DNA of 64,000 nt from Shinella zoogloeoides (GTDB taxonomy: Bacteria; Pseudomonadota; Alphaproteobacteria; Rhizobiales; Rhizobiaceae). Of this stretch, positions 1-64,000 are shown in pieces. Each line of letters starts with the position of its first letter. The stretch's first letter is position 1. The stretch spans positions 2,483,501-2,547,500 of the forward strand of contig NZ_CP132311.1 in the NCBI RefSeq assembly GCF_030733845.1, read 5' to 3'. Made by a program: the position numbers and the translations under genes. Under the pieces are notes generated by a model. The model was not told the origin of the DNA. It did not search any database and worked only from the letters and a program-made list of their open reading frames with translations.

Positions 1-1
1 C

Positions 2-622
2 TACCTCCAGAAGCTGCGCGAGATCTGCACGCAGCACGGCATCCTCCTGATCTTCGATGAGGTCATCACCGGCTTCGGCCGCCTCGGCGCGCCCTTCGCC
101 GCGCAATATTTCGACGTGAAGCCGGATATCATCACCACCGCCAAGGGCCTCACCAACGGCGTCATCCCGATGGGCGCGGTCTTCGTGACCTCGGAAATCC
201 ACGACGCCTTCATGAACGGCCCGGAACACATGATCGAGTTCTTCCACGGCTATACCTATTCCGGCAACCCGATCGCCTGCGCCGCCGCGCTCGGCACGCT
301 CGACACCTACAAGGAAGAGGGCCTGCTCACCCGCGCCGCCGAACTCGCCTCCTACTGGGAAGACGGCCTGCATTCGCTGAAGGACTGCCCCAACGTCATC
401 GACATCCGCAATGTCGGCCTGATCGGCGCCATCGAGCTCGCCGCCATCCCTGGCGAACCCACCAAGCGCGCCTTCAACGCCTTCCTGAAAGCCCACGAGA
501 AGGGCCTGCTCATCCGCACGACCGGCGACATCATCGCCCTCTCCCCGCCCCTCATCATCGAGAAGCACGAGATCGACGAGCTGTTCGGCAAGCTTCGCGA
601 GGTTCTGCAGAACAATATCTGA
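2..622 (+). CDS. Class III omega-amino acid aminotransferase, 5' truncated
   Basis: C-terminal 206 residues of a fold-type I PLP aminotransferase; the start lies left of the window. The visible part has the IFDEVITGFGR stretch with the PLP-ring Asp, then the TTAKGLTNG segment with the Schiff-base lysine, then the GYTYSGNPIA and small C-terminal domain of class III enzymes. This pattern fits the beta-alanine/omega-amino acid:pyruvate aminotransferase group, which moves a terminal amino group to pyruvate in the cytosol. The exact substrate cannot be read from the sequence. A strong hairpin with a UUCG loop follows the stop codon. Confidence 0.85.
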   Translation, partial: YLQKLREICTQHGILLIFDEVITGFGRLGAPFAAQYFDVKPDIITTAKGLTNGVIPMGAVFVTSEIHDAFMNGPEHMIEFFHGYTYSGNPIACAAALGTLDTYKEEGLLTRAAELASYWEDGLHSLKDCPNVIDIRNVGLIGAIELAAIPGEPTKRAFNAFLKAHEKGLLIRTTGDIIALSPPLIIEKHEIDELFGKLREVLQNNI

Positions 623-644
623 CCGGAGCGATCCGGCCGGCAGG

Positions 645-668
645 ATGGCGGCTTCGGCCGCCATTTTC
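645..668. terminator. Bidirectional hairpin terminator between convergent genes
   Basis: ATGGCGGC and GCCGCCAT form an 8-bp perfect stem around a TTCG tetraloop, followed by TTTTC on the plus strand. It sits between the aminotransferase stop (622) and the stop of the convergent DUF4166 gene (667-669), which it just touches, so it probably serves the plus-strand gene and possibly both. Confidence 0.65.
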
Positions 669-2298
669 ATTCGGGCCGGATTTTCCGCAGCCGGCCGGAA
701 TAGTGCACGACCTTGCCGATGCCCGGCAGCGCGATCGGCACGTCGAAACAGAAATCCTCGCCCTCCGCCCATTCGCGCGCCTCGCTGCGCGGGGCAAGAA
801 ATAGCGGCATGGGAATGCCGAACACCGACCATCCACGCATCGCCATCGTCAGGCCGGCCGCATCCGATGGCAGGTCGAACGAGAAACGCATCGGCCCGAA
901 CCGCTCGACGAGATGGGCGCCGCGCTGGCTGAGCTCGCTCGTAAAGGCATGGCCGGCAAAATCCCGCGTCCAGCGCTCCACGCCGTTCCGCTCCTCGAAG
1001 GAGACATGCAGGTCGTGCTCGCCCTCCGGCGGGAAACGCATCACGCGACAGACAAGCCGCGCCAGTATCGACCGGCCCCGCCGCACCGTGGCGCGGCCGG
1101 AGGCGCCGGCATCGCCGATGAGGTCGTGCATGGCCTGCACCGGCTGCGGCAGGGCCGCATAGTCCGCCCCGATGACCCGGCGATAGAGCGGCACATAGGA
1201 TTGGCGCTCCATGGCCCGGAAGATGGCGAGCCTGTCGAAATGCACATCGAAATCGCCGAGCTTCACCTCGCCCGCCGCAGGCCGCGCACCGGGCTCCACC
1301 CGCTCTTCGGCAATGGCATTCGCCAGCACATGCGCCGCGATCGTCGGGATTTCCGGGCCGTCGCCCGCTTCCGCAATCAGCGTCCAGCGGCGCAGCTCTG
1401 CCGATCCTTGCGCCATGCCCTTGACCTCGATCGTCATGGCGGACCGATCCGTGCCGAAGCGCGCGGTCAGCTTCTGAAGCGGCAGCAGCCATCGGGCATA
1501 ACGAGAAAGCGAGGAGATCCAGCCCCATTTCACCGGCCAGCTCAAAAACCAGAGCGTCAGAAGCTGGAAGGAGAATTCCGGCCCGGCGCGGAAAATGGTT
1601 GCCGGCCGGCCGGGAAGAGATTGCGGGACGATGTCATGATCAGGCACATCCGCCAGCGCGACCAGCCGCCGGATCGGCGCACGGCCGGGAACGGCATAAT
1701 CCTGCCGATGCAGCCTGTGCCAACCGGTCTCCTCCCGCCATCGCCGGCCACGCCACAGGCGCACCGGCTTTCCGACATAGCTGAGGATCGCGGCCGCCAC
1801 CGACGCCCCTGCCGTCGCCCGGTTGGAAGCGCTGATCGACATGTCGACCGAGCAGACCTCTTCCATGCCCTGCGCAAGCGCCGCAATCACCGCGCCCGAA
1901 AGCGCCGGCACGCTGGAGCCGCCGGAAACCGCCACGACGCCCGCCGCCCGCGCCGCCGCGTCCAGCCGTCCGATGCCGCAGACGAAATCCCGCGCATCCG
2001 CGAGGTCGATGTAATGCACGCCGCAGGCGATGCAGGCTTCCGCGACCTGATAGCCGCTTCCCTGAAAAGGCCCGGCCGCATCGACCAGCATGAACGGCCG
2101 GTGCTTTTCGAGCAAGGGCCGCAGATCGCCATCGCGATCCGCCGTGAGCGGGAGGGCATTGGGCAATTCCCCGGCAAGCCGCGCCGCAGCCGCGCCATTC
2201 CGACCGGCGACCAGCACCGTCCAGCCATCCGCCGCCAGCCGCCGCGAGAGCCGGGCGCCGAAACCGCCGTAGCCGCCGAGAACGATGACGCGCTTCAC
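667..2298 (-). CDS. Saccharopine dehydrogenase-like NADP-binding protein with C-terminal DUF4166
   Basis: About 543 residues from a GTG start that overlaps the stop of the upstream DCC gene as GTGA; a longer reading frame exists but lacks support. Residues 1-15 carry a Rossmann glycine pattern (VLGGYGGFG), and the first about 350 residues resemble the saccharopine dehydrogenase/trans-acting enoyl reductase NAD(P)-binding fold. The last about 190 residues look like DUF4166 (ERWTRDFAGH, RFGPMRFSFDL, HYSGRL). The reaction is unknown; an oxidoreductase acting on a small or lipid substrate is the likeliest guess. The 4-base overlap implies translational coupling with the thiol-disulfide protein. 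Confidence 0.75.
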   Translation of the reverse strand: MKRVIVLGGYGGFGARLSRRLAADGWTVLVAGRNGAAAARLAGELPNALPLTADRDGDLRPLLEKHRPFMLVDAAGPFQGSGYQVAEACIACGVHYIDLADARDFVCGIGRLDAAARAAGVVAVSGGSSVPALSGAVIAALAQGMEEVCSVDMSISASNRATAGASVAAAILSYVGKPVRLWRGRRWREETGWHRLHRQDYAVPGRAPIRRLVALADVPDHDIVPQSLPGRPATIFRAGPEFSFQLLTLWFLSWPVKWGWISSLSRYARWLLPLQKLTARFGTDRSAMTIEVKGMAQGSAELRRWTLIAEAGDGPEIPTIAAHVLANAIAEERVEPGARPAAGEVKLGDFDVHFDRLAIFRAMERQSYVPLYRRVIGADYAALPQPVQAMHDLIGDAGASGRATVRRGRSILARLVCRVMRFPPEGEHDLHVSFEERNGVERWTRDFAGHAFTSELSQRGAHLVERFGPMRFSFDLPSDAAGLTMAMRGWSVFGIPMPLFLAPRSEAREWAEGEDFCFDVPIALPGIGKVVHYSGRLRKIRPE

Positions 2299-2705
2299 AG
2301 CACCCGATCTGCATCGCCAGGCGAAGGCACCCAGCAGGCCTCGCGCCGCCCGAAGATGCGGTAACGGTTGCGTGCAAGCCAGCGATAGGCGGGATCGCGC
2401 AAGAAACGGGGGATGACGCGCAGCAGGGAGACCGCTTTCCACGGCCAGCCGAGGCCGGCATAGATCGCCAGCACCGCGTCGCTGTCCCGCAGCAGCCGGT
2501 CGCCCGCAACGACGATCATCGATTCCGGATTGGACGGGTCTATACCGAAGCGGCGATAGAGGCCGGCGCCCACGTCCTTCTGCATGGAGGCGAGACGGAA
2601 GCGCCGGGCGCGGTCATGCCGCAGCACGAACTGCGCATTGGCCGAGCAGAGAATGCACTCCGCATCGAAGACGATGATCGGGCCTGCCGCGTCGTTCGGG
2701 TTCAT
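2295..2705 (-). CDS. DCC family thiol-disulfide oxidoreductase-like protein (DUF393)
   Basis: 136 residues. The N-terminal IVFDAECILC segment has the D-x-x-C-x-x-C motif that names the DCC family, about 15 residues from the start; LYRRFGID and the C-terminal YRWLARNRYRIFG segment are also family-typical. Members are predicted thioredoxin-fold proteins of uncertain substrate, probably cytosolic here since no signal peptide is visible. It is the first gene of a two-gene unit with the DUF4166 oxidoreductase, overlapping it by four bases. Confidence 0.85.
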   Translation of the reverse strand: MNPNDAAGPIIVFDAECILCSANAQFVLRHDRARRFRLASMQKDVGAGLYRRFGIDPSNPESMIVVAGDRLLRDSDAVLAIYAGLGWPWKAVSLLRVIPRFLRDPAYRWLARNRYRIFGRREACWVPSPGDADRVL

Positions 2706-2743
2706 GCATCCATCCTATTGCGGCGGCAAGCGCCGGGCAACCG

Positions 2744-3238
2744 CTATGCCGCGGCGGTAACGGTCTTTTCATAGCGCCAGACATCCAGATCGAAGGGGCC
2801 GTCGATGGTGTCCAGGTGATGGACGACCGTGCCGGCGCGGCGCCATCCGCACTTCTCGTAGAAGCGCGCGGCGCGGTCGTTGCCGATCGCGCAGGCAAGC
2901 CAGGCAGTCGTCATGCCATGGGCGGCAAGGCGCCGCTCGGCATCCGCCACCAGAGCGGCGGCAATTCCCGTGCCGCGCCCCTCCGGCGCGACGAAGAGCT
3001 GGTCCAGTTCGTCATGCCGGATCGCACAGAAGCCGAGCGGCATGCCGAGGTCTCCGGCCAAGCGGATATCCGGCAGCATGGCCGGCAGCCGGTCCTCGAA
3101 GCTTTCGAGCGTGCGCCGCCGGGCAAGTTCCGCCGGCACGACCGCCGCATGGGCGTCCTGCCAGCCGGCATGCCAGAGCCGCGCGAGCGCCCCTATCTCC
3201 GAAACCTCCGGTGTCCTTATGCTCCATGCCGGCTGCAT
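2744..3238 (-). CDS. GNAT family N-acetyltransferase
   Basis: 164 residues with a single GNAT fold. The acetyl-CoA pyrophosphate loop is visible as APEGRGTGIAAALV (roughly residues 86-99; Q/R-x-x-G-x-G/A pattern), followed by the ARFYEKCGWRRAG segment that forms the end of the domain. It transfers an acetyl group to an unidentified amine. It stands alone, 38 bases upstream of the DCC gene and divergent from the aldose epimerase gene. Confidence 0.85.
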   Translation of the reverse strand: MQPAWSIRTPEVSEIGALARLWHAGWQDAHAAVVPAELARRRTLESFEDRLPAMLPDIRLAGDLGMPLGFCAIRHDELDQLFVAPEGRGTGIAAALVADAERRLAAHGMTTAWLACAIGNDRAARFYEKCGWRRAGTVVHHLDTIDGPFDLDVWRYEKTVTAAA

Positions 3239-3345
3239 CGGCTCCTCCCATGTTGGAAACAGCCTTTGCCACCCGATTGCGGCTCTTGCAAGTTCGGCCC
3301 GTTTGGGGGCTATTGTGCCGCCCAGATACGCTGGAGGCCCGCGCC

Positions 3346-4215
3346 ATGCCGACCATCACCCGCATTGCAAACGAATATCTCGCCGTCGACGTCTCCTCCC
3401 TCGGCGCGGAAATGCAGTCGATCACGACGCCGGACGGGGCGGACTGGCTGTGGAACGGCGACGCCGCCTTCTGGACCGGCCGCTCGCCGGTGCTGTTCCC
3501 CATCGTCGGCAAGGCGCCGGACGATACGCTGCTGATCGACGGCAGGTCCTATCCCATGGCGCAGCACGGCTTCGCGCGGCGCCGGGAATTCTCGCTCGAC
3601 ACCGCGACGGCGACGGCGTGCCGCTACGTGCTGGAAACTTCCGAGGAAACCCGCGCCGCCTATCCGTTCGACTTCAGGCTTGCCGTCGAGCACAGCCTCG
3701 ACGGCCCCGTCCTCACCGTCGCGGCCGAGGTGGAAAACCATGGCGACGAGCCGATGCCCTTCGGCCTCGGCTTCCATCCCGCTTTCCGCTGGCCCCTGCC
3801 AGGCGCCGAAGGCAAGGCACATGCGGTGACGCTCGACAACGGCGCGGAGCCGAAGCGCCAGCCCTTGGAGAAAGGCCTGCTCGCGCAGAAGCGGGATCCG
3901 TCGCCCTTCACCACGGGCAAGCTCGCGCTCGACCACGGCCTGTTCCAAAACGATGCCCTCGTCTTTCCCGAAGACGCAGGCGAAAGCCTCGCCTATGCCG
4001 CAGAAGACGGGCCTTCCCTTAAGTTCCAGTTCGAGGCGCTGCCGAACCTCGCGCTCTGGACCAAGCCCGGCGCGCCCTTTCTCTGCATCGAGCCTTGGCA
4101 CGGCACGGCGGCGGAATATGGCGGCTCTCGCGAGCTGAAGGATCGGCCCTTTACCAGCGTGCTCGCCCCCGGCGGGCGCAAGCGCTTCGCCTTTATCGTG
4201 ACCTTCCCGGTCTGA
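3346..4215 (+). CDS. Aldose 1-epimerase family protein
   Basis: 289 residues from an ATG at 3346 preceded by TGGAGG; the frame is open further upstream but without a ribosome site. It shows the galactose mutarotase-like beta-sandwich pattern: GAEMQSI near residue 22, SPVLFPIVG near 50, AQHGFAR near 74 (catalytic-type His), [10 protein letters not shown] near 140 and CIEPWHG near 245. It resembles the YihR/LacX-like branch of sugar mutarotases, interconverting sugar anomers in the cytosol; specificity is not evident. It lies 74 bases upstream of adenine deaminase, with no clear functional link. Confidence 0.88.
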
Positions 4216-4289
4216 AGTTTCAGCACCCCGGCCCTTCCCTCTTCCGGCAGCAGGACTACAGTCTCCTGAAAAGGATTCGGAGACTGATC

Positions 4290-5984
4290 ATGACCGACTT
4301 GGAACGCTTCATCGACCAGGGAACCGGCCGCGAACCGGCCGACATCGTGCTGAAAGGCGGGCAGTTCTTCGATCTCGTGACGGGCGAGCTCGTCGCCTCC
4401 GACATCGCGATTTCGGGCGGACGCATCGTCGGCACCTGCGGCGACTACACCGGCCGCACGGAAATCGACATTTCCGGCCGCATCGTCGTGCCGGGTTTCA
4501 TCGACACCCATCTCCACATCGAATCCTCGCTGGTGACGCCGCACGAATTCGACCGCTGCGTGCTGCCCTACGGCGTGACGACCGCCATCTGCGATCCGCA
4601 CGAGATCGCCAACGTGCTCGGCACCGAGGGCATCCAGTTCTTCCTCGACAGCGCGCTCGAAACGATCATGGACATCCGCGTGCAGCTTTCGAGCTGCGTG
4701 CCGGCCACGCATCTGGAGACCTCCGGCGCCGACCTGCCGGTCGAGCGTCTCCTGCCGTTCCGCGATCATCCCAAGGTCATCGGCCTTGCCGAGTTCATGA
4801 ATTTCCCCGGCGTCATTCACAAGGACCCGGTCTGCCTCGCCAAGCTCGAAGCCTTCCAGGGCGGCCATATCGACGGCCACGCGCCGCTGCTCTCGGGCAA
4901 CGACCTCAACGGCTACCTTGCAGCCGGCATCCGCACCGAGCACGAATGCACCACCGCCGAGGAGGCGCTGGAAAAGATCCGCAAGGGCATGCACATCCTC
5001 GTGCGCGAGGGCTCCGTCTCCAAGGATCTGCTCGCCCTGCTGCCCGTCATCACCGAGCGGCTCTCGCCCTTCATCGCGCTCTGCACGGACGACCGAAACC
5101 CGCTCGACATCGCCGAACAGGGCCATCTCGACTATATGATCCGCACTGCGATCGGCCATGGCCGCGCGCCGCTCGCCGTCTACCGCGCCGCCTCCATTTC
5201 CGCGGCGAAAGCCTTCGGCCTCACCGACCGCGGCCTCGTCGCACCCGGCTGGCGCGCCGACCTCGTCGTCGTCGACACGCTGGAAAACTGCAAGGCGGAG
5301 ATGGTCTTCTCCGCCGGGCGCAAGGTCGATGCCGCGCTGTTTTCCACCCGCAAGCCTGTGGAGCCGGTCGGCCTCGACAGCGTCAAGGCACGGCCCGTCA
5401 ACGCCGCCCATTTCGCCATACCGGTCACGGACGGGGAAACGCCTGTCATCGGCGTCCTGCCCGGGAAGATCATCACCGAACACCGCCGCTACCGCCTGCC
5501 GGCCAGGGGCAACCAGACGTCCGTCGATCTGGCGCAGGACATCATCAAGGTCGCCGTCATCGAGCGCCACGGCAAGAACGGCAACCATGCCAATGGCTTC
5601 GTCCAGGGTTTCGGACTGAAAAAGGGCGCGATCGCCTCGACCGTCGGCCATGACAGCCACAATATCTGCGTCGTCGGCGTCGACGAGGACGACATGGCGC
5701 TCGCCGCCAACCGGCTTGGCGAGATCAAGGGCGGCTTCGTCGTGGTGGAAGGCGGCAAGGTGACGGGCGAGATCGCCCTGCCCGTCGCCGGTCTGATGAG
5801 CCTCGAACCCTATGAGACCGTCCGCGACACGCTGCACCACCTGCGCCAGGCCGCCTTCGCGCTCGGCGCCACGCTGGAAGAACCCTTCCTCCAGCTCGCT
5901 TTCCTGCCGCTGCCCGTCATCCCGCACCTGAAGATTTCGGACAAGGGCATGGTGGATGTGGACCGGTTCGCGCTGATCGGGTGA
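4290..5984 (+). CDS. ade: Adenine deaminase
   Basis: 564 residues, amidohydrolase superfamily, converting adenine to hypoxanthine and ammonia. Metal-binding residues sit in [15 protein letters not shown] (H-x-H, about residue 75) and the following [17 protein letters not shown] and CTDDRNP give further active-site positions. The C-terminal part ([16 protein letters not shown]) is typical of the Ade/COG1001 family. The start was chosen at the ATG after AAAAGGATTCGGAGAC. It feeds the purine catabolic genes found 25-28 kb further on (xdhC, guaD, uraH, allA, uraD, puuE), although it is not in their operon. Confidence 0.93.
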
Positions 5985-5991
5985 GGAGCCG

Positions 5992-6237
5992 ATGCCTGTC
6001 GTTTTCCGCCACCAGAGCCGCACCTTCTTTTTCTATTCGAACGAAGGTGACCCGCGCGAACCGATACACATCCATGTTCGAGGTGGCGGGACGATCGCGA
6101 AAGTCTGGCTGGAGCCGTTGATCGGTATCGCCGAAAGCCGTGGCTTCAACAGCAGGGAGCTGTCTGCTATCTTGCGCCTTGTCGCAGAGCATAGGCACCT
6201 CATAGAGAAGACGTGGCATGAATATTTCCGCAACTGA
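5992..6237 (+). CDS. DUF4160 domain protein
   Basis: 81 residues, essentially the whole DUF4160 domain: FFFYSNEGDPREPIHIHV, then AKVWLEP and a terminal ELSAILRLVAEHR helix ending in EKTWHEYF. The HIHV signature near residue 26 is diagnostic. It begins 7 bases after adenine deaminase, and its 3' end overlaps the next gene by 20 bases, so the two small proteins are translationally linked. Function is unknown; such pairs with DUF2442 are often predicted toxin-antitoxin-like modules. Confidence 0.85.
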   Translation: MPVVFRHQSRTFFFYSNEGDPREPIHIHVRGGGTIAKVWLEPLIGIAESRGFNSRELSAILRLVAEHRHLIEKTWHEYFRN

Positions 6238-6463
6238 CATTCGTTTCGACGATGACACGATGTGGGTGGCCCTCGACGACGGGCGCACGCTCGGTGTTCC
6301 GCTTGCCTGGTTCCCACGCCTCCTCGTCGCAGACAAGGCGGCGCGCCAGCGCTACGAACTCAGCCCCGGCGGCATCCACTGGGATGCGCTCGATGAGGAC
6401 ATTTCCATTGCCGGCCTTCTGGCGGGCCGTGGCGACCAGACGCTGAGGCGCCCGGCCGCCTGA
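6218..6463 (+). CDS. DUF2442 domain protein
   Basis: 81 residues covering a complete DUF2442 domain: an N-terminal beta-rich part (FDDDTMWVALDDGR), VPLAWFPRLL in the middle, and the conserved IHWDALDEDISIAGLL segment near the end. It overlaps the DUF4160 gene by 20 bases. Proteins of this family are small, often DNA-binding-like and often encoded beside DUF4160; their cellular job is not established. It ends three bases before the convergent alpha-glucosidase gene. Confidence 0.85.
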   Translation: MNISATDIRFDDDTMWVALDDGRTLGVPLAWFPRLLVADKAARQRYELSPGGIHWDALDEDISIAGLLAGRGDQTLRRPAA

Positions 6464-6466
6464 TCC

Positions 6467-8110
6467 TCACAGCCGCACGCAGGCCATATCCAGCCCGTCC
6501 AGCTCGATCGCCCCGTTCTTCAGCTTCGCGCCGAAGCCGGGGACCGGCAGCGGCTCGCCGAGCTTCAGCGATTTCGCCGGCACGAACTCGGCCTTTTCCC
6601 GCGTCAGGTTGAAGACGAAGAGCAGCTTTTCGCCGCCCTTCTCGCGGGTGAAGGCGAGGATGTCGTGGTTGGAGTGCAGGAAGGCCATGTCGCCGTCGTG
6701 CAGCGTCTCGTGCTCCCGGCGGAAGGCGAGCGTCGCGCGATAGTGGTTGAGCACCGAGCCGGCGATCTTGTCCTGAGCGTCGACGGCATGGCGGGCGTGG
6801 TCTTCCGGCACCGGCAGCCAGGGCTTTGCCGTGCTGAAGCCGGCATGGGCCTCGCCGCGCTGCCAGGGCATCGGCGTGCGGCATCCGTCGCGGCCCTTGA
6901 AGGCCGGCCAGAAGCGGATGCCGTAGGGATCGCGCAGGTCCTCGAAGGCAAGATCCGCCTCGGTGAGACCGAGCTCTTCACCCTGGTAGAGGCAGATCGA
7001 GCCGCGCAGCGTGGAAAGCAGCGTGACGGCGAGCTTGGCGACCCGCTCGCGCTCCTCCGGCGCCTGGCTGAAGCGGCTGACATGGCGGTTGACGTCGTGG
7101 TTGGAAAAGGCCCAGCAGACCCAGCCGTCGGTCACCGCCCGCTGAAAGCTCTGGACGCATCTGCGCACGTGGTCGGCGGTAAAATCCGGGCCGAGCAGGT
7201 CGAACGTGTAGCACATGTTGAGCTTGTCGCCGCCGCTCGTATATTCGGCGACCGTCTTCAGCGAGCGCGCGCCGTCACCCACCTCGCCGACCGTCATGCG
7301 CCCCTCGTACTCGTCCAGCAGCGCACGAAAACGCTTGAGGAACGCGACGTTCTCCGGCTGCGTCTTGTCGTAGCGATGAGCCTGCATGCCGTAGGGGTTG
7401 ACGTCGGGCGCGTCGAGGCCGATCTCGTCCGGGTCCGGCTCGTGGGGCGGGTTGTCGCGCAGCTTCTTGTCGTGGAAGTAGAAGTTCACCGTGTCGAGGC
7501 GGAAGCCGTCCACGCCGCGGTCGAGCCAGAAACGCACGGTCTTCAGCAGCGCATCCTGCACATCGGGATTGTGGAAGTTGAGGTCCGGCTGGGAGGTCAG
7601 GAAGTTGTGCATGTAATATTGCTTGCGCACGCCGTCCCATTCCCAGCCCGGCCCGCCGAAGATAGACAGCCAGTTGTTGGGCGCCGTGCCGTCCGGCTTC
7701 GGATCGGCCCAGACATACCAGTCCGCCTTTGGGTTCTTCCGGCTGGCGCGGCTTTCCACGAACCAGGGATGCTGGTCGGAAGTGTGCGAAATCACCTGGT
7801 CGATGATCACCTTGATGCCGAGGCGGTGGGCTTCGGCCAGCATCGCATCGAAATCGGCGAGCGTGCCGAACATCGGATCGACGTCGCAATAATCCGAGAC
7901 GTCATAGCCCATGTCGGCCATTGGCGACTTGAAGAAGGGCGACAGCCAGATCGCGTCGACGCCGAGCGAGGCAATGTGCCCGAGCCGTTTCGTGATGCCC
8001 CTCAAATCCCCCATGCCGTCGCCGGTCGTATCCTGGAACGAGCGGGGATAGACCTGATAGATGACCGCGCCGCGCCACCAGTTATCAGGCTTCTTGTGGG
8101 GCTTTGCCAT
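6467..8110 (-). CDS. GH13 alpha-glucosidase
   Basis: 547 residues of a glycoside hydrolase family 13 exo-enzyme. The start is MAKPHKKPDNWWRGAVIYQVYPRSF, typical of oligo-1,6-glucosidase/alpha-glucosidase N termini. DGFRLDTVN carries the nucleophile Asp, the Glu in MTVGEVGDG is the acid/base, and FSNHDVNRH supplies the third acid. No signal peptide is seen, so it should hydrolyse imported alpha-glucosides such as sucrose, maltose or trehalose-type sugars in the cytosol, as AglA does in Sinorhizobium. No agl transporter genes are adjacent. The gene is divergent from the Ldh-family gene. Confidence 0.9.
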   Translation of the reverse strand: MAKPHKKPDNWWRGAVIYQVYPRSFQDTTGDGMGDLRGITKRLGHIASLGVDAIWLSPFFKSPMADMGYDVSDYCDVDPMFGTLADFDAMLAEAHRLGIKVIIDQVISHTSDQHPWFVESRASRKNPKADWYVWADPKPDGTAPNNWLSIFGGPGWEWDGVRKQYYMHNFLTSQPDLNFHNPDVQDALLKTVRFWLDRGVDGFRLDTVNFYFHDKKLRDNPPHEPDPDEIGLDAPDVNPYGMQAHRYDKTQPENVAFLKRFRALLDEYEGRMTVGEVGDGARSLKTVAEYTSGGDKLNMCYTFDLLGPDFTADHVRRCVQSFQRAVTDGWVCWAFSNHDVNRHVSRFSQAPEERERVAKLAVTLLSTLRGSICLYQGEELGLTEADLAFEDLRDPYGIRFWPAFKGRDGCRTPMPWQRGEAHAGFSTAKPWLPVPEDHARHAVDAQDKIAGSVLNHYRATLAFRREHETLHDGDMAFLHSNHDILAFTREKGGEKLLFVFNLTREKAEFVPAKSLKLGEPLPVPGFGAKLKNGAIELDGLDMACVRL

Positions 8111-8260
8111 GCGTTCTCGCTCCGGTTCTCGATTGCATTCCGGCAGATGTAACGCGCACCCCACGGGGCGTAAACGGGCTGGACCCCGATTTTTCGAAGG
8201 TTGACGAACCAACGGTCGGCCTGGATGATGCCGGCAAATTCCATAGAGAAGGTTGACCAT

Positions 8261-9265
8261 ATGGCCGATGACGTCACCCTTTCCCCGACCGAAGCGATCG
8301 ACCTTGCCCGCACGGCGCTGATGCGCGTCGGCATGGCGGAGACGGCGGCCGGTGCGCTCGCCCGCGCCACGGTGGAGGCCGAGACGGCCGGCAAGCCGGC
8401 GGTCGGTTTCCTTCACCTGACCGATTACCTCAGAAGCCTCGTCGACGGCAGGATCAGCGGACGGGCCGAGCCGCTCATCACCGCGCCGGTGCCCGCCATC
8501 ATGAGGTGCGACGCGATGGGCGGCGTGGCGCAGCACGGCTTTTCGATTGCCCATGAGGAACTGGCATCGAAGGCGAAAACCTTCGGCATCGCGGTCTTCG
8601 CGCTGCAGAACAGCTACACGACGGGCGAACTCGGCTGGTACGCGGCCCGACTTGCCGAGGAGGGTCTTGTCGCCCTCGCCGCGACGAACGGGCCGGCAGT
8701 GCTCGCCGGCGCCGGCGGCCGCCAGCCGGTCTATTGTGCCAATCCGCTCGCCTTCGCCGCCCCCATGGCCGACGGCAGGGTCCTGTTGATCGACCAGACC
8801 TCCAGCGCCACCGCCTTCGTCAACATCCGCGAGGCGGCCGCGCATGGCGAGGCGATCCCCGAGACCTGGGCGCTCGATCAGGACGGCGAGCCGACCACCG
8901 ACCCCTTCGCCGCCATGCAGGGCGCCCTGCTCGCCTTCGGCGGCACGCGCGGCGCCAATGTCGCCCTCATGGTGGAAGTGCTCGCAGCCGGCCTCACCGG
9001 CGCGAACTGGTCGCTCGACGCACCGGATTTCCAGGCCGGCGATGCCTCGCCCGGCTGCGGCCTCTTCGTCCTCGCCTTGTCGCCGCAGCTTTTCGCCGAC
9101 GATTTCCCGGTGCGCCTTGCCAGCCAGGTCGCCCGCCTCTCCGGCGATTACGGCGTGCACGTCCCCGGCATCGACCGCGTGGCACGGCAGCAGCAGGCGG
9201 AAAGCACCGGCATCGTCTTGCCCCGGCAACTCTTTGACAGTATTTCCTCTTTCCGGCGAATTTGA
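8261..9265 (+). CDS. Ldh family (malate/L-lactate dehydrogenase type) oxidoreductase
   Basis: 334 residues, NAD(P)-dependent oxidoreductase of the Ldh_2 family (malate, L-lactate, ureidoglycolate or delta1-piperideine-2-carboxylate reductases). Family marks include the early GMAETAAGALARATVEAE helix, GGVAQHGFSIAHEEL, a GRQPVYCANPLAFAAP segment and a C-terminal VPGIDR. The start is the ATG at 8261. It is followed 15 bases later by a KDG-kinase-like gene, so a role in sugar-acid or keto-acid metabolism is possible, but the substrate cannot be assigned. Confidence 0.8.
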   Translation: MADDVTLSPTEAIDLARTALMRVGMAETAAGALARATVEAETAGKPAVGFLHLTDYLRSLVDGRISGRAEPLITAPVPAIMRCDAMGGVAQHGFSIAHEELASKAKTFGIAVFALQNSYTTGELGWYAARLAEEGLVALAATNGPAVLAGAGGRQPVYCANPLAFAAPMADGRVLLIDQTSSATAFVNIREAAAHGEAIPETWALDQDGEPTTDPFAAMQGALLAFGGTRGANVALMVEVLAAGLTGANWSLDAPDFQAGDASPGCGLFVLALSPQLFADDFPVRLASQVARLSGDYGVHVPGIDRVARQQQAESTGIVLPRQLFDSISSFRRI

Positions 9266-9280
9266 GCGGGAGGAACGGGC

Positions 9281-10195
9281 ATGGCGGGACGGCTGCTGGC
9301 GATCGGCGAATGCATGGTGGAACTGATGCAGGCCGATGGCGGCCTGATGCGCAAGAGCTTCGCCGGCGACACGTTCAACACCGCCTACTACGCCCGGCAG
9401 TTCCTGCCTGCCGACTGGAGCGTGGACTACCTTTCCGCCGTCGGCACGGACATGATCTCCGACGAAATGCTCGCCTTCATGCAGAGCCATGACGTCGGCA
9501 TCGACCATGTCGCGCGGATCGAGGGCCGCTCGCCCGGCCTCTACATGATCCACCTCAAGGACGGCGAGCGCAGCTTCTCCTACTGGCGCTCCGTCTCGGC
9601 GGCAAAACTCCTCGCCCGCGACGGCGACCGACTGCGCAGCGCCATCGAAGCTTCGGATATCGTCGTCTTCTCCGGCATCACGCTGGCCATCCTGCCGGCG
9701 GAGGATATCGAGACCCTGCTCGCCGAGCTGCGCCGCGCCAGGGCCGCCGGCAAGCGCGTCGTCTTCGATCCCAACATCCGCCCGCGCCTGTGGGACGATG
9801 CGGAATACATGCGCGCGACGATCACCGAGGGTGCCCGCGCCGCCACGCTGGTCATGCCTAGCCTCGACGACGAGACCACCCATTTCGGCGACGCCTCGCT
9901 GGAGGAAACCATCGCGCGCTACCGCGCGCTCGGCGTCGAGGATCTGGTGGTGAAGGACGGCAGCGAGGGCGCAACGCTCGTCTTCGGCGACAAGCGCAGC
10001 CACGTTCCCTCGGCGAAGGTCGAGACGGTCATCGATACGACCAGCGCCGGCGATAGTTTCAACGGCGCGTTCCTCGCCCGCCTGGCGACGGGCGCAAGCC
10101 CTGAAGAGGCAGCCCGCTTTGCGGCCGACGTCGCGGCCGCCGTCATCCAGCACCATGGCGCGCTGGTGGCTAGGGACAAGCTTGCGAAGGAATGA
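9281..10195 (+). CDS. kdgK: PfkB family sugar kinase, probable 2-dehydro-3-deoxygluconokinase
   Basis: 304 residues, ribokinase/PfkB fold. The N terminus GRLLAIGECMVEL and the GDTFNTAYYAR segment match KDG kinases; VVFDPNIRPRLW is the mid-protein signature, and DTTSAGDSFNGAFLA near residue 250 holds the catalytic Asp and anion hole. It should phosphorylate 2-keto-3-deoxygluconate to KDPG for the Entner-Doudoroff pathway. It is preceded by GGGAGGAAC and forms a probable operon with the Ldh-family gene. Another hexose or keto-sugar is possible as substrate. Confidence 0.82.
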   Translation: MAGRLLAIGECMVELMQADGGLMRKSFAGDTFNTAYYARQFLPADWSVDYLSAVGTDMISDEMLAFMQSHDVGIDHVARIEGRSPGLYMIHLKDGERSFSYWRSVSAAKLLARDGDRLRSAIEASDIVVFSGITLAILPAEDIETLLAELRRARAAGKRVVFDPNIRPRLWDDAEYMRATITEGARAATLVMPSLDDETTHFGDASLEETIARYRALGVEDLVVKDGSEGATLVFGDKRSHVPSAKVETVIDTTSAGDSFNGAFLARLATGASPEEAARFAADVAAAVIQHHGALVARDKLAKE

Positions 10196-10207
10196 GCGGA
10201 GGCGCGA

Positions 10208-11638
10208 TCAGCGCTTCTTCTTCGCCCGCCCCGCGAACGGATTGTCCGACGCCCTGAAGTGGATGCGGATCGGCACGCCCGGCAGGTTGAAATCGTTGCG
10301 CAGGCCGTTGGTGAGATAGCGGATATAGGATTCCGGCAGCGCATCCGGCCGCGTGCAGGAGATCATGAAGCCCGGCGGACGGGCCTTCACCTGCGTCATG
10401 TATTTCAGCCTCAGGCGGCGGCCGGAGACGGCCGGCGGCGGATGCTGCGTCTGCTGCGCATCCAGCCAGCGATTGAGCTTGGCGGTGGAGATGCGGCGGT
10501 TCCAGGTGCGGTCCGTGTCGATGACGGCCTGCATGAGTTTGTCGAGGCCGCGGCCCGTCTGACCGGAGACCGGCACGGCACGGATGCCGCGCGCCTGCGG
10601 CAGCAGCCGGTCGGTCTTCTCGCGAAGCTCGGCGAGCACGGCCTGCGGGTCATCGATCAGGTCCCACTTGTTGAAGGCGAGCACGGCGGCGCGGCCCTCG
10701 CGCAGCACGAGATCGACGATCTGCAGGTCCTGCTTTTCGAAGGGAATGGTGGAATCGAAGACGATGACCACCGTCTCGGCAAAGCGGATGGCCCGCAGGC
10801 CGTCTGCGACGGAGAGCTTTTCCAGCTTCTCCTGCACCTTGGCCTTGCGGCGCATGCCGGCGGTGTCGAACATCTTGATCGTGCGGCCCTTCCAGTCCCA
10901 TTCGACGGAAATGGAATCGCGCGTGATGCCGGCCTCCGGCCCTGTCAGCAACCGGTCCTCGCCGAGGAAGCGGTTGATCAGCGTGGACTTGCCGGCATTC
11001 GGGCGGCCGACGATAGCGACGCGCAGCGGCTTCGTCTCGTCATATTCAGGCTCGTAGTCTTCGTCCTCTTCGGCGCCCTCGGCCATCTCGGCGCGCACGT
11101 CGATATCGGTGACGGCCTCGTCGTCCTCGGGATAGGCCCGCTCCTCGCCGATGGCGGCGACGATGGCGTCGCGCAGGTCCAGCATGCCCTGGCCGTGCTC
11201 GGCGGAAATCGGTGTCGGCTCGCCGAGGCCGAGCGTGTAGGCATCGTAGAAGCCGCCGTCGGAGCCACGGGCTTCCGACTTGTTGGCGACGAGCACCACC
11301 GGCTTGCCCTTGCGGCGCAGCATGTCGGCCAGCGCCTGGTCCACCGGCGTCAGGCCCATCTTTGCGTCGACCACGAAGAGCGACAGGTCGGCCTCGTCGA
11401 TGGCCGCTTCCGTCTGCGCGCGCATGCGGCCCTGCAGCGTGTCCGGCGCCGCCTCTTCGAGGCCGGCCGTATCGACGATGCGGAATTTCAGGTCGATCAG
11501 GCGCGCGTCGCCCGGCCGGCGGTCACGGGTCACGCCGGGCGTGTCGTCGACGAGCGCGAGCTTCTTGCCCACGAGCCTGTTGAACAGGGTGGACTTGCCG
11601 ACATTGGGGCGTCCGACAATGGCGACGGTGAAGCTCAT
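10208..11638 (-). CDS. der: Ribosome biogenesis GTPase Der
   Basis: 476 residues with two consecutive Era-like GTPase domains, the hallmark of Der/Eng[10 protein letters not shown] near residue 8 and GRPNAGKST near residue 210, each followed by DTAG and NK(S/W)D-type motifs. A C-terminal KH-like domain ends in a lysine-rich tail (GRAKKKR). An acidic linker ([14 protein letters not shown]) joins the G domains. It acts in assembly of the 50S ribosomal subunit. It lies 37 bases downstream of the YfgM-like gene, a common arrangement in bacteria. Confidence 0.96.
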
Positions 11639-11675
11639 GGATATGTTCCGTTGTAGTGACCCGGCGAAAACCGGA

Positions 11676-12347
11676 TCAGGAGGACAGCTTGCCGCTTGCC
11701 GCGATCAGGTCAAGCAGCATCTGCGCCCGGTTGGCGACGTTGCGCGGGCTCTCGGTGTCGTTGAGGATGGCGTCGAACCATTCCTTGGCGCGCGCATAGT
11801 CCTCGTGCTTGTAGGCGGAAAGGCCGAGAACCTCGCGGGCCGAATGGCGCAGCGCGCTCTGCGGCGTCGCAAGCTGTTCGGCTTCGGCGGAAACCTGGTC
11901 GTAGGTTCCGGTATCGACCAGCAGGTAGGCCGCGCGCAGGCGGGCCGCATCGCGCAGCGCCTGCGGCACCGACGTATCCTTGGCGATGACCGTGAAGGCG
12001 TTGACCGCGCCCTGGGCGTCGGTTTCGGCCAGCAGCGAGGCAGAGCGCATGCGAGCGAGCACCGGATAGGAGCCGAAGCCGTCCTTCTCGAGATCGGTCA
12101 GCGCTGCCAGCGCCTCGTCCTTCTTGCCTTCGCGGGCAAGGGTAAGCGCTGCGAGGAACTTGTCGCCGGCGGCCGAAGCCTCGCCGTCGCGCCAGTAATC
12201 GTAGCCGACCTTGCCGATCGTGCCGAGAACGACCAGCACGGCGGCGCCGATCAGGACACGGCCGAAACGCTTCCAGACCAGACGCATCTGGTCGGAACGA
12301 AGTTCCTCGTTCACCTCGCGGATAAAGCTGTCGTCCTGATGTACCAT
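11676..12347 (-). CDS. YfgM-like tetratricopeptide membrane protein
   Basis: 223 residues: a short cytosolic N terminus ([19 protein letters not shown]), one transmembrane helix at about 32-48 ([19 protein letters not shown]), then a periplasmic helical TPR-like part. This layout matches the YfgM family (UPF0070), an ancillary SecYEG/periplasmic chaperone protein in E. coli. In many bacteria it precedes der, as here. In this organism its exact role is inferred only from family and position. Confidence 0.8.
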
Positions 12348-12474
12348 TCCCTGCCCGGCTCTTGCTGACGATTGGAGTTCGCGCCTTCTACCCCATTTTG
12401 GCGGCGTTGTAAGGGGGCAGGCGCGAAAAGCCCCAAGATCGGGCAGTCATCGGGCCGGCATCAGGCAAAGCCGA

Positions 12475-13059
12475 TCACGGCAGCGGCGCGACGCCGATCA
12501 GCCATTCGTGCAGCTTGAAGACGATGACGGCGTAGAGCGCGAGGCCGACGACGACGGAAATCAGGTCGTATTTCGCCGAGACGAAGACCGGCAGCCTGGT
12601 TTCGCCCGCCGCGATGCGCTTCTTCAGCGTGATGCGCAGGATGACCGCCCAGGCGAGGATCGTCACGAACAGCAGCACGGAATAGCTCTCGCCGTTGGCG
12701 AGCAGGTGCGCGAAGGCCCAGATCTTGATGGCGACGAGCATCGGGAACTTCAGCTTCGTGCGGATATGGCCGGCCGGCAGGAAACCGGCGACGAGACAGA
12801 TCGAGGCGATCATCATCAGCGTCAGCGCGATATGCGCCATGAAGGTCGGCGGGAAATAGAGCATCTCGCCGCCGTTCTCGCGCGCGTCGACAAAGCCGTA
12901 GGCGATGAGCACGAGGCTTGCGAGCGACACGATGCCATGGACCGCCATCCAGCCCGGCTTGCCGAGCGCGGCAATGCCCGCATTACGCAGGCCCGGTGCG
13001 AAGGGCCGCAGGAGATGGGTGACGATGAAGAGAACGAGACCGGCGATGAGCAACGTCAT
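12475..13059 (-). CDS. NnrU family integral membrane protein
   Basis: 194 residues from the ATG at 13059. Five to six hydrophobic segments are visible (LLIAGLVLFIVTHLL, IVSLASLVLIAYGF, ALTLMMIASICLVAGF, LLFVTILAWAVIL, LISVVVGLALYAVIVFKL). HLLRPFAPGLR, GWMAVHG and KFPMLVAIKIWAFAHLLANG are characteristic of NnrU, first described beside denitrification genes and related to carotenoid-isomerase membrane proteins. No nitrite or nitric oxide reductase genes are adjacent, so a link to denitrification is not supported here. Confidence 0.85.
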   Translation of the reverse strand: MTLLIAGLVLFIVTHLLRPFAPGLRNAGIAALGKPGWMAVHGIVSLASLVLIAYGFVDARENGGEMLYFPPTFMAHIALTLMMIASICLVAGFLPAGHIRTKLKFPMLVAIKIWAFAHLLANGESYSVLLFVTILAWAVILRITLKKRIAAGETRLPVFVSAKYDLISVVVGLALYAVIVFKLHEWLIGVAPLP

Positions 13060-13184
13060 GGAAATGCCTCTTGGAAAAATCTTCGGTCCGCGACCGCTGA
13101 CACTGGAATATCGGGGACGGCCAGACAATTCCAGCCCGATCAAAGGATTGCCGCATTCGGAATCGATGAGAGACCCTTTGCAAA

Positions 13185-14213
13185 TTGTCGCGGGTGGCCA
13201 TGTTGTCTTCATTTTCGTCTCGAATTTTCCTCCTCCCCCTTGCCGCCCTGCTGGCGGCAGGCCCGGCACTCGCCAAGGACGACGCCATCGGGACGGCGAA
13301 ACGAAAACAGCTCATCATCGTCTCCTTCGACGGCGCGCACGACAACCTGCTCTGGGAGAAGAGCCGCGCCATGGCCAAGCGCACCGGCGCGCATTTCACC
13401 TATTTCCTCTCCTGCACCTTCCTGTTTCCCAAGGACGAGCGCGCCAAGTACCAGGCGCCGCATGAAAAGCGTGGCCGCTCAAATGTCGGCTTTTCGCAGG
13501 ACAAGGATGAGACGATCCTGCGGCTCGGCGAGATCTGGCTGGCCAAGCTCGAAGGCCATGACATCGGCAGCCATGCCTGCGGCCATTTCGACGGCGGCAA
13601 GTGGAGCGCGGAAGACTGGAAGGCGGAATTCGCCTTCTTCCGCGATTCGCTGCGGAACGGCTGGCAGAATGCCGGCGTCGGCGAGCGCGAGCCGGCCGAC
13701 TGGCAGCGTTTCGTGTCAGAAGACATCAAGGGGTTCCGCGCGCCCTACCTTTCGGCCGGCAGCGGCCTCGTCAAGGCGCTGGAGGCGGAAGGCTTCACCT
13801 ATGATGCCAGCCTCGTCACCAAGGGACCGGCCATGCCGGTCGCCAGCGGAGAGATCGCCCGCTTCGGCCTGCCGCTCGTGCCGGAAGGCGCCTCGCAGCG
13901 CCCGGTCATCGCGATGGACTACAATCTCTATGTCCGCCATTCCAAGGGCAAGGAAAAGCCGGAAAAGAGCGCCGCCTTCGAGGAAAGCACGCTCAAAGCC
14001 TACCGCGACGCCTTCGCCGGACAGTATGACGGCGAGCGCATCCCGCTCCAGCTCGGCTTCCATTTCGTCGAGATGAATGCCGGCGCCTATTGGCGCGCGC
14101 TCGACCGCTTCCTGACGGAAACCTGCGGCAAGGCGGATGTCGCCTGCGTCAGCTATGCCGAAGCGCTGGACATTCTCGTAAAGGAAAAGAGGGCGGCTGG
14201 CGCCGCCCTCTGA
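13185..14213 (+). CDS. Secreted polysaccharide deacetylase family protein
   Basis: 342 residues, or 337 if translation starts at the second Met at 13200. A signal peptide (IFLLPLAALLAAGPALA) is followed by a NodB-type domain: LIIVSFDGAHDN carries the metal/catalytic Asp, and HDIGSHACGHF has the H-x3-5-H metal ligands, followed by FRAPYLS. Members remove N- or O-acetyl groups from cell-wall or capsular sugars in the periplasm. The substrate is unknown. Its last 30 bases overlap a hairpin that reads as a terminator for the convergent bacA/sbmA gene. Confidence 0.82.
   Translation: MSRVAMLSSFSSRIFLLPLAALLAAGPALAKDDAIGTAKRKQLIIVSFDGAHDNLLWEKSRAMAKRTGAHFTYFLSCTFLFPKDERAKYQAPHEKRGRSNVGFSQDKDETILRLGEIWLAKLEGHDIGSHACGHFDGGKWSAEDWKAEFAFFRDSLRNGWQNAGVGEREPADWQRFVSEDIKGFRAPYLSAGSGLVKALEAEGFTYDASLVTKGPAMPVASGEIARFGLPLVPEGASQRPVIAMDYNLYVRHSKGKEKPEKSAAFEESTLKAYRDAFAGQYDGERIPLQLGFHFVEMNAGAYWRALDRFLTETCGKADVACVSYAEALDILVKEKRAAGAAL
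14181..14210 (-). terminator. Intrinsic terminator for bacA/sbmA lying inside the opposite gene
   Basis: GAGGGCGGC and GCCGCCCTC (14189-14210) form a 9-bp perfect stem with a TGGC/GCCA loop. Read on the minus strand it is followed by TTTTCCTTT, 31 bases beyond the bacA stop. The same bases encode the C terminus of the convergent deacetylase, so the terminator is embedded in that coding sequence. Confidence 0.65.
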
Positions 14214-14240
14214 TCCTCATTTCCTGCGGCGAACATCGGC

Positions 14241-15506
14241 TTAGCGCGCCAACTCCTCGTTGCCGCCGACCTCGATGAACTGCTTGTCGATGCTCGGCAG
14301 TTCCTGGCCTTCGATTGCCGCCTCGAAGGCCTTCAGACGCTTGAAGATCGACTGAAGCTCAATGATCGTCGACCAGGAATTCACGAGATACTGGAACGAG
14401 CTCGAGACCTGCCCGAAGGCCGTCAGGATCTGCTGCAGGATACCGTAGGTGATCTTGCCGGTGACGATGGTCGGCACGAGGATGAAGTAGACGAAGAGAT
14501 TGTCCGCCTGGATGTAGAACATGCGGGCGACGTTGAAATAGAGATAGTGGAAATAAAGGCGGAAGTAGTTCGCGCGGACATTGTCGAAGAGTTCGCGCAC
14601 CGTCGGCGGCTGGGCCTTGGTCTCGTCGTCTTCACCATAGACGAGCTCCTTACGATAGGCCGCCTCGACGCGCTGGTTGCGGAATTCCAGGCCCGGCAGC
14701 TTGATCCCCACGAAGGCAAGCAGGAACGTGCCGAAGGCCGACCAGAGGATCGCCGCCCAGAACAATGCGTGGGGTATCTCGCCGACGATCGGCAGAGGGC
14801 CGATATGCACCGAGAGCGCAAAGAGCACCGGGAGGAAGGCAATCAGCGTCATCACCGCATCGATCAGGCTGACGCCGAGGCCTTCGGTGATCGTGGCGAA
14901 ACGCATCGTGTCTTCCTGCACGCGCTGCGAGGCGCCTTCGATGTGGCGCACGCGCGGCCAGAGCGACATGTAGTAGTTGTTCATCGCCGTACGCCAGCGG
15001 AAGACGTAGTGGCTGACGAAGAAGCGCGTCATGACGTAGACGAAGACGCTGATGAAGGCGATCTGGCAGAAGATCAGCATCAGGTCGAAGAAGTTCTGCG
15101 AGGTGACGCCGCCCGTGCCCTGCAGCGCGTTCTGCAGCGTATCGCCGAAAGGCCGGCGCCAGTTGTTGATGGCGAGCGAGACCTGCACGCTGAAATAGGT
15201 CGAGAAGATGATGAAGGCCGAGCCCCAGATCGACCAGTTGGTCCAGGGATGGTCCTTCGCCTTGATCTGCCAGAACAGGCCGAAGAGCCCGGTGCAGATG
15301 AGGAAGTAGAGATAGAACCAGATATTGTCGGGCGTCACGAAATAGCCGAGGCCGACCGGAGGCTCGGTGCCGGCCGGAAGCGGCGGCAGGCCGAGCACCG
15401 CGCCGAAATCGGCGCCGACCGTGTACCAGACCGCGATGGCGAGCAGTGTCCAGACGACGAGGGAGGAAAAGAACAGCTTCGGCTGCGGGAAGAAGGCGTG
15501 GAACAA
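14241..15506 (-). CDS. bacA: Peptide/long-chain fatty acid transporter BacA/SbmA
   Basis: 421 residues, the usual length of BacA. The protein starts [21 protein letters not shown] and has about seven to eight transmembrane segments with the SbmA/BacA pattern ([47 protein letters not shown]). It lacks the C-terminal ABC ATPase of BclA-like proteins. BacA is a proton-driven inner-membrane importer of proline-rich and NCR-type peptides; in Sinorhizobium it is needed for survival inside legume nodule cells and for very-long-chain fatty acid modification of lipid A. Confidence 0.93.
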
Positions 15507-15601
15507 GGTGCGAAACTCTCGTTTGCATGGGGCAGCAGCGCCGCCGGTTCGCGCCGAACCTAGAGGAGTTTGCGCATCGCAACAATCGCCGGCTGCCCGG
15601 A

Positions 15602-16789
15602 TTACCGAGATTTAATGGAGAGTGCGCCGCCCAGCACGGTGATGGCCGCGGCGAGCAGAAGGATGCCGGCGGCCGCAAGGCTCGGCAGCACGTAGTTTCC
15701 CGTCCGCGCCGCCAGGAAGCCCGCGCCGAGCGGCCCGATGATCTGCCCCACGCCGAAAGCCGCCGTCATCAGCGCCAGTACCTGGCGCGGGCTTTCGCTG
15801 GCGAGAACCCGCCCGAGCTGCAAGCCGTATGCGGTGACGACGATGAAGGTGACGCCGAGCAGCGCGCCGCCGATGAGCGCCGACCAGGGAAAGGGCAGCA
15901 GCACCGTCGCCGCCACGCCGACCGTCTCCACCAGGATCGCCGCGAGATAGGCGACCGCCACGCCGTAGCGCCGATCCACCGGTTTCCACGCGACCAGCGA
16001 GATCGCCGCCGCGGCCCCGGTGACGAGCCAGGTGAGGCATTCGAGGAACGGGCTTTCGGCCCCCTCCCGCGCGATGGCGACGATGAAGGTGGCGGTGACG
16101 ACATAGCCGATGCCGAAGAGGCCGTAGCTCAGCGTCAGCGCCGCGAGCGGCCGCGTCCAGACGATCGGCGGCTCGCGCACTGCCGATGCATGTCCCTCCG
16201 GGCGCGGCAGCAGCCAGGCGACGACGGCAAGGCCGATGGCGCCGAGCAGCGCGCCGGCCAGCCAGTCGACCCGCCAGGCGGCGATGGCCGGGAACTCAAC
16301 CAGCGACAGCAGGTAGACAAGCACGGCCGAGACCGCGATGCCGCTGCCGACCCCGGAAAAATGCGCCCGCTGCACCCCGGAATCCTGATGGCGAAGGCCG
16401 ATGGACAGCACGATGCCGGAGGTGAAGATCATGGCGAAGGCGCTGGCAAGGCCGGCGAGGAAACGCACGACCGAGAGCGCCGCGACGCCGGAGAGAAGTC
16501 CCATGGCGAGAAGCAGGAGCACGGTCGCGCCGAGCGCGCCTATCGCAAGGCGCCGCTCGTGGCCGGCCGCCCAGCCATAGGCGGCAAGCACCGCGCCGAC
16601 GAGGTAGCCCGCGAAATTCGCCGCGGCGATGATGCCGGCATCGGCGGCGTCCAGCCCGAGGCCGGCCATCATGCCCGGCAGGACCGGCGTATAGAAGAAG
16701 CGGCCGAGACCCATGGCGACGGCCATGGCCAGCGCACCGGCGATGGCCGCCCGGACAGGCTCGCGCGACAGGAAGGTGCGTTGCGTCAT
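15602..16789 (-). CDS. YbfB/YjiJ family MFS transporter
   Basis: 395 residues from the ATG at 16789 ([15 protein letters not shown]); an earlier Met at 16831 is possible but less typical. Twelve hydrophobic segments are visible. The N-terminal [20 protein letters not shown] signature is typical of the YbfB/MFS_4 group. It is a predicted inner-membrane exporter or importer of unknown substrate. It lies between bacA and map without obvious operon partners. Confidence 0.85.
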
Positions 16790-16863
16790 GCCGCGACCAT
16801 TGCACTGCAACATGACCGCGGCAAACGACATTTCTTGATCGATGGATCAGCCCCGGTGAAGGC

Positions 16864-17616
16864 TCAGCCCGGCAGCGTCACGACCAGCGGGCCGTTGCGC
16901 GTGGCGACGACCGTGTGCTCGAACTGCACCGTGGGCGCGCTCGGCTCGCTGTAGAGCGTCCATTCGTCCCTGTCGCCACCCTCGGCCCAGTTGGCGCCGA
17001 GCGACAGGAACGGCTCTACCGTGAAGACGAGGCCTTCCGTCATGCGGCGCTTTTCCTGCGGATCGGGCCAGGTGGCGATTTCCGTCGGCTCCTCGTGAAG
17101 CGAGCGGCCGACGCCGTGGCTGGCGAGGTTGGCGATCAGCGTATAGCGGTTCTTGCGGGCGAATTCGCCGATGGCGTTGCCGACCTGCGCGAGCGGCTTT
17201 CCGGCCTTCACTTCCTTGAGGCCGACCCAGAGCGCGCGCTTGCCGTCGCGGCAAAGCCGCTCCACCGCCGGCACCGAGCGCCCGACGGTGAACGAGGCGC
17301 CGGTATCGGCGAAATAGCCGTTGAGCTCGGCGGACACGTCGATGTTGACGAGATCGCCCTCCTTGATCACCCGCTCGCCCGGAATGCCGTGCGCCACCTC
17401 TTCATTGACGGAAATGCAGGTCGCGCCCGGAAAGTTGTAGCAGCTCTCCGGCGCGGACCGCGCACCCGCCGCTTCCAGCATGCGCCGGCCGATCAGATCG
17501 AGCTCCGCCGTCGTCATGCCCGGCTGGATGGCGGTCGACATGTGCTGCAGCACATTGGCGCAAATCCGGCCGATCGCCTTGAGGCCATTGAGGTCTTCGT
17601 CGTTTCCGAGGGTCAT
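16864..17616 (-). CDS. map: Methionine aminopeptidase, type I
   Basis: 250 residues. The five metal ligands can be placed: Asp in VNIDVSAELNG, Asp in YFADTGASF, His in ASHGVGRSLH, Glu in FTVEPFLS and Glu in VQFEHTVV. HGIPG near residue 74 holds the substrate His. It removes the initiator methionine from nascent proteins. Rhizobia often carry more than one map copy, and this one begins with a short extra leader (MTLGNDEDLNGL) rather than a zinc-finger extension. It is the downstream neighbour of the LLM gene on the same strand. Confidence 0.92.
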   Translation of the reverse strand: MTLGNDEDLNGLKAIGRICANVLQHMSTAIQPGMTTAELDLIGRRMLEAAGARSAPESCYNFPGATCISVNEEVAHGIPGERVIKEGDLVNIDVSAELNGYFADTGASFTVGRSVPAVERLCRDGKRALWVGLKEVKAGKPLAQVGNAIGEFARKNRYTLIANLASHGVGRSLHEEPTEIATWPDPQEKRRMTEGLVFTVEPFLSLGANWAEGGDRDEWTLYSEPSAPTVQFEHTVVATRNGPLVVTLPG

Positions 17617-17662
17617 CGCATCTCTCTTTCGCCGGGCGTCCTATCATGTCCACGCCGCGCTG

Positions 17663-18721
17663 TCAGGCGGAAGCGACCGCCTCCGGCCTGGTTTCCGCCA
17701 GCATCTCGCGCACCAGCGGCGCGACCTTGGTGCCGTAAAGCTCGATGCCGCGCAAAATATGGTCGTGCGGCATCGGGCCGATCGCCATCTGCAGGAGGAA
17801 ACGATCGTTGCGGAAGATCTTCTGGTGCGAAACGATCTTCCGCGCCACCGTTTCCGGGTCGCCGAGGAAGAGATGGCCGTTCGGACCGATGGACTGGTCG
17901 AACTGCGCCCGGCTCGTCGGCCCCCAGCCGCGCTCGCGGCCGATGCGGTTCATCACCTCGGCCTGCGGCCCGTAGAAGGCATCGGCCGCGGCTTCCGTCG
18001 TCTCGGCGATGAAACCGTGCACGTTGATGCTGGTCTTCAGCCTCGCCTCGTCCTGCCCCGCGCGGCGCGCCGCTTCGCGGTAGAGGTCGAAGAGCGGCGC
18101 ATAGCGCGACGGCGTGCCGCCGATGATCGCGAGTGCCAGCGGCAGGCCGTAGGCCCCTGCCCGCGCCACCGATTGCGGCGTGCCGCCGACGGCGATCCAG
18201 ATCGGCAGCCTGCCATGGGCCGGACGCGGATAGACGGCAAGTCCCGGCAACGGCGCGCGCATCGTGCCGTTCCACGAGACCGTTTCGCTTTCGTTGAGGG
18301 CAAGCAGCAGGTCCAGCTTCTCTTCGAAGAGCTGGTCGTAATCGTCGAGCGCATAGCCGAAGAGCGGGAAGGACTCGATGAAGGAGCCGCGCCCCGCCAT
18401 GATCTCCGCCCGGCCGCCCGAGAGAAGATCGACCGTCGAGAACTGCTGGAAGACACGCACCGGATCGTCCGACGACAGCACCGTCACCGCGCTCGTCAAC
18501 TTGATATTCTTCGTGCGCGCGGCGGCGGCCGCCAGCACGACGGCCGGCGCAGAGGCCGCATAGTCGGCCCTGTGGTGCTCGCCGAGCCCGAAGACGTCGA
18601 GCCCCACCTGATCGGCAAGCTCGATTTCTTCCAGCAGGTCCTTCAGGCGCCGCTCCCCTTCCCGCCCCTTGTCGGCGGCATTGGGATCGACATCGGCAAA
18701 GGTATAGAGGCCAAGTTCCAT
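17663..18721 (-). CDS. LLM class flavin-dependent oxidoreductase
   Basis: 352 residues, bacterial luciferase-like TIM barrel. [15 protein letters not shown] at the start, [16 protein letters not shown] near residue 48, [26 protein letters not shown] near 100 and [27 protein letters not shown] near 175 are typical of the Atu2307/SP_0267 subgroup. It probably uses reduced FMN, but its substrate is not known. It lies upstream of map on the same strand, 46 bases apart. Confidence 0.88.
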
Positions 18722-18819
18722 GGGATGTTCCAGATGAGAGAGGTTTTCCCTGAAATATGGCTGGTGGCGACGGCTTGAAAGGGGCCGTCGGGAAACAGTG
18801 TGTTCAGGAACACCGCACG

Positions 18820-19125
18820 TTAAGGCGCCTCGTCTCCGGGCAGAAACTGCCGCCCGCCATAGAGCACGCGGTCGAAGACGACCCTTTCGCCAGCAATGTG
18901 GAAGGCCAGCGTCACCCTTTTCTCGAAACCGACCAGCCGTAATCCCGGCAGGATATCATCCCTGGCGATGCCACGTTGCGGGAACTGCTCGAAGCCGAGG
19001 CAGAACGCCTCTATGCGTTCGATATAGGCCAGGGCACGCGCAGCACCGGATTGCCCGGCAATGAAGTCGTAAAGTTTCAGAAGGTCATCCCGCGCCTCGG
19101 GTGAGAAATGGACGCTATACCGCAC
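18820..19125 (-). CDS. parE: ParE/RelE-superfamily toxin
   Basis: 101 residues with the RelE/ParE fold: [17 protein letters not shown] at the start, [14 protein letters not shown] in the second helix, [30 protein letters not shown] in the sheet, and [13 protein letters not shown] near the end. ParE toxins block DNA gyrase, and this FP-R-G pattern is typical of chromosomal ParDE systems. The toxin gene begins 2 bases after the antitoxin stop. The plasmid-maintenance or stress role is inferred. Confidence 0.87.
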
Positions 19126-19127
19126 GC

Positions 19128-19403
19128 TCAGGTCTCATGCCGCGATCGGTGGTGCCGGCGAATATCGTCGAAAACATCCTTCGCAGGGATCGCCCGTTGC
19201 GGATTAGCCTGCATGGCAAGCACGACAGGAACGACATCCTGGGCGAGCCAGCGCTCGACCGCGATATCCCGCTCCCGCAATGCCCTCAGACCCGCGCGGA
19301 TCACTTCGCTCCCGCTTGCAAACGCACCGCTTGCGACGAGTTCGTCGATGTAATCGGATTGCTCCCGGGGAAGGCTGAATGTGCGTTTCTCGGCAGGTGC
19401 CAT
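19128..19403 (-). CDS. parD: ParD-family ribbon-helix-helix antitoxin
   Basis: 91 residues from the ATG at 19403, which is preceded by GGAGG at the right distance; an upstream Met (19445) lacks this site. The N-terminal FSLPREQSDYIDELVASGAFASGSEVIRAGLR is a CopG/ParD ribbon-helix-helix DNA-binding domain. The C-terminal tail should wrap the ParE toxin. As usual for ParDE it probably represses its own promoter. Confidence 0.88.
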   Translation of the reverse strand: MAPAEKRTFSLPREQSDYIDELVASGAFASGSEVIRAGLRALRERDIAVERWLAQDVVPVVLAMQANPQRAIPAKDVFDDIRRHHRSRHET

Positions 19404-19465
19404 ATCCCGACCTCCACTCGACGGTATGAAGCTTTCATACCACACTATTCACCTCATGCCAAACA

Positions 19466-19509
19466 GGCCAGACGATGGGAATCGAACATCGAGTGCCCAT
19501 CGTCCTTGG
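19466..19509. terminator. Large inverted repeat between the SRPBCC gene and parD
   Basis: GACGATGGG (19471-19479) and CCCATCGTC (19496-19504) are perfect 9-bp arms, extended outward by GGCCA/TGGCC with a 2-base bulge, around a 16-base loop. It sits just after the stop of the SRPBCC gene on the minus strand. There is no T-run, so it may act as a Rho-independent-like barrier or RNA-stability stem rather than a classic terminator. Confidence 0.4.
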
Positions 19510-19513
19510 CCGC

Positions 19514-19999
19514 TCAGAGCTTCGACGCCACCGCTTCGAGCTGCGTCGCCACCTGCCCCCAGCCTTCGTGGAAACCCATCTTCTCGTGCGTCTCGCAGTC
19601 CTCCACGCTCCAGTGGCGGGCGATGGCGGTGTAGCGGGTCTTGCCGTCGCCGAGATCGTCGAAGAGGATTTCGGCGCTGAAGAAGGCCTTTTCCGTCGGC
19701 TTCCAGTCCGGGCCGAAGGCATCGGTGGTGATGATGCGCCTATCCTTCTCAACCTTCAGGAAGACGCCGGTCGAATCCATGTGGAAGCCGTCCGGGCCGG
19801 TCATGACGGTGCGGAACTTTCCGCCGTCGCGCGCCTCGATCTCGATGACCGGCGTTTCATACGGCTTCGGCGCAAACCATTGCGTCATCAGTTCCGGCGT
19901 CGTCCAGGCCTTGAAGAGCTGGGCGGGCGTGGCGTTCAGCACGCGGGTCAGCACCAGTTCGCGGTTGTTGGCGGGCTTGATTTCGGTCATCTCGGTCAT
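19514..19999 (-). CDS. SRPBCC/AHSA1 family protein
   Basis: 161 residues from the ATG at 19999, chosen because GAGGAG precedes it; an in-frame Met lies 36 bases upstream. LTRVLNATPAQLFKAWTTPELMTQWFAPKP is the start of the START-like helix-grip fold, and HEGWGQVATQLEAV is the usual C-terminal helix of AHSA1 proteins. Such proteins bind hydrophobic ligands or the Hsp90 ATPase; here the ligand is unknown. It is the third gene behind a DGPF protein and an ECF42-type sigma factor and is a probable member of that regulon. Confidence 0.85.
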   Translation of the reverse strand: MTEMTEIKPANNRELVLTRVLNATPAQLFKAWTTPELMTQWFAPKPYETPVIEIEARDGGKFRTVMTGPDGFHMDSTGVFLKVEKDRRIITTDAFGPDWKPTEKAFFSAEILFDDLGDGKTRYTAIARHWSVEDCETHEKMGFHEGWGQVATQLEAVASKL

Positions 20000-20079
20000 G
20001 TCTGTCTCCTCGAAAAGTGTTTTTGGCGGGTTCATGGCAAGGACGTCGGGGCCGCAGCCGATCCGACATATCCTGCCGG

Positions 20080-21336
20080 TTATTTTTCAGCCGCGGCCAT
20101 TTCGCGCTGCACGCTGTCGAGATGCTGGCGGATATGGGCGGCCTCGGCCGGCGACGTGGCGAGCGCGATGGCGCGGTCGAACGCCTCATGCGCTTCGCGG
20201 TAGCGGCCGAGCTGCTTCAGGAGGCCGCCGCGCAGGCCGTGGAAATAGAAATAGCCATCGAGCTTGCCCGCCAGCGGCTCGACGAGCGCCAGCGCCGCCT
20301 CCGGCCCCTCCCGCTTGGAAACGGCGACGGCCCGGTTGAGCCGTACCACCGGCGAAGGCTGGATGCGTTCGAGCGTCTGGTAGAGCAGGTCGATCTCAAG
20401 CCAGTCCGTCTCAGCCGCCGTCGCGGCACGGGCGTGCAGCGCGGCGATCGCCGCCTGGATCTGGAACGGGCCGGGCGCGCGATGGCGGATCGCCTTGTCG
20501 ATGAGCACCAGCGCCTCGTCGATCAGCGGCCGGTCCCAGAGCGAGCGGTCCTGATCCTCCAGCAGCACGATCTGGCCATCCTTGTCGAAGCGGGCGTCGA
20601 GGCGCGAATGCTGGATGAGCATCAGCGCCGTCAGCCCCATGATCTCCGGCTCGGCGGGGAAAAGCGCCAGCAGCAGCCGCGCGAGCCGGATCGCCTCCGC
20701 GCAGAATGGTGTATCCGCTTTGTCGGGCGCGCCGGCCGAATAGCCCTCATTGAAGACGAGATAGAGCATCGCGGCGACGAGGCCGAGCCGCTCGGCCCGC
20801 GCCACGGCGTCCGGCGTCTCGAAGGGAATGCCGGCGGCGCCGACCTTCGCCTTGGCGCGGGTGATGCGCTGCTCCATCGCCGCCTCCGAAACGAGGAAGG
20901 CCCGCGCAATCTGCCGGACCGAGAGGCCGGAGACGATGCGTAGCGCCAGCGCGATCTGCTGCGTCGCCGGCAGGTCCGGATGGCAGCAGACGAAGAGCAG
21001 GCGCAGGATGTCGTCACGGTAATGCGCGCCGTCCAGCCGGTCCGCGAGGTCGTCTTCCCTGTCTTCGAGGTCGGACAGCACCTCCTCGGACGGAAGCGGC
21101 TGGAGCTTTGCGCGCTTGCGCACTTGGTCAATGCCGCTGTTGCGGCCGACGAAGATGAGCCAGGCTGCCGGATCGCGCGGCGGGCCCTTGTCGGGCCAGG
21201 TCTTCAGCGCGCGCAGGCAGGCTTCCTGAAAAGCCTCCTCCGCCATGTCGAGGTCACGGAAATAGCGCAGCAGCGCCCCCATGGCCTGCGGCCGCGCCGA
21301 CGTCAGTGCCAGATCGATCCAGGCAAGGTCTGTCAT
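20080..21336 (-). CDS. ECF42-type RNA polymerase sigma factor with C-terminal TPR-like extension
   Basis: 418 residues. Region 2 lies at about 15-75 (ALLRYFRDLDMAEEAFQEACLRAL) and region 4 at about 125-175 (ALRIVSGLSVRQIARAFLVSEAAMEQRITRAK). A roughly 230-residue C-terminal helical extension (DUF6596/TPR-like) is diagnostic of group ECF42. These sigmas have no anti-sigma factor; the extension controls activity, and DGPF/YciI genes are their typical partners and targets. The start overlaps the stop of the YciI gene by four bases (ATGA). Confidence 0.9.
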   Translation of the reverse strand: MTDLAWIDLALTSARPQAMGALLRYFRDLDMAEEAFQEACLRALKTWPDKGPPRDPAAWLIFVGRNSGIDQVRKRAKLQPLPSEEVLSDLEDREDDLADRLDGAHYRDDILRLLFVCCHPDLPATQQIALALRIVSGLSVRQIARAFLVSEAAMEQRITRAKAKVGAAGIPFETPDAVARAERLGLVAAMLYLVFNEGYSAGAPDKADTPFCAEAIRLARLLLALFPAEPEIMGLTALMLIQHSRLDARFDKDGQIVLLEDQDRSLWDRPLIDEALVLIDKAIRHRAPGPFQIQAAIAALHARAATAAETDWLEIDLLYQTLERIQPSPVVRLNRAVAVSKREGPEAALALVEPLAGKLDGYFYFHGLRGGLLKQLGRYREAHEAFDRAIALATSPAEAAHIRQHLDSVQREMAAAEK

Positions 21337-21707
21337 GTTATGGGTACTCCCGGATTGAAGAACTGCAACGGCCGGATTTCGTAGGTGCCGTTTGCCGGAT
21401 TGGCGGCGGAAAGCTCGCGCGCGAAGGTGATCGCTTCCTCCAGCGTTTCCGCCTCGAGCACGAAGAACCCGAGGAACTGTTCCTTAGTCTCGGCAAAGGG
21501 CCCGTCCATGACGATATGGTCCATCACGCCCTTGCGCACGGTGACGGCCGCCGTCGTCGGCATCAGCCGCGCGACCGGTCCCAGCTTGCCGGCCTCGGCA
21601 TAACGCTGGTTGACCGCGCCGAGATCGGCCATGACCTTGTCGTCAAGCTCCTTGCTCCAGGCGTTGACTTCACTTTCGGCGTCGTAACAAAGAACGGCAT
21701 ACAGCAT
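21333..21707 (-). CDS. YciI/DGPF family protein
   Basis: 124 residues. MLYAVLCYDAE at the start, VMDGPFAETKEQFLGFFVLEAETLEEA in the middle (the DGPF motif) and YEIRPLQFF at the end define the DGPF branch of YciI-like proteins. These small proteins have a dimeric ferredoxin-like fold and probably an enzymatic or binding role. It is the first gene of the ECF42 unit and is translationally coupled to the sigma factor. Confidence 0.9.
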   Translation of the reverse strand: MLYAVLCYDAESEVNAWSKELDDKVMADLGAVNQRYAEAGKLGPVARLMPTTAAVTVRKGVMDHIVMDGPFAETKEQFLGFFVLEAETLEEAITFARELSAANPANGTYEIRPLQFFNPGVPIT

Positions 21708-21803
21708 GGTGAACTCCCGTTGGCTGAAAGACGTAGGAGTAGCGTCTCAGCCGACAGCGTGCACCGGAATATTTTCGATTTTTGGGTGAAGACCCCCACC
21801 GGG

Positions 21804-22208
21804 TCAGATCTTGAACACGTCGTCCTGCCAGAACACGATGACATAGCCGCCCTCGGGCTCGGCTTCATCCGCCCAGGCCTGCAATTGCGAGCGATAGGGC
21901 TCGCGCCGCCAGATGTCCGGATGATCGACGTCGACCAGCACCGTGATCTGCGGCCCCTGCCGGTAGACCATCATGTGCGAGCGCGACGGCTCCCAGACCT
22001 CGCCGAGACTTGCATCGGTCATCCAGAGGCACAGGAAATCGCGACAGACCGATGGCCGGTCCGCATAGATCGAACAGCCCTTTCCCTCGATGCAATGGCT
22101 GCACCAGGCATTTGCCGGCTTCTCGAACAGATCGATTTCTGGCAGCCGGCAACAGAGCGTGCAGGTACCGCATGATCGCCCCGCGACAATGGTCGAAGAT
22201 GGTTGCAT
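21804..22208 (-). CDS. YkgJ family cysteine-rich (zinc/iron-chelating) protein
   Basis: 134 residues from the ATG at 22208; another Met 42 bases upstream is possible. It has the UPF0153/YkgJ cysteine pattern: CGTCTLCC near residue 12, CSHC and GCSIYADRPSVCRDFLCLW near residues 35-60. Members are thought to bind iron or zinc; no enzymatic role is established. It stands alone between the YciI gene and glpK. Confidence 0.82.
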   Translation of the reverse strand: MQPSSTIVAGRSCGTCTLCCRLPEIDLFEKPANAWCSHCIEGKGCSIYADRPSVCRDFLCLWMTDASLGEVWEPSRSHMMVYRQGPQITVLVDVDHPDIWRREPYRSQLQAWADEAEPEGGYVIVFWQDDVFKI

Positions 22209-22266
22209 GCGCGACCCAATAGCATCCGCAGGCACGGTGCAGAAGGGCAATCGGATTGGTGTATCC

Positions 22267-23763
22267 CTATCCCGCGCTCAGCGTCCGCCGCACCGCGTCC
22301 TTCCAGCCCCTGATCTTCACCGCGCGGGTCTTTTCGTCCATCTTCGGCTCGAAACGCGTATCGCGCGCCCAGGACTTGGCAAAACCCTTGCGGTCTGGCC
22401 ACACGCCGGCGCGCTGGCCGGCGAGCCAGGCGGCGCCGAGGGCGGTCGTCTCCAGAATGGTCGGGCGGTCGACGGGCGCGTCGAGGATGTCGGCGAGGCG
22501 CTGCATGGTCCAGTCGGAAGCGACCATGCCGCCGTCGACGCGCAGCACCGTTTCCTTGCCGTTGCTGCGCCAGTCCTTGTGCATGGCGTCGAGCAGGTCG
22601 CGCGTCTGGTAGCAGACCGCCTCCAGCGCCGCGCGGGCGAATTCCGCCGGCCCCGTGTTGCGCGTCATACCATAGATCGCGGCGCGCGCCTCCGGGTCCC
22701 AATGCGGCGCGCCGAGTCCGGTGAAGGCGGGCACGAGGTAGACGTTCTGCGTCGGGTCGGCTTTCGCGGCGAGGTCGCCGGTGTCGGGCGCCGCCTTGAT
22801 CACCTTCAGCCCATCGCGCAGCCATTGCACCGCCGCGCCGGCGATGAAGATCGAGCCCTCCAGCGCATAGGTCGTTTCGCCGTCGAGCCGGTAGGCGATG
22901 GTGGTGAGCAGGCGGTTCTTGGAGCGCACCATGTCGGGGCCGGTGTTGAGCAGCGCGAAGCAACCGGTGCCGTAGGTGGATTTCATCATGCCCGGCTCGA
23001 AGCAGGCCTGGCCGATGGTGGCGGCCTGCTGGTCGCCGGCAACGCCGAGGATCGGGATTTCCGCGCCGAACAGGGCTTTTTCCGTCACGCCGAAATCGGC
23101 CGCGCAATCCAGCACCTCGGGCAGCATGGCCTGCGGTACCCGCAGAATATCGAGAAGCTCGTCGTCCCAGTCGTTCGCCGCGATGTTGTACATCAGCGTG
23201 CGGCTGGCATTGGTGGCGTCGGTGACGTGCGACCTGCCGCCCGTCAGCCGCCAGATCAGGAACGTGTCGATCGTGCCGAAGCAGAGTTCGCCCTTCGCGC
23301 CCCGCGCCCGCGCGCCCTTCACGTTGGAGAGCATCCAGGAGAGCTTCGTGCCGGAGAAATAGGGATCGAGCAGCAGGCCGGTCTTCCTGGTGAAGGTTTT
23401 TTCGAGGTCCTGCCGCTTCAGCTTCTCGCAGTAGGAGGCGGTGCGGCGATCCTGCCAGACGATGGCGTTGTGAATCGGCTTGCCGCTCTCGCGCTCCCAG
23501 ACGACGACCGTCTCGCGCTGGTTGGTTATGCCGATGGCGGAAATGTCGGACGCCTTGACGTCGGCCTTCTTCAGCGCGGCCTTGACCGACCAGACGACGC
23601 TTTCCCAGATTTCCTCCGGATCGTGCTCGACCCAGCCGGATTGCGGAAAAATCTGCGTGAATTCCTTCTGGCCGGAGCCGACGACCTTCTGTTTGCCGTC
23701 GAAGACGATCGCCCGGCTCGAGGTCGTGCCCTGATCGATCGCGAGAACATATCCGCCCATCAT
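22267..23763 (-). CDS. glpK: Glycerol kinase
   Basis: 498 residues, FGGY family. [18 protein letters not shown] is the N-terminal ATP/phosphate loop; [31 protein letters not shown] is the FGGY signature region; the GFGVTEK and [13 protein letters not shown] segments lie in the C-terminal ATPase half. It phosphorylates glycerol to glycerol-3-phosphate. GGGGAGG precedes the start. No glpF or glpD is adjacent. The upstream region shared with bdhA has three AAAACG(C/A)A repeats, one between the -35 and start, suggesting repressor control. Confidence 0.95.
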
Positions 23764-23818
23764 TTCCTCCCCATCGGATGGCCTCTCCCAGCCCCTTCGG
23801 AATCTTCAATACGAGACC

Positions 23819-23894
23819 AAAACGAATGTCAAAGGAAAATAAAACGCAAATCCTGCTTTGCCCTCAGCGGGACTGTACCGCGCGTAAAACGCAA
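23819..23894. promoter_or_regulatory. glpK/bdhA divergent promoter region with three AAAACG(C)AA repeats
   Basis: AAAACGAA occurs at 23819-23826 and AAAACGCAA at 23841-23849 and 23886-23894, all in the same orientation and spaced 22 and 45 bases. On the minus strand a TTGACA hexamer (23827-23832) adjoins the first copy. TTTCG/TTTTCG-like repeats are used by DeoR-type glycerol repressors (GlpR); that assignment is an inference. Confidence 0.4.
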
Positions 23895-23958
23895 TTGTCA
23901 TCGCTTGAGTTTTAGGCGTAGGCTGCCGCAACGCAGCATATCGGGAGAGACAGAGAAC

Positions 23959-24732
23959 ATGAAGAGCGTCGTCGTCACCGGCTCCACCAGCGGCATTGGC
24001 CTTGCCATCGCCAGCGCCTTCGCGGAAAGCGGCGCCAACGTCGTCATCAACGGCTTTGGCCCGGCAGACGAGATCGAGGCGACCCGCGCCAGGCTGGAGG
24101 GCCTCGGCAAGGGCCGCGTGCTCTATCATCCGGCCGACATGACGAAGCCGCATGAAATCGCCGATCTCATCCAGACGGCGGTCGAGGAGTTCGACGGGGT
24201 CGATATCCTCGTCAACAATGCCGGCATCCAGCATGTCGAGAAGATCGAGGATTTCCCTGTCGAGAAGTGGGACCAGATCATCGCGATCAACCTCTCCAGC
24301 TCCTTCCACACCATTCGCGCCGCCGTGCCGCACATGAAGCGCAAGGGCTGGGGCCGCATCATCAACGTCGCCTCCGCGCACGGCCTCGTCGCCTCGCCGT
24401 TCAAGGGAGCCTATGTGGCGGCCAAGCACGGCATTATGGGCCTCACCAAGACCGTCGCGCTGGAAGTGGCCGAGAACGGCATCACCGCCAACGCCATCTG
24501 CCCCGGCTACGTGCTGACACCGCTCGTCGAAAAGCAGATCCCCGATACCGCCAAGGCCCGCGGCATCAGCGAGGCGCAGGTGAAAAGCGATGTCATGCTG
24601 AAATTCCAGCCGACCAAGGAATTCGTCGGCACCGACGAGGTCGCCGCCATCGCCCTGTTCCTCGCCTCGGATGCGGCAAAGTCGATCAACGGCACCCATA
24701 TCTCCGTCGATGGCGGCTGGACCGCCCAATAA
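23959..24732 (+). CDS. bdhA: D-3-hydroxybutyrate dehydrogenase
   Basis: 257 residues, short-chain dehydrogenase. GSTSGIGLA at residues 7-15 is the NAD loop; NNAG at about 92; the catalytic Ser in NVASAHGLVASPFKGAYVAAKHG with Tyr-x3-Lys near 155. The insertion TKEFVGTDEVAAIALFLASDAAKSINGTHISVDGGW is characteristic of BdhA, which oxidises D-3-hydroxybutyrate to acetoacetate during polyhydroxybutyrate use. A GC-rich hairpin and then xdhC follow within 54 bases. Confidence 0.93.
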   Translation: MKSVVVTGSTSGIGLAIASAFAESGANVVINGFGPADEIEATRARLEGLGKGRVLYHPADMTKPHEIADLIQTAVEEFDGVDILVNNAGIQHVEKIEDFPVEKWDQIIAINLSSSFHTIRAAVPHMKRKGWGRIINVASAHGLVASPFKGAYVAAKHGIMGLTKTVALEVAENGITANAICPGYVLTPLVEKQIPDTAKARGISEAQVKSDVMLKFQPTKEFVGTDEVAAIALFLASDAAKSINGTHISVDGGWTAQ

Positions 24733-24741
24733 GGCGCTCGC

Positions 24742-24764
24742 GCCGCCGGTGGATCGCCGGCGGC
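24742..24764 (+). other. Intercistronic hairpin between bdhA and xdhC
   Basis: GCCGCCGG (24742-24749) and CCGGCGGC (24757-24764) form an 8-bp GC stem with a 7-base loop, ten bases after the bdhA stop. No T-run follows, so it is more likely to protect the upstream mRNA or damp expression of xdhC than to end transcription. Confidence 0.4.
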
Positions 24765-24785
24765 CGGACGCGCAAGAAGGATGAG

Positions 24786-25607
24786 ATGAACTTTCTGCAG
24801 GACAGTCTCGAGGGCTTTCTGGCCCGAGAACACCGCGTCGTCATCGTCGACGTCACCGCCACCAGGGGCTCCGCGCCGCGCGATGAAGGCACGTTCATGC
24901 TGGTGGCGCCGACCGAAATCCGTGGCACGATCGGCGGCGGCCAGCTCGAATATTTGGCGATCGAGAACGCCCGCAAGTTGCTGGCGGATGCCGGCGGCGA
25001 GGCGAAGCTCGACATTCCGCTCGGCCCCGAGATCGGCCAGTGTTGCGGCGGCCGCGTCGAGCTCGCCTTCACCTTCGCGGATGAAGAGGCCCGCAACGCA
25101 CTCGATGCGCGCCTCGCCGAGGAAGAGCGCCGCAAGCCGCAGGTCTGGATATTCGGCGCCGGCCATGTCGGGCGGGCGCTCGCCGAGGCGATGACCCTGC
25201 TGCCGCTCAACGTTTTCGTCGTCGAGGCGCGCGAGAGCGAACTCGACCAGCTCACCTCCGAAGTGCACCACCGGCTGAGCGCCATGCCGGAATCGCTGAT
25301 CGCCGATATTCCGTCCGGTTCGGCGGTCGTCATCGTCACCCATGACCACGCGCTCGATTTCCTGATCGGACAGGCGGCGCTCGCCCGCACCGACCTTGCC
25401 TATATCGGCATGGTCGGCTCGAAATCGAAGCGCGGAAGCTTCCTGCACCATATCGAGGAAGAGGGCGTGGACCGCGCGGTGGCCGACCGGCTGGTCCTGC
25501 CGATCGGCGGCACGGCGGTCGGCGACAAGCGGCCGGAGGTCATCGCGGCGATGACCACCTCCGAGGTGCTGCTCGCCTTCGCCGCATGGCAGGCCGAACA
25601 GGCCTAG
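24786..25607 (+). CDS. xdhC: Xanthine dehydrogenase accessory protein XdhC
   Basis: 273 residues. VIVDVTATRGSAPRDEGTFMLV at the start with the conserved G-S-x-P-R, then GTIGGGQLEYLAI, GQCCGGRVELAF and WIFGAGHVGRALAEAM (Rossmann loop), ending with LPIGGTAVGDKRPEVIAA. XdhC binds the sulfurated molybdenum cofactor and inserts it into xanthine dehydrogenase. The xdhA and xdhB genes that usually precede it are not in this window; instead it follows bdhA. Confidence 0.92.
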   Translation: MNFLQDSLEGFLAREHRVVIVDVTATRGSAPRDEGTFMLVAPTEIRGTIGGGQLEYLAIENARKLLADAGGEAKLDIPLGPEIGQCCGGRVELAFTFADEEARNALDARLAEEERRKPQVWIFGAGHVGRALAEAMTLLPLNVFVVEARESELDQLTSEVHHRLSAMPESLIADIPSGSAVVIVTHDHALDFLIGQAALARTDLAYIGMVGSKSKRGSFLHHIEEEGVDRAVADRLVLPIGGTAVGDKRPEVIAAMTTSEVLLAFAAWQAEQA

Positions 25608-25780
25608 CGGCCGTCGAGAAAGCCGAGATCGCGCTTCAGATGATCGGAGAGCTCGCGCGGGTCGAGCCGTGGAAGACGCCGTACCGTCCGGCGGCGAAAG
25701 GCCATAGAGAGCTTATGCCAGAGGCTCGGCTCTCGAAACTGCAGGGCGCCCATTGGCGCCTGATCGACGATACATGTCAT
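25604..25780 (-). CDS. Small arginine-rich DUF1127 family protein
   Basis: 58 residues. The C-terminal part LPRLDPRELSDHLKRDLGFLDGR matches the DUF1127 pattern (leucine-rich helix, then L-x-D-x-x-x-x-D-L-G). The chosen ATG at 25780 has GAGG eight bases upstream; internal Mets at 25753 and 25705 are alternatives. It is convergent with xdhC (the stop codons overlap by four bases) and divergent from the LysR gene at 25881, the usual partner of such genes in rhizobia. DUF1127 proteins have been linked to RNA turnover and phosphate or carbon metabolism. Confidence 0.72.
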   Translation of the reverse strand: MTCIVDQAPMGALQFREPSLWHKLSMAFRRRTVRRLPRLDPRELSDHLKRDLGFLDGR

Positions 25781-25880
25781 GGCTAAACCTCATAAATCCC
25801 ATCCATTGCTTGCAGAGTGCGCCGGAAAATGATGGAATTCCAATCGAACCTTCGTCTGCATGCATAAAGAGAACTTGGTC

Positions 25881-26774
25881 ATGAAGATGTCGCGCAATTT
25901 TCCGCTCAATGCGCTTCGCGTCTTCGAGGCGGCCGCCCGGCAGGGCAGCTTCACGCGCGCCGGCGACGAGCTGGGCATGACGCAGACCGCCGTCAGCTAC
26001 CAGGTCAAGCTGCTGGAGGAGACGCTTGGCGAGACACTGTTCCTGCGCCAGCCGCGGCAGGTCATTCTCAGCGAGGCCGGCGAGCGCCTTGCGCCCAAGG
26101 TTGCCGAAGGGCTCGCCAAGCTCGCCGAAGCGGTGGCAGACCTGCGCGGGGCGAGCGAACAGAAGCTGCACATCCACTCGACGCCCACCTTCGCCACGCA
26201 ATGGCTGAGCCGCACGCTCGGCGACTTCCAGCTCAAGCATCCGAACATCGCCGTCCGGCTCTCCACCTCGCAGGAGGTGATCGACTTTGCCCGTGAAGAA
26301 GCGGATGTCTCGATCCGCTGGGGCAAGGGCGACTGGCCGGGCCTGGAATGCCACCGCGTCATGCGCATGGACTTCGCGCCCATGCTGAGCCCGGCGCTCG
26401 CCGAGACGATCGGCGGTATCCACGAGCCGGCCGACCTCCTGAAACTGACGATCATCAGCCCGCCGGACATCTGGTGGCGCACCTGGTTTTCCGCCGCCGG
26501 CATCGACAACCCGAACCTCGAGCGTTTCCCCCCGAACGAACTCGGCATCCAGACCATCGACGCACAGGTGGCCATGGCCGGCCAGGGGGTCGCGATCCTC
26601 AATCCCGGCCATTTCCGCGAAGAGGTCGCCGCGGGCCTGCTCTACCAGCCGTTCGAACTCACCTGCAACGACGGCCGCGACTACTGGCTCGCCTATCCGG
26701 AAAACCGCCGCAACATCCAGAAGGTCCGCGCGTTCCGCGACTGGATCCTCGCCACGATGCCAAAAGAGGTCTAG
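25881..26774 (+). CDS. LysR family regulator, GcvA-like
   Basis: About 297 residues from the ATG at 25881, preceded by AAAGAGAAC; a Met 21 bases upstream could also serve. The winged helix-turn-helix occupies residues 5-65 (NFPLNALRVFEAAARQGSFTRAG, MTQTAVSYQVKLLEE). The rest is a periplasmic-binding-like effector domain (HSTPTFATQWLSRTLGDF, NPGHF). The sequence resembles GcvA-type regulators. It is divergent from the DUF1127 gene, which is its most likely direct target; a role in the neighbouring purine genes is possible but not shown. Confidence 0.88.
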   Translation: MKMSRNFPLNALRVFEAAARQGSFTRAGDELGMTQTAVSYQVKLLEETLGETLFLRQPRQVILSEAGERLAPKVAEGLAKLAEAVADLRGASEQKLHIHSTPTFATQWLSRTLGDFQLKHPNIAVRLSTSQEVIDFAREEADVSIRWGKGDWPGLECHRVMRMDFAPMLSPALAETIGGIHEPADLLKLTIISPPDIWWRTWFSAAGIDNPNLERFPPNELGIQTIDAQVAMAGQGVAILNPGHFREEVAAGLLYQPFELTCNDGRDYWLAYPENRRNIQKVRAFRDWILATMPKEV

Positions 26775-26865
26775 CGCCGGGCCCCCGCTCATTGTCGCAC
26801 CTGCAGCAAACGCTTGCGCTTCCACAACGCATGATGTCATTAGGACGCTTCTCCGGAGACTGCCC

Positions 26866-27918
26866 ATGACCACAAACACAACGGCCGGACGGCCATGGAA
26901 AAGATTGGCGTTGCTCGCATCGCTTTTCCTGTATGCACCGGCCCATGCGACGCCCGTGCTCGTCGTCGATGCCGAAAGCCATCAGGTGCTTTATCAGGAG
27001 GATGCCGGCGCGCCCTGGTATCCGGCCTCCACGACCAAGCTCATGACGGCGTTCGTCGTGTTCGAAGCCCTCCGCGCCGGCGAAGTGAACATGACGACCC
27101 CCGTCACCATGACCCGCAACGCGACAAAACAGGCCTTTCTCGAATCCGGCCTGACCTTCGGGCGGACGATGACGCTGGAAGACGCGCTCTTCGCCATGCT
27201 CACCGCCTCGGCGAACGACGTCGCCGTCGCGCTGGCGGAAGCCGTGGGTTCCGACGAGAAATCCTTCGTAAAGCGCATGAACGAAGCGGCAACCCGCCTC
27301 GGGTTGACGGGTACCCATTTTGCCAATCCGAACGGCCTGTCGGACCCAAAGAACTACACGACTGCCCGCGACCTCGCGATCCTCGGCATGGAGGTGGACC
27401 GCCTGTTCCCCGAACATCGCCGCTTCTTCCAGGCCTCGGCCGTCACGATCGACGGCAAGGAGATCAAGTCCAACAACCTGCTGCTGACCCGCTTCAGCGG
27501 CACGATCGGCATGAAGACCGGTTTCATCTGCGCCTCCGGGCGCAATATCGTCGCGCTGGCCACGCGCAATGCGCGGCGCGTGATGGTCGTCATCCTGGGC
27601 GCGACGACGGAACGCGAGCGCAACGAACGCTCCGCGCAATATTTCACGCAGGCCTTCGACGGCCGCCTGCCTTCCGGCGCGGGGCCGGTGGAGAATCTGA
27701 AAAACCGCACCGGTGTCGCGCCGGAGGACATGCGCGTTCGCCTGTGCACCGACAAGAGCGCCGCCTACGAGGCGAGCCGCGACGCGCTCTATCCGATGGG
27801 CTTGCCGGGACATGACTCCTACCTGCGGGACCAGATACCCGGCCAGGTCCGCGCGATCAGCACATGGGCCGATGAAAACGTGGTGGATGTGCCGATACCC
27901 AAGGGACGTCCTTCATAG
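26866..27918 (+). CDS. Secreted D-alanyl-D-alanine carboxypeptidase (peptidase S11)
   Basis: 350 residues. A signal peptide (LALLASLFLYAPAHA) is followed by the serine DD-peptidase domain: STTK (nucleophile Ser and Lys, about residue 53), SAN (about residue 115) and KTG in GTIGMKTGFICASG (about residue 213). It trims the terminal D-Ala from peptidoglycan stem peptides in the periplasm. The C-terminal about 100 residues lack the usual PBP5-like domain and amphipathic anchor. It is a DacF-like, possibly soluble, enzyme and has no obvious operon partner. Confidence 0.9.
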   Translation: MTTNTTAGRPWKRLALLASLFLYAPAHATPVLVVDAESHQVLYQEDAGAPWYPASTTKLMTAFVVFEALRAGEVNMTTPVTMTRNATKQAFLESGLTFGRTMTLEDALFAMLTASANDVAVALAEAVGSDEKSFVKRMNEAATRLGLTGTHFANPNGLSDPKNYTTARDLAILGMEVDRLFPEHRRFFQASAVTIDGKEIKSNNLLLTRFSGTIGMKTGFICASGRNIVALATRNARRVMVVILGATTERERNERSAQYFTQAFDGRLPSGAGPVENLKNRTGVAPEDMRVRLCTDKSAAYEASRDALYPMGLPGHDSYLRDQIPGQVRAISTWADENVVDVPIPKGRPS

Positions 27919-27944
27919 CCACTGGCTGAAAGGCTTTACCGGGA

Positions 27945-28763
27945 TCACAGAGCGAGCTGGGCGGCCGCGAGTTCGGCAACCGCGCGGTTGATCGGCGCCG
28001 GATCGCCGTCCTCGATAAACCACGCCCATGACAGCCCGCACCAGGCAAGTATCCACAGCAGCAGGCGCTCCCTGTCCAGCGACGCGGCCTCGCACACGAC
28101 GGCGAGCCGGCGGGCAAACCGCTGTGGATCGGTCGCCACCGGAATGCGCGCATCGGACAGGTCGGGGTTCGTGAAAATATTGGCGAAGTCGAAACCCCGC
28201 TCGCCGTGCAGGCCCTTGGGATCGATCGCCAGCCAGCCGCGATCGCCGAAATCCAGCACGTTTTCGTGGTGAAGGTCGCCATGCAGGACGACGATGTCTT
28301 TCGGTGTGGCCAACAGCAGGTCGGCCGCTTTCGCGCAGCGTTCGAGAATCCCGCCATGCGTCCTTGCCGCGGGTTCCAGCGCACGGAAAATCTGCGCGAG
28401 CGGGACGAGATCCGGCAGCGGCTGCCGCCGCGGCGCATGCAGCCGCCATGCCGTGGCGCAGAGGATGCGGCATGCCTCCTCGTCCCTGCCCGCCCGCGCC
28501 ATCTGCGAGAGCGATTGCTCCCCGTCGGCACGCTCCATCAGCAGGGCCTCGCCCGCATGGGCAAGGACGGGCGCGGCTCCCACGCCAGCCCACCACGCCA
28601 TCAGGGAACCGCCGCGGCGCTCCTCGTCCGCCCGCGCCAGCTTCAGCATGGCCTTCCTGCCGGCTTGCCTTACCGGCAGAAGGCTGCTGGTATGCGTCTC
28701 GATCGGATCGCCATCCGGCACCAGATGCCAGCGATGCAGATATGGTTCAAACATGGAGTCCAT
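27945..28763 (-). CDS. Aminoglycoside/hydroxyurea phosphotransferase-like kinase
   Basis: 272 residues with the APH kinase fold of the APH(6)/hydroxyurea resistance group. VLHGDLHHENVLDFG near residue 170 is the catalytic loop (H-G-D-x-x-x-x-N) and WLAIDPKGLHGERGFD is the metal-binding DPKG motif typical of APH(6) streptomycin kinases. A GSLMAWWAG segment precedes. The natural substrate may be a small polyol or amine rather than a drug; resistance is not shown by sequence alone. The start may be the third-residue Met at 28754. Confidence 0.8.
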   Translation of the reverse strand: MDSMFEPYLHRWHLVPDGDPIETHTSSLLPVRQAGRKAMLKLARADEERRGGSLMAWWAGVGAAPVLAHAGEALLMERADGEQSLSQMARAGRDEEACRILCATAWRLHAPRRQPLPDLVPLAQIFRALEPAARTHGGILERCAKAADLLLATPKDIVVLHGDLHHENVLDFGDRGWLAIDPKGLHGERGFDFANIFTNPDLSDARIPVATDPQRFARRLAVVCEAASLDRERLLLWILAWCGLSWAWFIEDGDPAPINRAVAELAAAQLAL

Positions 28764-28941
28764 ATAGGGCGCTTTCGACGCGTTGTAATGCCTTGGGGCG
28801 CCTTGGCAATTTGGCGATTGCCCTTCATGCCGGCGGGATCTATCTGCAGGCGGGTCGCCCGACCGGTAACCGGCCCGGCCACCGGCAAGCGCGCGCCCGC
28901 ATCACCGTTTGGCTCCAAACCGTCGCAGAAGGAAGACCGCC

Positions 28942-30249
28942 ATGACCGAAACCCTGATCCGCGGACGCCTGCTCTCCTTCCTCCGACGTCCCGAATCGAT
29001 CGACGATGCCGCAAGCTACCGCTACGAGGAGGATGGCGGCCTGCTGGTGGTGGACGGCCGGATCGTCGCCGTCGGCTCCTATGCCGCCGTGCGCGCCGAG
29101 GCGCGCGACGACGCGGAAGAGATCGACCACCGCCCGCACCTCATCCTGCCGGGCCTCATCGACACGCACCTGCACTTCCCGCAGATGCAGGTCATCGGCT
29201 CCTATGCCGCAAACCTGCTCGAATGGCTGAACACCTATACCTTCCCGGAGGAATGCCGCTTCGTCGAAAGCGAGCACGCCGCCCGCATCGCCCGCCATTT
29301 CTACGACGAGATGATCCGCCACGGCACCACGACGGCGGTTGCCTATTGCTCCGTGCACAAGACCTCGGCCGACGCCTATTTCGCGGAGGCCCTGAAGCGC
29401 GGCATGTGCATGGTCGGCGGCAAGGTGATGATGGACCGCAACGCCCCGCAGGGCCTGCAGGACACGCCGGAAATGGGCTATGACGAGACCCGCGCGGTGA
29501 TCGCCGAATGGCACGGCAAGGGCCGCAACCACGTCGCCATCACGCCGCGCTTCGCCATCACCTCGACGCCGGCCCAGATGGAGATGGCCGCCGCCCTCGC
29601 CCGCGAATTTCCCGATCTCCACATCCAGACGCACCTGTCGGAAAACCACGACGAGATCCGCTTCACCGGCGAACTCTACCCGGATGCGATCGACTATACC
29701 GACGTCTATGCGAAATACGGCCTGCTCGGCCCGAAAAGCCTGTTCGGCCACTGCATCCATCTGTCGGATCGCGAGGCGGACGCCATGAGCGAGGCCGGCG
29801 CGGTGGCGGTGCACTGCCCGACCTCCAACCTCTTCCTCGGCTCCGGCCTCTTCCCGCTGAAAAGCCCGTCGCGGCGCGAGAGGCCAGTGCGCATCGGCCT
29901 TGCCACCGACATCGGTGGCGGCACCAGCTATTCCATGCTGAAGACGATGGACGAGGCCTACAAGATCCAGCAATTGCTGGGCGAGCGGCTGAACCCGTTC
30001 GAGAGCTTCTACCATATGACGCTCGGCAATGCCGAAGCGCTATCCCTGTCGGACCGGATCGGCACGCTGGAAGCCGGCACGGATGCCGACTTCGTGGTGC
30101 TCAACGCCGCCGCCACGCCCGCCATGGCGCTGAAGATGGAAGTGGTGCGCTCGCTTACCGACGAACTCTTCCTGCTCCAGACGCTCGGCGACGACCGCGC
30201 CGTGCGCGAGACCTATGTGGCGGGCAAGCCGATGAAGGCGATCCTTTAG
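28942..30249 (+). CDS. guaD: Guanine deaminase
   Basis: 435 residues, amidohydrolase fold, converting guanine to xanthine and ammonia. Metal residues are visible in [17 protein letters not shown] (H-x-H, about residue 80), HLSENHDEI (about 230), FGHCIHLSD (about 275) and [13 protein letters not shown] (about 325). Position and length match GuaD. The start was chosen at the ATG preceded by GGAAGA; the frame is open 33 bases upstream. It is convergent with uraH, with the stop codons overlapping. Its product feeds xanthine dehydrogenase. Confidence 0.93.
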
Positions 30250-30608
30250 CTGCCGCGATAGGTCGAGTAGCTATAGGCCGAGAGCAGCAGCGGTACGTGG
30301 TAGTGGCTCGACGGATCGGCGACGCCGAAGCGCAGCGGGATGCGGTCGAGGAAGGCCGGCTCGGTGACGGCGGCGCCGCTCGCGCGCAGGTACTCTCCGG
30401 CATGGAAGACCAGTTCGTAGGTGCCGGCCATGAAGCCGACGCCTTCGACGAGCGGAGCATCGACACGGCCGTCGTCGTTCGTGACGGCGCTCACGATATG
30501 CTGATGCTCCTCGTTCTCGATCCAGTAGAGATCGATCCTGAGGCCCGCGGCGGGCTTGCCGAGTGCGGTATCGAGAACGTGGGTCGTCAGGCGGCCAGTC
30601 TTGCTCAT
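30246..30608 (-). CDS. uraH: 5-hydroxyisourate hydrolase
   Basis: 120 residues, transthyretin-like. [14 protein letters not shown] at the start carries the conserved His, the R in RIDLYW lies in the catalytic site, and the C terminus ends with the diagnostic YRGS. It hydrolyses 5-hydroxyisourate to OHCU. The protein is usually followed in the pathway by uraD, which is three genes upstream on the same strand, supporting a puuE-uraD-allA-uraH operon. Confidence 0.95.
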
Positions 30609-30616
30609 GGTTCCTC

Positions 30617-31111
30617 TCAGGGCTGTTCGATGATGAACGGTGTGTCGAAGAAGGATTCTTCGAGGTTGACGCCGCCGCCCAGACGGTCGACGACGAGGAA
30701 ATCACTGACGGCACCGACCGCGATCAGCGGATGGTGCCACACGTTGCGGCGGTAGTTCACGCCCTGCCGTCCGCCGGCGCGGAAGACCTGCGGCCGGCCC
30801 GGTTTGCCGCCCTCGTCCTCGGCCACCACGACGAGCCAGGGCCGGTCGTCGATCGGCGAGAAGCTCTGGCTGCCGAAGGGATGGCGCTCCATCATGCCGA
30901 CGGCATAGGGGAAGGCGCGCGGGCTGCCCCGGAAGAGGTTTATGATGACCTTGGCGTCCTCGCCCACGGCTTCGACCTCGGTGAGCGCGTGGTAACGCTC
31001 CGTCGTGCCGCCGTTGATATAGCGCATGGAGGCGGGATCGGCCTCGATCACCTTGCCGAAGGGGGCGAAGGCGTCCTGGGTCAGCGGTTGGATCTTCAGT
31101 ATCTCAGCCAT
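30617..31111 (-). CDS. allA: Ureidoglycolate lyase
   Basis: 164 residues, cupin-like double-stranded beta-helix enzyme that cleaves ureidoglycolate to glyoxylate and urea. [14 protein letters not shown] at the start, [14 protein letters not shown] near residue 73 and [17 protein letters not shown] near residue 120 are family signatures with the conserved His residues. Eight bases separate it from uraH. Its presence implies that allantoate is first converted to ureidoglycolate, a step whose enzyme is not in this window. Confidence 0.93.
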
Positions 31112-31162
31112 CGGACAGCCCTCCCGGGGAGAGGAAGGGCGGTCGTTGGTAGTCGGGCATCG

Positions 31163-31660
31163 TCAATCTCCGGGGAGCAGAGCATTCAACCGGAGGAGCG
31201 CGATGCGCTCCACCTGGCTTTTCGCGGTTTCGAATTCGTCATCGGTCGAATTGCCGATGCGTCTTTCGAAGGCCGCAAGGATGTCGTCCTTGTCAAGCCC
31301 TTTGACCGCAATGATGAAGGGGAAGCCGAATTTTTCCATGTAAGCGGTGTTGAGCTCGGTGAACCGGGCGTGCTCGGCGGGGCTCAGCCGGTCGAGGCCG
31401 GCGCCGGCCTGTTCCTTGCGGCTGTCCTCGGTAAGCCCGCCGGCGATCGCCAGCTTGCCGGCAAGGTCCGGATGGGCGGTGAGCACGCCGAGCTGTTCGG
31501 CATGGCTCGCCTTGCGGAAGGCGTCCGTCAGCGCGGCATGCACGCCCGCCGCCGTCAGCGGCAGGGCGACGGCACCGGCATCGAGCGCGCGCTCGGCGAT
31601 GAACGGCGAGTGCTCGAAGACGCCGCCGAAGCGGTCGAGGAAATCGGTGCGGTCGATCAT
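31163..31660 (-). CDS. uraD: OHCU decarboxylase
   Basis: 165 residues from the ATG at 31660, which overlaps the puuE stop by four bases (ATGA). GGVFEHSPFIAERA near the start carries the catalytic His region, HPDLAGK near residue 63 is the conserved acid/His loop, and SRKEQAGAGLD with FGFPFIIAVKG near 120 complete the family pattern. It decarboxylates 2-oxo-4-hydroxy-4-carboxy-5-ureidoimidazoline to S-allantoin. Confidence 0.93.
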   Translation of the reverse strand: MIDRTDFLDRFGGVFEHSPFIAERALDAGAVALPLTAAGVHAALTDAFRKASHAEQLGVLTAHPDLAGKLAIAGGLTEDSRKEQAGAGLDRLSPAEHARFTELNTAYMEKFGFPFIIAVKGLDKDDILAAFERRIGNSTDDEFETAKSQVERIALLRLNALLPGD

Positions 31661-32589
31661 GCGCCCTTGCCTTTCGAGGGGTGGTGGTTCTCGATCCAGT
31701 GGCGCGCGATGTCGATGCGGCGCGGAATCCAGACCTTCTCGTGGCCGAGCACGTAATCGACGAAGCGCGCGAGCGCGGCGACGCGGCCCGGCCGGCCGAC
31801 GAGGCGGCAATGCAGGCCGATGTTCAGCATCTTCGGGCTGCCTTCCTTGCCTTCCTGGTACAGCACGTCGAAGGCGTCCTTCAGATAGTTGAAGAACTGG
31901 TCGCCGGCATTGAACCCCTGCGGCGTGGCAAAACGCATGTCGTTGGTTTCGAGCGTATAGGGGATGATCAGGAAGGGCTCGCCGTCGAGGCCCGGCACCC
32001 AATAAGGCAGGTCGTCGGCATAAGAATCGGAGGAATAGACGAAGCCGCCCTCCTCCATGACGAGGCGCAGCGTGTTCGACGAGGGCTTGCCCTGGTACAT
32101 GCCGAGCGGATGGGAACCGGTCAATTCCTTGTGCAGGCGCACCGCCTCGCGGATGTGCTCGCGTTCCTTCTCCTCGGAATAGTCCTTGTATTCCAGCCAG
32201 CGGTAGCCGTGACTGGCGATTTCCCAGCCGGCTTCCTTCATGGCGGCCACGGCCTCCGGGTTGCGCGCCATGGCGAGCGTCACGCCATAGACCGTGGTGG
32301 TTACGTTGCGGCTGGTGAACAGGCGGTGCAGGCGCCAGAAGCCGGCGCGCGAGCCGTATTCGTAGATCGATTCCATGTTGAGGTTGCGCTGGCCCGGCCA
32401 GGGCTGCGCGCCGACGATTTCCGACAGGAGCGATTCCGACGCCGCGTCCCCGTCGAGGATGCAGCTTTCGCCGCCTTCCTCGTAGTTGATCACGAATTGC
32501 ACGGCGATATTCGCATCGCCCGGCCAGCGGACCTGCGGCGGAGTGCGGCCGTAACCGATCAGGTCGCGCGGAAGAATCTTGTCAGTCAT
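31657..32589 (-). CDS. puuE: Allantoinase, PuuE type
   Basis: 310 residues, polysaccharide-deacetylase fold rather than amidohydrolase. YGRTPPQVRWPGDANIAVQFVINYEEGGE near the start, EIASHGYRW near residue 120 with its metal His, and a C-terminal DYVLGHEKVWIPRRIDIARHW are diagnostic of the PuuE family, which hydrolyses allantoin to allantoate. It is the first gene of the puuE-uraD-allA-uraH operon and is divergent from the PRC-barrel gene. Confidence 0.93.
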   Translation of the reverse strand: MTDKILPRDLIGYGRTPPQVRWPGDANIAVQFVINYEEGGESCILDGDAASESLLSEIVGAQPWPGQRNLNMESIYEYGSRAGFWRLHRLFTSRNVTTTVYGVTLAMARNPEAVAAMKEAGWEIASHGYRWLEYKDYSEEKEREHIREAVRLHKELTGSHPLGMYQGKPSSNTLRLVMEEGGFVYSSDSYADDLPYWVPGLDGEPFLIIPYTLETNDMRFATPQGFNAGDQFFNYLKDAFDVLYQEGKEGSPKMLNIGLHCRLVGRPGRVAALARFVDYVLGHEKVWIPRRIDIARHWIENHHPSKGKGA

Positions 32590-32669
32590 TCGATCACCTC
32601 GGGAATGGGCTCAACCGTGCATCGGACGGCCGGAAGTCGAATTGAATCGGGTGCATAACCCCATGCAGA

Positions 32670-32694
32670 GGAACCAATACCGCCTTGGCCCGTT
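32670..32694 (+). promoter_or_regulatory. EcfG (RpoE2)-type general-stress promoter of the PRC-barrel gene
   Basis: GGAAC at 32670-32674, a 16-base spacer and CGTT at 32691-32694 match the alphaproteobacterial EcfG consensus GGAAC-N16/17-cGTT exactly. The predicted start of transcription leaves a short leader of about 25 bases before the AAGGAG and ATG at 32726. Confidence 0.72.
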
Positions 32695-32725
32695 TCCTGT
32701 CCATGACAACCAAGGAGAAACACCT

Positions 32726-33100
32726 ATGGCCATGCAGGACGCAAACATTCGCGAAACCCAGGATCTGATCGCCAGCGACAAGGTCGAAGGCACCAGCGTC
32801 TACGGCGCCGATGGCAAGCATATCGGCTCGGTGGAACGCCTTATCCTCGACAAGCGCAGCGGTCATGTCTCCTACGCCGTGCTCAGTTTCGGCGGTTTCC
32901 TCGGCATCGGTCACGACCATTATCCGCTGCCCTGGAGCAAGCTGAATTATGACGAAGGCCTCGGCGGTTACCGCGTCGATGTGACGAAGGAGCAGGTCGA
33001 GCAGGCACCACACTATGAAAGCGATGCCGAATACGACTGGAACCGCCGCAACGGCAAGGTGATCCACGACTATTACGGCGTGCCGCCGTACTGGATGTGA
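32726..33100 (+). CDS. PRC-barrel domain protein, stress-type
   Basis: 124 residues. Residues about 10-75 form one PRC-barrel domain (DKVEGTSVYGADGKHIGSVERL, VSYAVLSFGGFLGIGHDHYPLPW), followed by a short tyrosine/tryptophan-rich tail (DYYGVPPYW). Such proteins are frequent members of the EcfG general-stress regulon, and an exact EcfG promoter lies 32 bases upstream of the start codon. The start is supported by AAGGAGAAAC. Molecular function is unknown. Confidence 0.85.
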   Translation: MAMQDANIRETQDLIASDKVEGTSVYGADGKHIGSVERLILDKRSGHVSYAVLSFGGFLGIGHDHYPLPWSKLNYDEGLGGYRVDVTKEQVEQAPHYESDAEYDWNRRNGKVIHDYYGVPPYWM

Positions 33101-33107
33101 CGAGAGC

Positions 33108-34286
33108 CTAGATCCGTCCGGCTTCCTTGAAGTGGGCCGCGACGGTGAACGAGGGCGGTACGTCAAGCGTGCCGCCCTTGATTTCGTCCAGCACCGCGCG
33201 CGCCAGCGCATGCGCCATGCCGAAGCTTACCTTGAAGCCGCCGGTCATCAGGCTGACATTCGCGTGGTCCGGATGCCGGCCGACCATCGGCTCGCGGCCG
33301 ATCGCCTTGGGCCGCAGCCCCGCCCAGCGCTCCACGACGGGCGCCTTCGCCAGAACCGGCGCCATATCGCGCGCCTTGTCGATCAGGACATCCAGCAGGA
33401 CATCCGTGTTCAGGGGGTCGTTAAAGGTGTTCTCGCTGGTACTGCCCACCGCCACGAGGCCGTTTTCATGCGGCAAGATGTAGAGACCATCGGCGAAGAT
33501 CACCGGCAGGGACGGATCTACCGGCGCTTCGAGCAAGGCCGCCTGCCCTTTCACCGCCATGCCGACCGGCCTGGCAAGCGGTGGATTGAGTGGAGAGAGC
33601 AAGGCAAAGGTTTCGACACCGGCCGCCAGCACGCAGTCGGCGAAAACGACGCTGGTGCCGTCATCCAGGCGGGCAAGGCCGGCCGCGGGCTCAAGCGTTT
33701 CGATGCCGACGCCTTCGCTGAGCGTCACGTTCGGCATTCTGTCGAGCGCGGCGCGCAGGGCCGCAAGCAGCGAGCGGGGCGCGAGGCGGGCGGCAAGTTG
33801 GTCGTGGACCAGTCCATGCGCCATGGCGGCATCCGCCGGCCAACCGGCGACGGGAGCGCCGTCCAGCACCTCAAATGCGAAGGAACGGTCGGGTGTCTTC
33901 CATACCGAGAGCGCATCCCGCGCATGGCCGAGGGCGATGTCGCGGTTGTGGGGCTTTGCCAGCGGAATGAGGCGGCCGGAGCGGCGGTAGCCGGCGGAAA
34001 GACCCGTTTCGGCCTCAAGCGCGGCGATATCCGTTTCCAGTGAAACCAGCGCCGCGAATTGAAACGCCTTCTTGGCGTTCCAGCGGTCCGGCAGATGCGG
34101 CATCAGCGCGCCGAGCACGCCGCCGCTGGCGCCGGCCCCGATCGTCCGCTTTTCGACGAGGCGCACGGATAGGCCGTCGCGCGCCGCGAAAAGCGCGGTC
34201 CACAGGCCCATGACCCCGCCGCCGGCGACGAGGAGGTCCACGGCCGGTTGACCGGCGGCCTTCACGCGACTATCGGCATCTGCCAT
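33108..34286 (-). CDS. FAD-dependent oxidoreductase (DAO family), MnmC C-domain-like
   Basis: 392 residues if it starts at the ATG of 34286, or about 385 from a GTG at 34265. LLVAGGGVMGLWTALFAARDGLSVRLVEK is the FAD dinucleotide loop; GASGGVLGALMPHLPDRW and the C-terminal GLRPKAIGREPMVGRHP resemble the oxidase half of bifunctional MnmC, which turns cmnm5U34 into nm5U34 in tRNA. Its divergent neighbour is the matching methyltransferase half (mnmD), a strong contextual hint. Some glycine/D-amino acid oxidases are similar, so the role is probable, not certain. Confidence 0.7.
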   Translation of the reverse strand: MADADSRVKAAGQPAVDLLVAGGGVMGLWTALFAARDGLSVRLVEKRTIGAGASGGVLGALMPHLPDRWNAKKAFQFAALVSLETDIAALEAETGLSAGYRRSGRLIPLAKPHNRDIALGHARDALSVWKTPDRSFAFEVLDGAPVAGWPADAAMAHGLVHDQLAARLAPRSLLAALRAALDRMPNVTLSEGVGIETLEPAAGLARLDDGTSVVFADCVLAAGVETFALLSPLNPPLARPVGMAVKGQAALLEAPVDPSLPVIFADGLYILPHENGLVAVGSTSENTFNDPLNTDVLLDVLIDKARDMAPVLAKAPVVERWAGLRPKAIGREPMVGRHPDHANVSLMTGGFKVSFGMAHALARAVLDEIKGGTLDVPPSFTVAAHFKEAGRI

Positions 34287-35007
34287 GGCTGATCACGACC
34301 CTGAAAATACGCCGCAGACCCAAGCGGTCCTCGACTGGCACGAAGGCGATATGCCCTATTCGCCCGCCTTTGACGACCACTTTTATTGCCGCAGCGACGG
34401 CCGGCTGGAATGCGGCCACGTCTTTCTCTCGGGCAACGGGCTGCCGGACCGCTGGCAGCGCGAAGACCCCTTCCGCATCGGCGAACTCGGCTTCGGCACC
34501 GGTCTCAATCTCTGCGAGACATGGCGGCAATGGCAGGCGACGGCACCGGGCGGCGCAAGCCTTCATTTCACGTCCTTCGAGCGCTTTCCGATGGCGCGCG
34601 CCGATATCGACCGGGCGCTTTCGCACTGGCCGGAGATCGCCCGGGAACGCATGGCGCTGACCGCCCGATGGCCGGACAGGCCGGCAGGCCGCGTCGAGAT
34701 CGAGCTGGAACCGCGCGTGCGTCTCACCGTCGTCTGCGGCGCCGCGCTCGACAGCCTGGCTGCGGAGATACAGCCCTTCGACGCCTGGTATCTCGACGGA
34801 TTCGCGCCGTCCCGCAACCCGGACATGTGGTCGGCGGAGCTGATGGCGGCGGTCTTCGGCCTCACCGTTCCCGGCGGACGCTTTGCGACCTATGCGGCGG
34901 CCGGCTTCGTGCGGCGCAATCTTGCCGCCGCGGGCTTTGCAGTCGAGCGGCGGCCGGGTTTTGCCGGAAAGCGCGAAATGCTCTGCGGAGAAAAGCAGGC
35001 CGCTTGA
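34285..35007 (+). CDS. mnmD: tRNA (mnm(5)s(2)U34)-methyltransferase MnmD
   Basis: 240 residues. FRIGELGFGTGLNLCETW near residue 65 is the SAM-binding motif, and WYLDGFAPSRNPDMWSAELM near residue 170 is the MnmD/DUF752 signature; FATYAAAGFVRRNLAAAGF follows. It methylates nm5U34 to mnm5U34 in tRNAs for Lys, Glu and others. In enterobacteria this domain is fused to MnmC; here it is a separate gene, with its ATG overlapping the divergent start of the FAD partner. Confidence 0.9.
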   Translation: MADHDPENTPQTQAVLDWHEGDMPYSPAFDDHFYCRSDGRLECGHVFLSGNGLPDRWQREDPFRIGELGFGTGLNLCETWRQWQATAPGGASLHFTSFERFPMARADIDRALSHWPEIARERMALTARWPDRPAGRVEIELEPRVRLTVVCGAALDSLAAEIQPFDAWYLDGFAPSRNPDMWSAELMAAVFGLTVPGGRFATYAAAGFVRRNLAAAGFAVERRPGFAGKREMLCGEKQAA

Positions 35008-35112
35008 AGGCTTAGTGCGTGTCAGGTTCAGATTGAATCAGACATGCTCCAAATTCTTTTGTTTTCGTTTGTCTTTTCGGGAAAACCGGTTCCCACTTTT
35101 CCCTGACAAACT
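35008..35112. repeat. Rhizobial mosaic intergenic repeat
   Basis: The stretch contains GCGTGTCAGGTTCAG, TCTTTTCGGGAAAACCGG, TTCCCACTTTTCCCTGAC and CTCTA-type ends. These blocks recur as palindromic mosaic elements between genes in many Rhizobiaceae genomes. GGGAAAACCGG pairs with its own complement region. It may stop or stabilise the two convergent transcripts of mnmD and the hybrid kinase, which end here. Confidence 0.55.
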
Positions 35113-38760
<3,648 letters not shown>

Positions 38761-38977
38761 GTCATGCGCTCCCCGAAGCGGGACGGAGGGAGGGATTAAT
38801 ACCTCTCGGGGAGTATCACCAATCCTTGAATGGATGGTTAACCGTTTGTTGCCAGAACTGGAGCGGACCTCGCCGCTTATCCACGAGAGCACGCGCCTGT
38901 CGCAAATGGCGGGGGCATGGCGCCGCGGGATATGCGATAGGAAGCGAGAGGCAAACCAGACCGGGGACGCGCCGCAG

Positions 38978-40579
38978 ATGGGTGACGTGATCAAGCTCGA
39001 AAACCACCTCGAACAGCCGGAGACCGACGCAGGCGAAGCGCCCGTCGAGCGCCGGCGCCGGAGCGGCGGCCGCAGCGCCGAGCGCGTCAAGCGCGCGCCG
39101 GCCACCGCAAAATACCTCAACCTCGTCAACACCACCGCCAGGTCCGCCGTGCTCTCCGAGGATGCGCTGGAGGCGGTTCACCAAGCCTCGCTGACGATCC
39201 TCGAAGAGATCGGCATGGACATCATCCTGCCGGAAGCGCGCGAGCGCATGAAGGCGGCCGGCGCCGAGGTGACGCCGGGCACCGACCGGGTGCGCTTCGA
39301 TCGCGGCCTGATCATGGAGATGATGGCCTGCGTCCCCCCGACCTTCACCATGCATGCCCGCAACCCGATGCGGAACGTCGAGATCGGCGGCAACAACCTC
39401 GTCTTCGCGCAGATCGCCTCCGCGCCCTTCGTCGCGGACCGAGAGGGCGGCCGACGGGCCGGCAACCAGGAAGACTTCCGCAAGCTCGTCAAGCTCGCCC
39501 AGTCCTACGACGTCATCCACACGACCGGCGGCTACCCGGTCGAGCCGATCGACATCCATGCCTCGATCCGCCACCTCGACTGCCTGTCCGACATGGCGAA
39601 GCTGACGGACAAGGTCTTCCACGTCTATTCGCTCGGCCGCCAGCGCAATCTCGACGGCATCGAGATCGCCCGCATCGGCCGTGGCATTTCCATGGACCAG
39701 ATGGAGCGCGAGCCCTCGCTCTTCACCATCATCAACACCTCCTCGCCGCTGCGCCTCGACGGGCCGATGCTGCAGGGGATCATCGAGATGTCGGCGCGTA
39801 ACCAGGTCGTCGTCGTGACGCCCTTCACGCTCGCCGGGGCCATGGCGCCGGTGACGATCGCGGGTGCGGTGGTGCAGCAGAATGCCGAGGCGCTGGCCGG
39901 CATCGCCTTCACGCAGATGGTGCGCCGGGGCGCGCCGGTCATGTATGGCGGCTTCACCTCCAATGTCGACATGAAGACGGGCGCGCCGGCCTTCGGCACG
40001 CCGGAATACATGAAGGCGGTCATCGCCGGCGGCCAGCTCGCGCGCAAGTACAACATTCCCTACCGCACCTCGAACACCAACGCTTCCAACACGCTGGATG
40101 CGCAGGCGGCCTACGAATCGGCCTTCTCGCTCTGGGCGCTGACGCAGGGCGGCGGCAACTTCATCATGCATTCGGCCGGCTGGAGCGAGGGGGGCCTCAC
40201 GGCCTCCTTCGAGAAGTTCATCCTCGACGTGGACATGCTGCAGATGGTGGCGGAGTACCTGACGCCACTCGACGTCAGCACCGAGGCGCTCGGCCTCGAT
40301 GCCGTGCGCGACGTCGGCCCGGGTGGACACTTCTTCGGTACGCCGCACACGCTGGCGCGCTACGAGACCGCCTTCTATTCGCCGATCCTCTCCGACTGGC
40401 GCAATTTCGAGACATGGACGGAAGCCGGCCGGCCGACCACCTACGACCACGCCAACCGGGTCTTCAAGGAAAAGCTCAACGCCTACGAAAAGCCGCCGCT
40501 CGACCCTGCGATCGAGGACGAACTGGATGCGTTCGTCGCCAGACGCAAGGAAGAGGGCGGCGTTCCGACCGACTTTTAA
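38978..40579 (+). CDS. Non-pyrrolysine MttB-family (trimethylamine/glycine betaine-type) methyltransferase
   Basis: 533 residues from the ATG at 38978; the frame is open 144 bases further up. After a basic N-terminal leader, the protein shows the MttB TIM-barrel family pattern (VLSEDALEAVHQASLTILEEIGMDI, NTSSPLRLDGPML, TSNVDMKTGAPAFGTPEYM, GGGNFIMHSAGW). No in-frame UAG lies at the pyrrolysine site, so it belongs to the non-Pyl branch that uses quaternary amines such as glycine betaine or related compounds and passes the methyl group to a corrinoid protein. No corrinoid protein gene is adjacent. Confidence 0.85.
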   Translation: MGDVIKLENHLEQPETDAGEAPVERRRRSGGRSAERVKRAPATAKYLNLVNTTARSAVLSEDALEAVHQASLTILEEIGMDIILPEARERMKAAGAEVTPGTDRVRFDRGLIMEMMACVPPTFTMHARNPMRNVEIGGNNLVFAQIASAPFVADREGGRRAGNQEDFRKLVKLAQSYDVIHTTGGYPVEPIDIHASIRHLDCLSDMAKLTDKVFHVYSLGRQRNLDGIEIARIGRGISMDQMEREPSLFTIINTSSPLRLDGPMLQGIIEMSARNQVVVVTPFTLAGAMAPVTIAGAVVQQNAEALAGIAFTQMVRRGAPVMYGGFTSNVDMKTGAPAFGTPEYMKAVIAGGQLARKYNIPYRTSNTNASNTLDAQAAYESAFSLWALTQGGGNFIMHSAGWSEGGLTASFEKFILDVDMLQMVAEYLTPLDVSTEALGLDAVRDVGPGGHFFGTPHTLARYETAFYSPILSDWRNFETWTEAGRPTTYDHANRVFKEKLNAYEKPPLDPAIEDELDAFVARRKEEGGVPTDF

Positions 40580-40588
40580 AAAAAGAAG

Positions 40589-41041
40589 TCAGGCATTGAA
40601 CATGATCGAGCGGACGGAGGAGATCAGCTTCTCCGTCGGCAGGTTGGAGAAGTTCTTGTCGATCTCGGCCATGGTCAGCGTGCGCGACTTGTCCGACAGC
40701 TTGCTGCGCAGGTCGCCGAGCGTCTGCGGCGCGGCGCACACGACGAGACGGTCGAAGGCGCCTTCGGCCGCATAGTCATCGATGCGGCCGGCGACTTCTG
40801 CGGTGAACTTCTGCTGTTCTTCGCGCACCGGATCGCTCGAATATTCCATGGCTGAGCGCCCGTGGCCGACCGAGGAATGGCTGCGGCCCGGCTTGTCGGC
40901 CATAATGTCCTGCGCCTTCTTCGGCTCCCAGCGAAAGACTTCCTGCTCCGGGCTCTGCTGGTCGTCCTTCAACAGGTTCACGCCCTTGAGCAGGCGAGCC
41001 TGATTGCCGTCGGCGGCGAGAATCCAAGTCGTGGCGGTCAT
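40589..41041 (-). CDS. Host attachment family protein
   Basis: 150 residues. TATTWILAADGNQARLL at the start and FDRLVVCAAPQTLGDLRSKLS near residue 95 are typical of the family annotated as 'required for attachment to host cells' (Agrobacterium AtsE-like; related to peptide-release-factor-like folds). No catalytic residues are known. It is preceded on its own strand by an exact EcfG-type promoter, so expression in stress or stationary phase is expected. It is convergent with the MttB gene. Confidence 0.85.
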   Translation of the reverse strand: MTATTWILAADGNQARLLKGVNLLKDDQQSPEQEVFRWEPKKAQDIMADKPGRSHSSVGHGRSAMEYSSDPVREEQQKFTAEVAGRIDDYAAEGAFDRLVVCAAPQTLGDLRSKLSDKSRTLTMAEIDKNFSNLPTEKLISSVRSIMFNA

Positions 41042-41131
41042 GTTTCACTCCCGTAGCGAGGTTCATGGACACGCAGATCGCTCTGCGTCGAGAAGCATCC
41101 AACAGGATTGTGGCAGGATGCGTGTTGATCC

Positions 41132-41156
41132 AACGCAACGCGCCGCCGCATGTTCC
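41132..41156 (-). promoter_or_regulatory. EcfG (RpoE2)-type general-stress promoter of the host-attachment gene
   Basis: Read on the minus strand, GGAAC (41156-41152), a 16-base spacer and CGTT (41135-41132) match the EcfG consensus exactly. It lies about 90 bases upstream of the ATG at 41041. Confidence 0.68.
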
Positions 41157-41252
41157 GGGTGGCGCGTTCCACGAAGCTGTTGGAAAGGGAGCGATCCCCT
41201 ATCGCGATGCCTCGAAGGCTCGCTAGGGTAGCGTTGACGACAGGAGAGACCC

Positions 41253-42353
41253 ATGGCCGAACCGTTGAAGAACCTGCTGCATCCCGGACTGGTGAAGGAC
41301 ATGGCGGGGCACATTTCCCGCGCGGCGCCGGATTTCGACGCCGCACGATTCGTCCGCCTTGCGACGCAGGACATGGACACGCTGGAACTGATGCAGCGGG
41401 CCGAGCGGATCAAGGACGCACTGACGGCGACGCTGCCCGCCGACTATGCCGGAGCCTCGGATATCCTGCGCAGGGCCTTGCCCGCCGCCGATGGGCCGGG
41501 GCTTTCCGGCTGGGCGCTGCTGCCGGTCAACCAGTTCGTTTCCCAGCACGGCCTCGGGCATTTCGACCTGTCGCTCGCTTTGCTGAAGGCCCTGACGCCG
41601 CATTTCACCGCCGAGTTCGGCATCCGCCGCTTCATCCATGCCGACCAGGATCGGGCGCTTGCGGAAATCTCCGGCTGGACGGCGGATGCGAACCACCATG
41701 TCCGCCGGCTGGCCAGCGAGGGCACCCGCCCCCGCCTGCCCTGGGCGATGCGCCTGCCGGCGCTGGTGAAGGATCCGCAGCCCATCCTGCCGATCCTTCT
41801 CGCCCTGCTCGACGACCCCGAGGACTATGTGCGCCGCTCGGTCGCCAACAGCCTCAACGACATCGCCAAGGATCACCCTTCGCTCGTCGCCGGTTTCGTC
41901 GAGCGCCACATCGCGGACGCATCGGCCGAGCGGCGGCAGTTGCTGCGCCATGCCTCCCGCACCCTGCTCAAGAAAGGCGATGCGAGGGCGCTTGCCAATT
42001 TCGGCTTCGCCGCCGCCAGGGGCATCGGCGCGACATTGACGATCGACACGCCCTCCGTCGTCTTCGGCGACAGGCTCGGCTTTTCCATCGCCGTGACGAA
42101 TGCGGACACGGTGCCGCAGCGGCTGATGATCGACTATGCGATCCATCACGTGAAAGCGAACGGTACGCTGGCGCCGAAAGTGTTCAAGTGGAAGCAGATC
42201 GAGCTTGCGGCGGGCGCGCGCCAGACGATCGGCAAGGACCACGCGATCCGGCCCATCACGACGCGGGTCTACTATCCCGGCACGCACCGCATCGAGATCC
42301 TGATCAACGGTGCGGTTTCAGCGGCGGCCGATTTCGATCTCATCATGGATTGA
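41253..42353 (+). CDS. DNA alkylation repair (HEAT-like, AlkD-type) protein
   Basis: 366 residues built of alpha-helical HEAT-like repeats. EFGIRRFIHADQDRALAEISGWTADANHHVRRLASEGTRPRLPWA near residues 130-175 contains the signature of the AlkC/AlkD superfamily of base-excision glycosylases. YVRRSVANSLNDIAKDHP is a further repeat, and the C-terminal about 110 residues form a beta-rich extra domain typical of the AlkC-like group. It is predicted to remove alkylated purines such as 3-methyladenine. It is an isolated gene. Confidence 0.85.
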   Translation: MAEPLKNLLHPGLVKDMAGHISRAAPDFDAARFVRLATQDMDTLELMQRAERIKDALTATLPADYAGASDILRRALPAADGPGLSGWALLPVNQFVSQHGLGHFDLSLALLKALTPHFTAEFGIRRFIHADQDRALAEISGWTADANHHVRRLASEGTRPRLPWAMRLPALVKDPQPILPILLALLDDPEDYVRRSVANSLNDIAKDHPSLVAGFVERHIADASAERRQLLRHASRTLLKKGDARALANFGFAAARGIGATLTIDTPSVVFGDRLGFSIAVTNADTVPQRLMIDYAIHHVKANGTLAPKVFKWKQIELAAGARQTIGKDHAIRPITTRVYYPGTHRIEILINGAVSAAADFDLIMD

Positions 42354-42594
42354 GCGCCGATCCTTTCGCACCTGCGAAACTAGCACTTGACTTTTCGGCG
42401 CAAAACAACGACATGAGCCGCAGCGTCGCCCTTCGGCCGCCGCGTGAGCGAGCCAAAGATTTCCCGATACCGGGATGCTGAGAAGGACAAGCGCAAGAGA
42501 CCGATCCGCCTCCCATTTGCGGATGACTGCGCAGACGATAGCCAACCAACCCACAAGTTCCCAATTCACGCGGGGTTCTTGACGCCGAACGAAA

Positions 42595-42619
42595 CCGGAA
42601 GCGCATGGTGCGTTTCCGG
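42595..42619 (+). repeat. Hairpin in the helicase leader
   Basis: CCGGAAGCGCA and TGCGTTTCCGG pair over 11 bp with one G-T wobble around a TGG loop. It is 90-115 bases upstream of the predicted helicase start and may be part of the same mosaic repeat that follows. Confidence 0.55.
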
Positions 42620-42623
42620 CCCG

Positions 42624-42671
42624 AAGCAGTTGCAGCAAAAGTGTGACGCGGTTTTGCGTCCGCAACTGCGT
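42624..42671. repeat. Rhizobial palindromic repeat (copy 1)
   Basis: GCAGTTGC (42626-42633) and GCAACTGC (42662-42669) flank GCAAAAGTGTGACGCGG plus TTTTGCGTCC. The same layout (GCA-TTCCAG-CAAAA... CGGTTTTG... CTGGAATTG) recurs at 46823-46871. The match in core sequence with different but self-complementary arms points to a dispersed palindromic repeat family. Confidence 0.6.
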
Positions 42672-42708
42672 TTCGGGAAAGTCGTTTGGCGCCCCGAAAG
42701 GTATTCAC

Positions 42709-44133
42709 TTGACCACTTTCCACGACCTCGGCCTCTCGAAGACCATCGTCGCTACCCTTTCCGCCCTCGGCTTCGAAAAAGCGACGCCGATCCAGGAAAA
42801 GGCCATCCCGCTCGTCATGGAAGGCAGCGACCTGATCGGCCTCGCCCAGACCGGCACCGGCAAGACGGCGGCCTTCGGCCTGCCGATGATCGAAAAGCTG
42901 CTTGCCGAAGCACGCCGTCCCGACCCGCGCAACATCCGCGCCCTGATCCTCGCCCCGACCCGCGAACTGGTGAACCAGATCGCCGACAACCTGCGCGACT
43001 TCGTGAAGAAGACGCCGCTGCGCGTTGTCACCGTCGTCGGCGGCGCCTCGATCAACAAGCAGTCTGAAATGCTGAGCCGCGGCACCGACATCCTCGTCGC
43101 CACCCCCGGCCGCCTGCTCGATCTCGTCGCCCGCAAGGCCGTGACGCTGACGCAGGCCCGCTACCTCGTGCTCGACGAGGCCGACCAGATGCTCGACCTC
43201 GGCTTCATCCACGACCTGCGCAAAATCTCCAAGCTCGTCCCGAAGAACCGCCAGACGCTGCTCTTCTCGGCCACCATGCCGAAGCTGATCGGCGAGCTTG
43301 CCGGCGAATACCTCGTCAACCCGAAGAAGGTCGAGGTCACCCCGCCCGGCAAGGCCGCCGACAAGGTGGAGCAGTACGTGCACTTCGTGCCCGGCAAGGA
43401 CCACAAGACCCAGATCCTCAAGCAGACGCTCACCGCCAACCCGGACGGCCTGTCGCTCGTCTTCTCGCGCACCAAGCACGGCGCCGAGAAGCTGATGAAG
43501 CACCTCGACCAGGTCGGCTTCAAGGCCGCCTCCATCCACGGCAACAAGAGCCAGGGCCAGCGCGAGCGCGCCCTCAAGTCCTTCCGTGACGGCGAGACCC
43601 GCGTGCTGGTCGCCACCGACGTCGCCGCCCGCGGCATCGACATTCCGGGCGTCACCCACGTCTACAACTACGACCTGCCGGAAGTGCCGGATGCCTATGT
43701 CCACCGCATCGGCCGCACGGCCCGCAACGGCCGCGACGGCATCGCCATCGCCTTCTGCGCGCCTGACGAAGCGCACCTGCTGCGCGACATCGAGAAGCTG
43801 ATGGGCATCAAGATCGCTGTCGCCAGCGGCGAAGCCCCGGCCGTCGTCACGGCGGGCCCCGGCGGCAAGTCGCGCAAGGGCCGCAACGGCGGCGGCCAGC
43901 GTTCCGGCGCAGGCCGTGCCGCCCAGCGCCCGCAGCGCAAGCCCTTCGGCGAAGGCGCACAGGCCTCCGAAGGCGGCGCACCGGCAGCCGGCAAGCGCGC
44001 CCATGGCGGCCGACCGCCGCAGAAGCAGGGCGAGCGCCAGAACCGCAACCACGGCGGCGGCAACGGCCAGGGCCGCCCGAACCAGCACGGCAAGCCGCGC
44101 CGCTCGGAAGGCCAGCGCCGCGAACAAGCGTAA
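42709..44133 (+). CDS. DEAD-box ATP-dependent RNA helicase
   Basis: 474 residues from a TTG start at 42709 (AAAGG eight bases upstream; MTTFHDLGLSKTIV start typical of this family); an ATG 66 bases upstream would add a repeat-derived leader. Motifs: Q motif ATPIQEKAIP, I AQTGTGKT, Ia PTRELVNQI, II VLDEADQMLD, III FSATMP, V ARGIDIPGV, VI HRIGRTARNG. The last about 95 residues are basic, Gly/Arg/Gln-rich and disordered (RKGRNGGGQRSG, HGKPRRSEG), probably an RNA-binding tail. It is RhlE-like, acting in rRNA/mRNA remodelling. Confidence 0.9.
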   Translation: MTTFHDLGLSKTIVATLSALGFEKATPIQEKAIPLVMEGSDLIGLAQTGTGKTAAFGLPMIEKLLAEARRPDPRNIRALILAPTRELVNQIADNLRDFVKKTPLRVVTVVGGASINKQSEMLSRGTDILVATPGRLLDLVARKAVTLTQARYLVLDEADQMLDLGFIHDLRKISKLVPKNRQTLLFSATMPKLIGELAGEYLVNPKKVEVTPPGKAADKVEQYVHFVPGKDHKTQILKQTLTANPDGLSLVFSRTKHGAEKLMKHLDQVGFKAASIHGNKSQGQRERALKSFRDGETRVLVATDVAARGIDIPGVTHVYNYDLPEVPDAYVHRIGRTARNGRDGIAIAFCAPDEAHLLRDIEKLMGIKIAVASGEAPAVVTAGPGGKSRKGRNGGGQRSGAGRAAQRPQRKPFGEGAQASEGGAPAAGKRAHGGRPPQKQGERQNRNHGGGNGQGRPNQHGKPRRSEGQRREQA

Positions 44134-44159
44134 GCGCAGGCAACCATTATCGATTTAGG

Positions 44160-44190
44160 GAACGGCGGGCTTCGGCCCGCCGTTTTCGTT
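44160..44190 (+). terminator. Intrinsic terminator of the DEAD-box helicase gene
   Basis: AACGGCGGGC and GCCCGCCGTT pair around a TTCG tetraloop, followed directly by TTCGTTT, about 28 bases after the helicase stop codon. The stem is 10 bp and GC-rich. Confidence 0.85.
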
Positions 44191-44450
44191 TCCGCCTGCC
44201 CTAAAGAACAATCGAGACGCGAGCGCCCGGCACGGCCTCGTCGATGCTCGGGCACGGAAGGGGCAGCTTTTCAGCATCTGCCCATGTTTTCAGCAACGGA
44301 ACCAGAGGAGACAGAACCGGTTGTAAATGTCCTCGCAAAAAACCGTCGTTACGGCCGGTTTCCTGGTGCTCAAAGCGGTGTGAGAATTCTTCCTCGCTAA
44401 TTGAGCATGGTTCTTGCATTGACCGGGCTATTGTACTCAAATGGCGAAAA
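44191..44450. other. Intergenic region upstream of the ATP-grasp gene
   Basis: With the preceding terminator, the gene-free stretch 44134-44450 is 317 bases, with lower GC than its surroundings. A minus-strand reading frame of about 70 residues (start near 44416, stop 44201) exists but has atypical codon use and no recognisable match; I do not call it a gene. A GGAAC-N16-GGTT motif at 44298-44322 is a near-match to EcfG promoters. Confidence 0.4.
44298..44322 (+). promoter_or_regulatory. Possible EcfG-like promoter for the ATP-grasp cluster
   Basis: GGAAC (44298-44302), 16 bases, then GGTT (44319-44322). It differs from the consensus CGTT by one base and would leave a leader of about 120 bases before the first gene. 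Weaker than the two exact sites elsewhere in the window. Confidence 0.3.
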
Positions 44451-45875
44451 ATGGGGAACACGCCTTTGGCATTTGATGAAATGATGAACGCGGACACAAA
44501 CCCGCGGCAGCCATACGAAAACTACCATGACTGGTATGAAGGACAGGATCGGGCCCGCCTGATCGCCAAATCTAGGGACGCCGAGAACCTCTTTCGAAAG
44601 ACCGGCATCACCTTCGCGGTCTATGGACACGCTGACAGTTCCGAAAAGCTCATCCCCTTCGACATCATCCCGCGCATCATTTCCGGCCGGGAGTGGCGCA
44701 AGCTCGCCCAGGGCATCGAGCAGCGGGTCATCGCCCTCAACGCCTTCCTCGACGACATCTACCACAAGCAGGAGATCATCAAGGCCGGCCGCGTCCCGCG
44801 CGAGTTGATCGAGCGCAACGAGGCGTTCCTGCCGCAGATGATCGGCTTCAAGCCGCCCGGCGGCGTCTACACCCACATCGTCGGCACCGACATCGTGCGC
44901 ACCGGCGAGGACCAGTTCTACGTGCTGGAGGACAATGCCCGCACGCCCTCCGGCGTCAGCTACATGCTGGAGAACCGGGAAACCATGATGCAGATGTTCC
45001 CCGAGCTGTTCCACCTCAACAAGGTGCGCCCGGTCGAGGACTATCCCAAGCTCCTGCGCCAGAGCCTCGCCTCGCTCGCCCCGCCCGGCTGTTCGGGCAA
45101 GCCGCGCGTCGCGGTGCTGACGCCCGGCATCTTCAACTCCGCCTATTACGAACACGCCTTCCTCGCCGACATGATGGGCGTGGAACTGGTCGAGGGCTCG
45201 GATCTGCGCGTCGTCGATGGCAAGGTGAAGATGCGCACGACCCGCGGCTATGAGGCAATCGACGTGCTCTACCGCCGCGTCGACGACGACTTCCTCGACC
45301 CCCTCACCTTCCGGCCGGATTCCGCCCTCGGCGTGCCCGGCATCATGGACGTCTACAAGGCGGGCAACATCACCATCGCCAACGCCCCCGGCACCGGCAT
45401 TTCCGACGACAAGGCGATCTATTCCTACATGCCGGAGATCGTCGAGTTCTACACCGGCCGCAAGGCGCTGCTGGAGAACGTTCCGACCTGGCGCTGCTCG
45501 GAGGAGGACAGCCTGAAATACGTGCTGGAGCATCTGAGCGAGCTCGTCGTGAAGGAAGTGCACGGTTCGGGCGGCTACGGCATGCTCGTCGGCCCGACCG
45601 CCTCGAAGAAGGAATGCGCGGCCTTCGCCGAAAAACTGAAGGCCCGGCCGGCGAACTACATCGCCCAGCCAACGCTTTCCCTCTCCACGGTTCCCATCCT
45701 CGTCAACAAGGGCATCGCGCCCCGGCATGTCGACCTCCGGCCCTACGTGCTCGTTTCCGACAAGGTGCAGATCATTCCCGGCGGGCTCACCCGCGTGGCG
45801 CTGAAAGAAGGCTCGCTGGTGGTCAATTCCAGCCAGGGCGGCGGCACGAAGGATACGTGGGTACTGGAGGACTGA
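44451..45875 (+). CDS. Circularly permuted ATP-grasp type 2 protein
   Basis: About 474 residues from the ATG at 44451; a TTG at 44466 with GGGGAA seven bases upstream is an equally good start (LAFDEMMNADTNP). The protein matches COG2308: SRDAENLFRKTGITF, YVLEDNARTPSGVSYML (ATP-binding region), NAPGTGISDDKAIYSYMPEIVEFYTG and VHGSGGYGMLVGPTASK. These ligase-like proteins occur beside alpha-E and transglutaminase genes, as here, and may make or attach a small peptide; the product is unknown. Its stop shares one base with the next start (TGATG). Confidence 0.87.
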   Translation: MGNTPLAFDEMMNADTNPRQPYENYHDWYEGQDRARLIAKSRDAENLFRKTGITFAVYGHADSSEKLIPFDIIPRIISGREWRKLAQGIEQRVIALNAFLDDIYHKQEIIKAGRVPRELIERNEAFLPQMIGFKPPGGVYTHIVGTDIVRTGEDQFYVLEDNARTPSGVSYMLENRETMMQMFPELFHLNKVRPVEDYPKLLRQSLASLAPPGCSGKPRVAVLTPGIFNSAYYEHAFLADMMGVELVEGSDLRVVDGKVKMRTTRGYEAIDVLYRRVDDDFLDPLTFRPDSALGVPGIMDVYKAGNITIANAPGTGISDDKAIYSYMPEIVEFYTGRKALLENVPTWRCSEEDSLKYVLEHLSELVVKEVHGSGGYGMLVGPTASKKECAAFAEKLKARPANYIAQPTLSLSTVPILVNKGIAPRHVDLRPYVLVSDKVQIIPGGLTRVALKEGSLVVNSSQGGGTKDTWVLED

Positions 45876-46822
45876 TGCCGATGCTCGGAAGAACTGCCAA
45901 CGGCCTTTACTGGATGTTCCGCTACATCGAGCGCGGCGAGAACATTGCCCGCCTCATCGATGCGGGCCTGCGCATGGCGCTGACGCGCAGCGGCTCCACC
46001 GACGAGGACTGGGACGGCGTGCTGCAGAGCGCCGGGGTGCGTGAGGATTTCGACGGCGTGCACGACAGGCTGACGAGCGCCGACGCCATCGACTACCTCC
46101 TGCGCGACCGGTCCAACCCGTCGAGCGTGATGTCCTGCATCGAATCCGCGCGCAACAATGCGCGCATGGTGCGCACGGCCCTGACGCGCGAGACCTGGGA
46201 AGCCACCAACGAGTGCTGGATCGAACTGAAGCAGCTGCTTTCCAAGCGCGCCAAGCCGGCCGACATGCCGGAGGTGATCGATGCCATCAAGCGGAGCACC
46301 GGCCTCATCCGCGGTACCTTCCACGGCACCATGCTGCGCGACGACATCTATAACTTCTCGCGCATCGGCACCTTCATCGAACGGGCGGACAACACGGCGC
46401 GCATCCTCGACGTGAAATACTACGTGCTGCTGCCGGCGATCGCCAAGGTCGGCTCCTCGCTCGACAACAAGCAATGGGAATCGATCCTGCGGTCGGTCTC
46501 CGCGCACCGCTCCTACAGCTGGGTCTACGACGGCGACTATTCGCCGGCCAACATCTCGGATTTCCTTATCCTCAACGACCGCATGCCGCGCTCGCTCGCC
46601 TACAGCTATGACAAGATCGTCAGCAATCTCGGCTACCTTGCCAAGCTCTACGGCGACAACCACGCCGCCCACGAGACGGCCTCCTCGACGCTGATGCTGC
46701 TTCGAAGCCGTACGATGGACGACATCATGGACCAGGGGCTTCACGAATTCATCGAGGAGTTCATCGTGCACAACAATCGCCTCGGAGAGGAAATCTCCGA
46801 AGGCTACCGCTTCTATCGCTAA
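45875..46822 (+). CDS. Alpha-E domain protein (COG2307)
   Basis: 315 residues, all-helical alpha-E domain: MLGRTANGLYWMFRYIERGENIARLIDAGLR at the start, NNARMVRTALTRETWEATNECW near residue 90, SRIGTFIERADNTARILDVKYYVLLP near residue 170. It has no known catalytic motif. It is translationally coupled to the ATP-grasp gene (overlapping TGATG). The conserved trio with a transglutaminase suggests a protein or peptide modification pathway. Confidence 0.88.
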   Translation: MPMLGRTANGLYWMFRYIERGENIARLIDAGLRMALTRSGSTDEDWDGVLQSAGVREDFDGVHDRLTSADAIDYLLRDRSNPSSVMSCIESARNNARMVRTALTRETWEATNECWIELKQLLSKRAKPADMPEVIDAIKRSTGLIRGTFHGTMLRDDIYNFSRIGTFIERADNTARILDVKYYVLLPAIAKVGSSLDNKQWESILRSVSAHRSYSWVYDGDYSPANISDFLILNDRMPRSLAYSYDKIVSNLGYLAKLYGDNHAAHETASSTLMLLRSRTMDDIMDQGLHEFIEEFIVHNNRLGEEISEGYRFYR

Positions 46823-46922
46823 AGCAATTCCAGCAAAATGCGAAGCGGTTTTGTGTCTGGAATTGTGTGGAAACAAAGAGATAGAGTGTTTTCGCGATTT
46901 GGAGAAAAGCGGAAACGCTCCG
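46823..46922. repeat. Rhizobial palindromic repeat (copy 2, two-module)
   Basis: CAATTCCAG (46825-46833) and CTGGAATTG (46857-46865) flank a core CAAAATGCGAAGCGGTTTTG similar to that at 42624-42671. A second module (AAACAAAGAGATAGAG, TTTTCGCGATT, GGAGAAAAGCGGAAACGCTC) follows. The element fills the gap between the alpha-E and transglutaminase genes. Confidence 0.65.
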
Positions 46923-46932
46923 GGGGCGAACG

Positions 46933-47757
46933 ATGCGACTGAAGATCAGCCACACGACCGAGTATCAATATGACGATCCGGTGCAGTATTCCCTGCAGCG
47001 GCTGCGGCTGACGCCGAAGAGCCAGCCCGGCCAGATCGTGCGCGACTGGAAGACGACCGTGCACGGCGCGCGCCTGGAGGCCGGTTATACCGATCATTTC
47101 GGCAACCATGTCGATCTCGTCAGCACCAATGCCGAGCAGGTGACGATCCGCATCGTCGCCGAGGGTCAGGTGGATACGGAGGACCGGGCAGGCGTATTCG
47201 GCCCGCACCAGGGTTTCGTCCCGCTCTGGCTCTATCTGCGCGAAACGCCGCTGACCAAGCCCGGCAAGCTGATCCGCGACCTCGCCAAAGCCTCCGCCGG
47301 CGACAACGAACTGGCGCGCATGCACGACCTGATGGGTGCGATCCACGCGACCGTCGCCTACAGGCCGGGCGAGACGGCATCGGACACGACCGCCGAACAG
47401 GCGCTGGAAAAGAAGCAGGGCGTCTGCCAGGACCACGCGCATATCTTCCTCTCGGCGACGCGTTGCCTCGGCATTCCGGCCCGCTACGTCTCGGGCTACC
47501 TGCTGATGGATCAGCCCGAGCAGACGGCGAGCCATGCCTGGGCGGAAGTGCATCTGCAAGGCCTCGGCTGGGTCGGTTTCGACGCCGCGAACAATATTTG
47601 CCCGGATGCGCGCTATGTCCGCCTTTCGAGCGGCCTCGACTACATGGATGCCGCGCCGGTCTCCGGCATGGTGGTGGGCAAGGCGGCGGAAACGATGAGC
47701 GTGTCGATCACGGTGGAACCGACCGCCACTCAGAGTCAGTCGCAAAGCCAGAGCTGA
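46933..47757 (+). CDS. Transglutaminase-like cysteine peptidase family protein
   Basis: 274 residues. An N-terminal beta domain (LKISHTTEYQYDDPVQYSLQRLRLTP) precedes the transglutaminase core, with catalytic Cys in KQGVCQDHAHIFLSATR (about residue 163), His in ASHAWAEVHLQGLGWVGFD (about residue 200) and Asp in the same stretch. The C terminus is a Ser/Gln-rich repeat (QSQSQSQS). No signal peptide is seen. It completes the ATP-grasp/alpha-E/transglutaminase cluster. Confidence 0.88.
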   Translation: MRLKISHTTEYQYDDPVQYSLQRLRLTPKSQPGQIVRDWKTTVHGARLEAGYTDHFGNHVDLVSTNAEQVTIRIVAEGQVDTEDRAGVFGPHQGFVPLWLYLRETPLTKPGKLIRDLAKASAGDNELARMHDLMGAIHATVAYRPGETASDTTAEQALEKKQGVCQDHAHIFLSATRCLGIPARYVSGYLLMDQPEQTASHAWAEVHLQGLGWVGFDAANNICPDARYVRLSSGLDYMDAAPVSGMVVGKAAETMSVSITVEPTATQSQSQSQS

Positions 47758-47789
47758 AGCGGCGGCCCGAGGAGCCGCCGCCCGTCCCG

Positions 47790-48488
47790 TCAACGGGACG
47801 CCGTTTCGAGCAGGCGACACAGGTTGGCCAGCGAGGAATCATAGCCGCCGCCATTGATGCCGCCGCAACGCCGGAGCATCTGCATGCGCTCGCTGCTCGG
47901 AAGCTGCGAGAACTGGCGCAGGATTTCGCGGTCACGGCTGCTGTTGCCGTTGGAAGTGCCGGAACCGTTTTCGCCGCCGGTGCCGGGATTCGTGCCGGTT
48001 CCGCCACCGCCGATGCCGAGCCCGATATCGACATCCGCCAGGCCGCCATTGCCGCCCACATTGGCACCGACATTGGCGGCAAGACCGCCGCTGCCGCCAA
48101 CCGTTGCGTTCACATCGGCATCGACCAGGCCTTTCGAACCGCCGACATTTGCCTTGGCGTCGGCATTGATGCCGCTACGCCCGCCGATGGATGCGGTCGC
48201 GTCCACATCGGCAAGACCCTTCGAACCGCCGATATTTGCCTTGGCATCGGCGTTCACGCCGCCCTCACCACCGACATTCGCGCCGACATCCGCATCCACG
48301 AGGCCCTTGCTGCCGCCGACGGTCGCCCCGATATCGGCCTTTACGCCGCCGAGATCGACTCCCACCCCGACACCGAAGCCCCCGCCCTTCTGCTGCGCGA
48401 CCGCAGTCAGCGGCGCGGCAAGAACCGCAGCGACCAATACGGCCGCCGAAAGCTTGGGGATGGACATTGCATTCGTCGCTGTGAACAT
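47790..48488 (-). CDS. Secreted glycine-rich protein with 14/15-residue tandem repeats
   Basis: 232 residues from the ATG at 48488, preceded by GGAGG; a second Met is at 48467. A signal peptide (LSAAVLVAAVLAAPLTAVA) is followed by eight copies of a 14- or 15-residue unit, roughly [LVI]-x-A/D-x-D-x-x-A-x-[VI]-G-G-x-x-G (for example VNADAKANIGGSKG, LADVDATASIGGRSG). A Gly/Asn-rich linker (GTGTNPGTGGENGSG) follows, then a helical end with two Cys (MLRRCGG, LANLCRLL). I do not recognise the family; an extracellular beta-solenoid or matrix protein is plausible. Confidence 0.75.
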   Translation of the reverse strand: MFTATNAMSIPKLSAAVLVAAVLAAPLTAVAQQKGGGFGVGVGVDLGGVKADIGATVGGSKGLVDADVGANVGGEGGVNADAKANIGGSKGLADVDATASIGGRSGINADAKANVGGSKGLVDADVNATVGGSGGLAANVGANVGGNGGLADVDIGLGIGGGGTGTNPGTGGENGSGTSNGNSSRDREILRQFSQLPSSERMQMLRRCGGINGGGYDSSLANLCRLLETASR

Positions 48489-48703
48489 GACAAACCTCCA
48501 GATCAGCGACCAGTCCGGGAGTGGACCGGCATCGCAAAACGAAAGGTTGAGCCTCGATTTTGGTTCCCGAAGCGGAGAAACGCTCAAATGACAAGGAAAA
48601 GGAAGGGTTTAGGCCGCAAAGCAAGCATCGCACATTGTACCGGAACGGAACAGATCGGACGCAGCCTGTGGCCGCGCCCGAACGACGTTCTACCTGGCTT
48701 ACG

Positions 48704-50137
48704 TTACGCCATCGTATAAGCGGTCTTGACGGTTGTGTAGAACTCGCTGGCGTATTTGCCCTGTTCGCGCGATCCGTGGGACGAGCCCTTGCGGCCGCCG
48801 AAGGGGACGTGGAAATCGACGCCGGCCGTCGGCAGGTTGACCATGACCATGCCGGCCTCCGCATTGCGCTTGAAGTGTGTGGCGTGCTTGAGGCTCGTCG
48901 TGGCGATGCCGGAGGAAAGGCCGAACGGCGTGTCGTTGGCGACGGCCAGCGCTTCCTCGTAGTCCTTCACGCGGATGACGGCGGCCACCGGGCCGAAGAT
49001 TTCCTCGCGCGATATCCGCATGTCGTTCGTCGCTTCGGTGAAGAGCGCCGGCGCGAGATAGAAGCCGGGCGTGTCGCGCTTCAAAAGCTCGCCGCCGAAG
49101 GCGAGCCTGGCGCCCTCCTGCCTGCCGATCTCGATATAGTCGGTATCCTGCTTCAGCTGGCTCTCGTCGACGACAGGGCCGATATGCGTGCCGGCCTTCA
49201 ACGCATCGTCCACGACGACGCCCTTCAGCCGCTCGCCGACGGCCGCGACGAACCTGTCGTGGATGCCTTCGGTGACGATGACGCGCGAGGAGGCGGTGCA
49301 GCGCTGGCCGGTCGAGAAGAAGGCCGAGTTGACGGCGGCTTCCACGGCGACAGTGAGGTCCGCATCATCAAGCACGACGAAGGGGTTCTTGCCGCCCATT
49401 TCGAGCTGGTACTTGCGGTTATGCTCGACGGAGGCCATGGCGACGCGCTTGCCCGTGCCGGTCGAACCGGTGAAGGTGATGGCGTTGACGTCGGGGCTGT
49501 CGAGCATCGCCTGGCCGACGACGGAGCCCTTGCCCATGACGAGGTTGAGCACGCCCTTCGGCAGGCCGGCGCGCACCAGGATATCGACGATGGCCCAGGA
49601 GCAGCCCGGCACCAGTTCGGCCGGCTTGAAGACCACCGTGTTGCCGTAGCAGAGCGCCGGGGCGATCTTCCAGGCGGGAATGGCGATCGGGAAGTTCCAC
49701 GGCGTGATGATGCCGACGACGCCGACCGGCTCGCGGGTGATCTCGACGCCGATGTTCGGCCGCACCGAGGGCAGCACCTCGCCGGCAAGGCGCAGGCATT
49801 CTCCGGCGAAGAAATCGAAGATCTGCCCGGCGCGCACCGTCTCGCCGATGCCCTCCGCCAGCGTCTTGCCCTCCTCGCGCGACAGCAGCCGGCCGAGTTC
49901 GTCCTTGCGGGCGAGAATCTCGTCGGCGGTCTTTCTGAGGATGGCGTGGCGCTCGAGGATGCCGGAGCGCGACCAGGCCGGGAACGCCGCCTTCGCCGCC
50001 GCGATCGCCGCCCTGGTGTCCTCGGCGGAGGCGCGGGCATATTCGCCCACCACATCGTTCGTGTTCGACGGGTTGATGTTGCGGATCGCGTCGGAGCCGA
50101 CCCATTCGCCGGCGATCAGGTTCTGGTGGATGGTCAT
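48704..50137 (-). CDS. Alpha-ketoglutaric semialdehyde dehydrogenase-like aldehyde dehydrogenase
   Basis: 477 residues of the ALDH superfamily. PWNFPIAIPAWKIAPALCYGNTVVFKPAE carries the NAD-site Asn/Lys, FTGSTGTGKRVA the Rossmann contact, LEMGGKNPFVVLDDADL the general-base Glu (about residue 250) and FFSTGQRCTASSRV the catalytic Cys (about 284). It oxidises 2,5-dioxopentanoate-type or similar aldehydes to 2-oxoglutarate in pentose and sugar-acid pathways. It follows the gguC gene, a likely source of the semialdehyde. Confidence 0.87.
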   Translation of the reverse strand: MTIHQNLIAGEWVGSDAIRNINPSNTNDVVGEYARASAEDTRAAIAAAKAAFPAWSRSGILERHAILRKTADEILARKDELGRLLSREEGKTLAEGIGETVRAGQIFDFFAGECLRLAGEVLPSVRPNIGVEITREPVGVVGIITPWNFPIAIPAWKIAPALCYGNTVVFKPAELVPGCSWAIVDILVRAGLPKGVLNLVMGKGSVVGQAMLDSPDVNAITFTGSTGTGKRVAMASVEHNRKYQLEMGGKNPFVVLDDADLTVAVEAAVNSAFFSTGQRCTASSRVIVTEGIHDRFVAAVGERLKGVVVDDALKAGTHIGPVVDESQLKQDTDYIEIGRQEGARLAFGGELLKRDTPGFYLAPALFTEATNDMRISREEIFGPVAAVIRVKDYEEALAVANDTPFGLSSGIATTSLKHATHFKRNAEAGMVMVNLPTAGVDFHVPFGGRKGSSHGSREQGKYASEFYTTVKTAYTMA

Positions 50138-50192
50138 GGCGCAAGCCTCCTGCTGTCATGGTGCGGCCGATAAAACCGGCTCGCGGCATGGA

Positions 50193-51185
50193 TTACAATT
50201 GGCGGATGACGATGTCTTCCTCGCCGGCGATCGCCAGCGGATTGCGCAGCGGCAGGCCGAAACCGTCCGCGCCGATCTCGAACACGTCGCCCTCCTCAGT
50301 GCGGATGCCGTCGCCGAAGGACAGCGTCGCCGTGCCGAACATGTGGACGTGGATATCGCCGGGTGCGCGGAACAGGCCGTACTTGAAGTGGTGGTATTCG
50401 AGATTGGCGAAGGTGTGCGACATGTTCGCCTCACCCGAGACGAAGGGCTTTTCCCAGAGAACCTTGCCGCCGCGCAGGATGCGCGAGAAGCCGCGGATAT
50501 CCTCCGGCGCGGCGCCGACGCGGATTTCCGGGCCGAAGCTTGCCTGCCGCAGCTTGGAATGGGCGAGGTAGAGATAGTTGATGCGCTCCGTCACATGGTC
50601 GGAGAATTCGTTCGCCACGGCAAAGCCGATGCGGAACGGCGAGCCGTCGGCGGCGATGACATAGATGCCGGCCATTTCCGGCTCCTCGCCGCCGTCGAGC
50701 GCGAAGGACGGCGAGGTGAGCGCGGCGCCCGGCGCGACGGCCTGGCTGCCGTTGCCCTTGTAGAACCATTCCGGCTGCACGCCCTTCTCGCCGGCCTTCG
50801 GCTTGCCGTTCTCGAGGCCCATGCGGAACATCTTCATCGTATCGGTGGCGCCCTCCTCCACCTTGGAGACCGCCGCATGCATGGCGTCGCGGGTCGAGGC
50901 CGAGCCGAGATGGGTGAGGCCCGTTCCCGTCAGGTGCAGGTGCGCGGCGTCCGGATGGGTGATCGGCGACAGCAGCCGGCCCGCAGCATAGGCCGCTTCC
51001 AGATCGACGACCTCGCCGAGCCCCTTCGCGTCGATGACAGCCTTGAGCGACCCGCCGCTATCGGCCGCCTCCATCGCCAGCGCGTAGACGCTCGCCGCGC
51101 CCTTGACGGCACGGCCATCGCCGCCCTCCTCGCGAACGACAACCGTGATCGAACCGTCGGTATTGCCTACCTGGGACAAAAGCAT
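50193..51185 (-). CDS. gguC: GguC/AraD1 family protein
   Basis: 330 residues from the ATG at 51185 (AAGGAAACG upstream). It is a fumarylacetoacetate-hydrolase-like fold: RIGFAVANEFSDHVTE, SFGPEIRVG and the metal-ligand-like EGDVFEIGADGFGLPLRNP at the C terminus. GguC lies beside chvE and gguAB in Agrobacterium. AraD1 proteins are assigned as 2-keto-3-deoxy-L-arabinonate dehydratases, yielding the semialdehyde used by the next gene. Activity here is inferred. Confidence 0.85.
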   Translation of the reverse strand: MLLSQVGNTDGSITVVVREEGGDGRAVKGAASVYALAMEAADSGGSLKAVIDAKGLGEVVDLEAAYAAGRLLSPITHPDAAHLHLTGTGLTHLGSASTRDAMHAAVSKVEEGATDTMKMFRMGLENGKPKAGEKGVQPEWFYKGNGSQAVAPGAALTSPSFALDGGEEPEMAGIYVIAADGSPFRIGFAVANEFSDHVTERINYLYLAHSKLRQASFGPEIRVGAAPEDIRGFSRILRGGKVLWEKPFVSGEANMSHTFANLEYHHFKYGLFRAPGDIHVHMFGTATLSFGDGIRTEEGDVFEIGADGFGLPLRNPLAIAGEEDIVIRQL

Positions 51186-51312
51186 CTTCGTTTCCTTCCT
51201 TGGGCGGGCTTCGGTCAAAGCTCCGCACTTGCGGCGGACGCGTGTCCCCGCTCGGGCCGCGCCCGCGGCCGGTCAAACATATTTGCGATCCGTCGGCCGA
51301 CCGGTTTCCCGG

Positions 51313-52521
51313 TCAGCCCTTGTTCTTGTTGTAGACGTCGAAGAACACCGCGGCGAGCAGCACCAAGCCCTTGATGAGCTGCTGGTAGTCGATGCCGATG
51401 CCCATGATCGACATGCCGTTGTTCATGACGCCCATGATGAAGGCGCCGATGACCGCACCGGTGATCTTGCCGACGCCTCCCGACGCCGAGGCGCCGCCGA
51501 TGAAGCAGGCCGCGATGACGTCAAGCTCGAAGCCTACGCCTGCCTTCGGCGTCGCCGAATTGAGGCGGGCCGCGATGATCATGCCGGCGAGCGCGGCGAG
51601 CGCGCCCATGTTGACGAAGGTGTAGAAGGTCAGGCGCTCGGTGTTGATGCCCGAGAGCTTCGCCGCCTTCTCGTTGCCGCCCATGGCATAGATGCGCCGG
51701 CCGATCGTCGTGCGCGTCGTCACGAACGTATAGAGCGCGATGAGCACGCCCATGATGACGAGCACGTTCGGCAGGCCGCGATAGGTGGAGAGCTGGAAGC
51801 CGAGGAAGATCGCAACCGCGCCGATGATCGCCATCTGCACGGCGAAGAAGGTGAAGGGCTCGTTCTCGGTCTCATGCAGGGCGTTCATGCGCCGCTCGCG
51901 CAGGCCCGCATAGACGGCATAGGCGACGAGCAGGACGATCATGACGAGGGCGAAATAGTTCTTGATGAGGCTCGTCGCCGGGTCGGTGATGGACAGGAAA
52001 TCCGGCACGAAGCCCGTCGAGAGGATCTGGAACTCCTTCGGGAACGGACCGACCGGGCGACCGGAGAGCACGACATAGGTCATGCCGCGGAAGACGAGCA
52101 TGCCGGCGAGCGTGACGATGAAGGACGGTATCTTCTGGTAGGCGACCCAATAGCCCTGTGCCGCGCCCATGACGGCGCCGACAAGGATACAGAGCGGCAC
52201 CACGACGATGGCCGGCAGCCCCCATTTCACCAGCATGATCGCCGATATGGCGCCGGTGAAGGCGACGATGGAGCCGACCGACAGGTCGATATGCCCCGCC
52301 ACGATGATCAGCAGCATGCCCAGCGCCATAATGACGATAAACGAGTTCTGCAGTACCAGGTTGGTGATGTTGACCGGGCGGAAGAGCACGCCGTTGGTGA
52401 GTATCTGGAAGAAGATCATGATGACGACGAGCGCGACGAGCAGGCCGTATTCACGGATGTTCTTGCGCAGGTAGTCCCCCACCGAAGGCTGGGTCGTCTT
52501 GGTCGCGGTATCGGTGGCCAT
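51313..52521 (-). CDS. gguB: Multiple-monosaccharide ABC transporter permease GguB
   Basis: 402 residues, MmsB/BPD-type sugar permease of the ribose/xylose (CUT2) family. About ten hydrophobic segments are visible (LLVALVVIMIFFQIL, NSFIVIMALGMLLIIVAG, IAGALAA-like helices and ALAALAGMIIAARL). The DLSVGSIVAFTGAISA segment and GRRIYAMGGNEKAAKLSGIN are family signatures, the latter the EAA-like ATPase contact. Its ATG overlaps the gguA stop by one base. It partners GguA and ChvE. Confidence 0.93.
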   Translation of the reverse strand: MATDTATKTTQPSVGDYLRKNIREYGLLVALVVIMIFFQILTNGVLFRPVNITNLVLQNSFIVIMALGMLLIIVAGHIDLSVGSIVAFTGAISAIMLVKWGLPAIVVVPLCILVGAVMGAAQGYWVAYQKIPSFIVTLAGMLVFRGMTYVVLSGRPVGPFPKEFQILSTGFVPDFLSITDPATSLIKNYFALVMIVLLVAYAVYAGLRERRMNALHETENEPFTFFAVQMAIIGAVAIFLGFQLSTYRGLPNVLVIMGVLIALYTFVTTRTTIGRRIYAMGGNEKAAKLSGINTERLTFYTFVNMGALAALAGMIIAARLNSATPKAGVGFELDVIAACFIGGASASGGVGKITGAVIGAFIMGVMNNGMSIMGIGIDYQQLIKGLVLLAAVFFDVYNKNKG

Positions 52522-54056
52522 TAGTGTTTCTCCCCGGAGCGCATGATGGCGCGCATGATGGATTCCTGGCTTGCTTCCGCCTTGGAGAGCTCGGCCACGA
52601 TGCGTCCTTCGTTCATGACATAGATGCGATCGCAGGTCCCGAGCAGTTCCGGCATCTCCGACGAGATCATGAGGATGCCCTTGCCCTCGGCGGCAAGCTG
52701 GTTGATGATCGAGTAGATTTCGAACTTGGCGCCGACATCGATGCCGCGCGTCGGTTCGTCGAGGATCAGGACCTCGGGATTGGTGAAGAGCCACTTCGAC
52801 AGCACGACCTTCTGCTGGTTGCCGCCCGAAAGATTGACCGCTTCCTGATAGATCGAGTGCGAGCGGATGCGCAGCTTCTGGCGGTAGCCCGAAGCGACCT
52901 TGGCCTCCTGGTGGCTATCGATCACCGTCGCCCTGGAGACGCCGCCGAGATTGGCCAGCGTCGTATTGTGCATGATGTTGTCGATCAGCACGAGACCGAG
53001 CTGCTTGCGGTCTTCCGTGACATAGGCAAGGCCCGCCTCGATCGCCTTCGGGATCGTGCTGACATCGACCGGCTTGCCGCGCATGGCGACCTCGCCGGTG
53101 ATCTTGTGGCCCCAGCTCTTGCCGAACAGGCTCATCGCCGTCTCGGTGCGGCCGGCGCCCATCAGGCCGGCAATGCCGACCACCTCGCCGGCGCGCACGG
53201 TGAAGTTCACGTCGTGCAGGAACTGCCGGTCGCGGTGATGCTGGTGGAAGACGTTCCAGTTCTTCACCTCCAGCAGCGTCTCGCCGATCTTGGGCTCGCG
53301 CGGCGGATAGCGGTCCTCCATCTCGCGGCCGACCATGCCCTTGATGATGCGGTCCTCGGAAATATCCTCGTGGTGACAGTCGAGCGTCTCGACCGTGCCG
53401 CCGTCGCGCAGGATGGTGATCTGGTCGGCGACCTTTTTGATCTCGTTCAGCTTGTGCGAGATGATGATCGAGGTCATGCCCTGCGTGCGGAATTCCATCA
53501 GCAGCTTCAGCAGCGCGTCGGAATCCTTCTCGTTGAGCGAGGCGGTCGGCTCGTCGAGGATGAGAAGGCGCACCTTCTTGGAAAGCGCCTTGGCGATCTC
53601 CACGAGCTGCTGCTTGCCGACGCCGATATCGGTGATCAGCGTGCCCGGTGGCTCCTTGAGGCCGACCTTGTCGAGCAGTTCCTGCGTGCGGCGGAAGGCC
53701 TGCTTCCAGTCGATGACGCCGTTCTTGGCGACCTCGTTGCCGAGGAAGATGTTTTCCGCGATCGACAGGAGCGGCACGAGCGCCAGCTCCTGGTGGATGA
53801 TGATGATGCCCAGATGCTCGCTGTCGGAGATCGTGGAAAAGCGGCGGACTTCGCCGTCGAAATGGATTTCACCCTCGTAGGAGCCGGCCGGATAGACGCC
53901 GCTCAACACTTTCATGAGGGTGGATTTGCCGGCCCCGTTCTCGCCGACAAGGGCATGGATCTCGCCTTCGCGGACCTTCAGGTTGACGTTGTCGAGCGCC
54001 TTCACGCCCGGGAACGTCTTCGTGATGCCACGCATTTCCAGAAGGGTCTTGCTCAT
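52521..54056 (-). CDS. gguA: Multiple-monosaccharide ABC transporter ATPase GguA
   Basis: 511 residues with two ATPase domains as usual for CUT2 sugar importers. Domain 1 has Walker [10 protein letters not shown] near residue 37, LTP-type signature [13 protein letters not shown] and Walker [12 protein letters not shown]; domain 2 has a degenerate Walker A (GLMGAGRTE), the signature [15 protein letters not shown] and [13 protein letters not shown]. It energises uptake of galactose, arabinose, xylose, glucose and related sugars delivered by ChvE. Confidence 0.94.
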
Positions 54057-54130
54057 ATAACCAGGTTTCCAGCGGCCATCCGCCGTCACTCAAGCGGCGG
54101 GGTCCAGCCTATTCGCTCTGCGATCAGGAG

Positions 54131-54163
54131 AAAAGAGGGTCCGCGCACGTTGCGCGCGAACCC
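54131..54163 (-). terminator. Attenuator-type hairpin between chvE and gguA
   Basis: On the minus strand GGGTTCGCGC pairs with GCGCGGACCC (one G-T pair, 7-base loop), followed by TCTTTTCTCC. It lies 19 bases after the chvE stop and 75 bases before the gguA start, so it probably ends most transcripts after chvE and keeps binding protein in excess over the ATPase and permease. Confidence 0.6.
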
Positions 54164-54181
54164 CCGATGGCGGCGAAAGGA

Positions 54182-55255
54182 TCAGTTCTTGAGCTGATCG
54201 GCCGTGTAGTAGGCCGAGTCCGTGACGAGGATCTTCTCGGCATTCGACTTGTCGACGGCGACAGGCTTGAGGAGGTAGGACGGAACGACCTTGACGCCGT
54301 TGTCATAGGTCTTGGTGTCGTTCACTTCCGGCTCCTTGCCTTCCAGGATCGCATTGACCATGCCGACGGTGACCTTGGCCAGTTCGCGCGTGTCCTTGAA
54401 GACCGTCGAGTACTGTTCGTCAGCGAGGATCGACTTGACGGACGGCAGCTCGGCGTCCTGGCCGGTGACGATGGCCATCGGCTGGTCGCCCGAGCCGTAG
54501 CCGACGCCCTTCAGGGCCGACAGGATACCGATGGACAGGCCGTCATAGGGCGACAGCACGCCATCGACGCGGCCGTCGGTGTAGGTCGAGGACAGCAGGT
54601 TCTCCATACGCGCCTGCGCGACGGCACCGTCCCAACGCAGCGTGCCGACGGTTTCCATGCCGGTCTGGCCCGACTTGATGACGATGTCGCCCTTGTCGAT
54701 GAGCGGCTGGATGACCGACATCGCGCCATCGTAGAAGAAGAAGGCGTTGTTATCGTCCGGCGAGCCGCCGAAGAGTTCGACGTTCCACGGCTTGGTGTCC
54801 GGGAACTTCGCCTTCAGGCCATCGACGAGGCTGGTGGCCTGCAGGACGCCGACCTGGAAGTTGTCGAACGTGGCGTAGTAGTCGACATTGCCCGAATCGC
54901 GAATGAGACGGTCGTAGGCGATGACCTTCACGCCGGCATCGGCAGCCTTCTGCAGGATGTCGGAAAGCGTCGTGCCGTCGATCGCGCCGATGACGAGAAC
55001 CTTGGCACCCTTGGTGACCATGTTCTCGATCTGGGCGAGCTGGTTCGGGATATCGTCGTCAGCGAACTGCAGGTCCGGCGTGTAGCCGGCATCCTTGAAC
55101 AGCTTTTCCATCGTCTCGCCGTCGGAAATCCAGCGGGTCGAGGTCTTGGTGGGCATGGAGATGCCGACCATGCCCTTGTCCTGGGCAAAGGCCGGCGCCA
55201 CGAACGACGCGACGCTGATGGCAGCGGCGGCGAGAAGCGAAGTGATCATTTTCAT
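54182..55255 (-). CDS. chvE: Periplasmic multiple-sugar binding protein ChvE
   Basis: 357 residues. A signal peptide ([18 protein letters not shown]) precedes a class-I type sugar binding protein: [20 protein letters not shown] at the mature start (the ligand-stacking W), [41 protein letters not shown] and [20 protein letters not shown]. This is the ChvE/MmsE family, which binds arabinose, glucose, galactose and xylose for GguAB uptake and, in Agrobacterium, signals sugar to the VirA kinase. GGGAGAG precedes the start. Confidence 0.95.
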
Positions 55256-55426
55256 TGAAAGGTCTCTCCCTTGTGCGCACTGGCCGATATTGCGGCCAGG
55301 CATTGCTCTGTGCGCGGACGGGGTCGCATTCAGGCGACGCCTGGACTGGTCGGGCGCAGGCCCGCCGGTCCCCACTCCCAAGGACCCCAGCGCACATTGG
55401 CGCAACGTCGTACGAATTGCCATAAC

Positions 55427-55469
55427 TGTCAAATGCAATGAACTTCTAAATCGATATCATATTTGATAT
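55427..55469. promoter_or_regulatory. chvE/gbpR intergenic control region with LysR-type box
   Basis: ATATCA-TATT-TGATAT (55454-55469) is a perfect 6-bp inverted repeat that fits the T-N11-A LysR box. A minus-strand TTGACA (55427-55432) lies 22 bases on the chvE side, so the box is in activator position for chvE and overlaps the probable promoter of the divergent LysR gene. No clear -10 was found for chvE. Confidence 0.55.
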
Positions 55470-55509
55470 ATAGTGAGCGAAATATACTATTTTTACGGAT
55501 AGAGGAATC

Positions 55510-56517
55510 ATGCGTCTGGAGAGCGACAACGAGGAGCAGCTTTTTGCCGGGGAAAGCCTCGACAACCTGCAGGGCATCGGCCTGCTGCGCAGCGGCCTGA
55601 AGCTCAGCCACCTGCGCATGATCGTGGCGATTGAGGAGCACAAGCAGGTGAGCGCCGCGGCGGATGCGCTCAACATCTCCCAGCCCGCCGCGTCTCGCAT
55701 GCTGACGGAAATGGAGACGATCCTCAAGGCCCAGCTTTGCGAGCGCATATCGCGCGGCGTGGCGCTCACAGCCTTCGGCCGGGCCTTCGCCCGCCGGGCG
55801 CGCACCATCCTGCTCGAACTGCGCGAGGTCGACCGCGAGCTTTCGGCGCTGAAATCCGGCACCGGCGGCTCGGTCTTCCTCGGCGCGGTGACGGCGCCGG
55901 CCATCAGCCTTGCCGTGCCGGCGATCCAGCAGGTCAGCGCCGCCTATCCCGGCATCGAGGTGAACGTGCGCGTGGAGACGAGCAATGTGCTCGCCCGCGA
56001 ACTGCTCGCCGCGCAGCAGGACTTCATCATCGCTCGCGTGCCGGACGACCTCAATCCGCGCCTCTTCAACGTCACCGAGATCGGCATCGAGAAGGCCTGT
56101 CTCATCGTCCGCAAGGGCCACCCGCTGACGGAAAAGCCCGTCGTCGGCCTTGCGGACCTGCCGCGCTACGACTGGGTCTTCCAGCCCGCCGGCACGCTAC
56201 TGCGGCGCCGCATCGAGGAACTGTTCATCGCGGCGGGCGTGCCGCTGCCCTCCACGGTGGTCAACACCTCGTCCATCCTCCTCACCACCGCCATCGTCTG
56301 CGGCTCCAACGCGATCGCGCCGGTGGCGCGCGACATGGCGACCTTCATTGCCGATGTCGGCGCGCAGGCGGGCGAGATCAGCATCCTCAACACGGATTTC
56401 GAGATCGACATCAAGCCCTACAGCCTGATCTCCGTCAAAGGCAGGGCGCTCCCGCCCAGCGCCAAACTGCTCTATGATCTGATCTGGCAACGCAGCCGGA
56501 CGCTTTCGCCGGACTGA
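55510..56517 (+). CDS. gbpR: LysR family regulator, GbpR-like
   Basis: 335 residues. A 35-residue N-terminal extension precedes the winged helix-turn-helix at about residues 32-92 (LKLSHLRMIVAIEEHKQVSAAADAL, ISQPAASRMLTEME), then an effector domain (SVFLGAVTAPAISLAVPAIQQV). It is divergent from chvE, the position of GbpR, the galactose-binding-protein regulator that activates chvE with sugars in Agrobacterium and Azospirillum. A palindromic LysR-type box lies between the two genes. Confidence 0.85.
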   Translation: MRLESDNEEQLFAGESLDNLQGIGLLRSGLKLSHLRMIVAIEEHKQVSAAADALNISQPAASRMLTEMETILKAQLCERISRGVALTAFGRAFARRARTILLELREVDRELSALKSGTGGSVFLGAVTAPAISLAVPAIQQVSAAYPGIEVNVRVETSNVLARELLAAQQDFIIARVPDDLNPRLFNVTEIGIEKACLIVRKGHPLTEKPVVGLADLPRYDWVFQPAGTLLRRRIEELFIAAGVPLPSTVVNTSSILLTTAIVCGSNAIAPVARDMATFIADVGAQAGEISILNTDFEIDIKPYSLISVKGRALPPSAKLLYDLIWQRSRTLSPD

Positions 56518-56531
56518 GCGAAGGAGACCCC

Positions 56532-57035
56532 ATGTTCGGCATGACCGTTTTCGAATCCGTGCTGGAACGCCTGAAGGCGGAGGCCCGCGAGGCGGCCGAA
56601 GAGGCGGAGGGCGAGACGCCGGACGACGGCGGCCACGGACAGATTCGTGGCCTGATCTCGGGCTTTACCGGCCTCGGCACGGCGGGCACCTTCGTCTCGG
56701 GTTCACAGGCCGCCGCCGCCTATCTCGATCTCTACGAGGAGCCGCGCCCGCCCGAACCGCAGCCGCCCCCGCCGCCCGAGGCACCGCCGGCACCGCCGCC
56801 GCATCTCCTGCGCACCGCGCCGGAGGAAGTCGCGAAAGACCTAGGCCTCAGCGGACGGGAAAATATCGACGACCTGCTTGCCCGCCGCCGCAGCTTTGCG
56901 CGCGAAAACCATCCCGACCGCGCGCCGGAAGACCTGCGCGCCAATGCGACGCTGCGCATGAAGATCGCCAACATGCTGATCGACGAGACGATCCGCCGGG
57001 TCAATGTCGAGAAAAGCCTCGGGCTGTCGCGCTAG
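56532..57035 (+). CDS. Proline-rich protein with degenerate J-domain-like C terminus
   Basis: 167 residues, preceded by AAGGAG. Residues 1-60 are acidic then Gly-rich, residues 70-90 are a Pro-rich linker (PPEPQPPPPPEAPPAPPP) and the C terminus has ARRRSFARENHPDRAPEDLR, in which HPD sits where a J-domain places its Hsp70-contact motif. The helix order agrees loosely with DnaJ. The partner and role are unknown; no transmembrane helix is seen. It starts 14 bases after gbpR and may be co-transcribed. Confidence 0.65.
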   Translation: MFGMTVFESVLERLKAEAREAAEEAEGETPDDGGHGQIRGLISGFTGLGTAGTFVSGSQAAAAYLDLYEEPRPPEPQPPPPPEAPPAPPPHLLRTAPEEVAKDLGLSGRENIDDLLARRRSFARENHPDRAPEDLRANATLRMKIANMLIDETIRRVNVEKSLGLSR

Positions 57036-57043
57036 CGGATGCC

Positions 57044-57274
57044 CTAGCCCTTCGTCTCGCCACCCTCTTCCGGCGGCTTGGCGGCCGGGTCGGAGGGCTT
57101 GAAGAAGAGAATGAGGTTCGCGAAGGCATAGGCGGTCACGACGAGGAAGATGGTGGCCCAGGTCTGCTCGCCGTTGTAGAACTCCACCGCCGTCCATGCG
57201 GCGCAGAACCCGACCAGAAGCAGCCGCCGCCAGAGCGGACGGTAGAACGGATGGTCGGTGTCGATGAATTTCAT
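57044..57274 (-). CDS. Small membrane protein of unknown function
   Basis: 76 residues. After DTDHPFYRPLWRR come two hydrophobic segments (LLLVGFCAAWTAVEFY and ATIFLVVTAYAFANLILFF), then a Pro/Gly/Lys-rich tail (KPSDPAAKPPEEGGETKG). The N-terminal HPFYRPLWRR pattern recurs in rhizobial proteins annotated with DUF3329-like domains, but I am not certain of that assignment. It is convergent with the J-like gene and separated from the panB-like gene. Confidence 0.6.
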   Translation of the reverse strand: MKFIDTDHPFYRPLWRRLLLVGFCAAWTAVEFYNGEQTWATIFLVVTAYAFANLILFFKPSDPAAKPPEEGGETKG

Positions 57275-57337
57275 GAACGTCTCCTCACGCCTTCAGCGCC
57301 TACATAGGCGGTTTTGCGGCGGGGGGAAACCGGCTTT

Positions 57338-58132
57338 TCAAGCGCCGAGCCCATCGAGGAAGGCGGCAAGCTCGGAAGGCTCGATGCCGACGAGGTGCCC
57401 CTTTTCCGGATAGGCGCCCGAGCGCACGTCATCGGCATATTCGCGGAAGGCCGCGACGCGCTCCTGCTGGAGCCGGTCATATTCGGCGGCGAAGTTGCGG
57501 TAGACCTTGGCATGGCGCGGATAATGGCCGCGATTCTGCCCGAGCACGTCGTCCGCGAAGAGATATTGCGCGTCGCACCCCGCCCCCGCGCCCATCGACA
57601 GCATGACGAGCGCGGTCCTCGCGCTGATCGCCGCCGCGATTTCGCCGGGCACGACCTCGATCTCCGCCGCGAAGGCCCCCGCCTCTTCGAGCGCCTTGAC
57701 CTGCCGGAAGATTTCCAGCGCGCTTTCCGCCGTCTTGCCGACCGCGCGGAACCCGCCCGTCCATGTCGCCTTGGAGGGAATGAGACCGACATGGCCGCAC
57801 ACCGGGACGCCCTCCTCGCGCAGGCGCCGCACGGTGGAAAGGCCGGCGGCGCAATAGACCGCATCGCCGCCGGCCTTCATCGCCTGGAAGGCGCCGCGCA
57901 GGTAGTCGTCGGCCGTGACGAAATCACCGTATTCGAGGCCGGGGAAGGCAAAGACCGTCGGGGCTGCCTCACGGAAGGCCGGCCCCAGCAGGGCGGGCGG
58001 CACGGAAACAAGGTCGATGCCCGCCTGTTCGGCGGCCTCCGCCTCCTCCAGCGTCACGACGCGCAGCATGGTGAGCTGGCGCTTGCCCTTCATTGCCTGC
58101 AGGTCGGCGACGGTCGGTCTCTTGGTTTTCAC
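57338..58132 (-). CDS. PanB-like protein with altered active site, last gene of the moc-like operon
   Basis: 264 residues, PEP-mutase/PanB fold. GVPVCGHVGLIPSKA, TGGFRAVGKTAESA and ALEEAGAFAAEIEVVPGEIAAAI align with ketopantoate hydroxymethyltransferase. But the metal-binding VGDS-x-G loop reads SVPPALLG, and the K-x-E-GG loop reads YCAAGL, so the Mg-ligand Asp and Glu of canonical PanB are missing while the base Glu region is kept. It lies 12 bases after the ferredoxin reductase gene. It may act on another C1 or 2-keto substrate; pantothenate synthesis looks unlikely. Confidence 0.75.
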   Translation of the reverse strand: MKTKRPTVADLQAMKGKRQLTMLRVVTLEEAEAAEQAGIDLVSVPPALLGPAFREAAPTVFAFPGLEYGDFVTADDYLRGAFQAMKAGGDAVYCAAGLSTVRRLREEGVPVCGHVGLIPSKATWTGGFRAVGKTAESALEIFRQVKALEEAGAFAAEIEVVPGEIAAAISARTALVMLSMGAGAGCDAQYLFADDVLGQNRGHYPRHAKVYRNFAAEYDRLQQERVAAFREYADDVRSGAYPEKGHLVGIEPSELAAFLDGLGA

Positions 58133-58144
58133 GATGAATCTCCC

Positions 58145-59368
58145 TCAGGCGGCGAGCAGTTTCTTGAGCTTGGTTTCCGGTGCGGCGAGCTCCGCCGGAT
58201 CGGGATGGATGCGGGCGGCGATCAGCATTTCGGCAAGGCGGATGTCGCGCGCGACCGCATTGCCCGGCCCGATGCCGCTTGCCGCGATCAGCCGTCCGGC
58301 TGCATCGAGATGGAAGAGGATGAACGCCCCCTCGCCCATGTCGCGCCGAACGGTCGTCGCCGCGCCGTCGGCAAGGCCGGCGATCTGCAAGGTCATGTCG
58401 TACTGATCCGACCAGAACCACGGCACCGCCGCATGCACATCCGCACCGCCGAGCATGTTGGCCGCAGCGAGCTGACCCTGTTCCTGCGCGTTGCGCCAGG
58501 ATTCGAGGCGGATGCGGCGCTCGCCATAGAGCGGCAGCGGATAGGAGGTGCAGTCTCCCGCGGCAAAGATATCCGGATCGGAGGTGCGCAGCATTCCATC
58601 GACCGAGATGCCATTTTCTACGGTAAGGCCCGCCGCTTCCGCCAGTTCCGTGTTCGGCACCGCGCCGATGCCGACGACGAGCAGGCTGGCCGCAACAACG
58701 CGGCCGCCTTCAAGCGTGAGGCGCACTTCGCCCGGCAACTCCTCGACACTGGCGATCTTCGCGCCGCAGAGGATTTCCACCCCTTCGGCAGCGTGCCGAT
58801 GCGCGACGATCTCGGCAATCTCCGCCGGCACACCGCGGCTCAGGACGCGCGGCAGGCCTTCGACGAGCGTGACGGTGGCACCGAGTTTGCGGGCGCTGGC
58901 GGCAAGCTCCAGCCCGATGAACCCGCCGCCGAGAATGGCGACGTGGCTTCCCTCCACCAGATGCGCGCGGATACGCGTTGCGTCGTCATGGCTGCGCAGC
59001 GCCGCGACACGGCCGCCGTGGGTCGTGCCCGGCAGAGCGCGTGGCCGGGCACCGGTGGCAAGCAGCAGCTTGTCATAGGGAACCACCGTGCCGTCCCCCA
59101 GCACGACACATTTTGCGGCGCGATCGATCCCGCAGACCGTGCGGCCCAGCAGCATGTCTATGCCGGCTTCGACATAGCGGTGCGGCTCGGCGACGAATTT
59201 CGGGCCGGCCCCGGCAACAAGTGCTTCCTTGGAGAGCGGCGGACGCTCGTAAGGCAGGTGCGTCTCGCTGCCGATCAGGGTCAGCGTGCCGTCAAACCCC
59301 TTCTCGCGCAGCGCAAAGGCTGCGCGCGCACCGCATTCGCCGGCGCCGACGATAACGAAATTCGCCAT
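58145..59368 (-). CDS. MocF-like FAD-dependent ferredoxin reductase
   Basis: 407 residues from the ATG at 59368 (GAGGAAAC upstream). FVIVGAGECGARAAFALRE is the FAD loop, YERPPLSKEAL follows, VAILGGGFIGLELAAS is the NAD loop and IFAAGDCTSYP the second FAD contact; the C-terminal domain is of the BFD/putidaredoxin-reductase type. It should pass electrons from NAD(P)H to the neighbouring Rieske ferredoxin. It corresponds in fold and order to mocF of rhizopine loci. Confidence 0.85.
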   Translation of the reverse strand: MANFVIVGAGECGARAAFALREKGFDGTLTLIGSETHLPYERPPLSKEALVAGAGPKFVAEPHRYVEAGIDMLLGRTVCGIDRAAKCVVLGDGTVVPYDKLLLATGARPRALPGTTHGGRVAALRSHDDATRIRAHLVEGSHVAILGGGFIGLELAASARKLGATVTLVEGLPRVLSRGVPAEIAEIVAHRHAAEGVEILCGAKIASVEELPGEVRLTLEGGRVVAASLLVVGIGAVPNTELAEAAGLTVENGISVDGMLRTSDPDIFAAGDCTSYPLPLYGERRIRLESWRNAQEQGQLAAANMLGGADVHAAVPWFWSDQYDMTLQIAGLADGAATTVRRDMGEGAFILFHLDAAGRLIAASGIGPGNAVARDIRLAEMLIAARIHPDPAELAAPETKLKKLLAA

Positions 59369-59382
59369 GACGTTTCCTCTGG

Positions 59383-59430
59383 AGCATTTCCAGCCGAAGC
59401 GAAGTCGCTTCGGCGTCGGACAATGCGACA
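59383..59430. repeat. Palindromic element between the ferredoxin and reductase genes
   Basis: GCCGAAGCGA (59393-59402) and TCGCTTCGGC (59405-59414) form a 10-bp perfect stem with a 2-base loop, bounded by GCATT (59384-59388) and AATGC (59422-59426). Layout and edges (GCATTTCCAG, GTCGGACAATGC) resemble the rhizobial palindromes at 42624 and 46823 but with different arms. Confidence 0.5.
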
Positions 59431-59436
59431 AAACCC

Positions 59437-59751
59437 CTAGAGCCCGATGAAGACCGTGCCGCCCTCGACCTTGACCGGATAGGTCCTGAGATCGACGCAG
59501 ACGGGCGCGCCCTTGGCTTCACCGGACCTGTAGTCGAAGCGGCCATTGTGCTTGGGACATTCGATGATGTGATCCATCACCAGCCCGTCGGCAAGGTGGA
59601 TCTTCTCGTGGGTGCAGAGCCCGTCCGTCGCGTGATAGGTGTCTTCCGGGCTGCGGTAGATCGCGAAGGTGCGGCCCGCATGGTCGAAGCGGATGACATC
59701 TTCCTCGTCGATCTCGTCTGCCGCGCAGACCTCGATCCAGTTGTCGCTCAT
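59437..59751 (-). CDS. MocE family 2Fe-2S Rieske-type ferredoxin
   Basis: 104 residues. The Rieske ligands are visible as C-T-H in GLCTHEKIHLADG and C-P-K-H in ECPKHNGRFDYRSG, with the usual spacing. The size and sequence match the MocE group of single-domain ferredoxins. It should carry electrons from the FAD reductase to the desaturase-fold oxygenase next door, all within one operon. Confidence 0.9.
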   Translation of the reverse strand: MSDNWIEVCAADEIDEEDVIRFDHAGRTFAIYRSPEDTYHATDGLCTHEKIHLADGLVMDHIIECPKHNGRFDYRSGEAKGAPVCVDLRTYPVKVEGGTVFIGL

Positions 59752-59775
59752 GGTCTCTCCTCCGGGAATGGGTTG

Positions 59776-60861
59776 TTATTCGGCGGCCGCAATCGCCGGT
59801 TCGGCGTGGAATTCTTCCTTGTAGGGGCGTGCGGTGCCGGGCAGTTCGCGCTTCAGGAAATAGTCCTCGTTGCGCAGCTGGCGCAGGAAGGCCGGGATCA
59901 TCTCCCTGTAGCCGTGCCAGATGGACGGGTTCGGCGCCGGCAGGTCGTGCTTGATCATGGCGTGCAGCCGGGGCAGCGCATGATAGGGCACCATCGGGAA
60001 CATGTGGTGCTCCACATGGTAGTTCATGTTCCAGTAGATGAAGCGGCTGACGGGGTTCATGTAGACCGTGCGGCTGTTCAGCCTGTGATCAATGACATTG
60101 TCGGCAAGGCCGCCATGCTGGAGCAGGCCGGTCATCACATGGTGCCAGGCGCCGTAGAGCCGCGGCAGGCCGATCAGCATGGCCGGCAGGATCGAGCCGA
60201 AGTAGAAACAGGCGGCGATCGTCGCGGCATAGATGGTGAGCCAGATGCGGGCGATGCGGATCGCCTTCGGCTGTTCCATTTCCGGCACGAAGGTCTTTTC
60301 CGCCGCGCTCATCACGCCCGCCGCATTGCGCACCATATCGACGACGGCATGCCAGGCGTCGAGCAGGCCGAAGAAATTGAGGACGAGCCGCAGGAGATCC
60401 GGCGGACGCATGACGGCGATCTCCGGGTCGCGGCCGACGATGACCGTATCCGTGTGGTGACGCGTGTGGCTCCACCGCCATGTCACCGGATTGCGCATGA
60501 TCATGAAGCAGGCGATCTGGTAGACGGCATTGTTCATCCACATCGTCTTGAAGGCCGTGCCGTGGCCGCATTCATGCCAGCGGCTGTCGGAAGCCGAACC
60601 GTAGAGGACGCCATAGACGAGGAAGAACGGCACCGCCCACCAGGTTCCCCAGAACCAGATACCCGCAGCGGCGCAGACCAGCATGGTTCCCAGCCAGATC
60701 GCAGTGTCGCGGATGGCGGCCGCATCGCTGCGCTGCATCAGTGCCTTCATTTCCTTGCGCGGGATTTCGGTATGATACCATTCGGCCGCGGCCAGCCCGT
60801 TTGCAACGGCGGCCTCGGCATCGCGGCCAAGAAGGCTGTAATCCCTCTTCGTCGGGTTCAT
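59776..60861 (-). CDS. MocD-like membrane di-iron oxygenase (fatty acid desaturase fold)
   Basis: 361 residues. Three histidine boxes for a di-iron centre are visible: HECGHGTAF (about residue 97), WSHTRHHTD (about 132) and NYHVEHHMFP (about 281), plus two to three hydrophobic pairs (LGTMLVCAAAGIWFWG, FFLVYGVLYG, IWLTIYAATIAACFYFG). It is an inner-membrane oxygenase. The closest functional precedent is MocD, which with MocE and MocF oxidatively removes the methyl group of rhizopine. Lipid desaturation is less likely given this operon. Confidence 0.82.
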   Translation of the reverse strand: MNPTKRDYSLLGRDAEAAVANGLAAAEWYHTEIPRKEMKALMQRSDAAAIRDTAIWLGTMLVCAAAGIWFWGTWWAVPFFLVYGVLYGSASDSRWHECGHGTAFKTMWMNNAVYQIACFMIMRNPVTWRWSHTRHHTDTVIVGRDPEIAVMRPPDLLRLVLNFFGLLDAWHAVVDMVRNAAGVMSAAEKTFVPEMEQPKAIRIARIWLTIYAATIAACFYFGSILPAMLIGLPRLYGAWHHVMTGLLQHGGLADNVIDHRLNSRTVYMNPVSRFIYWNMNYHVEHHMFPMVPYHALPRLHAMIKHDLPAPNPSIWHGYREMIPAFLRQLRNEDYFLKRELPGTARPYKEEFHAEPAIAAAE

Positions 60862-60970
60862 CGCTCGTCTCCTCCACGCGGGGCACGCTCACCGACCCGC
60901 CTCATCTGATGGACAAACGATACCGCCGCTTCTTGCGTCTCTCAATCCTGCCATGATAGAATGCGTCAAA

Positions 60971-61004
60971 TTCCATCATTCACTATCATTCCTGTTTGAT
61001 GGAA
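60971..61004. promoter_or_regulatory. Candidate LacI-regulator operator in the mocD-lacI intergenic region
   Basis: TTCCATCA (60971-60978) and TGATGGAA (60997-61004) are inverted half-sites 18 bases apart. The same half-site occurs in TTCCATCATGATGG at 62070-62083, before the TIM-barrel gene. This pairing in the two likely promoters of the locus suggests operators for the adjacent LacI-type protein. Confidence 0.45.
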
Positions 61005-61022
61005 AGATTTCAGGAGGGGAAC

Positions 61023-62054
61023 ATGGCATCGAGACCAACCATCTCGGATCTCGCCAGGGCGGCCGGCGTCAGCGTCGCGACGGTCGACCGAGTGTTGAAC
61101 GGCCGCCACAAGGTGCGCGAGGAAACGGCGCGCCGGGTCTATGACGCCGCCAACGCCATCGGCTATCACGCCATCGGCCTCATAAGGCAGCGCGTCTTCG
61201 AGGACCTGCCGCAATACCGGCTGGGCTTCAGCTTCCAGCGCCCGGGCCAGGCCTTCTACCAGAATTTCGCGCGCGAGATCGAAATCGCCTGCAATGCCTG
61301 CACCACCGCGCGCATCGTGCCGCAGATCGAATTCATCAGTGCGCAGACGCCCGCGGCGATGGCGGAGATGCTGCGCCAGCTTTCCGCGCGCAACCAGGCG
61401 CTCGCCGTCGTCGCGCCGGACTATCCGGCGACCACATCCCTGGTGGAAGACCTGAAGGCCCGCGGCATTCCGCTGTTCTGCCTGCTCTCGGATTTCGCCA
61501 TGGACGTGCGCCAGGGCTATATCGGCCTCAACAACATGAAGGTCGGACGCACCGCCGCCTGGATGATCGCGCGTGGCGCGAAACGCCCCGGCAAGGTCGC
61601 GATCTTCGTCGGAAGCCACCGCTTTCACGGCCACGAACTGCGCGAGATGGGGTTCCGCTCCTTCTTCCGCGAGAAGGGCCAGGCCTTCGAGGTGCTGGAC
61701 ACGCTGGTCAACCTCGACACCAGCGAGATCACCCACGAAGCGACGGCAAACCTTCTGGCGCAGCACCCCGATCTCGTCGGCCTCTATGTCGCCGGCGGCG
61801 GCATGGAGGGCGCGATTTCGGCGATCCGCGAGGAAGGCTATGCCGGCAAGGTGCAGCTCATCGTCAACGAACTGACCCCGGAATCGAGGGCCGGCCTTGC
61901 CGACGACGTCGTCACCATGGCCATCAGCACCCCCTTGCCCGCCCTCTGCCGTGAACTCGTCTCGCTGATGGTGACCGCCATCGAGAAGGGCGAAAACGCC
62001 GTGCCCGGCCAGACATTCCTGCCCTTCGACATCTTCCTGCCGGAGAATATCTGA
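61023..62054 (+). CDS. LacI family transcriptional regulator of the moc-like locus
   Basis: 343 residues from the ATG at 61023, preceded by CAGGAGGGG. Residues 5-55 are a LacI helix-turn-helix (ISDLARAAGVSVATVDRVLNGRHKV), followed by a periplasmic-binding-like effector domain (GFSFQRPGQAFYQNFAREIEIAC, GLYVAGGGMEGAISAIREEG). It is divergent from the mocDEF-panB operon and upstream of the TIM-barrel gene on the same strand. Sequence type resembles regulators of cyclitol or sugar pathways; effector unknown. Confidence 0.9.
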   Translation: MASRPTISDLARAAGVSVATVDRVLNGRHKVREETARRVYDAANAIGYHAIGLIRQRVFEDLPQYRLGFSFQRPGQAFYQNFAREIEIACNACTTARIVPQIEFISAQTPAAMAEMLRQLSARNQALAVVAPDYPATTSLVEDLKARGIPLFCLLSDFAMDVRQGYIGLNNMKVGRTAAWMIARGAKRPGKVAIFVGSHRFHGHELREMGFRSFFREKGQAFEVLDTLVNLDTSEITHEATANLLAQHPDLVGLYVAGGGMEGAISAIREEGYAGKVQLIVNELTPESRAGLADDVVTMAISTPLPALCRELVSLMVTAIEKGENAVPGQTFLPFDIFLPENI

Positions 62055-62059
62055 CTGAT

Positions 62060-62083
62060 CATGATGGTTTTCCATCATGATGG
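62060..62083. promoter_or_regulatory. Overlapping palindromes, candidate operator upstream of the TIM-barrel gene
   Basis: CATGATGG-TTTT-CCATCATG (62060-62079) is a perfect 8-bp inverted repeat and overlaps the perfect 12-bp palindrome CCATCATGATGG (62072-62083). It lies 5 bases after the LacI stop codon. The half-site TTCCATCA is shared with the mocD-lacI intergenic region. Confidence 0.5.
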
Positions 62084-62213
62084 TTTCTCAATCTTTCAGC
62101 CATGACGGCGACGACGGCACCTTCGGCTTTGACGCCCGTCAAGCCTGTCCCGATCCTCATGCGTGCATGCGAGGCCGCGCTATCGGCGGCTCGAAGACCG
62201 GAGGACACCATCC

Positions 62214-63026
62214 ATGCCGCCCCTGACTTTCGCCCTCAACCACATGACGGCGCCCGCCCTGACGCTCGACGCCTTCTTCGCCCTCGCCGTCTCCCTCGGC
62301 ATGACGGCGGTCGAAATCCGCAACGATCTTGACGGCAACGCCATCCTCGACGGCACGACGCCCGCCGAGGTGACGGCGCTCGCCGAACGCCATAGCGTCA
62401 CGATCATCTCGATCAACGCCCTCCAGCGCTTCAACGAATGGACGCCCGCCCGTGCCACCGAAGCGAGCGAACTCATCGACTTCGCTAGCGCCTGCGGCGC
62501 CCGCGCGCTCGTGCTTGTGCCAAAAAACGACGGCACCGGCCAGGCTGACGGCGAGCGGCAGGCGAACTTGCGCGAGGCGCTGGCCGCGCTGAAACCCCTG
62601 CTCGACGCGGCCGGCATCATCGGCCTCGTCGAACCGCTCGGCTTCGAGATCTGCTCGCTGCGCTCCAAGCGCGAGGCCGTGGAGGCGATCAAGGCCGTCG
62701 GCGGGGAACGGACATTCCGCCTGGTGCACGACACGTTCCACCATCATCTCGCGGGCGAACCGGAACTCTTTGCCGACCACACCGGTCTCGTCCACATTTC
62801 CGGCGTCGAGGACCCGGCGGTCGCCATTTCCGACATGCGCGACGGCCACCGCGTCCTCGTCGGCCCCAGCGACCGGCTTGGGAATACGACCCAGATCAAG
62901 GCGCTGCTTGCTGCCGGTTATGCCGGCCCGCTGTCCTTCGAGCCGTTTTCGCCGGCCGTGCACGATGTCGCCGATCCCAGGGCGGCGGTCGCCGAAAGCG
63001 TCGCTTTCCTACTCGAAAGCCTTTGA
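62214..63026 (+). CDS. Sugar phosphate isomerase/epimerase-like TIM-barrel protein (IolE/MocC type)
   Basis: 270 residues from the ATG at 62214, preceded by GGAGGACAC; the frame is open 51 bases upstream. AP-endonuclease-2-like TIM barrel: MTAVEIRNDLDGN near residue 33, GARALVLVPKND near 92, LVEPLGFEICSL near 135 (metal Glu), LVHDTFHHHLAG near 165 (metal Asp/His), HISGVED and a C-terminal LSFEPFSP (metal Glu). Such enzymes dehydrate or isomerise keto-inositols or keto-sugars. MocC of rhizopine loci is of this type; the activity here is inferred. Confidence 0.8.
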   Translation: MPPLTFALNHMTAPALTLDAFFALAVSLGMTAVEIRNDLDGNAILDGTTPAEVTALAERHSVTIISINALQRFNEWTPARATEASELIDFASACGARALVLVPKNDGTGQADGERQANLREALAALKPLLDAAGIIGLVEPLGFEICSLRSKREAVEAIKAVGGERTFRLVHDTFHHHLAGEPELFADHTGLVHISGVEDPAVAISDMRDGHRVLVGPSDRLGNTTQIKALLAAGYAGPLSFEPFSPAVHDVADPRAAVAESVAFLLESL

Positions 63027-63033
63027 GCCCCTT

Positions 63034-63062
63034 GGGCCGGCGGGTGTCATGCCGGCCCTTTT
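63034..63062 (+). terminator. Intrinsic terminator after the TIM-barrel gene
   Basis: GGGCCGGC (63034-63041) and GCCGGCCC (63051-63058) form an 8-bp GC-only stem with a 9-base loop, followed by TTTTCCCC, eight bases after the stop codon. It separates the lacI-TIM-barrel transcript from the binding-protein gene. Confidence 0.8.
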
Positions 63063-63105
63063 CCCCAAGCCGGCCGGTTTCCCACCGCCGGAAAATGGAA
63101 CGGGC

Positions 63106-63169
63106 TTGACGTCACAGGCAGAAAATGGAATAAACATTCCGCAATACGGAATTCGCGGTTTGTTTATTC
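63106..63169 (+). promoter_or_regulatory. Binding-protein promoter with IolR-type box and nested palindromes
   Basis: TTGACG (63106-63111) is a good -35; about 17 bases on, AATAAA is a possible -10. Over it lies GGAA-TAAACA-TTCC (63127-63140), an exact GGAA-N6-TTCC, the motif reported for the inositol repressor IolR in Sinorhizobium meliloti. Further palindromes follow: ATTCCG-CAATA-CGGAAT (63136-63152) and GAATAAACA (63128-63136) against TGTTTATTC (63161-63169). Confidence 0.6.
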
Positions 63170-63280
63170 TGTTTTGGCCTTTTGCATCCCGGGAGGAGCA
63201 GAGGGCCGGCTGTCCCGCAAGGGCAGCTATCCGGATAATCGAGTGGCGCTGCCGGACGCCACGTTGAGGAGGAGAACGAC

Positions 63281-64000
63281 ATGAAAAAATTCATTCTTGG
63301 CTCGGCGCTTGCCGTGATGCTGTCGACGGCCGCCCATGCCGAGACGATCGGCGTGACGATGGCGCAGTTCGACGACAACTTCCTGACCGTCCTGCGCAAC
63401 GGCATGTCCGACTACGCCAAGACGCTCGACGGCGTGGAGCTGCAGGTCGAGGACGCCCAGAACGACGTCGCCAAGCAGCAGAGCCAGATCCAGAACTTCA
63501 TCGCCTCGGGCGTCAGCGCGATCATCGTGAACCCGGTCGATACCGATGCCACGGCCGCCATGTCGAAGGCCGCGGCCGACGCCGGCATTCCGCTCGTCTA
63601 CGTCAACCGCGAGCCGGTCAACGTCAACGAACTGCCGGAAAAGCAGGCCTTCGTCGCCTCTGACGAAAAGGAATCCGGCACGCTGGAAACCAAGGAAGTC
63701 TGCCGCCTGCTGAACGGCAAGGGCAAGGTGGTCGTCATGATGGGTGAACTGTCCAATCAGGCCGCCCGCGTGCGCACCCAGGACATCAAGGACGTCATCG
63801 CGACCGACGAGTGCAAGGGCCTCGAAATCGTCGAGGAGCAGACGGCCAACTGGTCGCGTACGCAGGGCTCCGACCTCATGACCAACTGGCTCTCCGCCGG
63901 ACTGGAATTCGACGCCGTCATCTCCAACAATGACGAAATGGCGATCGGCGCGATCCAGGCGCTGAAGGCGGCCGGCCGCTCGATGGACAGCGTCGTCGTT
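63281..64000 (+). CDS. Periplasmic sugar/cyclitol binding protein (MocB/inositol type), 3' truncated
   Basis: The first 240 residues; the gene runs past the right edge. GAGGAGGAG precedes the ATG. A signal peptide (ILGSALAVMLSTAAHA) is followed by a ribose-class binding fold: ETIGVTMAQFDDNFLTVLRNG at the mature start, VQVEDAQND-type second strand (LQVEDAQNDVAKQQSQIQNF), SAIIVNPVDTDATAAMSKAA, VYVNREPV and VISNNDEMAIGAIQAL. It resembles the rhizopine/inositol binding proteins of rhizobia. Transporter ATPase and permease genes presumably follow. The promoter has an IolR-type box. Confidence 0.85.
   Translation, partial: MKKFILGSALAVMLSTAAHAETIGVTMAQFDDNFLTVLRNGMSDYAKTLDGVELQVEDAQNDVAKQQSQIQNFIASGVSAIIVNPVDTDATAAMSKAAADAGIPLVYVNREPVNVNELPEKQAFVASDEKESGTLETKEVCRLLNGKGKVVVMMGELSNQAARVRTQDIKDVIATDECKGLEIVEEQTANWSRTQGSDLMTNWLSAGLEFDAVISNNDEMAIGAIQALKAAGRSMDSVVV

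Follow-up and report, generated by a model that had tools for sequence, protein, structure and literature searches.

The 64,000-nucleotide stretch of Shinella zoogloeoides DNA analysed here (the window) ends in a locus that is probably the cell’s uptake route for inositol coupled to a demethylase, through which a methylated cyclitol would be taken up and oxidatively demethylated. The same function had been put forward in the original prediction, and it stands as the likeliest one in view of an IbpA/MocB-type binding protein, the only above-cut-off IolG of the genome and the iol neighbours of related loci. As a single substrate, D-pinitol (3-O-methyl-D-chiro-inositol) is our tentative favourite, followed by the other methyl-inositols. 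Pinitol and other methyl-inositols are common solutes of legumes; in the literature searched no rhizobial gene is assigned to methyl-inositol demethylation, for which the locus is a widespread candidate.

All reported frames are present as open reading frames within 57338..64000 of the window (Table 1), and the predicted gene inventory was borne out by the frames and their Pfam and NCBIfam families, the subtype of the TIM barrel excepted. In the sequence beyond the window, the binding protein gene is complete to window-equivalent position 64210 and is followed by genes for an ATPase, a permease and IdhA, ending at 68019, i.e., ~4 kb past the window end. Of the genes that the prediction wanted looked for there, the ATPase and permease are present, as is a dehydrogenase, although this is an IolG-type IdhA and not a mocA-like enzyme.

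Table 1 Features of the locus within the window
Feature	Position	Strand	Supporting match or remark
PanB-like protein (PanBL) of 264 aa, encoded last in oxygenase operon	57338..58132	-	PF02548 (Pantoate_transf) 145.8 bits
MocF-type ferredoxin reductase, first ATG 59368	58145..59371	-	PF07992 (Pyr_redox_2) 242.7, PF14759 (Reductase_C) 79.6 bits
MocE family Rieske ferredoxin	59437..59751	-	Rieske 69.2 bits (Pfam); TIGR02377 177.1 bits
MocD-type membrane di-iron oxygenase, desaturase fold	59776..60861	-	PF00487 (FA_desaturase) 125.2 bits
Divergent promoter region, mocD/lacI spacer	60862..61022	.	runs to LacI gene ATG at 61023
LacI-family regulator, FixV-like	60996..62054	+	PF00356 (LacI) 51.6, PF13407 (Peripla_BP_4) 114 bits
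IolI-type TIM barrel, probable inosose isomerase	62163..63026	+	AP_endonuc_2 98.2 bits (Pfam)
IbpA/MocB-type sugar (cyclitol) binding protein, truncated at window end	63281..64000	+	Peripla_BP_4 170.3 bits

The binding protein is 86.7% identical to an S. meliloti SBP (row H89) whose gene follows a TIM-barrel gene and precedes ATPase and permease genes in turn, as is described for SMb20711-20714 (PMC3454389), and from this order and the protein length we infer that the relative is SMb20712. SMb20712 binds myo-inositol with a Kd of 4.7e-7 M (PMC3454389), and Tn5 insertion in it abolishes growth on this compound (PMC2597717); among close relatives of the binding protein, no ligand other than myo-inositol is known. 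The protein is also 77% identical to MocB of the MocR-linked R. lentis p4 locus (L155), and by close identity and gene order it is of the IbpA/MocB type, in agreement with the MocB/inositol-type assignment made from the window alone. Its closest solved relative is 4yo7 (241 bits). The model NF052284 (“rhizopine SBP”) was rejected as a marker of mocDEF loci, since all seven above-cut-off places in 394 genomes were without a MocD or MocE homologue in the fetched stretches; the R. lentis binding protein adjoining MocR scores only 38.4 bits on it. IdhA passes the inositol 2-dehydrogenase (IolG/IdhA) model TIGR04380 (428.8 bits, cut-off 355), alone among the 15 matches to this model in the genome, and scores 634 bits against the solved inositol 2-dehydrogenase 4hkt, while its identity to MocA is 29.5%. 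IolC, IolD and IolE are encoded elsewhere in the genome.

The TIM barrel, whose conserved start is probably ATG 62214, had been taken for an IolE/MocC-type protein. We rejected this type on the basis of IolI-like profile matches (2q02/4hgx, 194.4 bits; IolI 1i60, 39.9 bits) and the lack of any NCBIfam match, including to the IolE model, which MocC of L155 passes. The profile matches point instead to a probable inosose isomerase of the IolI type. B. subtilis IolI acts on 1-keto-D-chiro-inositol (PMC3176187), and an IolI-type barrel would fit D-pinitol as substrate.

Within the oxygenase operon, the Rieske ferredoxin clears the cut-off of the MocE_fam_FeS model (TIGR02377, 136.15 bits). MocD belongs to the membrane di-iron oxygenases (FA_desaturase) by its Pfam match and its three desaturase boxes, in which eight histidines (H96, H100; H132, H135, H136; H282, H285, H286) are invariant among 18 aligned relatives. 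By sequence, MocD matched no solved structure at E 0.01, and its predicted structure was unfit for a fold search owing to a mean pLDDT of only 57.4. MocD, MocE and MocF are 79, 75 and 64% identical to those of L155, and across the LacI-type loci the median identities to L155 are 79.6, 79.8 and 60.5%.

The neighbour of mocD is a LacI-family gene and not mocR, whereas MocR of L155 scores 740.1 on NF052281. The conserved LacI start probably lies inside the frame, at ATG 61023. No clear operator emerged when the spacer between lacI and mocD was scanned for palindromes. Two octamers resembling half-sites, TCTATCAA and TGATAGAA, recur in the 80 related spacers, the first in 43 and the second in 41 (raw counts, reverse complements included). 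Among 80 fetched relatives, mocD and mocE are found in all and a LacI homologue adjoins mocD in 79, while the TIM barrel is found in 53 and the binding protein in 24, so the full gene set is often unclustered. Related cassettes adjoin iolG, iolC, iolD or iolE, and in Marivivens the cassette forms one continuous run with iolG, iolC and iolD. S. meliloti 1021 carries the same LacI-mocDEF-PanB-like cluster, and a 2013 paper had already drawn part of the layout, with LacI, TIM barrel and mocDEF together (PMC3538637). Contrary to the prediction, the arrangement is therefore not new; it is common in rhizobia.

From these parts we propose a route for methyl-inositols. An IbpA/IatA/IatP-type ABC transporter would import inositol and, presumably, its O-methyl ethers; electrons from NADH would pass through the MocF reductase and the MocE Rieske ferredoxin to the MocD membrane di-iron oxygenase, which would hydroxylate the O-methyl carbon; the resulting hemiacetal would break down, releasing free inositol and a one-carbon unit. 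This unit would pass to the PanB-like protein, whose probable role is its transfer to tetrahydrofolate. IdhA would oxidise inositol to inosose, the IolI-type TIM barrel would convert 1-keto-D-chiro-inositol to scyllo-inosose, and the IolE, IolD and IolC encoded elsewhere would perform the final steps, with the LacI regulator, located between the two units, sensing substrate or product. In line with this route, Mimosa exudate, of which pinitol is the most concentrated listed component, induces the R. mesoamericanum homologues of mocDEF (PMC5789663). Their identity to true mocDEF is 59.7-79.3%, similar to the medians given above for the LacI-type loci. Gluconate and fructose are present at similar levels in the same exudate (PMC5789663), and pinitol as the inducer is therefore a guess. 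Literature searches on bacterial pinitol demethylation combined with growth on a sole carbon source, on IolI together with both chiro-inositol and pinitol, and on several methyl-inositols together returned no matching paper, and the literature examined contained no enzyme assay for any LacI-type locus.

The PanB-like gene scores under the cut-offs of both NCBIfam PanB models (131.7 vs 272 and 112.6 vs 207.55) and is for this reason not called PanB. Its family retains the fold of PanB (ketopantoate hydroxymethyltransferase, KPHMT) as well as positions H136 and E181 (122 of 122 unique homologues), but differs from PanB in that D84, K112 and E114 (E. coli PanB numbering), which we take to be metal/ketoacid residues, are replaced in all 122; around D45 the alignment is ambiguous. 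The gene neighbours differ as well. Within the order (Rhizobiales), 52 of 58 PanB-like copies lie ≤7 kb from a MocD-, MocE- or FA-hydroxylase-type gene, compared with 0 of 20 true panB genes in a control scan from which only this count and leads were used, as automatic ORF choice often picked wrong frames in GC-rich DNA. Outside the order the linkage holds for 12 of 25 copies, and in 10 of the 25 stretches no oxygenase gene was recognised.

We consider it possible, at somewhat below even odds, that the family is a one-carbon enzyme that has lost ketopantoate chemistry and loads the C1 unit from demethylating oxygenases of the di-iron desaturase and di-iron FA-hydroxylase types, and perhaps also Rieske and 2-oxoglutarate types, on tetrahydrofolate. 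Action on the carbon skeleton rather than on C1 waste, as an aldolase or hydroxymethyl transferase, is slightly less probable, given the company of two unrelated oxygenase families with varied dehydrogenases and the purU gene that adjoins the PanB-like gene in four stretches (L155, L156, L169 and L219), although purU is absent from the window locus itself. In 22 of the 80 related loci no PanB-like gene was seen, nor was another C1 enzyme recognised when the first parts of the following ORFs were read by eye (some of these contigs end), so the protein is not indispensable. The gene had been held to be foreign to the classical moc set; it follows mocF in 4 of 4 MocR-linked loci, split in two pieces in one. 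Hydroxymethyltransferase, panB and purU go unmentioned in the main texts of four moc-gene papers. If the one-carbon reading is true, the rhizopine pathway contains an enzyme that has escaped notice, encoded after mocDEF and before purU, and a formaldehyde- or folate-handling step would be common to several demethylation pathways.

Other substrates were weighed against a methylated cyclitol. Demethylation of a methylated sugar or of an N-methyl compound, e.g., a betaine, is unlikely: relatives of MocD, MocE and the PanB-like protein do stand beside sugar transporters and other dehydrogenases where no iol-type genes were recognised, and beside a creatinase-type gene in L208, but the operon here encodes IolG and an IolI-type protein along with a binding protein of the IbpA type. 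Even less credence is due to MocD hydroxylating or desaturating some other C-H bond, e.g., of a lipid, instead of demethylating. The fold family does include lipid desaturases, and among NCBIfam models MocD comes nearest to one for fatty-acid desaturases, its 28.8 bits lying far under the cut-off of 500; the operon and neighbourhood are, however, those of cyclitol use, with no lipid gene in the operon.

The original prediction had labelled the locus rhizopine-like, rhizopine being 3-O-methyl-scyllo-inosamine. That it is a rhizopine catabolic locus with LacI substituting for MocR appears improbable, if marginally less so than a lipid-type MocD. Identities to the counterparts in the MocR-linked R. 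lentis locus are 64-82% for MocD, MocE, MocF, the PanB-like protein and the binding protein, and in the MocD tree the MocR-linked MocDs fall at two places, one pair within the LacI-linked Sinorhizobium/Ensifer rows. Such a placement points to two or more origins of the demethylase for rhizopine, either out of the LacI-linked form or in parallel with it. Against the label, the operon has mocDEF but lacks MocC, MocA and a MocR beside mocD. S. meliloti 1021 has the cluster yet is unable to metabolise rhizopine (PMC2597717), a failure that the absence of other moc genes could also explain. Moreover, few rhizobia make rhizopines (PMC6668481), whereas the cluster is common.

Set beside the rhizopine locus mocCABRDEF (S. 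meliloti L5-30, R. leguminosarum; R. lentis p4 L155), the window locus thus shares with L155 the order mocD-mocE-mocF-PanB-like and a close MocB relative, but has LacI in place of MocR, an IolI-type in place of an IolE-type TIM barrel and IolG-type IdhA rather than MocA, lacks purU and carries ATPase and permease genes in the operon. With the IbpA-IatA-IatP myo-inositol ABC transporter of S. meliloti (SMb20712-20714, PMC2597717) it shares gene order and the high binding-protein identity given above; the difference is that the transporter genes are here linked to an oxygenase set, and inositol is the presumed ligand. It also resembles the FixV-homologue/mocDEF clusters of rhizobia (PMC3538637; SMb20817-20820 in S. 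meliloti 1021, PMC11387232), in which the LacI gene is likewise divergent from mocDEF, a TIM-barrel gene follows the LacI gene in some species and, in S. meliloti 1021, the PanB-like gene follows mocF; the inositol transporter and idhA, in the same operon here, lie elsewhere on pSymB in S. meliloti.

Every one of the seven genes in the original prediction was recovered at its predicted coordinates and strand in the source genome (5.18 Mb, 4 contigs). Reading past position 64000, the check proposed with that prediction, revealed that the substrate-binding protein (SBP) gene is followed by genes for a sugar-type ATPase, for a permease and for a dehydrogenase of the Gfo/Idh/MocA type; since the operon extends past the window, the plus-strand unit is LacI-TIM barrel-SBP-ATPase-permease-dehydrogenase, while the minus-strand unit consists of mocD, mocE, mocF (oxygenase, Rieske ferredoxin, ferredoxin reductase) and the PanB-like gene. 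Beyond the dehydrogenase lie a ROK-type regulator on the opposite strand and then a D-xylose-type transporter, both assigned by visual inspection and through homology with other genes. The locus is preceded by another sugar-type ABC transporter with a divergent LysR gene, of which the binding-protein and LysR genes are kept at that place in 5 of 80 relatives, and by a gene for a proline-rich protein. In the lacI-mocD spacer, half-site-like octamers (TCTATCAA, TGATAGAA), which by raw count recur in about half of 80 related spacers, are a possible operator for the LacI regulator.

Features of the locus and of the compared stretches
Sequence	Coordinates	Strand	Feature
Window	51313-56517		Permease, ATPase and binding protein of a sugar-type ABC transporter; divergent LysR gene
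Window	56532-57035		167-aa proline-rich protein without Pfam match, between LysR and PanB-like genes
Window	57338-58132	minus	PanB-like gene
Window	60862-61022		lacI-mocD spacer with octamers
Window and beyond	63281-64210 (window-equivalent end)	plus	SBP gene
Beyond window	end 68019	plus	Dehydrogenase
S. meliloti 1021	605896-610786		LacI-mocDEF cluster plus PanB-like gene
S. meliloti 1021 pSymB	1513278-1518109		TIM barrel, SBP, ATPase, permease
Source genome, L010 (C3:30000-48000)	~6419-11992		Second cassette
L208	5595-6947		Creatinase/M24-type gene between MocE and PanB-like
L156	7301-8114		PanB-like match in two pieces, no annotation
L155	13610-14536		Binding protein beside MocR

The arrangement had been proposed as new; it is common and partly in print (PMC3538637). 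Of 573 confirmed stretches from GTDB genomes, the 80 best were compared; some contigs end early. Homologues were found in the stretch for MocD and MocE in all 80, LacI in 79, MocF in 78, PanB-like in 58, the TIM barrel in 53, the SBP in 24 and the dehydrogenase in 19. An earlier paper describes LacI-family FixV homologues (about 60% identity) that adjoin mocDEF and, in several rhizobia, are transcribed divergently from it; in R. etli and R. leguminosarum a TIM-barrel gene lies downstream, and an inositol derivative was suggested (PMC3538637). In strain 1021, where we found the PanB-like gene alongside, SMb20817 (LacI), SMb20818 (mocD), SMb20819 (mocE) and SMb20820 (mocF) are reported to be co-expressed neighbours (PMC11387232). 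The source genome also carries a second cassette comprising LacI, an oxygenase of the FA-hydroxylase type (PF04116), MocE, an SBP that shares 56% identity with the window SBP, MocF and a TIM barrel-like frame with no Pfam match; no PanB-like gene was seen in this cassette. One further stretch (L036) holds a PF04116-type and a PF00487 cassette close together.

The cyclitol reading of the locus is sound, on a basis that includes the dehydrogenase and the SBP. The dehydrogenase scores 428.8 bits against the inositol 2-dehydrogenase model TIGR04380 (cut-off 355), the only one of 15 matches in the genome above the cut-off, and its best solved relative is the inositol 2-dehydrogenase 4hkt (634 bits). 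IolE is encoded elsewhere on the chromosome, above its model cut-off, with IolC and IolD homologues adjoining, and the best IolG match at that site is 27%. For the SBP, the best solved relative is 4yo7 (241 bits), reportedly solved with myo-inositol. The TIM-barrel profile gave four matches in all among solved structures: 2q02 (Salmonella IolI2) and 4hgx, each at 194.4 bits, the B. subtilis IolI structure 1i60 (39.9 bits) and 7vpf (22.1 bits). The window SBP is 86.7% identical to an S. meliloti pSymB protein whose neighbourhood reads, in order, TIM barrel, SBP, ATPase and permease; strain 1021 has the same four genes, and SMb20711-20714 are described as standing in this order (PMC3454389). From gene order and length we infer that the homologue is SMb20712, which reportedly binds myo-inositol (Kd 4.7e-7 M; PMC3454389) and whose Tn5 mutant is described as failing to grow on it (PMC2597717). 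The latter source also states that strain 1021 does not metabolise rhizopine (PMC2597717). The IolI reaction interconverts scyllo-inosose and 1-keto-D-chiro-inositol (PMC3176187). Use of D-chiro-inositol, unlike that of myo-inositol, requires an isomerase of the IolI type, which would favour pinitol as the substrate.

Gene neighbourhoods elsewhere include inositol genes. One Marivivens stretch carries LacI, mocD, mocE, PanB-like, TIM barrel, SBP, permease, ATPase, iolG, iolC and iolD; between its mocE and PanB-like genes, the opposite strand encodes an alpha/beta hydrolase. L266 carries, on a single strand, a TIM barrel, MocE, another TIM barrel, PanB-like, two IolG-like genes, purU, iolC and iolD. 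In R. leguminosarum Vaf-108, the neighbours of a MocD relative (~60% identity) are a gene of the sterol-desaturase family, a TIM barrel, a transporter gene, iolE and iolD. The creatinase/M24-type gene of L208 may indicate an N-methyl substrate in that branch. Mimosa exudate is reported to raise R. mesoamericanum mocDEF homologues 1.53-2.11-fold, which its authors read as rhizopine catabolism; pinitol, at 145 uM, tops the listed exudate components, above gluconate at 114 and fructose at 110 (PMC5789663). The same source gives these homologues 59.7-79.3% identity to true mocDEF (PMC5789663). Against L155, the MocR-linked moc locus of R. lentis p4, MocD, MocE and MocF identities are 79.6, 79.8 and 60.5% (medians) for the LacI-type loci and 80.6, 82.9 and 71.4% for L157 (the one cross-genus MocR-type comparison); judged by sequence identity, the published range resembles the LacI-type loci more.

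The PanB-like gene is the most interesting element of the locus. It had been regarded as an addition to the moc set; instead, it follows mocF in all four loci where a MocR homologue adjoins mocD, namely R. lentis p4 (L155), R. leguminosarum RCAM2802 (L156), P. zundukense (L157, whose stretch ends inside the gene) and S. kummerowiae (L219). The L155 MocR scores 740.1 bits against model NF052281 (cut-off 650), and the other three were called by 86-99% identity to it. The L156 PanB-like copy may be disrupted or reflect a sequence error. The formyl-THF hydrolase gene purU follows PanB-like in three of the four, although in L219 the stretch stops within it, and is beyond reach in L157. Elsewhere, L278 has a tandem pair of PanB-like genes, with four copies in all in its 1.6 Mb genome.

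In a MocD tree of 75 rows (127 before removal of near-copies of LacI-linked rows), the four MocR-linked rows occupy two separate positions; starred branches force two changes, and one pair sits inside LacI-linked Sinorhizobium/Ensifer rows. The 'rhizopine SBP' equivalog NF052284 gives the L155 binding protein beside MocR only 38.4 bits (cut-off 420), and its matches are SBPs of loci (L095-L101) with no MocD or MocE in the stretch; its name may be misleading. Compared with L155, the window proteins are 79% (MocD), 75% (MocE), 64% (MocF), 82% (PanB-like) and 77% (MocB) identical. The L155 MocC is IolE-type (395.8 bits, cut-off 290) and its MocA is a different dehydrogenase from that of the window (29.5% identity).
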